Of a stretch of DNA of 64,000 nt, positions 1 to 64,000 are shown one piece after another. How positions within the stretch are numbered: position 1 is the stretch's first letter; every line of letters begins with the position of its first letter. The stretch lies in contig OU612075.1 of the NCBI GenBank assembly GCA_914767715.1, positions 23,002,001 through 23,066,000 of the forward strand, read 5' to 3'. The translations under genes were made by a program, and so were the position numbers. Source of the DNA: Membranipora membranacea (lineage: Eukaryota > Bryozoa > Gymnolaemata > Cheilostomatida > Membraniporidae). The notes under the pieces were generated by a model that was not told the DNA's origin, searched no databases, and saw only the letters and a list, made by a program, of their open reading frames with translations.

Positions 1-776
1 GTTGTAAATCAGTAGACAAATAACCAGATCATGTCTATCCTCAGATATTTCTCCACATGTGAAAATATTAATAATAAGTGTAGTGTTAAGGGGGTGGCTG
101 CCGACAAGCATACAACAACAAATATGTGTGAAAATCCCAAGTCAAAAATGGCAACATGTGTAAACAGACGATTATGAAGGACATCAGTATCAATGTAAAA
201 CGTGAGGGGTCGGACACTATCCAGGAGTCGGACATTATCCAGACATTTGTTATCAGTGAAGCCTCAGCAGGTGAGATGTACGTATATAACTGTCACACCT
301 ATAAATATGATTCTAACCACATACCCCTAGGGAATAAATGTTAGCTAGAGTTTAGTTTAGTTTAGTTTACATGGGTTTGACCTAATGTTAGCTAGTATTT
401 GTTATGTGTTACAGCAATGCCGGATGTGTAAATTATAAAGTCTAAGCATTAATTTTATTCTGTTTTTATTTTCATGCCCAGGTTGCCTTCCTTACTTATA
501 TTGTGATGAAACCTCTAAAGGTCGCCTCTAATTTTTAGAAGATGATCATTGGTTCAGTAATAAAGATTATATATATACTTCATTTTGGCTAGCTGAGGTG
601 GAAGTCTATATAAGAATATGTAAATATACAGAGTTTTGATTTCAAGCATCTGCCAAACATCGAACTTTTCTCCCGTGCGTACTTTACTCCTCCGTGATAT
701 TCAAACTTTTAGCGGAGTACATCCTCACTGAATCTCATTTAAACGCAAAGCAGAGGAAAAGTTGCTTATTTAACTA
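1..776. other. 3' flank of the IGHMBP2-like gene; no gene seen
   Basis: I see no convincing exon here. It lies downstream of the last IGHMBP2-like exon, whose stop codon is at 777-779. A minus-strand AATAAA (TTTATT on the plus strand at 454-459) could be the polyadenylation signal for that gene. A short run of TTTAG repeats sits near 350-368. If the last visible exon is spliced at its GGTAATAG instead of stopping, a further exon would have to lie here or outside the window. I found no AN1-type cysteine/histidine cluster on the minus strand here. Confidence 0.5.
454..459 (-). promoter_or_regulatory. candidate polyadenylation signal for the IGHMBP2-like gene
   Basis: AATAAA on the minus strand, about 320 nt past the stop codon at 777-779. 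It is the clearest signal in the 3' flank. The call rests on motif and position only. Confidence 0.35.
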
Positions 777-3700
777 TTACCTTTCCTTCTTCTTTTTCTT
801 CTGTTTCACACTATCTATCTGTTTATCTATCTGTATGTTTGTCTGTGGATTAGAGCTTGTAGATTTGGGTCTGGTTGAGTTTTGCTGGGAGTTGACTGTA
901 GTCTGTTTAGAGTTGGGTACAGTGGAGCACCTAAGCTGATGTAGAGTGATGTTTGATTTAGCGACAAGATGACCACATGTCTCACACGTCGTCATGTCTG
1001 TAGGGATGGCAGCGGGTACTGTGTAACAAAAATATATACGCGTATGTTATTTTATAATTAACTGATCTTAAAAAGACTTTTTTTGAGGCTGCTCTTTTGT
1101 ATCACATCTTATTCTCCATATTTTATTCAATCATGTGAGCGATTTTCAGCTTTAGAATCCAAATATTGAGGAAGTAATGGCCTCTCAGACTTCCAGGGTG
1201 ATTGCCCTCAATCGGCATTGGGAATAAGCGGATGTTTCCCCTGGGGTACGTCACAACCATAGACATGTGTTTTGTCTATGGTCATACTTATTGTGAGTTA
1301 TTAGTTAATACACTAATAATCACACAGATAAGATGATGATCAAAATTCAGACCTGGGTTGGAATCGAAAACGGGTCCCAATACCTATAGGCAACGCTGCT
1401 ACCATCACGCCACTTGGACCAACTAGGTTAGCCAGTGGACAATATAGCGAAGTGTTAGCGGCGTTGCCTGCAAAGCCATTTGGAACTGGGTTCGAGACCG
1501 TTACAGATCTGAACATTTTGATCATCAACATATTTATTAGTGTATCGTAATAAGTATGATGGTTGTGACGTACCCTAGGGATTGCCGGCTGATTCTTACT
1601 GCCGATAAATTGCCGTCACCTTGGAAGTTTGAGAGGCCATAACTTCCTCAATATTTGGATTCTAAAGCTGAAAAGTAATATTCCTGTGTACACTTATTTC
1701 TCTGCACTCACCAGGTTTGAGCTGAATATCATCCTTGGCTTCTTCACCTTTGACCTCGGTGCCGGCCAATTCTCGCTCGAGTCTCTCAGTTTTAGTTTTT
1801 GGAGGTTTTTTGAGGACAATATGTCTATCTGGCCCTTCTCCTTTACTGCTATGTTCTAAACCATAACTCTCAGCTATCTATATACCCACATAATGACAAT
1901 AAACATAACAGTGATTATGAGCATGGCTGTAATATCAGGCGCTAAACAATGAACGAATGTGTTTTGTAAACCAGTTGGAGTAGTTGAAAGAGACTGAGGG
2001 TTTTCACTGGAGTAAGATAAAATTAGAATTGAGTGTACAAAGAATGGTCAGTGATGGAGAACCTGGATCAAATCAACAGCCGGGTACACAGTGATCAGAT
2101 TCAAACATAGTGATCTGATTCGAACATAGTGATCTGATTCGCACGTAGTGATCTGATTCGAACATAGTGATCTGATTCAGACATAGTGATCTGATTTGCA
2201 CATAGTGATCTGGTTCGAACCAAACTAACCTGATGAGCTATCATTCTCTGATAAGAGTTGAGATCAGTAGACAGATGGTGCACAGTCTCATCACTTCTAA
2301 TAAAAGGCAATATGATCCTCTCCATATCTACTCTGATTCTGGCTTCTCTCTCTTCTTCTGTCTTGGCTGGAGCCTGCTGGTATGAGGGAGCCGACCGGTA
2401 GGAGCTGTCAACAATCATAATACCAACAATTAAATGGCTTACTGTAAAACTGAGTAAAAGCTATTTGTTTCACCAAAAGCAACTTTGGTGCCCTGATTCA
2501 ATGGTTTACGTTCTCTGAATATACTCTTAACACTCAACACATACAGTCAGATGGTATAGTGACTTGGAGATTTCTAACCTTATATTTGATTCTTGGACAG
2601 ATTTCTGTGTCTCAGACCCAGCGAGGGACACAGAGGCCACTTTCTTGCCCCTCTTGTTCTTCGTGTCGCCGGGTTTAGCTGGTTTAGCAGATTTTGGTTT
2701 TACTGATTTAGCAGACGATGACTCGAGTGATTTACTCTTCATCATATCAGCTACTTTATCGCTCACCTTCCCGATGTCGTGATCTGTGAAATATTAAATA
2801 TCCAAAGCTCTGGTTATCAAACTTATTTATATAATGTTAAGCAAGGTGTGGTCTGGATCAGGATCAGGATTCTGATGTTGTTACTTCGGCTACAGGGAGG
2901 GATATCATAGTGTATGTACACTGCTCATGGTAAGTATAATCAAAGAACCATCGAATCTATAATACCTCTCTTATTTTATTAACCAATATGAATAATTATG
3001 CATGGAGATTAAGCAAGGCCCTTATAACTTGCAATGCTATGATTGAGTTGCCTCAACAATATTCAAACTCACTTATCAAGTTGTAACCTGATTGTTTGAT
3101 ATATTCACTACCACTTTCAGACAGGTATTTATAAAGGTCTTGTATACTATGATTGAGTACTGATTGCACCAGGCCTTTACTCACCTATCTGGTACTCTGC
3201 TGCAGACTTGACTATACCATGCTCATTCATGTAAGTAATAAGTCGGCCCAGGAAGGCATGCTTACTGACAGTGCCATTATCACATATAACAGTGACCTGT
3301 CTGCGTGCGCGAGTTACAGCTACGTTCAGTCTACGATCCTCAGACAGAAAACCAACCTGTCCTGTAAGAGCAAACAAATATAGTGTGACGATGTTAATAT
3401 CATGACAAGAGATTATCTGTGCTGAAACAACATGTATATAAATAGAACATATAACTCTTACTGGACCGTCTAACTTAAATAAGCCCTGTATATCATCTCA
3501 CAAGGACTAAAACAATACCATATAACAAAAATTGTAGTGTACATCATATACAGGAGGGGGGCACTATGTACAGGGTGGAACTATGTTTACTTTCATCATT
3601 GAAATGCAACAAGGGTTTACTCAGGCAACAGTCAATCATCCATTTATACAAGCTTATCCTCTCATTATTATGGAATAATTTTGGAAATTCTACATGACCA

Positions 3701-6700
3701 CTTTGGCAATGGTGTATAAATGTTGTGTGCCTTAATTGCTAGTTGATTGAGCGTATCTCTGACGGAGGGGGGGGGGTTAGAGTGAACAGTTGTCACTTTC
3801 ATCTGGTGATTATTATACTAGATTCACAAATAAAAAAGTCCAAAGCTCCATGTCAGACTCACACTTCAGTCTTTAAATCTACTTATAAAGGTTAATATCG
3901 GAGCTGTTACATGAACTTGTAATTACACCCCTCAGCAGCTGCTAATGGACTATGACTAACAGCAACTGAACCTTAATGTTTTCTCCAGAAAGGCAAGACA
4001 TCAGTTTCATTCCTATTGGAGAATTCCACTTTCGATTTCCATTCATTTTGTTGTAGCAGCCATTGAGCAATGAGCCCTGAGATATCTTTTGCATGTCACT
4101 GGTATAGCAGATAACTGTATCATCGACATGAGCTAAACTATCCCAGCTTAGTAGGCAGGAGAAGGGTTAGCTCAGGGTCACAAATCATCATGATTCCCCA
4201 CCATAACCTCAATACTAGTAGCAGAATAGGAAATCAGCTGAAAGGAATATTTATTTGTTTACACCGGTATCTGTACATTGGTTCTGAGCACCCCTGTGCT
4301 GACTATGAGATGATTTACCCCCTAGGAGTGCAACTATATCCTACCTTTAGTGTTAGATCTTACAAGGGAGATAATCACAGCTTCCTTCTCTCTACCCTGA
4401 TATCCGTCTACTGATTTAATCTCCAGATCTTTATATTTCGCAGATAGACGATTTCTTATCAGCTCCACCTTTGAAAAAATCATCATCACAAACTTACAAA
4501 GCCAACACACATATTCATTAGTGAAAATATTACATCAATTGGGTGGTCAATATGTAGGCCTATTACAAACATGATTTAATGTAAACATAAACTCCAATTT
4601 GAAACCTGCCAAGAGTTGTTGATTGATTTTGTATCACACTCAGGAACATGACTGATAAATTAAACGCTGACATAGTCATATTACAGATAAATACAAACAT
4701 TCAAAGTTTGTTAAAATATGGTATAAGAAATTGAGAATATTTTGGTATGTTTTCAGTTTAAACAGAGGATTGTTGGTTTAAGAGTGGTTGCTCAGGATCA
4801 TCAGTGATTGTGGTATAAGTACAAAAACACTTAAACTAAAAATTAGTGAAGCAGGTAAAATGTTTTTCTGATGTGTTGCAGTAATCGCCCCAACTGCTCT
4901 TTTTCAGATTCAGTACCCCGGACGACCTGATTATTTTCCTTCACATAGTCATTGTGAGATATATAAGGAGACAGTACCTGTAAGTTATATGGTGAGATTA
5001 CAGCTATATCCTTAGAGCTGACTCCGGCTTCTACTAAAGTATCCACATGGATAGCAACTAAATCTGCCTCACCTGATAAAACAATATAATACAGAGATGT
5101 TGTCTGCTCTCTGAGAAGCTTACATTTAAAGAAGACAACTCCAATAAAAATCCAACCTCAAACCCTCCCTGCTCAAACAGAACGACAGCTGTGAATGGCT
5201 ATGATTAGAATGCATACTTCTCTTAGGTAATATACATACCAAGTGATATTTTGTTTCACCAATTTTACTAGTTTGTAACATCATTGAAAGGTCCTGACAT
5301 TGTTTATAGTAAAACCTATACTAGTAATATTTAACAAATGATAAAACATTTTCACCGAGCGCGGAAAAAGAATAGCAATGACTTAGACTCGGATAGTACT
5401 TCATCTTTCTCTGAACCTACACTGGTTTTCAAAATGAAGCCTAAATCAACTGAGGAACTTGTCAACCAAGTGCCATATTATCTGGACAATAAATAAATGG
5501 ATAAATGCCATTCAGAAGAAGCTGGATAGTACCTTTCACCAAACATCAACTATAGAAGTTAAGGGCACTGCCAAAAACCTGCATATAGTGATTGTATGTA
5601 ACACCGCTGCATTCGAGTGGATCAAAACTTCACCAGCAAACTTTCTCAAAACTAAAGACATTGAAGGTGTGTGTTCTAAGTTAACTGTTGATAAAAGTGG
5701 AGCATGTATAAGTGTTTCCAAAAAGCTAAAAAAAAGGAAAAAAAGTTTATACTATCAACTTTTATAATATGACATCCGCTATTTTGGTGAACGGAAATTC
5801 AGATATTAACTATTTCATGGCTCACTACGAGGAACTAATGTCTAAGATGCCTCATCACGATGTTGATGCTGCCAACCAGGATTATCAATCAATCTGCCAT
5901 ACAGCTCTGGCTAGTGTAAAAAACTATGAAAGAGATAGCTTCTCAGACGAAAGTAATATGGATACATCAATCAATAGTCCATCTTTCACACATATCAAAG
6001 ATGGAGCTACTGAGCCATCGCTCCCAACTCACCCTGTCCCATCAACTTCATCAAACATTGAAAGTGAGCCATCAAAGGGTTTGTCTCCCCATCCCACCAC
6101 CCCTTCCCAACAGAGCCCAGTCAAAAACCAGAGCCCAATCAACAATACCGCCAGTCCTATATCACCCATCCCCAACACCTCATCTCCTATTATTCAGTCT
6201 GACATAGATATCACTCATGTTCGAACTGCTATAACAAATTCCTCTCCCATCAACCAACAGCTTAAATCTACAATCTTTAACAGGAGACAAGCTGAGACAG
6301 GAATACATGACCAACTCACTCCACCAAGCAAATCAAGAGAAAAATCAAGACCAAGATCAAGATCTCCTCTCAATAAATCGATCCCTCCACTGATCTCTGA
6401 CTTAAGTTCTTACCCACCAATTTCTTCACCATCTACCAAAATTCCAGACTGTAGTCTAGATATGTGCAAGGCTTTGAACAAGTCACTGCAGTCAAGAATT
6501 CAAGAATTGGAAGAGGTTGTCAATAACCAGGCCAAGATCATCCAACAAATGCAGGAGAGCAGAAACATCGGACCATTAACCAATGACACATTACGTGCTC
6601 ACCTGAGCCATTTCTCAGAAACTGTGGAGCAGAAATTTAACCATCAACTGTTCTGTGTAAAACAACAACTGGAATCTTCCATCAACCAGAAATTTGGAAC

Positions 6701-9700
6701 GTATGCACAGATTGCTGGAGAAAGACAAAGTCACGACACTGGTGCTCATGTTTCCCCCTCCATACCAACACCACACACTTCCACTCAACAAAACCAGGCA
6801 AACCCTTTATCCCGACCACTATCCTTCCAATCCCATGGCCGGTCTTCCCATTCACCACACCATAGTGGATCACCAAATAATAATACCCTTCACAGAAGAA
6901 AGTCAAAACTCAAATCATCCAGTAAGGACCAACAAAGCTCAGACCATCCACAGCCAACACATAGAGAACCATTTGCACCTGAAAGAAACATTATCATTAA
7001 TATCGAGAAAGACTCAGCTTTCTATTTAAATTACAACCAAGATATTACTCGACAAGAGATCTGTAAACATTATGGTCTAGTGATTGTAGAAAAAATAACG
7101 CCATATAAGTTTAAGTCAGATCATCCAAAACTGGCCATTCAATTTAGAGATACTGCTGCAGCTATAAAAATTGTAACGAAATGGAATTGTCTCCTCTTTG
7201 GTGGATCGACTGCAAGGAGACCACAAGACCCCAAGACTCAGAATTTAAACTGCGCCATGATGTACAATGTCCCTAAAGAAGGCAGTAACAATGATATAGA
7301 GCGGGATGTCAAAGCAGTTTATCCGGAGGCCACTATTGAGAGACTCTCAAAAGGTGGTAAGACCTCGCGCACTGTGAAGGTAAAATTCTCATCACAAACC
7401 GACACGAAACACGCTATACACAATGGTATACCACTCAAATCTTTATTCATATATTGCCACCTATCAGAAATTTCAACTCTAAATGTCTAGTAATTTTACT
7501 CAAGGCATGAAAATAGCTCATCTAAATATTAGAGGGCTTACAAGCAAAATCGAAAATCTTACATGAAAATGATCTCGATATTTTTTGTTTATCTGAGTCT
7601 AAATCAAATTGTTTTTTTTTCATATATCAAACTATAATATTGTAAGACAGGATAGGAATACTGGTCAAGGAGGGGGTTTGCTATGCTACATACGTGTGGG
7701 TATTTCATTTGAAGAGGTCAATGTTGCGAACCATTCAATGCCTGAGTCAATTACTTTGAAAATCTCCCAAACCCACTGACAATCTTTTTTAACATGCTTC
7801 GTTTATCGTCCACCTAGCGCACTTGTTGATTGGAACCATGTCTTCACTCATTACATCAAGAACATTCTTTCAATTTGCAGGGAAGTAATCATTTTTGGTG
7901 ATTTTAATGTTGACCTCAGTCATAACAGCACATTGGTCAGGTGGTTTAGAAATGTCATAAATCCACTTGGACTAACACAACTAATAAAGTATTTTACAAG
8001 AATTGCAGAAAATTCTGAATCTATCATTGATCACATATACACCAACCAACCTAGCTTATTTCTGAAATACTCTTTAAGTGATCATTTTTTGGTTATGGCA
8101 ATACGAAAAAAGGGTGTTGTAAAATCAGAGAAAAGAATTAAGATAAATTTCAACGATTATAGCAAATTTACCGATGAAAATATACACAAATATTTCAGCA
8201 ATGTTGACTGGCACCAATCTCTATGTTACAGCAACATTAACCATGTCATAGAGAATTTCAATGAAACTTTCTTAAATTTAACATCAAAACTTTTAAAACG
8301 GAGGACTCGCTATGTCAAATCTGAGGTCCTTCCTATGTGGATTGATGATGAAGTGCGTGATCATATGAGACTAAGAGACCAGTACAAATCTCAAAAGTTA
8401 TGGGATTTTTATAAAACTGAAAGAAACTTAGTCACTAACATGATAAAAAGAAAAAAGAAGAGGTATATGACAAAACTGGTTGAAAATTCCAAAGGCCATA
8501 ATACCAAATCATTGTGGAATGCGCTAAATATCAGAAACAAAACTAAAACTTACATTGACAATGCCGCTGATATTTCTAGCAGTAATTTGAACGAGCATTT
8601 TACATCTATCGCTGCGCAGCTATCAAAAGATTTTTCTTTGATTTCTGATTTTTCTAGTACTTTACCAAATTACCACCACAAAGGTTTGAAACAATTTCCA
8701 AAATTTACAACAGTCTCATTGCATAAGCTTCTAAAATCAATACCCATAGGCAAAAGCACTGGTCCTGACCAAATTTCAGTTCGGATGTTAAACAAAACAT
8801 TTCCCTACGTAGGTCCAGTGCTCACAGATATTTTCAATAGAATTTTAGATGAAGGAGTATTTCCAAAAGTCTGGAAAATTGCTCGCGTAACCCCGATTTT
8901 TAAGTCAGGGTCAAAAGATGACCCAGGAAATTATAGATCTATATTAGTTTTACCCATAGACATAATATACTACCTAGACAGGACAATGCTTAACTGATCA
9001 TAATATGTCCCACTTAAATAGCACGACATGACGTAATTAGTTTGTGCTGTGAGCCATACTGCCCTCTGCTGGTAAAAAGCGTTATCTCATATTTTGATAA
9101 TTTCAACTCAATTAAACTAATCCCTTATTTAAATGAAAACTAATTATCCAACAATATTCTTCTTTTGGAAATTAAATAAAGGATTAGTGACATGACATAA
9201 TGGGATAATGTAAACTAATTAATAATTGTTTACTCTCAAGGAAATTTAATCTAAAGTTGGATACCTCTGAATCATTGAATTCCATATCTGGAATAGCATC
9301 ATTAGCTTTCTTTTGCAAAACAAAGGGCTTGCAAAAATAGCCAGTCCCTAGTAGCAATCTAGAAATGCCCTAATCATCGACACTGTAGGGGTATAATTAC
9401 TGTTTGCAATTTTGTAAACAAGACAATTTCTCAGGCTAATTATTCATGCTACTAGGGACAGCCAATCAGATAACAGTCAGATGGGTCCCTGTGTTTAGTG
9501 TCCTAACCGTATAACGCTATGATACTATTTCCATTCTAAGAGAAGAATCTAATTCAGTGCTCTGAATTATTAAAATATGAGATAACGCTTTTTACCAGCA
9601 GAGGGCAGCATAGTTTACCATATACAATTCAATGAAATAATGTGAAAAATCAAGGGACGCTGGGCATGATATCGGCCCCTGTCCAGCCCCTTATTATTCA

Positions 9701-12700
9701 AACACGAAGAAAATTGGTGAGTGTATGTAAAAGACCTTTCCGCACGAGATGGTATTAATAATCCCCAGAACCAGAACTTTTTATGATAAGATACAATCAT
9801 TGGCCAATAAACACTGAAATAAACACAGCCATTTACCCTCAGCACTTCCATCAGTCCATCACTACTATAAAAATGTAAAGAATATATAACATAATATCAA
9901 AAATATTTTGTTGGATGAGCCAGATCTTATCACCACCATCATCGTTTTTTTCTTCAAAATTGCACACAACCAGTTAGTTCAAATTGGATTGCCAATTTTA
10001 TTGTTGCTTCACAAGGAAGAATAGATCTGTGCTGTAAATTGAGTATGCAAACTACAGATAGCTGTTGTTCCTGAGTACGTGTGAGGAATCTAGAGCATAT
10101 GACAATAACTTAAAATTGTTATACTTCAGTACTGTAGGCAAAATCTAATGGCCTTTACTGTGACCAAACTCAATTTTGCCGATGCCGGTAAGGTTGTTTG
10201 AGTTTATCAATGTGATATTGGCATCAACAGTGAATGTCAATGCTTCCTTGGCCTATTCACAGACACAGCAGTGTGGAAAAGTAGTTATTACAACAGGCCA
10301 CGTCATCATCTGAGAAAATGGAACTATGTAATGACGAAACTACAGAAAAAGGATGGAAGCAGTGATTCTAATTATTTCCAAGACTGGAAAATAAATGCCG
10401 GCCAAATGATCACCAGCATTATTGCTTGACTCAGCCGAGAATTGCGTGCTCATATGCATCATAGCTGCTCACAAGCACAAACCTCCGCAGCCTGCAATAA
10501 ATTTTTGTTGGTATGAGCTAAGGTTTAGTATGAATAATGGCTATTAATATAGAAACCAGTCTGAGCCACAAAATAACGCTTCTGAACCCTTTATTTAGAC
10601 AGCCAGAGAAGTTTTTGAATTTAATGAGCAGCAACAATCCCTTCTGCAATGACTAAAAAATCCCTCTGTAAGGAGACATTGTCAATTATACAGTAATCAT
10701 TTTTGAGTGTGCTGCACTATCTTGAGAAGTATAGAGATGTCTGCAGGGCTCCACCTAGTATAGATGAAGCTGAAATAGTTTTTATGGGAATTATTAACTA
10801 TTGAATAAGAATAATGTGGATGTAACGATAAGAAAAATAATAATGATCATAACAGGAATTGTACTTTTCAAATATCATTCTAATTGACATTCACTGTTGA
10901 CGCGATATCACATTGATAAACTCAAAAACTCCAAGAACCTTACCGGCATCGGCAAAAATAAGTTTGGCCACGGTATTTCATTTCCCAGTTTTTGAAATTA
11001 TTAGAGTCACATGCTTCCATCCTTTTTCCTCTGTAGTTTCATCACTACATGTAGTTCCATTTGCTCAGATGATGACGTGTTCTGGTTTGGTTTGGCTTAT
11101 TATAACAATCATTGTATTAACAGGCGATAGGATTGGATTTTAAATTCTGTTGTGAGCTGACATGTAGTATGGAAAAAAGCTCTTTAAATGCTTTCCTGTC
11201 CTGCACTTTGGTGGGCAATAGATGGTATGTAGGCGAGAGGATACCTTTGCACAGTTGAAAACAACATGACTAAAAAGAGGATGGTCTTCATCGGACGCAA
11301 TTAAGTTTAAAAAGTTTTAGACATCTCAGTAATAATTTTTTTTTCAAGCTGCTGTTTCTGTGTATAGGTCGGGGAAGCAATAGACATTCACTGTTGACGC
11401 GGATATCACATTTATAAACTCAAAGAACCTTACCGGCATCGGCAAAATTAAGTTTGGCCAGGGTAAAGGCCATTAGATTTTGACTACAGTACTGAAGAAT
11501 AATAATTTTAAGTTATTGTCACATACTCTAAATTCATCATAATTACGTACTCAGGAACAACAGCTATCTGTAGTTTGTATACTCATTTACCAGCACAGAT
11601 CTATTCTTCCTTGTGAAGCGACAATATAAAATTAGCATTCCAATTTGAGCGAACTGGTTGTGTTCAGTCACAACTACGAATAGTTTTAAGGAAAAAAATG
11701 ATGATGGTGGTGTTGCTGGTGCTTAGATCTGGCTCATCCAACAAAATATTTGTGATCTTGTGTTATAGGTGTTCTTTACATTTTTATAGTAGTGAAGGAA
11801 GTGCTGAGGGTAAATGGCTGTGTTTATTTCAATGTTTATTGGCTAATGATTGTCTCTTATCATAAAAAGTCCCGGCTCTGGAGACAAATTATGAGTACCA
11901 TCTCGTGCAGAAAGGTCTTTCACATACACTCACAAATTTTCTTTGTGTTTGAATAATAAGGGTCTGGACAGGGGCTGATATCATGCCCAGCGTCCCTTGA
12001 TTTTTCATAGTATTACATTGATGGATATATAGTAAACTATGGCTCACAGCACAAACTAATTACGTCATGTCGTGCTATTTAAGTGGGACAGTATTGAATG
12101 CTATTGGCCTGTCCAGGTAGTATATTAAGTCTATGGTTTAACCCATTCTTTCGAAGATATTTGAAAAACATTTAAATATTAATATTCAGATATTTTTGAA
12201 TGAAAACCATCTAATATCTTCATCGCAGTCCGGTTTTCTCACTGCACATTCATGCAGCGATGCCGTTCACAAAATTATTTCTAACTATTCTTCTGAGAAA
12301 CTCAAACAAAGGAAGAGTATTTTTTTGTTAATTGATTTCTGCAAGGCATTTGATTGTGTCGATCACCAAATATTAAAAAATAAACTACAGAACTTTAATT
12401 TTGAGAACAAGGCATTTTTGTTGCTACCATCATTTCTACAGGACAGGTCTCAGTATGTTCATTATAATGGTGCAGTGTCATCAATACTTGACATCAATAT
12501 TGGGGTTCCGCAAGGTTCAATACTGGTACCAACTTTATTTCAGATTTACATAAATGACCTACTAAATCTACCTCTCTCCTCGAACTCTTATGCATATGCT
12601 GATGACACTGTTTTTGTAGCAAGCCATTCTGTTACCTCTACTTTAGTTCAAATTTGTAATCGAGATTTGGTTTCAATCAACAAGTGGTGTAAAAATAATC

Positions 12701-15700
12701 ACATGACAATAAATTATAAAAAATCACACTTTCTAAGTTCTTTTGGGGAGGATTCATCATTAAATTTTAAAATTGACAACAACCAAATATTTCAAAGGCA
12801 TGAAACTGAACTTCTTGGCTTTAAGATATCTGACTCATTTTCACCAACCCAATTTTCACTCAGCAAAAAAGAGCCTTGAGAATTGTGGCCAATGTTCAAC
12901 ATATACCTTTTTATTTGTCACCTACTAATGACCTATGTACATCACTTAAAATTTTACCCCTTCCAATACTGAGCAATTATTTTACTTGCATTACGGGATT
13001 TAAGGCTCTGAATAATTGATCACCTCCATACATCTCTGATTTTTTTGTTACCACACCAATTTCCAAGAAGAGATACACAGTTACTTAAACCTCCATTAGA
13101 CAACATAAACCACAAAATAGCAACAAACTTTAATATTTTACCCTCTACATTGAGAAGCACTCTTACTTTGAATATGTTTAAGAAAAGGCTAATGCAATAT
13201 TTTTTCAGTTTATTGGCATAGTCTTATTTTTTGTTGAATCTTAGTTTGTATCATTTTTCTTTTTTGCCTTTATGTCACATCATGAAAAACATTTGAAATC
13301 TATTACATATTTGTAAATCGTGAAAAAGTTTCTGACTCAGTCAGATCACTCAATCTCAAAACACAGTTGTAATATCACAGCTCGTGATAATATCACATGT
13401 TACACTTACCTTCGTTACCACGACTTTGTTCATCGGGTAAATCTAACTCCTGCAGATCACACCCTGAAGTATCAATCAGCAGCAGAGGTTCACTTGTGAC
13501 CTCATCACTTGTCACACCCTGAGAATATAAACATATACATCTGCAGTCAGACAGATAAACGGCCTCCAACATGCCACCTGCTTTCCATCTAGAAACTTAT
13601 GGAAGCTCAATTAAAACTCTCAACTGACTGTTACTCAGTTCGGTGTGATTTTAGCATCATGATATCCGGAAACCCAATGGTCTCAAATCTGTTTGCTTAT
13701 GAAATCTTGATGTTGATCTTTTGTTTTCAGTATATTATACGGAGATATTATTACCTGCAGATCTCGGAGAAGATGATTAGCCACACTGTCAGCTGCAGTT
13801 AGCTTATTACTGTATAACTCCTGAGAAGCCCACTGCATGATACGATTGTTCATTCTGTACTGTATAGTGAGCATATGCACATGAGAGGGATGCTGTGGTA
13901 TCAAACGCTCCATCAATGTTACTGATAAACCAAGCGAGGCTGCCCTACATAATAAGAAGAAAACATGAAAATTCATCCCATCTAACTGTGACACTGTATC
14001 ACTCTTTGTATCACAGTATCATTTGTGTAACACTGTGTCTCTAACCGTGATTGACTGAGTGCTTGTGTCTCTAACCGTGATTGGTTGAGTGCCTGTGTCT
14101 CTAACCGTGATTGGCTGAGTGCTTGTTTCTCTAACCGTGATTGGCTGAGTGCTTGTGTCTCTAACCGTGATTGGCTGAGTGCTTGTGTCTCTAACTGTAA
14201 TTGGCTGAGTGCCTGATAGAGATAACTGAGCTGTCAGACTGTACACAGAGGATAAGTTCTGTGATAAGATGATGGATTTGAGGTAAAACTCCCATTTTTA
14301 GTTCTGAGGCTAAGTTCTAAGAAGTTCACTTTTAAACAGCTTTAAAGGGTTAAAATCGCAAGTGTTGTCTCCGTCCGAGGACTGAGAAATATCAGTGCCT
14401 TAAGGGCGAGGCCGCCGTATTCGGCGCCAAGTTGCTCTCAGTTTGCAGGCAGGTCGGAGCACACCTGGGGCGTCATATGAGCCCAGTAGTCAGTAGACTG
14501 CAGCGGGATTCGAACCCAGAACCTCCAACGCTTGCGCGTTAAAGGGCAGGCGCTCTAACCAACTGAGCTACCTCCTACTCTGCAGAAAATGAGCTATTTT
14601 ACCACTTTTACACTGATTATTGTAATATTCTTCAGTTCTGACGCCTACCAACCATCAGATCTCTACACAAGCTACTCAACCATACCAGACATGGCAGCAG
14701 ATACCATATCATACTCCAGAGAAGAGCTGCTGAAGTATCAACATCTCCAACAAAGCACTGTATTCAACTGGCGCCATATTGACGCTACCATTGAAAACCC
14801 GACCTCAGGATATAAAAATCATGGAATCAAAGCTATTCCTAATAACAGAAGCCAAAGCATCAGACAAAGAAAAGCTCGGCTGAGTGAAATAATAACATTG
14901 CCACCCTATAGTTCGGTGATCAATTATAGTGGTAATGAATGTGCATCGTTGTCTAGGACCGGATCCATTGGTGTGAACGGGGAAGCAGGGGTTGGGTATC
15001 ATGCTCAATCTTGGTCGACCCCCCACCATGGCTATGGCCACCCTGCAAGCGCACAATGCTCAGTCGAACCATCCCACAAGAAGATCAGACGCATGAGATG
15101 TTGAGAAAAGGTCAAAAACCAAACTCTCATACCAATAAAGAGAGAAACGAGCAAGACCTTGATAACACAGCCTAACATCCTCCTCGGAAACTGTCAATCT
15201 CTAACCTCTAAAAAATCAGACGAACTTCTGTCAATCGGCGCCAAAGACAACATCTCGGTGATTTTAGCGACTGAAACCTGGTTTAAAGATACTAAGCAGA
15301 TTCAACTACCAAACTACAAGCTCTATACCACTCACAGAGCTAACCGATCAGGAGGCAGTGCAGCAGTGTACATCAAACAAGATCTCCCTGTATCGCAGCT
15401 AAACAAGTATACCTACAACGATGATGTCACCACATCAGCCACCTGGGTGAAAGTCTCCTCAGCAAGTGCAGCACCTGACGTGATATTTGGCTGTATATAT
15501 CATCCACCTAATGCCATAGAGGGGACATCTCTCGAGTACCTATCTAAAACCATCACCGATATCCTTGTCAAACACCCAAACTGTTCTCTTGTCCTGGGAG
15601 GAGATTTTAACACCCTAGATTGTTCCATTCTTGGTGACGTGTTTAATCTGACCAATATTGTAAATTTCCCAACCCCATGTAAACTCGTTTCTCGATTAAG

Positions 15701-18700
15701 TGTACACCAATGAGTTGTCGGATAAACATGCCGTTGTTACTAAATGCTCTCCCCTTGGTAGATCTGATCATGCCTGTGTTGTTGTATCTAGTTGTTTTTT
15801 AAGAAAGTCAGAGTATAAGACCATTCACAAACGCACAGTCACCACCACAGCTCGTAATAACATTATGCTAGAAATAGCTAAGGTAGATTGGTCGTTATTA
15901 TCAAATATTAATGACCTTGATAAATTGGTGGAAAGCTATCAGGATATAATCACAACTATTTACCACAAACACTGCCCAATCAGACACCTACGTATCAAGA
16001 CAGATAGCAAGCCAGCCTGGAAAACCCCCTTGATTCAAAAGCTTCGCCGTGCGAAAGACAAGGCCTTCACCCAGGGAAAGCCCACCTACACATATCTACA
16101 TCAGATACTTGAAATCCTAATATCTAAAGCTAAGCAACGATACTATGACAGTAAGAAAAACCATCTGAAAGCAGGCTCAACAAACTGGTGGCGAAGTATC
16201 AAGTCTCTCGACCCGACCACAAAATCTGACCCACAATCCAATTACATCATCGATGGTGATCTCTGCACACCAAATCAGTTCGCTTGTAATCTGAACTCCT
16301 ACTATAACAACATAGCCGGTGTACAACCCCAGCCTACCGTCATAATACCCCTAGGCTAAGTGCTCAGACTCCAAGGCGCAGGGAGTTACTTGCGCAAGAG
16401 GAGTTTGATAGCTTGTGCAAGTAACTCCCTGCGCCTTGGAGTCTGAGCACTTAGACTATAATACCCCCTACCAGCCATAAAGCCGAGGTTATATCCATTG
16501 GGCTAGTTAAATTAGCACTGAAAAATATCAACGCGGGAAAAGCTGTCCACAGCCAAGACTATCCGCCGTGGATAACTAAGAGCTGTGCAGAGGACTTTTG
16601 TATACCTATCACCATCATTGTAAACAAAACTCTGCAGCAATGTGAATTCCCGATGCTATACAAGAGAGCAGAAATCACCCCAATCCAGGAAACAAGATCC
16701 GCTGCCACCTGCAAAGACTATAGACCATGCTATGCTGTGGCATATTGGCAAAGTAGTAGAAACTTTTATTTGTAGAACACTCCGACAGCAACTAACACCT
16801 AAACTAGAAGACAATCAGTATGCTTACAGGCAAGGTGTCGGGTGCACTGACGCTTTAGTAAGTGTACTTGATGACGTCACAAAATCTCTAGATGATAGCA
16901 AAAACATCGGCATGCAGCTAGTCCTCTATGATTTCAGCAAGGCGTTTGACTTAATGGACCACTCGATATTATTGTCAAAACTGAAATCCCTAGATGTGTC
17001 TGAGGAATCAATAGCCTTAGCAGCACACTATCTGCAAGATCGTCAGCACTGTGTAGCCATTCGACAACATAACACCACCTCTACATACTTGAAGAACAAC
17101 GTCGGCGTACCTCAAGGTACACTGTGCGGCCCTGTGCTTTGGTTAGCATTCGTAAACTCGCTCCAATTCCAACATGGAACGACTATTAAATATGCTGACG
17201 ACACTACCACTATCTACCCTCTAGCTAAAGAACAAACTAATACCATCAGCAATACGAAAGCATCTGTTGAGTTTGTTGTACCGAACATAGGCCAAAAAGT
17301 TGTGAATCAGTGTTCTGATTGGGCAATGGCTAATAATATGAGGCTTAACACACAGAAAACAAAATCACTTAACATCTCTCTACGGAAAGAATTAATAATG
17401 AAAAACAATCCACAATCGATGGCTCCGACATAGAAAATGTCACCTCTAGTAAGCTACTCGGCGTCACCATCGACTCTCACCTGACTTTCTCGGACCACAT
17501 CACAGAGAGACGCAAGTCGACCAATCGAAAGATACACGGCCTGCTTGTTCTCAAACAGTCAGGTGTAGACCAGGGCTCTCTTATACATTATGTATAAATC
17601 ACAAATCATACCAACGATCAGCCATGCAGCTGCAGCCTGGTTCCCCTTCACTACTGAGCAACAGAGAGCAGAAATAGAGAAATGTCAAAAACTAGCACTA
17701 CGCATCATATACAATGAAACAGAATGCTATAAAACGAGACTAGAACTGGCACAGATTCCAACACTGTGCACGACTCTCAATGAACAATGCTCCACCTATA
17801 TGGCCCGTCTAACAACAAACCATGGTCATCCCCTGAGGTCTAGAATGAGAATCATACAAGCTAGTAGACCAAAGCGTTCATCCAGCTCCCAGTCTGACTT
17901 TTATTTTACCAAAACAAGAACGGTAAAAGGCAGTGACTTTATTTTAGCAAATCCTAAATATAGCGAGTAGTAGTCCATGTCTTTTAAAGCTTTTACTTTT
18001 ATTTTTGAATCTACCAAGGGACATTTTTAGTTTTCCATTAATATTTTTTCAAACAAAGATTTTTATCTATTGTGAGCATTTTCGGATGAAAAGCTCCAAT
18101 TAAAACAAATAAACATATTGAGTCCAACAATAGTTACCTTCTACCTCGTGCTCCGAGTTTAAGTGCAGTGAGAATAGGTAATAATAAATACTACCAACGG
18201 ATGACCGAGAGGAGAGAGACCGAGAGGAGAGAGGGAATCTGAGAATTAGATAAGAGAGATATTTTGTGCTTATGATGATTTACTGACCGATGTGAGAGGA
18301 TAGTGGGAGGGAGCTGTAGATGATCTCCAGCTAATATACACTTAGGTGCCTGTATCAGAGCTATCCAACACGCTGCTTCTAACGACTGTAACAAACAAAG
18401 GAAAAAATACATTATATAAAACTTACTGTCCTCGGTATGGACTAGAACAAATAGTCTACCACAGGTCACTGCAGAATAGGTCATTGTCGACACAAGCAAA
18501 CATTCAAACTTTAGATCATACATTAACTAAGGTATTCGATACAAATATAAACGATTATCTGCTGTCACAGCCTAGCTCGTAACTTCACAATGGGTATAAT
18601 AACTTCTAAAGTAACAGGGAACATCTCTGCAGACGATCTCATCACCTGAGAGCATTCATCTATAACTACAACATCAAAGTGCATATCCTCCAGTATCCTG

Positions 18701-21700
18701 AGAGGTCCGTTATCTGTAGCAGAGGTGAGAGTAGATAAGATAACTTCTGAGTTTTTGAGAACTCGACGCACCGCCTCATCACTTCTCTGACGTAACTCAG
18801 TACGTAGCGACTTGAGCTCGTTACGTGTAGATTGGTGGGCGGAGCTACCACGACCCTGTCTCATCTTCTTCTGTACAGGAGAGATAAGATATAATATTAC
18901 ATGGGTATACAGTATTATATACTACATGGGTATACAGTACTATATACTACATGGGTATACAGTTCTATATACCACTATACCCTACATGGGTATACAGTAC
19001 TATACACTACATGGGTATACAGTATTATATACTACATGGGTATACAGTACTATATACCACTATACCCTACATGGGTATACAGACTGTATTATACACTACA
19101 TGGGTATACAGTACTATACACTACATGGGTATACAGTACTATATACCACTATACCCTACATGGGTATACAGACTGTATTATACACTACATGGGTATACAG
19201 TACTATACACTACATGGGTATACAGTACTATACACTACATGGGTATACAGTATTATATACCACTATACCCTACATGGGTATACAGTATTATATACTACAT
19301 GGGTATACAGTACTATACACTACATGGGTATACAGTACTATATACTACATGGGTATACAGTACTATATACCACTATACCCTACATGGGTATACAGTATTA
19401 TATACTACAATGAGCAGGTTGTCTCATGGCTTTAGATGGGTGAACAGAACGCTTATCCATTTCTGAGTATGTCTCATGTCTGTCTAACGATCAGGCAGAC
19501 AATTATAATTAAATATGAACCATCAGCATATCTATTAAGGTTTGGGACTGAGTGAAGTGTTAACCACTTACCAGAGTAGCATCGATATCTTTTCTGATAT
19601 CTTCTACTATAGAGCTTTCATCTGATGCTGATACCTTAGCGTCCAGTGAGTGGGGCTGTATCTCATGCATAGCTCGGGCCGGGTGTCCTAGTCTTGTTAC
19701 TTTAGCCTGTATGGATATAAAGTACAAAATAATGATAAATAATAAATAATATAAAGTTGTACCCTGCTAGGGTGCTGTGTCAATCTATCAGTGGCTACAA
19801 ACACAAACACAGTGTAGGCTCGTCAACTAGAATCCTGTCAATACAAAATTCCTGTTTATTTAGACACCCAAGTTGTTTTTTCTGGTCAAGGAAGAATGTG
19901 AATCCTTGTTGAGATGATGTATTTGATGAAGGGGGAGATCTGGGAGTTCGGGGGAGCTCAGGGGGAGCTCAGGGGGTGATCCGGATCTGAAACAAAATTG
20001 CTTATTCTGCTAAGCCACTAAGCTAAGCTACTACTGTCCACTATAGATGTTTTGTTCCCATCACTCCTTACATAGCACTGTAAAATTAATACAATGTCTT
20101 GTGTTGAAAAACAAGACAGTTTGACAATTCCCTGGAGTATGCCCACATCCATATAAAAAGCCCACGAGTTAGCACTTTTTGAAATTGAATATCTCGTAGT
20201 TAGAACAAAATGCTAGAGTTCCCAGGAGTCTGAATTAAATGTACTAAGTACTAGTTATCTACAAGAAACATTCAATATCAAACATTGCAGATGTCTCTAT
20301 CTGTGCTGACACTGACCTTAGCTTTAGATAGCCTCAGAACAAGATTGTCCACAGCTACATTGCTAGGAGCGCAGGCTAACACCTTTAAGCCTTTAGATAC
20401 AAGCTGCCTGATGACCTCTATGATGGTAGTAGATTTGCCTGTCCCAGGTGGTCCGTGTATGATAGCGAGCCTTGGCTGGGATAAGGCGAGGTGCACGGCC
20501 TGTCTCTGTGATTCATCTAAGTTTGTGTTGTAGAATGAGATTTTGTCTGCAAAGAGATTATGCATCACATGACACATCAAGAGACTAATTACTAACTGTG
20601 CTTGGGTTTAGGATAATGTTAAAATCAGAGAGAAGATAAACCAGTACCTCTACTTCTTATATTATTGTGGGTTTAGATAATATGAAATCTACATGTAAGT
20701 ACACATAAGGTAAGTAATAGTTACAGAGATGTGTGTATGAGAGACTTACCCTTTAGTTGTAGAGGTACATCATCAGATGAAGATGAGAATGTAAGATCAA
20801 TCAGACCATCAGCTGGCAGACTTTTACCTCTGTTTAGCTTGTCCAAAGCTCTATAAGTATATAATGATTGAGTATTCAATTAGTTGAGGATTAGATCACT
20901 GATGAGAAATCATGACCACTCAACTAAATGTGCTAAGGGGTCGTCACTAGAATGGTTTGATTTTAACCTTATATTTTCTCTCTCGGTAGGAGGCGTTATG
21001 TGACCTCAGAGACCTGATGATATCACGTCAACTCTAGATACGTGTCTGTACATAACCCATGTTTAGTCTGTAAGTAAGCTCCTCTAACCATATAGCTAGA
21101 ACAATTAGTTATACTATGAGTTAGGCCTGACCTGCGTAGCCTTTTATATGTGACATCATTAGCTAGTTTGACGAGATAATACTGACAATCATCGCCGATA
21201 AGAGATAACTCCTCGCTCTGCTCGAAGGCCACACAAATCTGAGTAGGAGATACCCGAGTCACGATACCAGAGGAGATCTGAGCTGAAGGGGCAGATGTCA
21301 GGTTCAGCCCCAAAATATCACCTGTGATAGTAAACATAAGCAACTTAAAGAAAACGTTTTTTACTGAAATGTTGGTACAAATGAATGACAAGAAGACAAC
21401 CCTTCACAATACTGGCTGATAACACATTATGCTTATTGATGATATATTCCAAACAATAGGACAAACAGACACCGAAACTTGCCCAGTTATTATGACCCGC
21501 CAATGAGATATTGAGAAAATAGGTAGCAATGATAGCCTACTTCATTTGTATTCAACTTTCAGATTTTAAGACTGCATTATAACATCAGTTCACCTTGACC
21601 AGTTGCTTGCAACGGGTTTGTGAAGGCTCATAAGACCTGTTGTGGGGCAGTCAGGGGACGTTGTAAGACAGCCTTGTGGCGTTATTAAGCAGTCTTGAGA

Positions 21701-22583
21701 TATCTCAAGACATTGTGAGCCATTCTTGGGATGCTGTAGAACTGTTTTGAGGCCTGATGCATAGGCTCAATCAATCCAAAACCACAAACAAAGGACTCGG
21801 CAGATAAGATTATACCTAGTCTGTTGACTTTTATGGAACTTATGTTATGTCACTTTCAGAACTGGGTTAGTTTTGTAATGTTAATGTTTTACAGTTTTGG
21901 CTTTCTGGTTACGACGGGAAAGTGGACATTAGCTAGTATCTATTTGAGAGACAGCATTCACTGTTCCATCAATTAACAGGAACCTCATAGCATGCCACCC
22001 TAGTGTATACTAGAGCACCTCATAGCATGCCACCCTAGGGTATACTAGAGCACCTGTTGTTATGCTGTGAGCTGGAAGTTCTGGTCTGTTGACATTGCTG
22101 GGTTTAAACTTCAGTATAAGTCGCCCATATAAACTCGTCTTCCTGCTCTCTATACTGAGCTTTGTGATACATACCCCTCTCTTCTCCAGCTGCTTCGGTG
22201 ACACATTCTCCTGTAAAGCTCTAAAACAAAGTCAAGGACCAGTGATGAAGATCAACAAGGCAGCAAACATAAGTTGCCTTATTATGGAAGGCATACTTTG
22301 ATACTCATACAAGACCATATTTTTACACAGAGTTAATTACACTCAAACAGAAGACATGTGGTTAATACAATCCAATAAATCAGAACTAAAATAAAATCAA
22401 ACTCCACTGCCTGCAGTGAGAATGCCTGTGTGTATGTATTTATCATTCTTCATCAGTTCAGACTTCATACCTGGATTCCTCTAGCTCTGCTTCTCTTTCT
22501 AGTTTCAACAATTCATCAGTACATTGGCAGAAATGATCAACAGAGTTGAAATATTCTTTTGGTGATATGATTAAGTCTGGCAT
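777..22583 (-). CDS. IGHMBP2: IGHMBP2-like (SMUBP-2) UPF1-family RNA/DNA helicase with R3H domain, 17 coding exons
   Basis: Superfamily 1B, UPF1-like 5'-to-3' helicase, linked in vertebrates to translation and ribosome-associated RNA. Exons (minus, in order): 22,471-22,583; 22,054-22,220; 21,132-21,321; 20,750-20,850; 20,317-20,546; 19,572-19,706; 18,646-18,870; 18,288-18,385; 13,755-13,944; 13,410-13,518; 4,978-5,072; 4,345-4,468; 3,185-3,361; 2,579-2,783; 2,230-2,404; 1,712-1,877; 777-997. All junctions are GT/AG and all phases agree; the sum is 2,721 nt, 906 residues (human about 993). Motifs: Walker [10 protein letters not shown] (exon 5), [14 protein letters not shown] (exon 7), [25 protein letters not shown] and VAVTRARR (exon 13). 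An R3H domain spans exons 15-16 (about residues 735-800). The last exon has a C2HC-like finger (CETCG...HQLRC) and a lysine-rich end, not the vertebrate AN1 finger. The start is the ATG at 22,583; upstream 5' UTR exons are possible. Confidence 0.95.
1144..1672. mobile_element. foldback/MITE-like element with long inverted arms
   Basis: The left arm from about 1,144 (TTTTCAGCTTTAGAATCC...) is the imperfect reverse complement of the right arm ending at about 1,672 (...GGATTCTAAAGCTGAAAA). Similarity continues inward over some 200 bp per arm, including the shared GGGTACGTCACAACCAT or TACGTCACAACCAT block near 1,240-1,262 and its inverse near 1,560-1,577. No clear target-site duplication was found. 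It sits in the last IGHMBP2 intron (998-1,711) and has no coding capacity. Confidence 0.7.
2091..2220. repeat. 19-bp minisatellite next to a 5' splice site
   Basis: About six copies of a 19-bp unit containing TAGTGATCTGATTCGAACA. Copy starts are at 2,108, 2,127, 2,146, 2,165, 2,184 and 2,203, always 19 bp apart. On the gene's strand the array begins about 10 nt after the donor of the IGHMBP2 exon 2,230-2,404. Confidence 0.85.
5434..5767 (+). pseudogene. LINE 1 short 5' ORF (frameshifted)
   Basis: An ATG at 5,434 starts [20 protein letters not shown] and then stops. The continuation, beginning [14 protein letters not shown], lies in another frame to a TAA at 5,765-5,767, two nt before the ORF1 ATG. 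One frameshift therefore seems to have broken a single ORF of about 110 residues ending in a lysine-rich stretch. It has no recognisable domain. It may be a separate accessory ORF or the split N-terminus of ORF1. Confidence 0.5.
5769..7490 (+). CDS. LINE 1 ORF1 protein (coiled coil plus RRM-like C-terminus)
   Basis: Open frame of 573 residues. The N-terminal half is rich in Ser, Pro and Thr, with a basic [10 protein letters not shown]-like patch. A likely trimerising coiled coil lies around residues 235-310 (for example [20 protein letters not shown]). The C-terminal 150 residues have an alternating hydrophobic pattern (around [11 protein letters not shown] and RTVKVKF) as in the RRM-like fold of LINE ORF1 proteins. 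No CCHC knuckle was seen. Known ORF1 proteins bind RNA and package the retrotransposon transcript. ORF1 is intact while ORF2 is not. The ORF2 ATG at 7,483 overlaps the ORF1 stop (ATGTCTAG), which fits coupled termination-reinitiation. Confidence 0.75.
   Translation: MTSAILVNGNSDINYFMAHYEELMSKMPHHDVDAANQDYQSICHTALASVKNYERDSFSDESNMDTSINSPSFTHIKDGATEPSLPTHPVPSTSSNIESEPSKGLSPHPTTPSQQSPVKNQSPINNTASPISPIPNTSSPIIQSDIDITHVRTAITNSSPINQQLKSTIFNRRQAETGIHDQLTPPSKSREKSRPRSRSPLNKSIPPLISDLSSYPPISSPSTKIPDCSLDMCKALNKSLQSRIQELEEVVNNQAKIIQQMQESRNIGPLTNDTLRAHLSHFSETVEQKFNHQLFCVKQQLESSINQKFGTYAQIAGERQSHDTGAHVSPSIPTPHTSTQQNQANPLSRPLSFQSHGRSSHSPHHSGSPNNNTLHRRKSKLKSSSKDQQSSDHPQPTHREPFAPERNIIINIEKDSAFYLNYNQDITRQEICKHYGLVIVEKITPYKFKSDHPKLAIQFRDTAAAIKIVTKWNCLLFGGSTARRPQDPKTQNLNCAMMYNVPKEGSNNDIERDVKAVYPEATIERLSKGGKTSRTVKVKFSSQTDTKHAIHNGIPLKSLFIYCHLSEISTLNV
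7483..8953 (+). pseudogene. LINE 1 ORF2, endonuclease and start of RT (broken)
   Basis: Reading starts [19 protein letters not shown], typical of an APE endonuclease N-terminus, but meets a TGA near 7,563 and further breaks near 7,770-7,800. From 7,933 a 354-residue open frame continues. Endonuclease signatures include GDFNVDLSH just before it, IDHIYTN and SDHFLV. The frame then runs into the RT N-terminus ([26 protein letters not shown]). It ends inside the foldback element: the last residues after LVLP are element sequence. Confidence 0.85.
8954..12136. mobile_element. 3.2-kb foldback transposon with >1-kb inverted arms, nested in LINE 1
   Basis: The ends are inverted copies starting CCATAGACATAATATACTAC (8,954) and ending in the complement at 12,136. 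The homology runs from each end inward for more than 1 kb. For example, 9,905-9,960 pairs with 11,690-11,755, and 10,150-10,240 pairs with 11,383-11,470. A second copy of that last block at 10,886-10,974 is joined to an inverse of 10,290-10,400, so the right half is rearranged. Flanks are TTTTAC (left) and TTTAAC (right), a probable 6-bp target duplication with one mismatch. Without the element the LINE RT reads through in frame (LVLP into ILSKIFEK). No transposase was recognised; the 78-residue ORF at 9,615-9,851 matches nothing I know. Superfamily unassigned. Confidence 0.85.
12137..13250 (+). pseudogene. LINE 1 ORF2, reverse transcriptase and C-terminus (broken)
   Basis: Continuation of the ORF2 split at 8,953. 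An open frame at 12,196-12,879 carries the RT core: [29 protein letters not shown] and [10 protein letters not shown] (the YADD catalytic pair). It then frameshifts. Degraded C-terminal sequence ([13 protein letters not shown] and on) can be followed to about 13,250 with several stops. Confidence 0.85.
14029..14222. repeat. 30-bp minisatellite in an IGHMBP2 intron
   Basis: About six tandem copies of a 30-bp unit containing CTAACCGTGATTGGCTGAGT, with small substitutions. The array lies about 85 nt upstream (on the gene's strand) of the acceptor of exon 13,755-13,944. The open frame across it is a by-product of the repeat. Confidence 0.85.
14375..14580 (-). mobile_element. tRNA-derived SINE (family C), minus strand
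   Basis: On the minus strand the 5' end reads GGAGGTAGCTCAGTTGGTTA (pol III box A) and then GGGTTCGAATCCC (box B) with tRNA-like spacing, followed by a non-tRNA body ending near CTCAGTCCTCGGACGGAG. The anticodon arm does not pair properly, so this is not a tRNA gene. A second copy lies at 54,885-55,030 in the same orientation. It directly abuts the 5' end of the second LINE. Confidence 0.75.
14589..15104 (+). CDS. LINE 2 5' ORF of unknown function
   Basis: 171-residue open frame. The start has a short hydrophobic stretch (FTLIIVIFF), perhaps upstream read-through; an internal ATG at MAADTISYS is an alternative start. The body is polar with a basic segment and ends KKIRRMRC. No domain is recognised. 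Its place just before the endonuclease frame suggests a remnant ORF1, but this is inference. Confidence 0.4.
   Translation: MSYFTTFTLIIVIFFSSDAYQPSDLYTSYSTIPDMAADTISYSREELLKYQHLQQSTVFNWRHIDATIENPTSGYKNHGIKAIPNNRSQSIRQRKARLSEIITLPPYSSVINYSGNECASLSRTGSIGVNGEAGVGYHAQSWSTPHHGYGHPASAQCSVEPSHKKIRRMRC
15159..17970 (+). pseudogene. LINE 2 ORF2: APE endonuclease and reverse transcriptase (frameshifted)
   Basis: The endonuclease starts [17 protein letters not shown] and has [14 protein letters not shown] and GGDFNTLD. Its frame ends at 15,713 and resumes in another frame from about 15,700 ([10 protein letters not shown], then GRSDHACVV, the SDH motif), so one frameshift is visible. A hairpin element interrupts it at 16,354-16,457. 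RT motifs follow: [28 protein letters not shown] and KYADDTTT. A further frameshift near 16,740 and stops near 17,433 precede the C-terminal segment 17,590-17,970. Clearly inactive. Confidence 0.85.
16356..16454. mobile_element. 99-bp near-perfect hairpin insertion in LINE 2
   Basis: Arms 16,356-16,398 and 16,412-16,454 are 43 nt each with one mismatch and a 13-nt loop. Flanking direct repeats ATAATACCCCTA (16,342-16,353) and ATAATACCCCCTA (16,458-16,470) look like a 12-13 bp target-site duplication. Removing the hairpin and one repeat rejoins the LINE reading frame, so it is an insertion. It has no coding capacity. Confidence 0.8.
18895..19408. repeat. minisatellite of about 25-bp units near a 3' splice site
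   Basis: About 20 copies built on TACATGGGTATACAGTACTA, alternating with a longer variant containing CCACTATACCC. On the gene's strand it ends about 25 nt before the acceptor of the IGHMBP2 exon 18,646-18,870. Long open frames across it are artefacts of the period. Confidence 0.9.
21984..22053. repeat. 35-bp direct duplication starting exactly at a 5' splice site
   Basis: Copies 21,984-22,018 and 22,019-22,053 differ at about one position. The second ends exactly at the boundary of IGHMBP2 exon 22,054-22,220, so on the gene's strand the intron's first 35 nt (GTGCTCTAG...) are repeated and a second donor-like GAG|GTGCTC follows 35 nt downstream. Confidence 0.85.
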
Positions 22584-22744
22584 TGTGGTATCAGCTGAAA
22601 TTCCACTACCAATTTTGCATAACCTTGAAGAGGCATTAGAAAAAGCATAAAATAGGAGCAATTACTCACATTGGAAAATTAAAATATTATAGGCTAAGTT
22701 CCGAAAAAAAATCATGAGTACAACATCGGAATTATCACCCAGTG

Positions 22745-22990
22745 ACGGGTTCACTATAATGCGGAAATCCGTGATCACGCGAATTCACGTGCGTGTTGCG
22801 GGAATTAGTGCGTATTTCCGCATTTTAGTCAATCCTGTGTGGGATTGCACACTGACCACGTGATATACTATTGCATGTATATACACATACTAATAGTGTT
22901 ATCTCGAAATCAGTGTGGTGGGATTGACTAAAATGCGGAAATCACCTTGTGACCTTGAAAAGCATTTTTCCGCATTTTAGTCAAAATTGA
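22745..22990. mobile_element. MITE-like sequence with repeated ACTAAAATGCGGAAAT ends
   Basis: Contains GTTCACTATAATGCGGAAAT at the left, an inverse TTTCCGCATTTTAGTC near 22,819, then another inverted pair at about 22,925 and 22,967-22,983. This looks like two small palindromic units side by side. Related ends occur at 29,215-29,328. Confidence 0.6.
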
Positions 22991-25119
22991 CTAAAATGTG
23001 GAAATTTCAAATTAAGCTTTTTTTACCAGTGAATGTGGCCTATAAAAAAAAAATTGGTATGTGTTCTATGAAACCATCTCATAGGCTATGTGTATGGGCA
23101 ATCTGGGTTAGAAATTATGTGTTGTAGTACAGCTGTAGCACTATTTATGTAAAGTGGAATTTCCAGTGAAATATGTATATGAGTATACAGGAGAAGATAA
23201 CTCTAATATGATGATTTGTCAAACAAAATTCCCATATAGTTACTATTACTCAAATGCAGATTTTTATAGAGGCAAGTTTTATTGAGGAGAAATGTTTTTA
23301 TGGGCATATTATACATTGAGAGTGAAGCTATAGGACACTAATATACATTGAGAGTGAAGCTATATAATATATATATATGCAATTAGCAACCCGGGCGTTT
23401 ACACATCTATAGTTAACCTGATATCTTACAAGTAGTGACGTTGGGTGATTATCATGATAGTAGCAAAAAATTCATCGGAGAACATAGAAAAACATCCGTG
23501 AAAACATGTAGATCAGTCTATCGGTGATCAAGTCCTTCGTAGCGGAACCGTATACAGTAGAGCAAAGCCACCCACTTTGACACCAAAGATCATTTTTGGG
23601 AAAGGCAGGGTGGTCCTTGTCACGACAATTCATAGGAGTGTTTTTGGTTTTTCTTTCTGCTCTATTGAAGTGCTAATGAACTAATTATAACTTATAATAT
23701 CTAAGCACATAGTCAAGATTGCGTGATGAGAAATTATAACTTTTATTTTCATAAGCCACACAATATCATATTGATCAGCCTGTATAAAAGCACAAGTGAG
23801 TCCAACAATGTAATTGGTAGATATTTATAAAACAATTCATTGTTTCAGGTATTGATAGTGTAGATGCGTAATATCAGCCAATGTTTTACTAAAATCAGGG
23901 GTACATACATCTGTAACTTGATTCACTGTGGTATTTATGAAATAAAACTGACCTACATTAGATGAGTTGAATTTTGGCAGGAGGAAAAGTTTGACATTTC
24001 ACGATCTGAAATTTATAGATAGACTACATTTTTCTTTGAAAAGCTCTCTATCGTTTCTACGAAGGTACCAGCTTTGATGGCTGTGTCTTCCGGCTTAAAG
24101 ACACAATTTATGTTGATTGGAGAGTCTGTTGTGACCTTCTGAACAAGATGGACTAGAATTTATCGATCATGAGGCAGCTTCAGTCCATTGCAAGAGTTAT
24201 TCTCAGCAATCACAGAACTCGGTAGATGCATCCCTAGAAGAAAATACAAAAATGCCAACTGTCAGCTGAGCAGTCTGGGGGCAACTTATCACCGGTTGTC
24301 CCTCATTGAACTTACATGTCAAAGAGAGAACAACTCTATGATTTGTCTCAATTTGAAGTGAAAAAAAAAACAGGGAGCAGGGAGGGTATCCCACCCGTCC
24401 TCCCTGCCGAAAAGGAGACTCCCTGATGAGACAGAAACAAACAGACCGCAGCTTCTTCCCTAATGATTTTGAAAATGCTTTGACCACCCCCTAGCTAAAA
24501 GCTGATGGTTGATCGTTGTGCGGATCTCTAAAGGTCTAATGTTTCAGAATTTATTTCATATCTTTTACCTACAACTAGGGCATATGCCTCCAATTGGAAA
24601 AATTATCCTGTCACAGTATCATATGACATAAGGGTATGCTTTAGATACACACAGACCATCCTTGGTATTAAATCTAACTGCTAACTGCACGGTAGGTAAG
24701 TCTTTTGGACAAGAGCGATCAACTTCTAGCATGTCATGGCAAGATTGGCAGTCTTTTCTCAAGATCAGCTTCCAATATTAGAACTGTTTGTTTGACACGC
24801 TAGCTTCCTAGTCACTTTTGGTTCCGCACCACATGTATCGCTTCCCACCCAGTTGTGAGATGCCTAGCGATTTTGGAGGTATTGAAACATGTTTTTTATG
24901 CACATTATACTCATCAAGCCCAAGGGTCTCGCAGTTATAAAATTGAAATTAAGACAGGTTATTTGTAAAATAATACTTGCTGCAGCAGGCCTGTATAATG
25001 CAAGTCCCTGACCAGCAGTAGTATGATGAAAAATTTGAAAGTGGGATTCTGAAGTATTGAACAATGATGTGGTTTGATTCAACATATGTCTCAATATATA
25101 TATATATATATGTATATAT

Positions 25120-26380
25120 CACTGACCTTATTGTACACAGTTCTTCACCATTATAAATAAACATGCTGCATATCATCAGTATACTAATACTGCAAACCTG
25201 AGCAAGGAGTCTGGAAATCATCTGAAAAAAAAAGAAATATAAAATTTGTGGGGACGGTGAGATGGTGCGATCGGTCAGCGCGCTTACTATTCACTGCCAG
25301 GTGATTGGTCCCGCAGGATTTGTGAGTTCAAATCCCGTTGGGGGAGCTTTCAAGGTTGAATGTTCCAGCCCCCAGCACCCTCGGGTGTATACCTCTTCTA
25401 TAATATGGGGAACCATTGTTACTGCCTGTTCAACACATTAATGGTTTGTTTACTCCAACCCTAGAATGTAAGGAAGGGTAATTTTTTGGCAGCAGGGAGA
25501 GTACATGTGATATGGAATTTCTACAGATAGTCTGTTACGTTACTCAAAATAAATTTTCAGGCCATGCAATCAGTACTACTGAAGCTGGATTTTTATTCAA
25601 ATTGAAATTGAAGAGCATTTCTAGCACCTTACTTCTTAGGGGTGTATATCCTCTCTACCCAAGAGCACAAAAAAACCGTGTTTGAAGAGGATAGGTTCTT
25701 TTGAACTACCCAAGAGGAGTTTTAATAAAATGGCTTTGTGGAAATTGGGGTGTGCTAACATAAAGTCACCTCCTAACTAGCTTATTTATTTACTTCTCTT
25801 GGGTTATTTATGAAGGATGTACACAAACCAATTTTCAAAACTTAAGGCGTTGCGCGAAGTGACATTATGAGATCGTACTGTTTTTTAAGCTTGTCTTCAA
25901 AAGCTAATATTTATATGGGTTATAAAGTAGTTTGAGTTTGAAGTACTGATCGATGGTTGGATTTCACACGTGCAGCCACGGGATAAGTTAAGTTTCACAT
26001 TATACTTCTTTCTGACGGGTATTTCTTACCTGAATGTTATTCATCGCCTTAACACATAAACATGCATCATAACATCAGCACACTTATAACCTCAACCTGA
26101 ACTGGAAATCTGGGAACAACCTGAAATATAAAATATATAATATGTAGGAACCATTGTTACTGTTAGTGGTTTGTTTACGCCAACCCAACAATGTAAGGGA
26201 CTTGTGTGGGTGGGGAGGGTATAAATCAGATGGATTTACTGTAAGTAGTCTGTAAAATTACTCCACATACAACTGTGTGTGGGGCTTATCAAACTTGCTA
26301 ATTACCAGTATCAATCCTTTTCATAATAGCACACTATGTGATGTGCTCCGTATTTCAGGCCATGCAATCGACATAACAGA
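25120..26380. repeat. diverged tandem duplication (about 25,120-25,590 and 26,030-26,380)
   Basis: Shared blocks in the same order: AAACATGC...ATCAG near 25,160 and 26,060; CTGGAAATC near 25,210 and 26,102; GGAACCATTGTTACTG at 25,409 and 26,146; TTTGTTTAC then CCAACCC; and TTTCAGGCCATGCAATC at 25,555 and 26,354. Copy 1 carries the SINE, copy 2 does not. Confidence 0.6.
25252..25399 (+). mobile_element. tRNA-derived SINE (family A), truncated copy
   Basis: Starts near GGACGGTGAGATGGTGCGAT. The box A-like part is GATCGGTCAGCGCGC and the box B-like part GAGTTCAAATCCCG, followed by the family's GCCCCCAGCACCCTCGGGTG block. It matches the copies at 48.9 and 49.3 kb but is more diverged. It lies inside one arm of a diverged duplication whose other arm (about 26,130) lacks it. 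Confidence 0.75.
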
Positions 26381-28649
26381 TTTTCAGAAGTCATGGACCG
26401 GTGGGTAGGGCACTCACTTATTTGAGGTATTTTGGACAATTGTTGTTATCAACTACCTGCTGTCAACCCTCTGTATCAGACTAATTATGTTGTCAGAAAA
26501 GTCTTGATCATGGGACAAGAGCTATGATGAACACCTACTCCCACCATGTGATCATTCAGGGATTATGAGGTAACTGAGATAGGTCTAGAACATATCACTC
26601 GCAGCATGTAATGCCAAAAGTTGTAAAAATTACCTCAACATAAAGTCTGTTTCCCATGTTTCCCACTCTTTGGATAGTCATGATCACGCATGCAGGATTG
26701 TCCTTGCATGGTATGATGAGAGTAATCGGCCTGTATTCACTCACAGATTGAATTAACTTTTAGTGACACTCAGTTCTACAAGTACCAATAACAAACAAAA
26801 TCAGTGCCAAGCTACTTCAAAAAACGCCTGCGATGGATTTTTGAGGTAAGATACAAACAATTGAACATCGTTGGACAAAGTGATCAATGATGAGGATACA
26901 GATATATTAGTTGTTCCGCAATTGATGAATCAAATTGAATTAAGGGAGCTCAATGGGAAAAAAAAATGAAAAACTGCTGATTTTTCACATAGTATGTCAT
27001 AATATGACACTAATTACCTTACCACCAAGCAACTCAAGCTTTCTTCACATTATTCCACATTATTCGGCAATTTTTTAAGTTTTATGACTAGGTCAACTTA
27101 CAATGGCTTTTGCTTGTTAGACCATTGAACTCCCTCATTGGTTAGACAGGCACACTGTATAGTGTTGAGTACTGCAGACGAAACAGTGGCATTGCCTGTG
27201 AGTAATCAGTGAACATCTGACATCTTCGCTACCGCACATCTAAAATGGCAAGTGGTCTTCACCTTCATTTCAAAAGTTGCACTGAATTACTGATGCCAAA
27301 TTCAATTGTACATGGACAATCAGTGCAACTAAATATGCTACTTCAAGGCAAAGAGCAGCGAGGATGCCGCTTTTTTTTGTAGTGCAAGTATTTCACTTAA
27401 TGGTTATCCATTTAAAAAAAAAGACTATTGGGATTAATGCATTATAAGCTGTCTAATGAATAATTCTGTGAGCCAAAACCAAATACCTAGGATCTCCATG
27501 ACAAATTCATCAGCTTTAATGATGAAAGAGGCGGTAAGTACATTAACACTAAGCTGTTCAGTGTAGGCATATGGCCCAAGTGTCATTTTTATTCCAAACG
27601 GTGCACTGTCTAGCGTGCTGGTCTATGAAACTTAATAATAGCATCTGAATGATGTGGAGCACAATTAAGTCAGGTCTAAATGGGTGGGCTTACAACCTCA
27701 TGACCTATCTATACCTGCCTGCACCCTCAATGCTCACACATAGCTAGCGTTAAATTCCATTCAAAGTTACCTACCCAATAAGTGTGAGCAGACAACTCAG
27801 CAAACAAATCATCTAAAGCATATTTCTACACAGGGTCTGAAATATGATGAAGTAATCTTATGGGAAAAATAAAAAGCCCACAGACATCTTTGTCATTTAG
27901 ACTTGATTTTCCTAAAAGACTAGAGGTAGCCTACTCACACTGATCTTTGACTCAGTCGCAGTTCTCAATGAATAGAAATGAGTATGATCACCACCAATCG
28001 CTCTTCTCACAGTAAAACCATCGCCAGCAAGAGAAAAAAACCTTTTTTCCTGCAACAAGCAAATATCATGCACTTACAGGCCCAGGTAATATCCATACTG
28101 TACATTGTTTTTTTTCTGCATATTCTTTCAATGCAATGTGGGTTATGATCTTCAGAAGTGATACATTCAGAAGCAGTACTATGGATAAATTGACAAATTT
28201 CTAGTAATCTGAATATAACTACATGTACATTTCTAAGAACCACCAAGCCTCACTACTTTCAGCTTTCTAAAGTGGAGATCATAAGAAGGAGGGGTGTATA
28301 GTATATGATTAAGTTAGCTTGAAAGATCTTTTTTTTTCATTTAGCCATATGGCATAAACAAACCAAAGCTCAATTTTGGTGTGATACGAAGTGTAGGCAT
28401 ATCATAACAAGAACTTTTTTATCACACCTTCTAATGTAGGCTACAGCAACTGTGCTTGATCAAACCAGCAAGTAAGCTAGGGGAAAAACATCGGTATTTT
28501 GTAGCTGGCAACAGTAGTGTAGTGTTATTATGCCCATACATAGCTATAGCAATTACAGGAGCAAACAAATTTTGAGAATTCCATCGACCATTGATATTTC
28601 TGTGGTCGAGTACAAAATCAATTACGACACGGACAATGTCTAAGGAGTA

Positions 28650-28870
28650 AAGTCATAGGCATCTGGAGTTACAAGCATGTATACTTTGCCAATGTCCATG
28701 ATCATGGACATTGGTTGGTCACCCATCCTAGTCCTTTCCAAGCAAGGTATAGGCCATAGGCATCTGGAGTTACAAGCATGTCCAGTATCAACCATACTGG
28801 ACATGCTTGTAACTCCAGATGCCTATAGGGCCTATGGGAAAGGCATGGGCCCCTGGGACGTCCCATGAGT
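28650..28870. repeat. hairpin cluster: 32-bp perfect stem plus 26-bp perfect palindrome
   Basis: 28,756-28,787 and 28,795-28,826 are perfect 32-nt reverse complements with a 7-nt loop (TCAACCA). A partial direct copy of the left arm lies at 28,654-28,679. Between them 28,689-28,714 is a perfect 26-bp palindrome (CCAATGTCCATGA and its complement). No coding support. Confidence 0.85.
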
Positions 28871-29214
28871 AAAGTAGAAAAAGAAGTGATCAGTTAGTAA
28901 AGTAATGATGATGAATTGATTATTATTATTATTTATTTATACATACCAACGTTGGAAATATTTAGCTAAATTAGTGAATGCTACTCCTATACAAGGATGG
29001 AAACTGTTACCTGAAACTTGCTGAGACTGGAAAGGAAAACACTAAAGCAGTATAGTCTTCATTAGCAGAGTAGAGTATGCAGCTTTACAGAGCTTCTTCA
29101 TGAAGAACACCACCAGGCATCAACCAAAATCCTGACCATGTTTTGGATTAGGCAGAAAATGAGATGACTACCCCTGATTGGCTTGGTGGGATTCAATTGA
29201 CCAATTAGAATGTG

Positions 29215-29328
29215 TTTTCCAAATTTCCGCATTTTAGTCATTTCATCGTAAAACTGAGAAACACGCGTGCTGACGCGTACTTTCAAGAGAGATTCCGCAT
29301 TTCCGCATTTTAGTGAACCCCAGATAAT
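29215..29328. mobile_element. small MITE-like copy with TTTCCGCATTTTAGT ends
   Basis: TTTCCGCATTTTAGTCA near 29,224 and TTTCCGCATTTTAGTGAACC near 29,305 are in direct orientation about 80 bp apart. The right end matches the inverse of the left end of the 22,745 element (GTTCACT..AATGCGGAAAT). Likely a non-autonomous element fragment. Confidence 0.5.
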
Positions 29329-29844
29329 AGTGGTATTGAAGCCAAAAACAAAGCTTACAGGAAGCAGTTAATCAATGTAAAAAAACTAGACTCACTACAA
29401 TATTCTATTGAAAATTGGAAAAGACAAGATGTCCAGTGGTGGGAAATGTGCCCTCACCAAGTGTTGCTGCTTTGATCTGCATGCTGGGACGCGATTATGT
29501 ATGATTTATACAATTGTAAGTTCAAAGGTTATGTCTAGAGCTGTTTGACTGCAATAATGACATTTCTATTAAGCCTGTGTGAAAAATACCAACATCACTA
29601 TTTTTTACCAAGAATCATCAATCAATTCATTGGATATATTTTCTGACCTACTTTGTCAGTTATGCTGTAACATTACATAGGGCCTATGTTACATGGTATT
29701 TCTCAAAGCTACCAATATCAAAGTAAGCTAACCCACTCATTGTCATTGCTTTACTTCATGATATATAATATCAAAATGCCTACCGTTTTATGCCTTCACA
29801 AAAAAAAAATATATATATACTATAGGGCCTACTTATTTATCTAT

Positions 29845-29923
29845 CTGGCAACAACAAGCAAGTCAGGCAGTGAAATGACAACCAGCACTGGTTGTCATTG
29901 CCTGACTTGTTTGTTGAATAGAT
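29845..29923. repeat. imperfect hairpin of about 79 bp
   Basis: AACAAGCAAGTCAGGCA...ATGACAACCAG is mirrored by CTGGTTGTCATTGCCTGACTT...TTGTT around a 2-nt loop, with a few unpaired bases in the left arm. GGGCCTA/GGCCCCTA flanks hint at an element boundary. Confidence 0.65.
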
Positions 29924-30062
29924 AGCTCAGGCCCCTACAATGATTACCCTCGTACTGTCTACAAGGTCAGTCACTTAACTTTTTTTAATGGTGTGATAGA
30001 TTTGCCACTGCTGCTGTGGGATTTTGTAAGAAAGGCCAATTTCTTATCTTTCATCTAAACAG

Positions 30063-32211
30063 GGGTCAACAATAATAACAGGAGCACTCGTTCTGTTGGA
30101 CCTGATAGACATGAAAACAGATGGTTGGGGAATAGCTGGATCTTTTAATACTGAGTGGAGGTTTCACATAAATGATGGTGAGTGTAGAGGGCCGGACCCG
30201 ACTTCTCATCCAACAGCTTTATTTATATAATAATATAAGGTCCTCAACCTAGCCTCATAGACTTAAAGAAAACATTCAAATCACAAAAATACAGGAATTG
30301 ATACCCATCGAATTAGGCTCTCTGTCGCTCACAGGAAATCATACTATAAATTAGGACCAATCTGACCACAGCTTGAATTACAGGGAAGCCTTTAGTGTAG
30401 ATTCATCTACAGGCTCTTTTATTATCATAGTACCCAAGCATTGCTATAATACTAACTAGGCCTGAATCGCTTCTAATCTGCTGTGGGGCCTGGCTGAGTT
30501 GTCCCTATACCCACAAAGAGTGTTTTGTTTGGGTAACTTTTGTGGAAATTTAAGACTATTATCCACTGTTAAACATTGAACGATTCAGACATCTACAGAT
30601 TTTGACAGCTGTTTAATATCTGAGCTGTTGATTACTTACATTACATGATTACAGTGATGACAGCTCTGGACGTAGTGATGATATTCGCTCACTTGTTTAT
30701 GTTCTGTCTGGCTATTCTCACCTTTGCCGTATCTCGTAATGAGGTGAGTCTGCTTGTTTAACTATAGTAGATATGCAGAGATGATTGTATTGAAGCCAGT
30801 CTCACTATTATCACGCTATCTTGTTTGAGAAGACCTCTGTTATCAAAAAACCCAATCTAGCAGGCCAGACAAGTGGCTTTCCTTTCGAATTTCAGAAAGA
30901 TGAAAGAAGACAATGGGGATTTCTTGAGGGATATAGTAGCCAAGTTACAGACATGCTGTTGTGCTTTTAATATTTCCAGTAAAGGGCCATCCACCAAACA
31001 TCTCTGTTAAAGGGCCAACCATTTATAAAATCTGTTATTCCGGTAGTGCTAAAATCATTGCTTTGTCCTAAAGTCTATACTACATTGACTAAATATGGAG
31101 TAAAACATGATATGCATTCTAAGTCACTTTACTCTGCTGCACATAATTGGCCTAACTCTGGTGTGTGTATGTGATATTTACAGGATACTAAGCTGAATGT
31201 ATGTATGCTGCTATTCTTCACTGTTATGATGTGTCTGTACATACTGATCGAGTTTGCTGTTAACTGTTACTTCTTTACTTGGATGAATCACAATATCTTT
31301 GTAAGTTCTGAGCAGCTTCTCGTCTCACAGACCATCGTGGCTGGAATTGCTGCCATTTTCACTTTTTAATCTGCATCTGATAGAACAGGACTGTGATATT
31401 GAACTTACTATCACTTCATGTAATTAGTCAATGCACTTGTTGACTCTTATCACGTTCCCAATACCACCACTTTTGAGTATAAAAATATCGGTAGTATCAA
31501 GAGTTGTCCTCACTTTTGTGATATGGGTGACAACTCTGCACATCAACTAACCTTTAAGCTGTTGAGGGTCATTTCATGCTCATTTTTCTGATCATAATCA
31601 ATGCTCTTATATTTGTTCATTTATACTGCTGTTAACTGACGCCATACTCTATTACAGATACTGCCCTATCTGGCTTTCTTATGGGGATTCTGGATTCTAA
31701 GAACTTGTCTCAATGTAAGTGAGATATTGTAGTACATTGTCTTCTGTATTTCAGATCATGTGTCAAAGGATAAGTTGATTAATTTACTTGCAGCTTGATA
31801 TGTATATACGGTGACTGGTCATGATGTACACTAAGAATCCCCCACATATTTGGTTGTACTCTTAATATGCTCACTGCTAGTAGAGTCCCTCCTAGTACTC
31901 CTAGTACACTAACTATATACTTCCTCTTATTACAGATAATGGTTGCCATGGTTACACACAGCCGTATTATAGACCTCAAGTTCCAGAAGAAGTACGATTT
32001 ACTGAATATGCCTGGTGTGAATCACTCTCTATCTACAGCCTCTATGCTTTCGGGTAGCATGAGAAGTGTGGCCGGTCAGCAGCATATCAGAGCTATGAGC
32101 AGTCAGCGTCTCTACGCCAGCAGACAATCTCTGGGTCACGCTCAGAGCTCCAGGAGTCTGAATAAGAGCCAACAATCACTAAATATGGGCAGAGGCGCCG
32201 CTAACTTCTAA
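30063..32211 (+). CDS. four-pass membrane protein, possibly LAPTM-like (5' end missing)
   Basis: Five visible exons: 30,063-30,177; 30,655-30,743; 31,184-31,300; 31,658-31,714; 31,936-32,211. All have AG/GT borders and agreeing phases; stop at 32,209. They encode 217 residues; an upstream first exon is expected but not found. Four hydrophobic segments: TIITGALVLLDLI, VVMIFAHLFMFCLAILTF, VCMLLFFTVMMCLYILIEF, and ILPYLAFLWGFWILRTCLN running into IMVAMV. The tail of about 85 residues is Ser-, Gln- and Arg-rich with repeated SxxSL motifs (such as KSQQSLNMG), probably cytosolic. The opening GSTIITG and the topology recall lysosomal LAPTM4/5-type proteins, but no diagnostic motif is visible. Tail-to-tail with PRMT9. 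Confidence 0.75.
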
Positions 32212-32663
32212 ATATGGGCAGAGGTGCTGCTGACTTCTGCACTATTACTACGCTGCTATACTACATGACTGGGTTATTACTGCTATTCATTGGCTGATAT
32301 CGTGGGACCAGAGATTTCCCTGAACTAAGACTTGTGATGATTCAACAAACCTCAAAATGACCAGATTTTCAATGGTCTGATGCTAAGTGATAAAATCTAT
32401 GGTATAAATGTGGCATAAAGTAGAATTGATCGTTGAAAAGAAGAATTGCTTTGAAATTAATGTTTGTTAGTATATGTACCTTTGTGTTTTAAAGTTTTAT
32501 TATTTTACATTCCAAGTAATTCAGATAAATTTGTATTTTGCCATCTGACCTATCCCATTCTATCCCATACTGCTTACTGTTTATTAATTTTTAAGGTTCA
32601 CTCAGATTACATTCTTTAAATCAAACATTCCATCTTTTTACAGAATATGTAGCTATTTACTTC

Positions 32664-32669
32664 TTTATT
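32664..32669 (-). promoter_or_regulatory. candidate polyadenylation signal, PRMT9
   Basis: TTTATT on the plus strand, that is AATAAA for the minus-strand PRMT9, about 355 nt past its stop at 33,025. If both this and 32,693 are used, the convergent 3' UTRs overlap. Confidence 0.35.
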
Positions 32670-32692
32670 TACAAAGTTTGTACATATTTATG

Positions 32693-32698
32693 AATAAA
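32693..32698 (+). promoter_or_regulatory. candidate polyadenylation signal, membrane-protein gene
   Basis: AATAAA about 480 nt after the stop at 32,211, before the intergenic repeat. Motif and position only. Confidence 0.4.
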
Positions 32699-32705
32699 AT
32701 TTATC

Positions 32706-32875
32706 TACAAAACTGAAAACCATAATATATACAAAACTGAACACCATAACATATATTATTCCAAACTGAAAACCATAATACATATTCCAAATTAAAAACC
32801 ATCATAAATATATTCCAAATTGAAAACCATAATAATATATATTCCAAATTGAAAACCATAATTTATATATCAATG
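32706..32875. repeat. imperfect tandem repeat of about 30 bp between convergent genes
   Basis: About six copies of an AT-rich unit around TTCCAAATTGAAAACCATAA with length variation, between the 3' ends of the membrane-protein gene and PRMT9. Confidence 0.75.
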
Positions 32876-33024
32876 ACAAAAAAGTAAAGTGAGTCAAGTT
32901 GGGTATGGTCATTATGCAACCCTTGAGTTTGGGAATTTTATCGTTTTTATGAAGTGAATCTCCTATGTAGGTTATTACCCTTCAGCATTTTGTTGGAGGG
33001 TGGGATCAGAATCTAAGCTAGTCA

Positions 33025-33246
33025 TCATGACACGCTGATACCCAGACACCCGTTAGTGATACGAGTAGTTATAGAGAGTTTCTGGTTTTTCTTACACATG
33101 AGCTCTATAGGAGCGAGAGCAGCAGCCTGCTTCCAGTGTCTCCCAGCGTCGAGGGTAGATATTTTCACTGTATCACTCAGCTCCAGCTCAAACCTGACAA
33201 CAAGATACAGACATGAGCATTTATACACATGAGCTAATAACAAACG

Positions 33247-33300
<54 letters not shown>

Positions 33301-36300
33301 GACTACCATATATATATACATATATATACACATGAGCTAATAAACAATCATATATATATACAGAAATGAGCAGATAAATATAGAGCATATATCGCAATAA
33401 AGGAGGCTGCAGTGGATGTTGTCCTAGATGGGGTTCATATATAGTTACAGACATAAGTGTTGAAGTTGATCGCTAGCATAGCTAATAGTAACGAGGACTA
33501 CCCGAGATGAGTAGATATTAGCAAAAGTTGAGCTTATCTGGAGATAATCTTGTGTTAGCTAGTATTAATTCCACTAGTTAAGGTAAGAATTTATATCAAT
33601 CATGAGGGTGAGTAAAAGTTTGCGCTTCATACATGTGTGAAAAAGGTGAACCTTTCTTTCTGCGCACACATTGCTCCTCTAGGGAAGAATGCTAAGACAT
33701 AACCGTACCCAAATAATATAACAATCAACTTATCTCTGTGATCTAAGGCTATAAAAACTGGTGTACTTTGTCTGAGAGGCAAACAGAACGAGTTATTGGT
33801 TGTCAAAGCATGGAATAAAAGAAATTGAACCATGCTATTTGTATCGAATCTTTGCCAACCAGTCACTTCATATGGGTGTCTCTCAGGCAATAAGAGTTTC
33901 AAAGCCTTAGATGATTGTGACTAGTTGATTGATACATAGTTATGCTAAAAAGACTATTCCAACAGTTCATGTTTTGGATTACTAAATATCAATCATATGA
34001 GTTGTTTAACATTCAATTGACTTTTCTGTCCGCATTTTTAAAAAATTTTTACAATGTTTTTGAATTCCAGTCCGCTAATTGCTGGGTTGTTTTATTCCTC
34101 AATGTTTCTCCTATCACAAAGCATATAAGACTTACCAGTAAACCACTGCGTTCACTACACAGGTCGTCCCGAGCATAGACTCAACTTGTACTGTGTTTAG
34201 CTGATTCAGAAATGTGGGCAAACCTGAAAAAGATATTATAAGTTTCATATGGTGATGTCCACAGTTTAAACTCAATTCATATCTATATGTAGGTGTAAAT
34301 GTAAAAAATTGACTTGAGACGGGATATTACCTTTGCTATCTATATCAGTAGCATTGAGATCTATAGATATCAGCTTGGAGGGGTCAGTGATCCTTGTGTA
34401 ATCTAAGGTTGAGAGATCAATGTCCCGCTGGTGTAATGCCTGCAAATATACGAGTCACATATCTATATGTTAGCTGTGATTCCCGCAACTTACCTCGTAA
34501 AACAAAGAAATAACCCCACTACAAAATAAGAATTAAACAGCAGATCTCAATAACATAAAGCTTTTTGCAAGTTCTAATAACAATATTGCAACTATTGTAT
34601 CATAGAAAACATCAGCTTTAGTTCGTAGAGGAAGTTATTTTTTGTTTGTTCTCAATCATATCGGTCAGCCTATCGTATGATTTTATGCCTAACTTACCTG
34701 GTAATCATTAATATACGGAGCTATCTCACCTGGTAATCATTAATATACGGAGCTAACTCACCTGGTAATCATTAATATACGGAGCTTACTCACCTGGTAA
34801 TCATTAATATACGGAGCTATCTCACCTGGTAATCATTAATATACGGAGCTAACTCACCTGGTAATCATTAATATACGGAGCTAACTCACCTGGTAATCAT
34901 TAATATACGGAGCTTACTCACCTGGTAATCATTAATATACGGAGCTATCTCACCTGGTAATCATTAATATACGGAGCTAACTCACCTGGTAATCATTAAT
35001 ATACGGAGCTAACTCACCTGGTAATCATTAATATACGGAGCTAACTCACCTGGTAATCATTAATATACGGAGCTAACTCACCTGGTAATCATTAATATAC
35101 GGAGCTTACTCACCTGGTAATCATTAATATACGGAGCTATCTCACCTGGTAATCATTAATATACGGAGCTAACTCACCTGGTAATCATTAATATACGGAG
35201 CTTACTCACCTGGTAATCATTAATATACGGAGCTAACTCACCTGGTAATCATTAATATACGGAGCTAACTCACCTGGTAATCATTAATATACGGAGCTAT
35301 CTCACCTGGTAATCATTAATATACGGAGCTAACTCACCTGGTAATCATTAATATACAGAGCTAACTCACGTGGTAATCATTAATATACGGAGCTTACTCA
35401 CCTGGTAATCATTAATATACGGAGCTAACTCACCTGGTAATCATTAATATACGGAGCTTACTCACCTGGTAATCATTAATATACGGAGCTAACTCACCTG
35501 GTAATCATTAATATACGGAGCTAACTCACCTGGTAATCATTAATATACGGAGCTATCTCACCTGGTAATCATTAATATACGGAGCTTACTCACCTGGTAA
35601 TCATTAATATACGGAGCTAACTCACCTGGTAATCATTAATATACGGAGCTAACTCACCTGGTAATCATTAATATACGGAGCTAACTCACCTGATAATCAT
35701 TAATATACGGAGCTAACTCACCTGGTAATCATTAATATACAGAGCTAACTCACCTGGTAATCATTAATATACGGAGCTGACTCACCTGATAATAATTAAT
35801 ATACGGAGCTAACTCACGTGGTAATCATTAATATACGGAGCTTACTCACCTGGTAATCATTAATATACGGAGCTAACTCACCTGGTAATCATTAATATAC
35901 AGAGCTAACTCACCTGGTAATCATTAATATACGGAGCTAACTCACCTGATAATAATTAATATACGGAGCTAACTCACCTGGTAATCATTAATATACGGAG
36001 CTTACTCACCTGGTAATCATTAATATACGGAGCTGACTCACCTGATAATCATTAATATACGGAGCTAACTCACCTGGTAATCATTAATATACGGAGCTAA
36101 CTCACCTGGTAATCATTAATATACGGAGCTAACTCACCTGGTAATCATTAATATACAGAGCTAACTCACCTGGTAATCATTAATATACGGAGCTAACTCA
36201 CCTGATAATAATTAATATACGGAGCTAACTCACCTGGTAATCATTAATATACGGAGCTTACTCACCTGGTAATCATTAATATACGGAGCTGACTCACCTG

Positions 36301-39300
36301 ATAATAATTAATATACGGAGCTAACTCACCTGGTAATCATTAATATACGGAGCTAACTCACCTGATAATCATTAATATACGGAGCTAACTCACCTGATAA
36401 TAATTAATATACGGAGCTAACTCACCTGGTAATCATTAATATACGGAGCTAACTCACCTGGTAATCATTAATATACGGAGCTAACTCACCTGGTAATCAT
36501 TAATATACGGAGCTAACTCACCTGATAATAATTAATATACGGAGCTAACTCACCTGGTAATCATTAATATACGGAGCTAACTCACCTGATAATAATTAAT
36601 ATACGGAGCTAACTCACCTGATAATCATTAATATACGGAGCTAACTCACCTGGTAATCATTAATATACGGAGCTAACTCACCTGGTAATCATTAATATAC
36701 GGAGCTAACTCACCTGATAATAATTAATATACGGAGCTAACTCACCTGATAATCATTAATATACGGAGCTAACTCACCTGGTAATCATTAATATACGGAG
36801 CTAACTCACGTGGTAATCATTAATATACGGAGCTAACTCACCTGGTAATCATTAATATACGGAGCTAACTCACCTGGTAATCATTAATATACGGAGCTAA
36901 CTCACCTGATAATAATTAATATACGGAGCTAACTCACGTGGTAATCATTAATATACGGAGCTTACTCACCTGGTAATCATTAATATACGGAGCTATCTCA
37001 CCTGGTAATCATATATATACGGAGCTATCTCACCTGGTAATCATTAATATACGGAGCTAACTCACCTGATAATAATTAATATACGGAGCTAACTCACCTG
37101 GAAATCATTTATATACGGAGCTAACTCACCTGGAAATCATTTATATACGGAGCTAACTTACCTGGTAATCATTAATATACGGAGCTAACTCACCTGATAA
37201 TAATTAATATACGGAGCTAACTCACCTGGTAATCATTAATATACGGAGCTAACTCACCTGGAAATCATTTATATACGGAGCTAACTTACCTGGTAATCAT
37301 TAATATACGGAGCTAACTCACCTGATAATAATTAATATACGGAGCTAACTCACCTGGTAATCATTAATATACGGAGCTAACTCACCTGATAATAATTAAT
37401 ATACGGAGCTAACTCACCTGGTAATCATTAATATACGGAGCTAACTCACCTGGTAATCATTAATATACGGAGCTAACTCACCTGATAATAATTAATATAC
37501 GGAGCTAACTCACCTGGTAATCATTAATATACGGAGCTAACTCACCTGGTAATCATTAATATACGGAGCTAACTCACCTGGTAATCATTAATATACGGAG
37601 CTTACTCACCTGGTAATCATTAATATACGGAGCTATCTCACCTGGTAATCATTAATATACGGAGCTAACTCACCTGGTAATCATTAATATACGGAGCTAT
37701 CTCACCTGGTAATCATTAATATACGGAGCTAACTCACCTGGTTATCATTAATTTACGGAGCTAACTCACCTGGTAATAATTAATATACAGAGCTAACTCA
37801 CCTGGTAATCATTAATGTACGGAGCTAACTCACCTGGTAATCATTAATATACGGAGCTATCTCACCTGGTAATCATTAATATACGGAGCTATCTTGAATC
37901 CACAGGTTCTCCTGTTACTGATCACACAGCTTGTCTCCATTAGTTGTACTGAGTTTATACAGATCCCGAACAGATGAAGCTTACCTGGTATAATAACTCC
38001 TGAGTCTGCAGTCAAGGCTGATAATCTGTCAAAATATACAAACATATAATACAACAATGGTTTACCTTTTGGTATACAGTCGGTTATCTCTCATCCACAA
38101 ACGACCTTGAGTGTGAACTTAGCCCTGTTTTCTATTTGGCAGGACATACATATCGCATGCTATGGTTCTTTTTTCATCAATGAGATTGCATGCATTCAAA
38201 CACCCCTCCTGTTAGGATACCTCAGTTGAGTTTTAAAATGTAGTTGAACCTCATGGGTGACTGATAAATACCACGGGATAAATAATATGGTATATATCTG
38301 TACATTTGGTACTTGTCTCTCATTTGTTTAAGTGCCAACATGAATGAGAAAGAATTTGAACCCCGAAGAAGAACAATAATACGACCTACTTGATATATGC
38401 GAGATCATTGAGGACGTGCTGTCTTAGAGTTCCGTTAGGCTCAACCAGATCAGCGAGAACACAGTCTAAGCTCATCCCGGCACATGATTCTACATCTACA
38501 AGTCATAATGTGATAAGAATGTTTGGCATGGATGAGATAACTCTCACTGCTACTACTGTATTATACTGTATTAGTAATTATGACTGATTAGTCTGCTCTC
38601 TGCTAGTTCTGTATTATATCCTTTCTCACATGTACAATAACAGAGCTAGCTGCCCGACTATAACAGAGCTAGCTGCCCGACTATAACAGAGCTAGCTGCC
38701 CGCCTATAACAGAGCTAGCTGCCCTACTATAGTAGAGCTAGCTGCCTGACTATAACAGAGCTAGCTGCCCGCCTATAACAGAGCTAGCTGCCCTACTATA
38801 GTAGAGCTAGCTGCCTGACTATAACACGCGTCGGTCTGTTGGAAGCCTTTCAGCCTGTATATAAGGTTAATGTGGAGTTGTCTATAGCTTACCTTGTAGA
38901 TGGCTGACACTGGTGACATCATTCTTATCACAGATCTGTTTATATATTGTCTTGTGATAATCTGAACTACCGAGCCAGAAACAATCTGACGCGTCCAACC
39001 TGCTACACTAAAAATATATAATAATAACTGGGTGATGATTCTAAATCAGGTTAATTCTGAAAACGATTAGCAGCTGTGCCATACATGCAAATAGAGGATA
39101 AACCTCCTCACCTTCAGAAGTGGATACCCAAGAGTGGCTCACAAGCTCCCCTGAACAAACAATTTTCACTTTGGAGTTTTCTGCACAATAGCAATTGATT
39201 GATTTTTGATTGATTGTATTATTACTGACTCATTACTGAGTAATATGTTGTTTAGCGTGAGCAATAAAACTGTTGTAAAAATTAAAAAATTGTCAGTTAC

Positions 39301-42300
39301 TAGCTTGGTTGGTGTAATAAGAGGAAAAAATATAGATGAAACATAAAAAATATTACTAATGGCTTAAAAAGAATACTATTCAGTTTCCGTGCACAGCATG
39401 CTCGAATGATCAAATAAACCTCCCATCATGTGATTAAAAGCAAACTAGAACAACCAATAACTGTAAATGATGACTGACTGACCTGGATTGGGAGTGTAGT
39501 GAATAGTGGCGACATGTCCAGCAGAGTAAAGTGTTTGCTGCCATCAGAGTTTTCTCTTTGTGAGGATATCAGGCTATTCACTGCTATACATACAGCTGTA
39601 CTATAGTATATGTCATTCATCCTAAAACATATTAGGTATATATGAGGTAGTATTGAGAATGAAAACATCTTCTCGGAAAATAGCCAAAAACATCGATATC
39701 TGATACCGTTCATATTACTAGATTACAGTATCATGACTAACTAATTGTTTAATACTAGAGTAGTAACTTTTATATAACTCTATCCCCGTCATCGCATAGA
39801 CACATAGACATATATAAGTATAACACACCTGTATATCTCCTGACTAGACAGCAGGAGCACCTGTTTATTCTTGCCAGTGTGATGATCAGCTGTAGATCTC
39901 TGGTTATATGAACACTTACAGCACATCGGCTCACTCTGCTCAGCCCTGCCTGTACTATTACTGTCCATGTTACTCTCAGTGGATGGAGTATTAGTGCTGC
40001 CTCCGCTGGTACTGTCGCTTGGGATGTTTCCTTCATTTGTATCAAGTGGTAAGTCAGTGTCAGACATTTGAGTTAAAACTTTCCCAGAGTTCATATCTCC
40101 TGTATAAAGCATATCACAGTCTGTAACAGTAGACACATCACAGTCTGTAACAGTAGAGTCGTCCTCAGATTGAGTTATCACAGTTATCGGTATATCACAA
40201 CCATTAAGTTTATCTGTGGAGTTCTGATTGTCGTCTGAGCCGAGTAAGCTGAGTGATCTCAGGGTCATAGTATCAGGCTGTGTAGTTATATCCTCACAGC
40301 TGACCCATTTTATCTCTATACAATCATCATGAGAGAGTAACTCCAGACTGACAGTCTGGTCCTTAGTAAGGTAGGATCGGGGGAGACGACTAAGAGGGAA
40401 TATAGCTGGATACCAGCAGCTGACAGGACCGGAGGGGTTAGAGCTCAGCTTAGATGTCTCATCCAGGTACAAGTCAAACCTGTCAATATAACAGTACGGA
40501 TAGTGAGGGCAGATCATCAAACATCCTGCTGCTATTGTTATGAAACGCTTTGTCATAAATACTGTGTGTTAATCCTTACCAAACACCACATTGGTACTGG
40601 TTAATCACATACTGTTATCTTACTATTTTATATCTACCATTCAATGTGTAAGTTAACAAACTATTTAAACCAGTAGTTACTTTGTGAAAGAATCTCCAGC
40701 ATATGTAGAGTTGTGATTCCAATATCAATGGAGAGACAACTTCACACATCCTCCGACAAACCAAACTCTTAATGGATAAACTCACCAGAGAGCGACAGCA
40801 TCACAGTGTCCTGATCTCTGCATAGTCAGGTTAGTTATCTCCATGTGTCCAGCTAATAAGTGCTCTATATTCTGTGTATAATCATAAAATAGACTAGGTG
40901 ATCACATACATCATATAGTCCGAATACTGCCACACACCATTATCAGAACATGAACAGGGATAGATGTACAAGAAATAAATAAAAAGGAAAAGAAATAAAC
41001 TTGTGCCAGTATAATATATTCACCAGTGTTGCGCAAGTAACTTTATCTTCTATCATTAAGTTACTTCACTATTACCTGGATACTATTGAAGTCAACATCG
41101 AGACATTTCCTTGTGTTAGTCAGCTGTTTATACCCGCCCCTGATATTATTCAGGTTATATGTGGTGTAAGGGTCAAACTCATCCTCAGGCTTAGTACTGT
41201 CAGGTAACAGGTCACATGACTGTGATGTCATGTCTATAAATAACAGATCTGTAAGATCGATCTGTCTTAGAGCTGAGTATATACATCTGTCAATGTAGAG
41301 AGTAGAGATTATGAGTTAACATAGAAGGAAGGTATGGTGTATTTCTCAAAATAATAGATCTTCATAGAAGATTCATATTGAGATCGCAGAGTCTTAATCT
41401 TCGAACCATGAAAGTTCTAGAATCAGGAGACGTGAGAGTTTTGCCTGTGATCACAAAATCTGCTGAGAGAGTGACCTCAAGATAAATAATAAATCTGTAG
41501 GGAGTACGCCCAGGGGCAAATCTAGGCTAAGCCTATCGCCATGTTTTCTGTTCCCTGTAATGATGTGCTCTGAGCTGGTATGCTCTGAGGTGATATACCT
41601 GTGATGTTTTCTGATTTCCTCAGACTCTATAATACAGCAGTAGAGCTCTGCTCTGGCTGGTATTACTCTACTGATAGTGGACTCTGTATTCAGTAATGAT
41701 CTCCAGGCGTGTGACAGTGTAGATAATATCCTCTCCCCTAACAAACCTGTAAATAACACTCAATACTACAGTACTACAGTACTACAGTACTACAGTACCT
41801 GAATACTACAGTACCTGAATACTACAGTACCTGAATACTACAGTACTACAGTACTACAGTACCTGAATATTACAGTACCTGAATACTACAGTACTACAGT
41901 ACTCCAGTACCTGAATATTACAGTACCTGAATACTACAGTACCTGAATACTACAGTACTACAGTACCTGAATATTACAGTACCTGAATACTACAGTACCT
42001 GAATAATACAGTACCTGAATACTACAGTACCTGAATACTACAGTACTACAGTACTACAGTACCTGAATATTACAGTACCTGAATACTACAGTACCTGAAT
42101 ACTGCAGTACCTGAATACTACAGTACCTGAATACTACAGTACCTGAATACTACAGTACCTGAATACTACAGTACTACAGTACCTGAATATTACAGTACCT
42201 GAATACTACAGTACCTGAATACTGCAGTACCTGAATACTACAGTACCTGAATACTACAGTACCTGAATACTGCAGTACCTGAATACTACAGTACCTGAAT

Positions 42301-45300
42301 ACTACAGTACCTGAATACTACAGTACCTGAATACTACAGTACCTGAATACTGCAGTACCTGAATACTACAGTACCTGAATACTACAGTACCTGAATACTG
42401 CAGTACCTGAATACTACAGTACCTGAATACTACAGTACCTGAATACTACAGTACCTGAATACTGCATTATGAGAATAATGTGTACTTGGTACTTTGTGGA
42501 ACGACTCGCTTCTTTATAAAGCTTGCTGATTCATAATTATACTTTATGTTTCCTGACATGCGTACAGACACTAGAGATGTTCTGGTAGCACATGATGACG
42601 TGTATTAAACTCACCACAGTCGATAGTCTCTGTGATGATTAGATCTACTTTACTTTTCAGATCGGCTGTCTCACTATCACCGTTATCACATACAGAGAGC
42701 GCTGACGAATGCTTGGCTGTTATATTCACTCTATCTGACAGTTTGTTAGCCTGTAAAATCTCATGGGCCAGTCTGAAAAAATCAAAACATCCTAATTTGG
42801 CACAAGGTCACATTGGTTTGGTACACATGTGACATGAGACAGTAGCACGGTACAAACAAGCAAGAATTGTTGTACTTTGGGAGTTATCTCTTAGCAGAGA
42901 ATTATCTCACTCATTGATAACTTTTTGTCAAACAAAACTTACAAACTAAGTCAAAGGGTTATTGTATTACAAATTCACACATTTATATTTATAGTCAGCT
43001 CGTGCCTCCCCATCACTTGCCTACCCACTAATTCTGGCAGCCAAATACTGTGTTTCGGCAGTTTTTACATCATAAATTTAACTGTTGATTCATAGACACA
43101 TTATATGCAGGAAACATAGATATTGTATAACATTCAAATGTCACATAAATCTGAGATGTATCTGAAATATAAAAATAGCTGTTTGAAGTATCTCCACTTT
43201 CATTCACAAATAAAAATAACTGTATGAAGTGTCTCCAATTTCATATATAAATTTATATTGAAATATAAAATGGGTATCTGGCAATATCCCTCAGACTGAT
43301 TGATGGGAAACCAAGATACACAGCCAACAGAACTCATATTTTTGGCTCACAATCAACTAGGAGGGATGTCTATGTGTATCTGTAAATTTTCCGGGCTTCG
43401 TATTTGCAACTTTTCTGACAAATATCACATGCTAATTCTATCATGAAGTGACGGTACTACTAACATGAAGTGATGGTATCAGAGACTATGGATATAGTCT
43501 CTGATGGTATTACTAACCTGTCCTAACTCTAACACGAAGTGAAGGTACTACTAACATGAAGTGATGGTATCAGAGACTATGGATACAGTCTCTGATAGTA
43601 TTACTAACCTGTCCTAACTCTAACATGAAGTGACGGTACTACTAACATGAAGTGATGGTATCAGAGACTATGGATATAGTCTCTGATGGTATTACTAACC
43701 TGTCCTAACTCTAACATGAAGTGACGGTACTACTAACATGAAGTGATGGTATCAGAGACTATGGATATAGTCTCTGATGGTATTACTAACCTGTCCATTG
43801 TCTCGCTCTCATCACAGGCGTAAACCTCTCTGGCTCCACATTTAGCTGCCATCATACTAAAACAGTTATACAGCACTCAGCTATTCTCAATGTTATACAA
43901 GACAAGGTTAACCTCCTACGTCTCAGCTATTCCCAAGAGCTCAATATTCAAATTCCAAATCCATAGTAAAAGCCATTAGTGATGTGCAGGTGTCAGTTTC
44001 AAAGGTGAAATATTGAGGGGAAAATCAATTGAGACCTAAACAAAAAATGATTATGATTTATATATATCGGTGCTAATCATTTCACTAATATTTTAAGAAA
44101 TGAGTCTCATCCTCTGTACAATCTTATCATTTTTAATACCAATCAAAGAGTATTGTCACGTATTGCCTATAAATTGCGGCCCAGACGCAGCCGTACCACT
44201 AAACGTACCACTAAACGTACCACTAAACGTACCACTAAACGTACCACTAAACGTACCACTAAACGTACCACTAAACGTACCACTAAACGCCGTACCACTA
44301 AACGTACCACTAAACGCCGTACCACTAAACGTACCACTAAACGCCGTACCACTAAACGTACCACTAAACGTACCACTAAACGTACCACTAAACGTACCAC
44401 TAAACGCCGTACCACTAAACGTACCACTAAACGTACCACTAAACGTACCACTAAACGTACCACTAAACGTACCACTAAACGTACCACTAAACGTACCACT
44501 AAACGTACCACTAAACGTACCACTAAACGTACCACTAAACGCCGGTGCAGTTTTTTTAATTACTTCATGAATTTTTACAACAACAATTTTATGTACCACT
44601 GAGTTACACCAAGAGTCATATACATTCATTTCTTCATCATCCTTGCCATGATATCGTATGTAAAATACAAATCAATCAATCAATATTTATGTGTGTGTGT
44701 GTGTATCCCTCAAAAAGATTAATTGCTTCGAATCAATCTTTTCCAACTATGATTGGCTCTATTTCAGACACCATTCAAATTCTCAGATATAAGAGCTAGG
44801 CCTCATGATAAGACTTTTGGCAAGATGGCAAGGTAATTCAATAAAACTCGGTCCAATCTATATTCCTAAAAGATGTAGGCTAATGTCACATTAAATTCAA
44901 ATACACCAACTCCAAACAATGCGAGCCATTTCAGCTTGGGCTCAAAGAGACGTAACCAATATGGGACATAATCAATGTAAGGAATGACTACCTGAGTATT
45001 CCTGTGCCTGATCCGATGTCCAGTACTCGTCTACATCCTGAGGCTACAGCTTTATGTATGGCGTGTTTGAAGGCACTATTCCTGCTCTCATCGTTAAGCA
45101 TTAAGAAGTGCCAGCGATCGACGAGGTGACACAGTATATTATCTAAGTTCTCCTGAGATACGGCATCTCCAGGGTTTATAGTGATTGCCTTCCTGTAGTA
45201 ATCCACGGCGTTCTCCATATCTCTCAGTCTGTCAGGATAAGAACATGAGTATAAGTAACTGGTGCTGGATATACGAGTAAAAGCACAGTCAGAGAGCTGT

Positions 45301-46664
45301 CTAACTATCAGGGGATACTACCGACTTCTTTGAGCTGTTAAGAGCTGAGAAGTGATTGTAAGGCTAATTACTATTGGTCCTCCTACCATAACACATTATT
45401 AGGTGAGAGGCAGGCTAGGTTACTCTTTGTTCATTTTGTTTACTAACGGGGATAATGAACAATTGAACAGGTTAATTTAAACTGTTTAGTATACAGATTA
45501 GGGATGACATATGAATCCGCATCCCCATTGTTATACTAGCTGTCATCACAAACGGCTACGAGAATGTCACAGATCAGTCACTGACCTCACAGACAGGGAT
45601 TATCATGAACTTTAATTCTGCATCTAGGTGACAGCTTCAGCAGCAAACTTATTTTTGAGAATTTCGTTCAGTCCAAACCGGCACTAAAAAACAACAAATT
45701 TTCCAACTTTCTAGCATCAAATATTAGACCAATTTATCCATCAAACTTACTTAGAACTATAATAACTTACACACCTACAGACAAACATATATTAGGAATA
45801 TTCAGAGCCAGTATTACCTGTAACAGAGGGAGCCCATATGAGAGCAGATCTCATCACAATCAGGGAACACATTATGAGCCTGCTCAAAGCAGTGAAACAG
45901 CTCAGTGTATCGCTCGCTGTGTAACAATAACTCACAACTACTCTTAAACTTTTCAACAAAATCCCTCCGCAAACTGTCAACTAGCTGTAAACAAAGAGAT
46001 ATTACTGACTATTATATAAGAATTCAGCAGGGCGATAACATGTCTACAAAAAGGTGTTAAAAAGGTTAAATTCCCCAACATTGACAGATTTTGAAGTTCC
46101 AAATACCCAGAAAGTTTTCAGATATCAAAAAACTTTGAAAGTTTATGAAGGGTCCGCTCAGAATAATATCATTATTTCACGAACAGCATGGTTTGACAAC
46201 AGGTATATTTACATAAATCAGTAACATATTCATCTGACTCTCATATTGTAATTTTCTTGCCTTCCTGTGTGGTGAGACATTTAACAATGGATATTACAGA
46301 CATTTAACTACACAAGTTATCGATGCCTTTCTTCAACTGGCGATACAGTGCCTATATCAAATATCAATGTTTCATCATGACCATCTTTATACCAAGTTCT
46401 GTGAGAACTAAAACCTGTATCAGAACAAGCCTACTGCTATGTGTTTAATTACAATAATTTTAGTTACACACAATTGGAATGAGTGAAAAGTTAAAAGTGG
46501 AATGTGGAGTTGCGAGTCACTAAGTTGTTACTGACCTTTAGAGATGGCTGGGCGCTGAAGGCCATGAGAAGGTATCCCAGAGCTAAGCCGCTATTCTCTT
46601 CTTCTCGAGCATTTCTCAGCGCCTGATCTGCGATGGCGTTACTACCAGACGCTATCATAGACAT
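33025..46664 (-). CDS. PRMT9: PRMT9, protein arginine N-methyltransferase 9, 16 coding exons
   Basis: Type II arginine methyltransferase; human PRMT9 symmetrically dimethylates splicing factor SF3B2. Exons (minus, in order): 46,536-46,664; 45,818-45,984; 44,992-45,228; 43,791-43,856; 42,615-42,772; 41,599-41,746; 41,076-41,286; 40,786-40,871; 39,829-40,479; 39,483-39,621; 38,893-39,007; 38,390-38,495; 37,866-38,025; 34,331-34,439; 34,136-34,223; 33,025-33,193. All phases agree; 2,739 nt, 912 residues (human 845). N-terminal TPR-like region (exons 2-3), SAM-binding VLDIGSGTGILR and YACDESETM, double-E loop IITETIDCGLLGER, then the second methyltransferase-like half (FKIAPYINDYQ, RHWKQAAAL). 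Exon 9 carries an extra Ser/Thr/Asp-rich stretch of about 140 residues. The ATG at 46,664 follows an in-frame acceptor, so an upstream coding exon is possible. Four introns carry large tandem arrays. Confidence 0.95.
33252..33296. repeat. (TA)n microsatellite in the last PRMT9 intron
   Basis: About 22 TA units, with shorter TATA-rich runs to 33,360, about 60 nt upstream of the acceptor of the final PRMT9 exon (33,025-33,193). Confidence 0.9.
34691..37890. repeat. 100 x 32-bp array made from a PRMT9 exon-intron junction
   Basis: The array spans exactly 3,200 bp. The unit end falls on the 32-bp grid at 34,722, 35,490, 36,034, 37,026 and 37,890, so there is no net indel. On the PRMT9 strand each unit is 25 nt of exon sequence (start AGCTCCGTATATTAATG, end CCAG) plus 7 nt of intron (GTGAGTT or a variant). 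The first unit is the real end of exon 37,866-38,025 (residues APYINDYQ); the rest follow in the intron. Variants: GTGAGAT, GTGAGTT, GTAAGTT, and a few with CAC in place of CAG. The last unit, at 34,691, reads CCAG|GTAAGTTAG. Read-through past the first donor meets a stop at once (GTG AGA TAG). Confidence 0.97.
38639..38826. repeat. 23-bp minisatellite in a PRMT9 intron
   Basis: About eight copies of CAGAGCTAGCTGCCCGACTA plus TAA with small changes, in the intron between exons 38,893-39,007 and 38,390-38,495, about 70 nt after the donor. It carries no copy of the splice site. Confidence 0.85.
41755..42472. repeat. 16-bp minisatellite in a PRMT9 intron, adjacent to an acceptor
   Basis: About 45 units of CAGTACCTGAATACTA (16 bp), mixed with 9-bp CAGTACTA subunits. 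On the PRMT9 strand each full unit contains TTCAG|GTACTG, a weak donor-like string. The array begins about 10 nt upstream of the acceptor of exon 41,599-41,746 and fills most of that intron. Confidence 0.9.
43428..43791. repeat. 91-bp tandem repeat x4 that copies a PRMT9 5' splice site
   Basis: Donor positions repeat at 43,518, 43,609, 43,700 and 43,791, each 91 bp apart. The last is the real end of exon 43,791-43,856. Copies share GGACAG|GTTAGTAATACC (PRMT9 strand), so six exon nucleotides and the donor were duplicated. Each unit also holds a short palindrome (ATCAGAGACTAT, then ATAGTCTCTGAT). Confidence 0.9.
44191..44543. repeat. 12-bp minisatellite in a PRMT9 intron
   Basis: About 29 copies of CGTACCACTAAA with some 15-bp variants (CGCCGTACCACTAAA). 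Because 12 and 15 are multiples of three, several frames stay open (RTTK and VPLN on plus, SGTF and VRLV on minus). Position between PRMT9 exons 44,992-45,228 and 43,791-43,856 argues for an intronic repeat, not a gene. Confidence 0.9.
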
Positions 46665-46694
46665 CGTGAATGGGTAATTCTGTAAAGGATACAC

Positions 46695-47136
46695 TTGATT
46701 TGTTTACTAACCAATCTTTTTCCTTGGCTAGATTGTAAGAGGATTCTCACAGACCTTATTGTGTTTGTCTTACGCAATAATTACAAGACATATCTATGTT
46801 TGACATGTAGAAATGTACCCATAGCACTTAATGCCTGCACAGGCTGGTCTGTTAATGTTGTCTCTATTTTTATTTCCTGTATTAGGGCATAAGATGGATG
46901 CAGTTCACTCATGTTATTTGGAGAGAAATCCGCAAAAGAAGATAATGAACAAATTCTCATGACTTATCAATTTCTTGTGATTCTCTCTGATAACAGCAAA
47001 CCCACTCTAAACACCCTTACCTTCATTCAGCTATATGAACTTAGAATTGACCTAATAGTGGCCCCTCGACTTGTTTGGTGTGGAGGTCATTGGCCAAACC
47101 GATCAAATGTGTAAGAATATGAAGGAGGCCTAGAGA
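46695..47136. other. PRMT9 upstream region, no gene seen
   Basis: Short open frames here match nothing. It probably holds 5' UTR or promoter sequence of PRMT9; no TATA box or CpG cluster stands out. Confidence 0.4.
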
Positions 47137-47552
47137 CAGTGGCGTATATTAGCAATCACGGCCCACGGGTTTCCGTGAATGGCTGAATAGCTCAGTGTGT
47201 AGAGCGTCTGCCTGATAATCTCTGTTAATAAAATTGTTGTGGGTTCGATATCCCATCAAGGTCAGTTTTTTTTCAAATGGGTGCTTTATAACTGGAGAAT
47301 TTTTACCGTAATCTTCTACTGCTATTGAGTTGTTTTCTGAAAGTACCCAACAGCTCAGTGAGCTATTGAAATGCCTCTCTGCTTGCACTATTTTGCTACC
47401 GATATACAAAAATTTCCGTGGTGGGATGGCGCTTAAGCGCCCCTCCCACACCCTCCCCGCCACGCCTACGGCGTGTGGATCGGGCTGCGCCCGATCATTA
47501 TGCTCATCTCTAAAAAGTCAGTGAGTGAAATTTTTTAGAATATACGCCCCTG
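47137..47552. mobile_element. 416-bp non-autonomous hAT-type element containing a tRNA-like sequence
   Basis: Terminal inverted repeats CAGTGGCGTATATT (47,137) and AATATACGCCCCTG (ending 47,552), flanked by a perfect 8-bp duplication CCTAGAGA (47,129-47,136 and 47,553-47,560). 8-bp duplications and CAG termini are typical of hAT elements. Inside, 47,180-47,262 has box A-like TAGCTCAGTGTGTAGAGCG and box B-like GGGTTCGATATCC. Near the right end are GC-rich short hairpins (GGCGCTTAAGCGCC; GATCGGGCTGCGCCCGATC). The termini resemble those of the hAT element at 58,792 (CAGGGCCGTATTCTA). No transposase. Confidence 0.9.
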
Positions 47553-47599
47553 CCTAGAGAGCCATTGAAATCAATGTCCAAATAAAAATACTCCCTCCG

Positions 47600-48170
47600 A
47601 CGACACTACTGTCGCCCAAAGTGATGTACCTCAACTTTCTGATAACCTCAACAAATTTTATCTGAGGTTTGAGCGTGACGAGACAACACAACAATTCCAG
47701 CTTTATGCCAGCACACCTTTGAATGTTCTAGACTACACTATTGCTGAGGTCAACGCTGCTTTAGGGAGGTGTGTACCCGGGAAAGCTAGTGGACTAGACT
47801 CAGTACCAACAAATAATTCTGAAATTATGCGCCAACCAACTTGCTGATGTATTCCACACAATTTTTTATCGCTGCCTGGCTGCTAGTTACATCCCTCAAC
47901 TATGGCGGAGATTGGAGGTGGTACCTGTTCCTAAGAAGCCTTAGCCGTCAACCCTGAATGATTATTGACCTACTATTGCCTTGACCGCAGTAGTTGTGAA
48001 GACCTTTGAGCATTTGATCAAAGACAGACTCGACTGTGAGCTACTCTGAGGTTAGATCAAAACCAATTTGCGTATAGGAAGTCATGTAGCACAAAGGATG
48101 CACGATTGCTTTTGACTATAGTGTTAGGCAACACCTCGATACATCAAGTTGATGAAGGAGGTATGCTAGA
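47600..48170 (+). pseudogene. degraded LINE reverse transcriptase fragment
   Basis: Conceptual reading with frame changes gives RT N-terminal signatures: FNVLDYTIAEVNAAL-like text (LNVLDYTIAEVNAAL), GRCVPGKASGLDSVPT, LCANQLADVFHTIF, PQLWRRLEVVPVPKKP, then LDQNQFAYRKSCSTKDA. Several stops and at least two frameshifts. It is a third LINE family, closest in style to Jockey/Rex-like RTs. No flanking TSD seen. Confidence 0.75.
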
Positions 48171-48796
48171 GGAGTAGAGCTTTGTAGATTTTTCTTCGAA
48201 ATATTGCCAAAAGTTTTAGCAAAACTTGCCACTTACCACTGACTGAATGGACTAGTTGACTCGTTTGTATGATCAAATCAAAGGGCATTTCAGTCATAAA
48301 AATCAAAGTGAAGTAAATCTATTATTTATGTATCTAAAGTTCCAAAGCTGTATTTCGCCTCAAACTATCAACATGTTGATTTGAGTGAGATCTGGTAAAT
48401 GGGCAATTCACATAAAGCTAGCCAATGGATGGGCTTCTAACAAATCTGGTCAGCATGGAATTCATAATATTGGAGCTGCTAATACTTTAGCCGCTGCTGC
48501 TGAAAACATTGATGATCTAATTTTCATATGAGAATAAGGTACTATAGTAATTAGCTTTGGAGCAGAGGCTAGACAGAATTCTAGAATTTTTACATTGCCT
48601 GTTACAAGGACATATTTCATAATAAATCACTCTTGACTGGAGCAGTAATTCACTTACAACGGTTATGGATAGGATATTTGCTAGACTCAACTTCATTTTT
48701 GCAGGAGCTCTGCTGGGAGGCATACTTGTTAAATATTATTTTGTGAAGTTGTTCTACATATTAGTTATCCCTTTTTATTATCAAACCTATTATATT

Positions 48797-49524
48797 GTTT
48801 GTTGTTCAATCAACTGGTGAATGCTTGTGTGTTGTGTAACCAGGACGTATCATCCACCCACCCTGGTGTAATATTAGGGCTATCTTATTAGCGCCATCGA
48901 CCCATTCTTTTTTTGGGATGGTGAGATGGCGCAATCGGTTAGTGCGCTTGCTATTCACTGCCAGGCGATTAGTGCCGCAGGAGTTGTGGGTTCGAGCCCC
49001 ACTGGGGGAGCTTTCATTGTTGATTGTACCAGCCCCCAGCACCCTCGGGTGTATACCTCTCCTGTGTACTTGTCTACTGACTGACTCATGGAAAGACATG
49101 TGACAGCATGGAAAGAAATGCTGACAAGCTGGAAAGACAGCTAAACCTACTACAAGGGGTCCCAGCAATCCCTAACACATACGCTGTGTTTCATAGGGTG
49201 GCAATGGTGGATTGGAATGTGCTGTGGGATGAGAGAACACAACTCCGAGTAGTGAATAGCGGGCTATCTAATTAGCGCCATCGACCCATTCTTTTTTGGG
49301 GATGGTGAGATGGCGCAATCGGTTAGCGCGCTTGCCATTCACTGCCAGGCGATTAGTGCCGCAGGAGTTGTGGGTTCGAGCCCCACTGGGGGAGCTTTCA
49401 TTGTTGATTGTTCCAGCCCCCAGCACCATCGGGTGTACACCTCTCCTTTGTTGTTCAATCAACTGGTGAATGCTTGTGTGTTGTGTAACCAGGACGTATC
49501 ATCCACCCACCCTGGTGTAATATT
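48797..49524 (+). mobile_element. cluster of family A SINE copies (two heads, two tails)
   Basis: Heads at 48,915-49,065 and 49,299-49,445 share box A-like GATGGCGCAATCGGTTAG and box B GTGGGTTCGAGCCCCAC, then CAGCCCCCAGCACC. The tail CAACTGGTGAATGCTTGTGT...CACCCTGGTGTAATATT occurs at 48,797-48,872 (without its head) and 49,449-49,524 (joined to the second head). The sequence before both heads (ATTAGCGCCATCGACCCATT) is also duplicated, pointing to a local duplication rather than two independent insertions. Open frames through the heads are by-products. Confidence 0.8.
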
Positions 49525-49529
49525 CATCA

Positions 49530-50820
49530 ACATGAATATGTTGAGTATTTGTATTTGGGTGTTCGTATGTTTCATCAAGGAGCAACAGCTTGGTTTCATA
49601 AACATATAATAATGAGTATTTATATGTTTATGTTTCATAAACATTTAAAAGGTATTTTTATGTTTTTGGAAACATCAGATTGAAGTCTACATGGAAACAA
49701 GCCACGTTAGTATCTACAATCCCTGCACTCCTTACAATCAGCCGAAGTTAAATATCACTCATCGTCTTTAAAAACCTTAAGCCGTATAAGAGCAGTGAAA
49801 CGCAAGTCCACCAAGTTTGGGTCTAACTGGGGTAGTCAGGGAGGTATTTTGTAATGTACGCCCTGTCTTATATGTAATTTGTTGGCGACACATTCGGAGA
49901 CCACTGTATGTCGTCATGATTTGTGCACGCCTGTGAAAACACTTATACACAAAACATCCTGCTTGGCTGTACCTTCTGTGGAAGATATATTCATGTCATG
50001 CTTAATTTACCGGCACTGAATAAGTAATGATACCTAGGCTACCAATACTGAATAAAGGGTGATGACTAGTTTTCAGCCATTTTCTATCCAGAGACCCCAA
50101 TACCACCCTTTCCTGTCCTTTATACAGAAGTGTTATTTTAAGCTATCACCAATCATACTTTCACACTGCCTCTTGGTGATGGCCGTTTGTTATAATACTA
50201 TAATAATATATTAGTTTATTTTCAAAAGTATATGAGCAGCAGGATGCACTCTAATAGTTAGAATGCATCTTGGCGCTCAAATACTATATAAGCTACTAAA
50301 CTTCCATTTGACTATTGATTGTATGTCATATGACAAACTTGAGAAGCTACAGCAAAGTGGAAACAAGAGGATGCTGAAAGGATCATCTTCAGCCCTCCTA
50401 TAAATAGCCAGCTAATTAGTGTATTATGTGATTGGCATCCTATCTACCTTTTGTCATTCGCATTGTCACTACTGTAGTACATAACCCTGATTTAGAGATG
50501 GATTAGCCCAGGATAAAAAGTTTGCATTTTTACTGTAGGGTTAGAATATATCAGAATGCATGCAACTTGTATACTCTTCCTGCTAAGTGAGTCTCCTGAA
50601 GATGTTCCAGGGTCACAACCTGTGGTCAACCAGTCCTCAAACACAAATGAGTACAGTTGTGATCACTTAAGTGTATCAGGCATAGATGAGGGGTAAATAA
50701 TACAGCACTGCTATACTCCGGCCTGAAGAAGTGGTACTGCCTTGAAAAGGACGAGTTGTAGTTTTTCTGTCTCTGTTGTAGGATTGACTCTTGTATCACT
50801 CATCTCTCTTCACACCACAC
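49530..50820. other. RFK upstream region, no gene seen
   Basis: No supported exon. Just before the RFK start codon a pyrimidine tract plus TTGTAG (ending 50,780) could be an acceptor joining an upstream 5' UTR exon. No TATA box or CpG cluster stands out. Confidence 0.4.
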
Positions 50821-53065
50821 ATGGCTGGAGTAGCAAGTCTAGCCAGGCAGGCCCTGCCATTCTTTGCTCACGGGAAGGTTGTACGCGGATTCGGACGAGG
50901 CAGTAAAGATTTAGGCATACCCACAGCTAACTTCCCTGATGATGTTGTTGAGAATTTACCAGAAGAGCTCACATGTGGCGTGTATTGTGGCTTTGCATCA
51001 GTCAACAATGGCGTCGTTTACCCCATGGTACGTCTCAAGCAAATGTGAAATTATGATTGGAGTAAGGCCATGAAGGTTTGGCTATAAAAACATAATATTC
51101 AAACTCTACTATAAGTTTGTTTTATGAGATCCAACCCAATATATATTCAAATTCACTTGATTAGGGTTTGAACCAATGCTATTGACTTGTAATCGGTCAG
51201 CATATAGGATCATTTTTACCCAACATCTGTTATCATTTTCTTGCTAAGGGTGATTTACTCAAAAGTTTACCTGAGATAACCCTTCATCACATAACTCATT
51301 TATCTATCTATCTGATATGTGTGATCACTATCAGAGGTCACGCACGTATGCGCATGTGAGCTCACGCACGTATGCACGGCGTGTGCTTTCATCATCATTT
51401 TTTTTTACATTTAAATGTTTGATAATATTAATCATTTTTTCTGAATTCTCCAGTTTTGTTCTGCTTGCCTACACACTTATGATTTAGTGACAGTCTTGTA
51501 CTGATTTACCTTTACCTATATTAGATATTTTGTTTGTATTTTCAGTGCTTGAGTATAGGTTGGAATCCTTACTATAAGAACACAAAGCGAACTATGGAGA
51601 CTCATATCATGCACAAATTTGAAGAAGATTTCTATGAACAAAATTTAAAGGTGAGAGCTTCAAATTCCACTCTGTCAAAGGGTTTTGTAATGTTGCCTAA
51701 CATATGATTCCTGTCATCTTTTCTCTGGACTTTAACCTTTCAAGATGACAGTTGGATCGGTTATGTAAATAAACTACATAATGGTGGGACATCATCAGTA
51801 GGCTTCATTGTTATTGATTCTATGGTTATGTAAAATAATGTGGTCAATGTTTTTTATGATACATCAGACTAAAATTTGCCGAGGTTATCTACTTTAGCTG
51901 ATGATGCAAAATTTACCATAACAGATTATTATTATTATTAACTACATCTACAAAATGACAACTATGCCGCCAGCTTCCTTGTGCTGTAGTTTTGTAAATT
52001 TGAAACTTAGTTATACAATCAAAAAAGCTACGTTCCTTCACACCATACATCTGATTCTTTCAAGTTTACAATTACAATCATAGATCAAGTAAGTGGTTTT
52101 AAAAAGGCATAAGATCCGTGAAATCCATCCATGGTGGACAATAAACTGTAAGAAAAATAACAATTATGTAAATAGGGAGTCTTATCAGTTCAGTTATACA
52201 CTCAATCTTAACAAGAGATATGCAAACTGGTCGGGCCTGTGGTGTCAGATGGTATACAACGTATCAGTACTCAAGTCTTATTATCTCTGCTATGAAGTTA
52301 TGACAGTGTTAGATAGATGGCAATAAACTGTTAAGTATTCAGAAGAGCAGTTCAGTTGGAATGAGTGAAATATTTCTATGTAGATTCTTGTGATCACTTT
52401 ATCCAAATGTCTCACTTTATGAGAGTTTTGAAATGAGTCCTTAACCCGATTTCCCGTCTTTAGCACGAAGGGATCATCGAACAGTCAGCAGTAAACTACA
52501 CCATCAGTACACAATCAGTACACCATTCTCATCAGAGTAGTCTTATAGGTCTTATCCTGCTGTCTACAGAACTAAATAATACCTCTAAAGTTTACGCTCG
52601 TACTTGAACGCGCTCACCATAACTAAAATTGGCCAGTATCCTGAACTCAGTCAGTCCAAACAGGGAGAATTCTCCCTGGTCCAAGGAGCGTTTTGTGACA
52701 TACGATCAGTCAGCCTCCTAACCAGAGTTGTTGTTCCCTGGATAAATGAGCGTACAACTCCCAAATAGGAAGCTATAACAGTTACTGGGACAAACTGCTT
52801 GCTTTGTGCTTCAGCACAATAATTTTCGAGACCTTTTTACTGTCATGGTTTCCTATTATCTCTCATGCTATATGTGATAATATATTTTCAGTTAGTCATC
52901 ACTGAATACATCAGACCAATGCTGGATTTTAAGTCACTAGAGGAGCTGATATCTGCCATAGACAATGATATCAAACAGTCACATGAAAGCCTCAACAAAG
53001 AATTGTATGATCAGTATTCCTCACACACATTCTTCTCAGGAGAATCCATCATTCCCTCCTCCTGA
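50821..53065 (+). CDS. RFK: riboflavin kinase, 3 exons
   Basis: Phosphorylates riboflavin with ATP to give FMN, the first step of flavin cofactor synthesis. Exons: 50,821-51,027; 51,546-51,650; 52,892-53,065. All borders are GT/AG and the lengths (207, 105, 174) are each multiples of three, giving 161 residues against 155 in human RFK. Residues 23-39 GFGRGSKDLGIPTANFP hold the family's nucleotide/Mg-binding PTAN motif. Residues 72-82 are SIGWNPYYKNT. METHIMH contains the catalytic glutamate (residue 87). The C-terminal helix region follows (YIRPMLDFKSLEELISAI). The ATG at 50,821 is chosen because it gives the expected N-terminus and the 13 codons before it begin with TTG. Monofunctional, with no FAD synthetase domain, as in other animals. 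Confidence 0.96.
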
Positions 53066-56000
53066 TCTCACCATACTGCTTATCTGGGTATGGAGAAAAT
53101 ATAGCATACACAAAGTTAGGCCGGGTCATAAAATTTTAGTTTGAGTTATTTTATTACTAAAAGCTTTGTATGTGCCGATCCACATATACAGAAATCTTGT
53201 CTCACCAGTACAACATATTATGGCAGGAGTTCTTGACCTTGACCTTGACCAAGTCATTGGACCAATTCAGACTCTAAAAGTTCATGATTTTAATGAAGAT
53301 ATTACAATAATTACAATAATCATTAGTAGCCACAGTTCCCATTATTGATGAACAAAAAAATAATTGGTTTCCACAAGTGTGGCGTGAAATTGTGTAACAG
53401 TACTGTTTTTTTATACACCAGTTCTAGACTAGCTTAGGTGTCAAAGCTGTGATCGTAGCTGTAGTGGAGCTATCAACAACCCCCTCCTTCCTGATCACAA
53501 CCAATTAGGCACCCGAGCTACTCTTGACGTGGTGAATGGATGAAGAGACAAGCTTTTCCTTCGAATGTTGACTTGTATCTTCATGCATACATGTTAGGTT
53601 AGGAGCATCAAAGCTGTAGTTTAGGAGATTTATAAGCTGCGTTAACCTTCTTTTTTTGTAGCTTACTAGAAATGAGTAACTTTGGTAGTAATGCTAGTCC
53701 TCACTCCTCTTTAATAGCAAACATATTTCATATCTCTCTCTCTCTTTTGCTGCCAAACATATTAAGCTCTATTTTTTTTCCAGATAAATTTGACCATCTT
53801 TATCTACAGGCTCCAAGTCTGTGTTGGTTCAGATAAAACATATTACTTTATTACGATTTATAACTCATGTCTCTAACACTTTCCAATAATGGTGAGTCAT
53901 CACTATATGTGGATTGTCTCCTCATTTTACAGGAGAAGGCAATCAATGAACTGATTTTGATCCCACAGTTTTATAAAATAGTGAAAGATTTATCTTTATT
54001 GACAAATAAAAAATCTAATCACAAGAAGACAAATTATCCAATCATATCTGTTGTCTCACACATTCTCGACAGTGCCTGTTTCTTAGTTAACCGTCATCTC
54101 GTAAATAATCGTACCGTCCGATGTGTTTCTGGATTTTATTCTGCTCAACAGTTACATTGTGTCCGCCTCTCCAACTTAGTGAGCAGTTATTGATAGAAGC
54201 TGTTTGAGCTGTCCAATGGTTGTTTTTATTCCATAAATGAGGGAAGGGAAGTTGGGTCAGCCTCACATAGAGTGCCTGGAAAGAACATTATAGATTACTA
54301 GTATATTTTACAATTTTTTGCTCATATACTTTTCTTTTACATTTTTCTACCAATCGTGAAATGTTATGGTTGTTTGGGAATGATGACGAAATCCACAGAC
54401 CCAGTAGATGTTAGTGTCATCAAGGAGTACTTCTTGGTGTTGTATATGATTACTTATCTTACTAAGAGCCATGTGATCTCTGCCTTGCTCAGACTTTGCC
54501 CTTCCTGTTTGTGTAAAAAGAGATTGAGTCATCTGTTGTTGTCTCCGAGAACATGTTCCACTGTGTCACTACTACTACTACTACTACTACAACAAAGAGA
54601 CAATATTTAACATTATTTATTTTTTTGTAAACGATTCTGAACCCACCATGTGTTTTACTTTATCAGCCCGATCACTTTCAATAAATGAGCAATAGCAAGA
54701 ACCACTTCTGCACGGCCTATATTGCTGAGGGGAATAAACTTCATGTCAGGCTGGAATTATCGAGGCTGAAAATTTGGTATTAGTGTATTTATGAAGTCCA
54801 ATTATAGGATATAGCAGATAAATAACCTCTATTCATTTGTCGATTGGATTAATAAGTTTCACGCAATTACCAGTTTAAATCTCATGGTCTGCCTCAGTCC
54901 GAAGACTGAGAGATAGCGGTACCAAGCTGATCTCAGTTTGTCGGCAGGTCAATGCACACCTGGGCACACAGGACCTTCCACACTTACATGTTACAGGTCA
55001 GGCACTCTAACCACTGAGCTACCTCCTACACCTAATTTACCATTACAGTTACATGTGTGTGAGGCTGGGTGTGTGTGTGAGGTTATGTGTGAGGTTATGT
55101 GTGAGGCTGGGTGTGTGTGTGTGTGAGGCTATGAGCTGACATGAGATAGATAGGATTGTTGTGATGTGATTTCCACTCTGTCTCTTATCTATGTGGTATA
55201 ACAATGGTATGTAATGTGATATGTTGAGTGATTCAGTGGTAATAGTTGCTAAATATTGATGTAGATTTGTCTAACAGTGGAATAAACTTGATTTTAACGC
55301 AGTCTTATCAAACCTCCCCCGCAAATGAACCTGGAGATTCCTAACCAAATATAGTTAGATGGTCTGCTCATGGTCATATTTAGACAGATTATGAATAGTA
55401 GAGAATTTTAATGCATACATTAGGTTCGGCAGCTATCACCTTACTGTATACTCAGTATCTCTGATGGTTTTTGGTGTTAGGTATAGCTGGGTATGAGATC
55501 ACTTTGTGGTAATCTGACTAAGTGCTCGATGTACTCACATGTTTGTAGGACAGAAGAGAGCAAACAGTTATTTGGGTCACATGCCTTTATGAATTACGAC
55601 ATTCCAGCCATTGTGGTCAGAAAAACAGTGGAAATATCAGTGGGGCTTGGATTTCAACTTTCTTTTATTGCTTGTTCTTTGTAGGGGGCCACCAGTAGTA
55701 TGTGGATGTCAACGTAAAACCTCGGATCACAGGCCAAAGTTAATTGTTACTCACTGCTTTGATTGACAAATGACCCATATATGATTACAGAAGAACTCTA
55801 TTTCATTCATCGAGTCATCGAATTTACTCACTGAATTCATATTTCACATTCCTGTATGCATTCCAATTCAGTGGAAATGAAAATTATAGTGCTTTCTGTA
55901 TTTACATTAACATGTACAACTTATTGTGTGCAAACAAACAGGAAGGCCAATTAGATGACTTAGATTTTATATACTGATCACTTCAGCGTTCTTTTTTTAT

Positions 56001-56721
56001 TCCCTGTACATACCACCTGCCATCCACCACCACCATCAGATTCTATATCAGAAGAAATTCTAACCCTGAAATCTGACGCTATCTGTAACATATAACCGTA
56101 ATCAGTGATAAGAATCTCACTTCATTTGGCATAGTGGTTAAATATTAGAACTAACCCTTTGGATTGCATTTAGGTCTATCTGTGCTTCCAGACGCGACCT
56201 GGATTTCAGCACATGAGAGTTCTACCTCTTTTTTTTGTTCTGATTATTTGGCTGAGATATTGGCAGCAGAATTTGGGTTGCAAAATTGGATACATCTAAT
56301 GTTCCTGTATATTCTTTTAAAAGGGTAGCAACTAGTGTTAGGTGGTGAAAGTGGCAATCAGAGTCATTCAATTTTCAGTTACACATAATTAAGCATTGTG
56401 TTGAAAGCCCGAAAGAAACTGCTTAACGAAATTAAACCAGAAATTATCTATTGATTTGATACAATGCATTGTACTAGAATAGTTGCTACCCCTTTTAATA
56501 ATGATAATCTCATTATTGAAGCCCCGCCTCTATTTTTCTCGCCTCTTATTGTTTGCATTGTGTACACATAGGAGCACATGTTTAGATAGATATCCCTCGC
56601 TCACTCCCTGCTCAGTCATAGATTATAATTAGCATCTGCCGCTATACAAAGACATTTTAAATTCCCAGCAATACAATTAACATCTCAGCGCACCACACGG
56701 ACTTCTAAATAAAAAATTAAA
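53066..56721. other. 3.6-kb region between RFK and the acidic-protein exon
   Basis: Holds the RFK 3' UTR, a SINE copy (54,885-55,030), a CTA-triplet run at 54,570-54,590 and GTGTGAGG repeats at 55,055-55,130. The 108-residue open frame at 53,867-54,193 resembles nothing known and lacks clear splice context, so it is not called. Confidence 0.5.
54885..55030 (-). mobile_element. tRNA-derived SINE (family C), second copy
   Basis: On the minus strand it begins GTAGGAGGTAGCTCAGTGGT (box A) and ends around CTCAGTCTTCGGACTGAGGC. It is shorter than the 14,375-14,580 copy and seems to have lost the B-box part. The order and spacing of shared blocks identify the same family. Confidence 0.7.
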
Positions 56722-57088
56722 ATGTCTGACAACACAGCCATCGACACACAACCTAAAGAAGATACTGCGTCAGCCACCCCTACTGAGGTGGAACAGGCTG
56801 CTGCTCCAGTGGCTGAGCCAGAATCTACAACTCCAGAAGAGACTAAACCAGAAGAGGCCGCTGAACCCGCCGCTGAACCCGCCGCTGAACCCGCCGCTGA
56901 ACCCGCTGCTGAACCTGCCGAGGCTACATCAGGGGAAGAGAATAAGCAGAGTGAAGATACTGAGGTGAAGCCAGCAGAGGATGAGCCTGCTGCCGAACCC
57001 GCTGAGGAGACAGCTGTAGAGGGTGAAGCTGCTGCTGAACCAGAGCCAGAACCGGAACCAATAGAGATACCTTCTGGAAACGGTGAAT
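56722..57088 (+). CDS. first coding exon of an acidic, EPAA-repeat protein (gene incomplete)
   Basis: Starts ATG at 56,722 (MSDNTAIDTQPKEDTASATP) and runs 122 codons plus one nt to a good donor AAT|GTGAGT at 57,088/57,089. The encoded stretch is rich in Glu, Ala, Pro and Thr. It has about six tandem AAEP units around residues 52-70, coded by a 12-bp repeat (GCCGCTGAACCC), and a PEPEPEPIEIPSGNGE end. It is highly acidic and likely disordered; no signal peptide or membrane segment. Upstream, in-frame reading is closed by stops, supporting this start. Following exons were not found, so identity is open. Such leaders occur on muscle and cytoskeletal proteins, but that is only a comparison. Confidence 0.6.
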
Positions 57089-58783
57089 GTGAGTATAAAT
57101 GATTTTGATGTTTGAATTTTTAGGGAGAAAAGAAAAATTAAATGATTGGGGGTGTTTGCCTGGTAAAATATTTTGGTAATCAATATTAGGATCAAGTTTG
57201 TTTTAAAATCTTTTTAAAACCTTCAATGCAATTGACATGAACCAGCTGTATTCCCTTCAAAAATTATCATCAAAATTTTAATCATGAGGTTTGGGTGCTT
57301 GCTGGGGGTCAGCTCGATATTTACACGATCAGACAGGTACCATGCTCAGACAGAGAACTCCTCAGAGAGACCTGACAGTAAACTAGGTCAGCATAAAATA
57401 TAGAGCTGCCGTCTCTACTCTCTCCACAGATAAACTGTTACTTTCAATATTGATTTAAAAGTATCTGTCTATTCAAATTTAGTTTATGGCCAGTAGCATT
57501 AAAATACAAGTTAGCAGCGGCAATGTGGAAAACACACGGAAATTAACCCTTATGTCGTATAATTATATGTGGTAATGTTAAATCTGAGTGCACCGAAACA
57601 GGCACTTATATCCACATGTGAGCCGGGAGATGTTAGGGACAGGGTAAGGTAAATGTTCTGCTGACATGATATCTGTGTCACTGGCCCCCTAAAGATCAGA
57701 CCCTTAATTATCGGAGACACTACAGACCATCTTATTCCGACTTGTAAATGTTTTGTGAACATTTTGACTGATTATCTGATAGTTGGTTTCAGGCGGGTCT
57801 ACTAAAAGAGATGGCTGTTGTCTAGTTGATAAAAACAAGCCTTTTGAAGTAAAAGAAGTTTGTGGTTAATCTAAAGGAGATTCGGTTTTATTTGTAATTG
57901 CCCGCCTGCATTACAAAAGACCATATAGGCTACTATCGACTAATGGTTGGAAGTTGTGTATACTTGGCAGCATAAGGCCTGAATATCACACAAAGGCAGG
58001 AAGCGCAGTATTCAGGCTAAATGGCTTATGAACAGCTGCTAGACAGTAAATCTGCCAGTGAGCACCTTTGATTTCTACATCTCTCAACACATTTGTAACA
58101 TGCTGACAGGATTACAATAGTGGGAGAAAAATATAAAAAGGCCAAGCTGGTTGTGATGTCTCATGTCTTGTGTCTAATGTCTACTGTGTTTTGCTCAGCC
58201 GCTCTATGACTATGATTCTAGGATAATTGATGCAGAAGTTAGATCTATGACCTATTTAGTGTTTATTTTATTTGTTTAAAATTTACAAAACATGGTGGAT
58301 TTGAAGGTTAGGGCATCAAATTAGCAGCCATCATATTTTGATGCCAATGCTATAGTGTAGCCCATTGAAATGCTGATTGGTCCAAACAAGGAGTAACAAA
58401 TAAGTGTGCCAGTAATATCTAGTCCCACTTCCTGCTTGTTTTGTTGTTCTAAATCTGTTTATACTTTTGAAATGCTGATAAAATTGAGGGTGACCCTAAT
58501 TTTATTTACACCACAATGTTTGTATTCTGATAGTCCCACAGATGATTGCCGTGTAGATGATTATTTGTGCTTGTTGTATATAAGTGTGAGTGGTTTACTG
58601 GCTGCTAATATCAAATTGTCTCTGATATTTCAGGATAATCAGCCATGTATTATTCATGTCGTGTCTGGTTTAGGTTTATTGTATGTAGAGTATATGGTAC
58701 GCTTTTATCAGTACTTTACTATGATATTTGGATTAATTGCATGCCAAGGCGGGGAGGATGGCAGAAATCAGGGTATGCAGTTA
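57089..58783. other. presumed intron of the acidic-protein gene; nothing else supported
   Basis: No exon-like segment is supported. The 144-residue plus-strand open frame at 58,406-58,840 runs into the hAT element end, so at least its last part is not host coding sequence. Confidence 0.4.
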
Positions 58784-58791
58784 TGTAGTTG

Positions 58792-60526
58792 CAGGGCCGT
58801 ATTCTACGGCACGGCTGCTAGGGCCTGGCCCTACCAATAATAGATAATTATCAAAGTTGAGAAAAGGTCAAAAATGGCATAATAAACCAATATAACATAT
58901 GACCCCCTTACACAATTTTTCATAATCACTCAGTTTAATGACAACATGACAATAACATTAGCTTATTTCCTCTCACTGATCAGACATGATCATTTGCTTA
59001 GAGTGAAGTACAACCTATCTCCCAGTTTATTTATCCAACTGCTAGGTATTTAGGGCTAACTTTGGATTTCCCAAAGCCCTCAATGATAGCTCATGAGTTT
59101 CATCAGTCTATTATCAACTTTGTTATGTAAAGAGCTCATGGTCAGGTTAAGGTCATATAAAGGCATTCTTATAAAGTTGTGGCAAGAATGGAGGATACAT
59201 CCAGCCATTCTCCCTGATCCAGCTGATTTAAAGCAACTTCTGCAAGTTCTGCAAGGAAAAAGCTTCAAGCATTCATCTACAGGTGAGCTGGTACATGCAA
59301 AGCAAATATTTCATGGCTAAACTGGCAGTTCCTTCCTATTCCTACCAAATTATGCCCACACTGAGACTGAGTTCATTTTCCACATCTTCTCTAGACTAAC
59401 TATCCATGCTGCCTCATGGGATTCAGCTAATAGCACAAATTGATAGACATGTCAATGCTTAGGAGAGGAGTTGTAAAGATAGCCAGAATTTGGTGTCATT
59501 GTTCAACTTCATGTGGCGTAATCAATAAATTGCTACCAAGCTAATGCTATATGGCATTGTTTCATCAACCTCACGATAAAAGCTGTGCTCTGTGTATATT
59601 TGTCAGATGTTGATCCGCCAAAGGAAGGCCGAGTGAGAAGAACACCTGTCCGGTTAGACGACTGTAATGGGACTGGTGTGATGTTATCCATAAAAGAGAA
59701 AAGTCACCAGCTTTATATGGAGGTTTTTGACCTGGCCATAAACGGCATCAAAGCCAGGCTCGAGCAGAAGGGTATCAAATTGCTCTTGCAGATCGAGTTG
59801 CTCCTTTGCTCTGGTGCAAATCCTGCCACATCCACATCCACAATATGTGATGCTTATGGCTTTGATAGCTTTGATCTTGAGGCCGAATTGAGGGTTTATA
59901 AGAAGGACGACGACATTGTGAAAGACGATATCACAACTGTGATAGCGTCCTATAAAAATAACCTAATAATAAACAAGTCATTATATCCTATAATATTCAA
60001 AATTTTGAAACTGATTGTAGTGTTACCCGCCACAAATGTGTCTAGTGAGCGCTCATTCTTTGCTCTCAGTAGGCTCAAGACAGCTGGGCGTACATCAATG
60101 ATGCAGGATAGATTAAATCATCTATTACTGCTACATGTTTACAAGAACAAAACGGATACACTGGACATTCAATTTGTCATCAGAGATTTTGTTCAGTGCC
60201 ATCCAAGTAGAGAAAGTTCCATAGCGGTGTATAAGTAAGGCTTGGTCAATTCGATAGTTATGGATATATCAATATTTTTGTTGGCATAATATAAAGAATA
60301 ATTGGTATAGACAGTTACAATAAAACTCACACATAAACCCAAACAAGAAGATAGCCTTGTAATGCAAATAATAGTGTTCTTGTGCGATAATTTCGCCTTA
60401 AAAGCACTGGCGTCCGGGGCTCCGCCCCGGACCCCGTTGGGGGGCTTACAGCGCCCCCCCAGACCCCCCAGCTGGGTTGTGTGGCCGCTTGGCCCTACCA
60501 ACCAAAAGTTGAAGGATACCCCCCTG
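58792..60526 (+). mobile_element. hAT DNA transposon, 1,735 bp, internally deleted
   Basis: The left end CAGGGCCGTATTCTACGG (58,792) and the right end (inverse CAGGGGGGTATCCTTC, ending 60,526) form imperfect inverted repeats. A perfect 8-bp target duplication TGTAGTTG flanks them (58,784-58,791 and 60,527-60,534). 8-bp TSDs and the encoded dimerisation domain place it in hAT, close to the ZMYM/TTF-type group. Near the right end (60,410-60,475) is a GC-rich hairpin (GTCCGGGGCTCCGCCCCGGA). Only the transposase C-terminus remains. Confidence 0.95.
59585..60238 (+). pseudogene. hAT transposase, C-terminal remnant with dimerisation domain
   Basis: The 217-residue frame includes the hAT C-terminal dimerisation signature around residues 150-195: LPATNVSSERSFFALSRLK, then RLNHLLLLHVYK. 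The upstream part (HQLYMEVFDLAINGIKARL) is like the region before that domain in ZMYM1/TTF-type hAT transposases. The N-terminal zinc finger and the RNase H-like catalytic core (DDE residues) are absent, so it cannot act as a transposase. It might still form dimers with full-length relatives. Confidence 0.9.
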
Positions 60527-60763
60527 TGTAGTTGTCCAATGTTTGGTGTGTGAGATTTTCTCCAAGTATTATGACATGCAGTCTGGTCATAGTTTTACCA
60601 TTGATATAAAAGATATCACAATATTTTAACATGTTTTGATCTTTGGCTTGCCTTTGTGAGGATGCAGTACAGCAGAGCAGCAGAGCAGGACAGAAGCACC
60701 GAATCATCAATCACAAAAAATGAAACATCAAGCAGAGGAGGACAGATGGTTCATTATTGTCAT

Positions 60764-60909
60764 TTAGTTAAACGAGCTAATTATCCACTCTAGTATTCTC
60801 CTTAAGTCTCTGGGGTGATCGCTATGCTGTAATCCAGCTGTAAGATCTTCAGATTTATCACACAACCTCATACTTGTCACATCAGAGCTTCCTCTGTCCA
60901 AAAAACTCC
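60764..60909 (-). CDS. candidate terminal exon of an unidentified minus-strand gene
   Basis: A pyrimidine-poor but plausible acceptor (TTTATACAG) precedes a 146-nt open segment with a stop at 60,764-60,766. It encodes about 47 residues ending RRILEWIISSFN. The residue pattern looks protein-like (amphipathic end, charged middle SDHPRDLRR). No family recognised. It could be a chance open segment. Confidence 0.35.
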
Positions 60910-63900
60910 ACTGTATAAAACAAATCACCAGTCATGTCATTGTGTAACAGTCATGTCATAGTTATCGGCCCAACTCAATCCCAGCTGTGTCTGGTTAGTT
61001 ATCAGACAAGAGATCATGCATAGCTATGTATTACTAATTTACAGTATCACTTTGTCGTATGCTGAGCTTCTGCTTGTTTGTGAGTTTTTTGTTGGCCATT
61101 TTTTATTCAGATTGCGAGGCTTTTTAGCCTTTTGTGGTTGTAGGATAGTTCTGATATCAAAAGGATTCTCTAAAGCTAAGCAGACACTTCACGTTAGTGC
61201 CTCACGTAGCATCAGATTGTGTTTATAGGTTGGCAGTATTTGTTTAGCTGGTCATTAACATCATTAAAACACAAAATAAAAAGCTTTTTGTGTGGTTTTC
61301 TTGACATTCAAACACTATTGGGTCTCAGTAGTTGAGTTTTGATCAGCTCCTATCTATTAATAAGGAAGTCATTATTAGAGATGAATCTGGTCGTTTTGTT
61401 ATGAGGCATAGTTTGGCAGACAAACCTAACATCTCTGACTTCAAGTGAGATCATATGCGCGGTGTGTTAATTTGTCATTGATTGCTGCTCATGAATCTCT
61501 GAGATGAAAGCATTAGTATTTTTGTTTTCTCCAGTTAATCATTGCTGTTCTCTGATTCACTGTGGTAAGATTTTTGATACGCTGCCAGCTTTGCGCTGTA
61601 ATCAGCTCAGATCATCTAATCTAACTCTCTGTCTGATGGGTGAGTAGCGCTGCTGCCGCTACAGAAGGCCGCTGCTGCCACATGACATTTCACTTCTCTA
61701 ATTCTGACTCATACTTGATTCAAAATCATATAATTGATTTCTCATTGAATCAAGTTGTAAGATGGCAAAAGCCTACTCAATAGAGAGCCATTATGAGATT
61801 GGGTGCTCCCTGTTGTCCATATTTGGTCATCTCTACATATAGCCAATGATATAGCTGGGTGTTGGTACATGTCGTACCTTCACCTGGTTTTGTAGGAAGT
61901 CCTCAGATCAAGGAGTATAGACGTCTGAGTGATGATTATTTATTTCCTGCTTATGATGATGTTTTGATAGTCTGCCAAAATAACATTTGTTGGTTATTAT
62001 AACAATGTTGTTATAGATAATTTTCTAAAGGGAAAGTTTGCGAGTCAATATCCCAAACATGTTGCCCGTAACAGTTTTCTCTGTTTTCAAATTACTCGTA
62101 ACACTGCTAATTTTATGGTACTCCTCATTTAGGGTCGAAGATCATCAAACCATTAAATTACTCACCAGGCCACTTCCCTCTCATACATGTATTCATACGA
62201 AGACATGCCACTGGAGGACATTGGATAACCTTTCAATCTTATTTTAAATTCTAATCGATAAAAATAACTTTCTCTAATTCATGGCGGTCATGCACTGCTT
62301 TACTCAGAGGAACAGAGGATAGTCAAGGGCAGTCAATAGAATGAGGCAGAGATGAGTTGTTAGGAGTTTCTCCGCTGGGAAACAGAAGCTGACAGACAGG
62401 GGGCTACAAAAATAAGCTTGAGAGAAGAATAGGTTATAGAATTGTAGCGAGGCGTACACATTGATTATAGATGATTATAGTTATGAGCGTAGCCTGGTGT
62501 ATAGCCCGGGCCCGTAGGTAGCTCAGATTATAACTGATTGTGTTATGACATGTCCCTATGTTCTCCTATCTCTCTATTGATGCCCACAATCTCCCCCATC
62601 TGCCCACAGACTGTACTTTAGCTGCCTGATTCTCAGACCACATTAATGTAGATGATTTTTGTGAAATGTGGTCTGAGGACATAAATTCTCCCATTATCAG
62701 GTAATACTTGAGGTTTTCCACTATAGAGATTGGTTTATAAGACATCCTGTGAGGAAAAGTAATGTTCTACGTCTGAGTTTTAGCCTCTCCCAGCTAGACA
62801 TTTAAATTCGGGTCTACACTACAGTTCGGAGAGAGTAATATTGAGGATACTACAAGCCTTATTGATATGCTGGTAGGCGGGTAGGCATGTAGGCTTGTGA
62901 CTCCACTTTGACTCCGTTCATTCTTCAAGGAGTTGTTTACTCAGAAATTTTATTGTCAAGATGAACAAATAGGTTTGTTAGCCATCATTGTTCACCAGTA
63001 ATTGCAATGAGATATTTTTGTCAACAAAACCTGGGTTAAGTTATTCTTGGGGCCTTTGTATTGTGTTAGATTGACACCACTAATTTACTGCTCCTCATTG
63101 TAAAGGTTTCTCTGACTAATGTGTTGTGTGACATGCTATACTAAGTGTGAATAAGTTAAAATCTATTCTGGGTAAAAAGGCTGAGTAAGAAAACTATCTC
63201 AGTGATATATTGTAGATGGACTGCATTGCCCTCAGGGAGGCAGGCATTACTGAACTTTAGGACACATTTCCTTTATAACTAATCACCTTGTCGAGTTGAG
63301 CGATAGTTTAGCGATGGGCAAGCACATCATTTCTGGCGGAATTTGAAAGTTGAAGCAAAGATTCTCAGCGCGGGACAAAGGCGTAAAGATGTTTACAATT
63401 TGCGGACTTTATCTAACACAATCTGAGTCTTGTGTGTATTTATAATGAAGCTGTAACTTCTGGGCTGGCGGTGTCGATGTCGCTGTCGGTGTACTGAGAG
63501 AGTATTAAACAGAAAAAGTATTAAACAGATCAGAATCTCATCAGTGGTCAGACTATCCTCTCTTTGTCTTACTTCACATCTAACTTCACGTAATAAGACA
63601 TCAGCAGCAGCGCTCACAAAGAAAGCTGCTGCTGCCTCATCCCCGATCTGCTAATAATACAACGACACGCCTCAGCCGAGACATTTTATCATCTATTCTT
63701 TATGATCTAGTGTTCTCAGTATTGATTTTGCAAGTTTCCTATTAAAATAAATCCACAGGAAAGCCAATTTAGTTGCTTTATGATGTAACCTAATTTAAGT
63801 GAGTTCTGTTTCATCCTTCATTATTTTTAGCTCTCAGACTGACTATTTTCATTGCTAGATCTTGTAATTACAAAATAGGTTCACAAATTCCCTAGGATCT

Positions 63901-64000
63901 GAGTCTTTGCGGATCTCCACATGTATTACAAAGTTAATAAAGGAGCTGCCTGCGTCCCTAATGAGGCTGTTGTGACTGATTTTAATTTGGTAAACAAGTG
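60910..64000. other. 3' end of window, mostly without supported genes
   Basis: I see no strong gene. Apart from the candidate exon at 63,573-63,647 the region is AT-rich with short open frames only. It could be intron of the acidic-protein gene or of the unidentified minus-strand gene. Confidence 0.4.
63573..63647 (-). CDS. weak candidate internal exon, minus strand
   Basis: 75 nt, bordered by GCAG| and |GTAAGAC, open in one frame for 25 codons (IGDEAAAAFFVSAAADVL and on). Symmetric phase 0. May belong with the candidate terminal exon at 60,764-60,909. Unidentified; it may be chance. Confidence 0.25.

Follow-up and report, generated by a model that had tools for sequence, protein, structure and literature searches.

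Arrays of exon edges and their splice sites in the bryozoan Membranipora membranacea, including one of 100 units in PRMT9

The closest described counterpart of the arrays reported here comes from chicken dot chromosomes, where the edge of an exon and its donor or acceptor site have been found multiplied into the adjacent intron, a phenomenon termed sequence or exon stuttering (PMC12954441). In the part of that account drawn on here, the exon stays intact, the expansion is strictly local with 1 to 44 copies, more than 90% of the source stretches lie no more than one base from an exon border, and the tandems are imperfect and differ in length between birds. The authors link avian stuttering to GC-rich sequence and also comment on GC-rich genes of gerbils; they propose this association outside their three main features (PMC12954441). 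In a part of another report, internal tandem repeats of human duplicated genes are discussed as makers of new introns through the activation of cryptic sites (PMC2812944). Our literature search met no report of exon stuttering outside birds and gerbils, an absence that the search does not prove.

Here we describe an array of 100 units, each combining the end of an exon with the 5' splice site, in a PRMT9 intron, found in a 64-kb stretch of M. membranacea DNA (the window, whose numbering is used throughout), together with arrays at other exon borders of the genome. These probably arose by tandem expansion across exon borders (exon-edge stuttering) and would be tolerated through use of the exon-proximal site. 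The preliminary description of the window had the gene, the exon, the donor, the array and the frame argument right; the genome-wide class and the precedent in birds escaped it.

Anatomy of the PRMT9 array

The PRMT9 array and its surroundings comprise the following features:

34331..34439, minus strand: next PRMT9 exon, in frame with the exon ending at 37866 (homology, reading frame)
34689..34695, minus strand: AAGTTAG at the intron-side edge, one arm of a putative seed repeat (sequence)
34693..34724, minus strand: unit 100, which ends in GTAAG and continues as unique intron TTAGGCATAAA (sequence)
34693..37892, minus strand: 100 x 32-bp array of exon end and 5' splice site (unit reading, TRF, core-match search)
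37861..37892, minus strand: unit 1, 27 coding bases and the first 5 intron bases, GTGAG (sequence)
37866..38025, minus strand: PRMT9 coding exon, its 3' end being unit 1 and its true donor lying between 37866 and 37865 (homology, reading frame)
37889..37895, minus strand: AAGATAG at the exon-side edge, the other arm of the putative seed repeat (sequence)
37976..37987, minus strand: strong donor-like site within the exon, CAG/GTAAGC (the slash marks the splice border), with GT at 37984 and a score at least that of the true donor (donor scoring)

Within the exon at 37866-38025, FKIAPYINDYQ aligns with FNIAPFINQFQ of a PRMT9-type chain (PDB 8rbk), and the homology crosses the exon end into the exon at 34331-34439 without a gap. 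The best named match of the PRMT9 protein is from Bugula neritina (43%), and that of the window's IGHMBP2 protein from Ridgeia piscesae (53%). ARAGORN found no tRNA in the 64-kb window, where Rfam gave one marginal tRNA match.

On the minus strand, positions 34693-37892 are exactly 100 head-to-tail 32-bp units of 16 distinct types, with no indel, and TRF reports 100.1 copies at 34689-37891 with 95% matches and 0% indels. The preliminary description had likewise counted 3,200 bp as 100 x 32 without net indel, at 34691..37890; the array is as it said, and its position is two bases off through phasing. It had also taken the first unit to be the true exon end followed by intron, which we confirm, dividing the unit as 27 + 5 bases (ATAGCTCCGTATATTAATGATTACCAG/GTGAG) in place of 25 + 7. 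The copies hold the exon's edge together with the splice site while the coding exon is intact, which is one feature of stuttering; another, local tandem expansion that leaves a repetitive intron, is seen in the 3,173 of 3,426 intron bases that the array occupies.

An 18-base core of the unit, allowing up to 3 mismatches, has 100 matches in the window, all within the array (0.09 expected from shuffles), which rules out a repeat copied from elsewhere in the window. A coding repeat is ruled out by the unit length of 32, which is not divisible by 3, and by the immediate stop on read-through. A CRISPR array is ruled out because the units abut without spacers, as had been noted before. An assembly artefact is highly improbable, given that the 16 unit types follow a patterned order over 100 units without indel and that other genes of the same 18-contig assembly show arrays of the same anatomy.

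The array is flanked by an imperfect direct repeat, AAGATAG in the exon and AAGTTAG in the intron, whose arms would have lain 32 bases apart before the expansion. The same block of six unit types is found more than once along the array, and the units most alike are the intron-distal 20. These observations support the earlier proposal that the junction spread locally into the intron. The ancestral intron would have been short (~0.25 kb), the exon end being followed by GTAAGTTAG. A short stretch across the exon end and the 5' splice site would have duplicated in tandem, the first time probably by slippage or repair between the two arms, and multi-unit duplications would then have brought the array to 100 copies and the intron to 3.4 kb.

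Arrays at other exon borders

Two further window arrays begin at exon ends:

43432..43796, minus strand: 4 x 91-bp array with units starting GACAG/GTTAGT, the first copy forming the end of a further PRMT9 exon, whose last base is 43791
21982..22055, minus strand: 2.1 x 35-bp array starting AG/GTGCTC at the end of an IGHMBP2 exon, whose last base is 22054

AG/GT is in register in both of these as well. Of the 12 window arrays in the two genes, 3 therefore contain a real donor where 0.23 would be expected (P 0.0008); when the PRMT9 array from which we started is left out, the count is 2 of 11 (P 0.018). These counts bear against an ordinary intronic minisatellite that happened to reach an exon, with an origin unrelated to splice sites and donors being everywhere. 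For this somewhat doubtful reading speak the 9 of 12 arrays in the two genes that touch no donor, a mutational mechanism that is probably common to any minisatellite, and the presence in the genome of arrays of a shuffled motif: CAGTGRAGT has 18 array matches in 4 places, and its reversal 52 matches. Against it, CAGGTRAGT is not the commoner single motif in a 200-kb sample (4 occurrences versus 8 of CAGTGRAGT; twenty 10-kb pieces at 1-Mb steps along C11, the PRMT9 contig), yet CAGGTAAGT alone forms arrays in 14 places, versus 4 for CAGTGRAGT.

We surveyed the whole genome (339 Mb in 18 contigs) and counted 20 donor-type arrays, those whose exon-side edge was read. In 17 of the 20, the reading frame that ends at the first unit's donor is open for 40 codons or longer, compared with 35% of 403 control CAG/GT sites (Mann-Whitney P 2.5e-5); no exon was found at the edge of the other three (L022, L031, L040). 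Homology supports exon-edge donor arrays in ITPR, PWP2, an acetylglutamate-kinase-like gene and a laminin EGF sequence. Acceptor-type arrays end at exon starts in three of six cases, with a counterpart in POLR1B/RPA2, and have no exon at the edge in three (L044, L047, L048). A dispersed 17-bp donor-like family, present in at least 9 places and with no exon at the edge of the one read (L036), was kept out of these counts. A contig end is no more than 2 Mb away from 12 of the 20 donor arrays, where 12.7% would be expected (P 8e-7, a value that carries no adjustment for gene density). Exon-edge stuttering would thus have affected other exon borders in the same manner, in many cases close to a contig end, and on occasion at acceptors as well as at donors.

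Donor choice and rival readings

AG/GT is kept in 96 of the 100 PRMT9 units, once per unit and in register, and GT is invariant in all of them (93 AGGTGAG, 3 AGGTAAG and 4 ACGTGAG), in line with the earlier view that nearly every unit carries a good donor. The last copy had been singled out as the best donor; it does carry GTAAG, but so do two inner units, where TTAG follows, and in the U1 duplex model 12 units (GTGAGTAA) are more stable. Translation continued beyond the first donor reads V R and, after these two codons, reaches a stop, so that no decoy yields the full protein; the claim that only the first donor keeps the frame is borne out. From the coding sequence, the first donor would be the one used. 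The donor-like site at 37984 within the exon would need to be passed over too, so that a rule favouring the shortest exon does not explain everything.

In the duplex model, 85 of the 99 decoys pair more stably with U1 than the true donor does. Together with the stop met on first read-through, this would fit a selected regulator, one in which decoys bind U1, slow splicing or give copy-number-dependent nonsense transcripts and so cut PRMT9 output. That ITPR, PWP2, POLR1B and other unrelated genes hold similar arrays suggests a general process instead, and in most such genes the observed decoys do not exceed the true donor: besides PRMT9, stronger ones were seen at 4 of 15 exon-edge loci (L023, L029, L033, L042; short pieces). 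We consider selection for regulation very unlikely.

The in-register AG/GT of 96 units, and of the 91-bp and 35-bp arrays, could also indicate recursive or dual-specific splice sites, each unit alternating as acceptor and donor and whole units being removed stepwise, with each removal restoring the correct junction; human UBC is described as using dual-specific AGGT sites in tandem repeats (PMC10809524, in part). With a matrix from 15 real acceptors, themselves scored leave-one-out, the 14 units that carry TTATTATCAG reach +2.9 and so fall among the real sites, whereas 66 of the 100 units score -5.8, below all 15 (minimum -3.2). Judged by eye against the branch-point consensus, the unit holds no good match at a usual distance. 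Because of the acceptor scores we judge recursive splicing unlikely.

Under exon-edge stuttering, the spliceosome would pick the copy closest to the exon, which is the first in an array of donors and the last in an array of acceptors, and the extra copies would remain intronic, in line with exon definition. The arrays would be tolerated, and nearly neutral, because of this choice. More tentatively, exon-edge stuttering may be a general mutational process at animal chromosome ends that operates without GC-rich DNA and makes each array a natural exon-definition experiment. The exon-proximal site would then be chosen from a set of near-identical ones, as many as 100 donors or about 40 acceptors, in PRMT9 despite the 85 decoys that pair better with U1, and arrays at AG/GT borders would have a double buffer, since excising whole units from the RNA restores the same junction. 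Such arrays would offer a test, in natural genes, of an old question: whether order, strength or distance to the partner site decides which of many near-identical splice sites is used. In PRMT9, 85 of the 100 donors match U1 better, in the model, than the sole one that gives the protein.

Comparison with known systems

Exon stuttering, as far as the avian account was drawn on (PMC12954441), is the closest known kind and shares its anatomy with the PRMT9 array. The present case differs in its non-vertebrate host, in its 100 regular units and in its setting, which is not GC-rich: GC is 38.1% in the 200-kb sample from the same contig, 37.5% in the 32-bp unit and 32-51% in the units of eight other arrays. 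If the likeness is one of process, an instability so far described for birds, and noted for gerbils, reaches a distant animal with AT-rich DNA, and GC-richness and G-quadruplexes would not be required.

Three other systems, each known to us from part of its report, are partly alike. Internal tandem repeats of human duplicated genes also have minisatellite units of ~30 bp across exon-intron boundaries, but average ~4 copies and lie within segmental duplications (PMC2812944). The tandem dual-specific sites of UBC and VCX3A carry AG/GT once per unit, as in PRMT9; their units code for protein, and RNA data show them serving both as donors and as acceptors (PMC10809524), whereas PRMT9 units 2-100 are intronic and known from sequence. 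At Drosophila AGGY proto-splice sites, a stretch with a splice motif is likewise duplicated in tandem, but there the duplication creates a new intron within an exon (PMC2891723), whereas in PRMT9 an existing donor is multiplied.

The PRMT9 exon end and its array

The array is read on the minus strand, and its first unit comprises the end of a PRMT9 exon and the true donor:
34693-37892, minus strand: 100 x 32 bp, uninterrupted, without indels, in 16 unit types (unit-by-unit reading and TRF)
37866-38025: PRMT9 exon, LSALTADSGVIIPGKLHLFGICINSVQLMETSCVISNRRTCGFKIAPYINDYQ
34331-34439: partner exon, beginning ALHQRDIDLSTL

The most frequent unit, present in 41 copies, is TTAGCTCCGTATATTAATGATTACCAG|GTGAG. 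All 100 units keep the GT of the donor (AGGTGAG in 93, AGGTAAG in three and ACGTGAG in four), and a search of the whole window with the 18-base core of the unit gave no match outside the array. The array contributes 3,173 bp to a PRMT9 intron of 3,426 bp, leaving ~0.25 kb.

With phmmer, PDB chain 8rbk_A aligns across the junction between the two exons without gaps; the entries next to it in the match list carry the name PRMT9. When aligned with seven homologs, the junction is free of gaps in six; the seventh, P0001 from Bugula neritina, lacks one residue just upstream of the common MNNFQ/INDYQ stretch. P0001 is also the closest named match of PRMT9, well ahead of the others among the matches listed. 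The exon ends in phase 0 to give the junction NDYQ|ALHQR, and translation beyond the first donor reads V R stop; therefore only the first donor preserves the protein, in agreement with the preliminary description.

Modelled as a duplex with the 5' end of U1, the true donor reaches -11.1 kcal/mol. The decoys are the donors of units 2-100; among these 99, a more stable duplex is obtained for 85, an equal one for 10 and a weaker one for four. With a weight matrix built on the other 20 donors of PRMT9 and IGHMBP2, 100 minus-strand sites in the window score at least as high as the true donor, 96 of them within the array (true donor counted), and one of the four outside it, at 37984, lies inside exon 37866-38025 itself.

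The exon carries AAGATAG directly upstream of unit 1, and AAGTTAG marks the passage of unit 100 into unique intron sequence; the pair forms a direct repeat of 7 bp that differs at one position. The two would have stood 32 bp apart in the ancestor, an arrangement that fits slippage or repair at microhomology. A run of six units, with types in the order NFGEOE, is present twice, at units 51 and 59. Likeness among the last 20 units is 0.974 vs 0.953 for random sets of 20 (P 0.005), the first 20 show no significantly lower likeness than such sets (P 0.17), and singleton unit types occur at units 3, 4, 5, 28, 34 and 100. Together, the alike last units and the positions of the singletons weakly suggest recent growth on the intron-distal side.

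Other arrays in the window

Our gene models for PRMT9 and IGHMBP2 comprise 21 donors together with 15 or 16 acceptors. Within their spans, three of 12 TRF arrays contain a donor, against 0.23 under random placement (P 0.0008):
34693-37892, minus strand: 32-bp array, 100 units, PRMT9
43432-43796: 4 x 91 bp, unit start GACAG|GTTAGT, exon end 43791
21982-22055: 2.1 x 35 bp, AG|GTGCTC, exon end 22054

A laxer set of 24 arrays gives three with a donor vs 0.40 expected (P 0.0064), and leaving out the 32-bp array gives two of 11 vs 0.22 (P 0.018). None of these window arrays contains an acceptor; since only 0.17 were expected, the window tells little on acceptors. A fourth array (2086-2220, 7 x 19 bp) begins 10 bp past the donor that closes the R3H exon of IGHMBP2 and, judged by eye, is possibly a decayed exon-edge array.

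Further repeats and open frames were observed in the window:
41772-42463, minus strand: 44 x 16-bp array, TTCAGGTACTGTAGTA, with CAG|GT in every unit, occupying most of one PRMT9 intron and stopping ~25 bp upstream of the acceptor
18894-19409: array showing 25-, 60- and 110-114-bp periods, stopping 24 bp upstream of an IGHMBP2 acceptor
32179-32238: 2 x 29-bp repeat closing a plus-strand open frame, with the stop codon in the second copy
44192-44541: 28 x 12-bp array in a PRMT9 intron, which through its period alone stays open over long stretches in several frames
5730-8997, 12142-13221 and 14559-17970, plus strand: extended open frames within IGHMBP2 introns, which, judged by motifs, resemble non-LTR retroelement proteins

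Donor-type and acceptor-type arrays in the genome

The 339-Mb assembly comprises 18 contigs, the window being C11:23002001-23066000. Across the whole assembly, three CAGGTRAGT at gaps of 10-40 gave 231 matches vs one for the reversed pattern (places listed for contigs 1-6), and CAGGTAAGT alone gave 64 vs none in the control, in 14 places, all listed. Less clean controls were CAGTGRAGT (18 matches in four places) and its reverse (52 matches); such totals refer to units rather than arrays and are a poor gauge. A 200-kb sample holds four CAGGTRAGT and eight CAGTGRAGT, with a mean of 2.4 occurrences for shuffled versions.

The donor-type set holds 21 places from the CAGGTRAGT, CAGGTAAGT and TTTYNCAGG searches and the window, its GTGAGT places being at least those of contigs 1-6. 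A dispersed 17-bp donor-like family was excluded; its unit, CAGGTGAGTSTGTGTAG, is found at L036 and eight other dispersed places among those listed (C1, C3, C5, C6) and is therefore probably carried by a mobile element.

Reading covered the exon-side edge at 20 of the 21 places, all but L028, which does not extend that far. At 17 of the 20, a frame open for 40 codons or more runs up to the first unit's donor, as compared with 35% of 403 control CAG|GT sites from the 200-kb sample; a 50-codon cut-off gives 13 of 20 vs 23%, and frame lengths differ from controls with a Mann-Whitney P of 2.5e-5. L029 (C4:331451-332250) and L030 (C4:340591-341350) are neighbouring, near-identical genes, each with the same 24-bp donor array, so the 20 places amount to 19 independent ones. 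Their unit stays open on read-through, as VSHSHKGQ repeats, and would in that case add an eight-residue repeat in frame.

Table. Coding evidence at donor-type array places
Frame of at least 40 codons: PRMT9, L023-L027, L029, L030, L032-L034, L037-L039, L041, L042, L049
Without such a frame: L022, L031, L040
Homology at edge, PRMT9: phmmer alignment
Homology at edge, L023: ITPR, E 6e-32, match over the full 84 residues that precede the array
Homology at edge, L034: PWP2, chains cover all 50 residues, amid many WD40 matches
Homology at edge, L029: acetylglutamate-kinase-like exon, E 8e-5, through the last residue
Homology at edge, L041: laminin EGF, E 3e-8
Weak homology, L025: PHD, E 0.005, matching frame 31 codons, longer frame in another phase
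Weak homology, L037: TNFR/ephrin-receptor-like, E 0.004
No match on scanning edge frames: L024, L026, L027, L032, L033, L038, L039, L042, L049

In fetched pieces holding the first few copies only, and with L049 excluded, the first copy is neither always the strongest U1 partner nor always weak. The first donor of L033, CAA|GTAAGT (-7.2), faces stronger decoys in three of three, that of L042, CAG|GCAAGT, in two of five, and those of L023 and L029 in one and two of three, respectively; the other 11 scored exon-edge loci have no stronger decoy among the copies in these pieces.

The 32-bp array lies 0.33 Mb from the end of C11. Twelve of 20 donor arrays are <2 Mb from a contig end, which need not be a chromosome end, vs 12.7% expected without correction for gene density (P 8e-7); without the window's array the count is 11 of 19 (P 4e-6). 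Here the paralog pair counts once, L028 is included and contig C10 is left out.

Three TTTYNCAGG in tandem gave 50 matches in seven places (reversed control, 15), one of which is the donor array L049. In three of the other six the last unit comprises an acceptor and an open exon start: L043 matches POLR1B/RPA2 (E 2.5e-15); L046, with ~39 copies by span, matches Helicase_C only weakly, at E 0.026, and has no PDB match; and L045 has an open frame but no Pfam match. No clear exon was found at L044, L047 and L048. Coding edges at first donor units and last acceptor units suggest that the real site is the exon-proximal copy, first in donor arrays and last in acceptor arrays, a pattern that may reflect exon definition.

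Function and known systems

Recursive or dual-specific use of the units is possible because AG|GT is kept in 96 of them, and the 14 units with TTATTATCAG attain an acceptor score of +2.9; however, 66 units have one and the same acceptor score, -5.8, which lies under those of all 15 real acceptors. A regulatory role of the array is hypothetical. We consider it likely that the expansion is near-neutral and tolerated through choice of the exon-proximal splice site.

The closest match among known systems is the sequence stuttering with exon stuttering of chicken dot chromosomes (PMC12954441). There, exon edges with a splice donor or acceptor are copied across the intron in 115 genes and 236 introns, in 1-44 copies (median 4), with >90% sourced no more than one base from the exon border, and intron lengths differ between birds. 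The phenomenon is reported there in birds and in GC-rich gerbil genes (data not shown), and the authors suggest a link to GC richness, whereas here the 200-kb sample has 38.1% GC and the 32-bp unit 37.5%. Further relatives are human minisatellites across exon-intron boundaries (PMC2812944) and, in UBC, dual-specific splice sites in tandem (PMC10809524).
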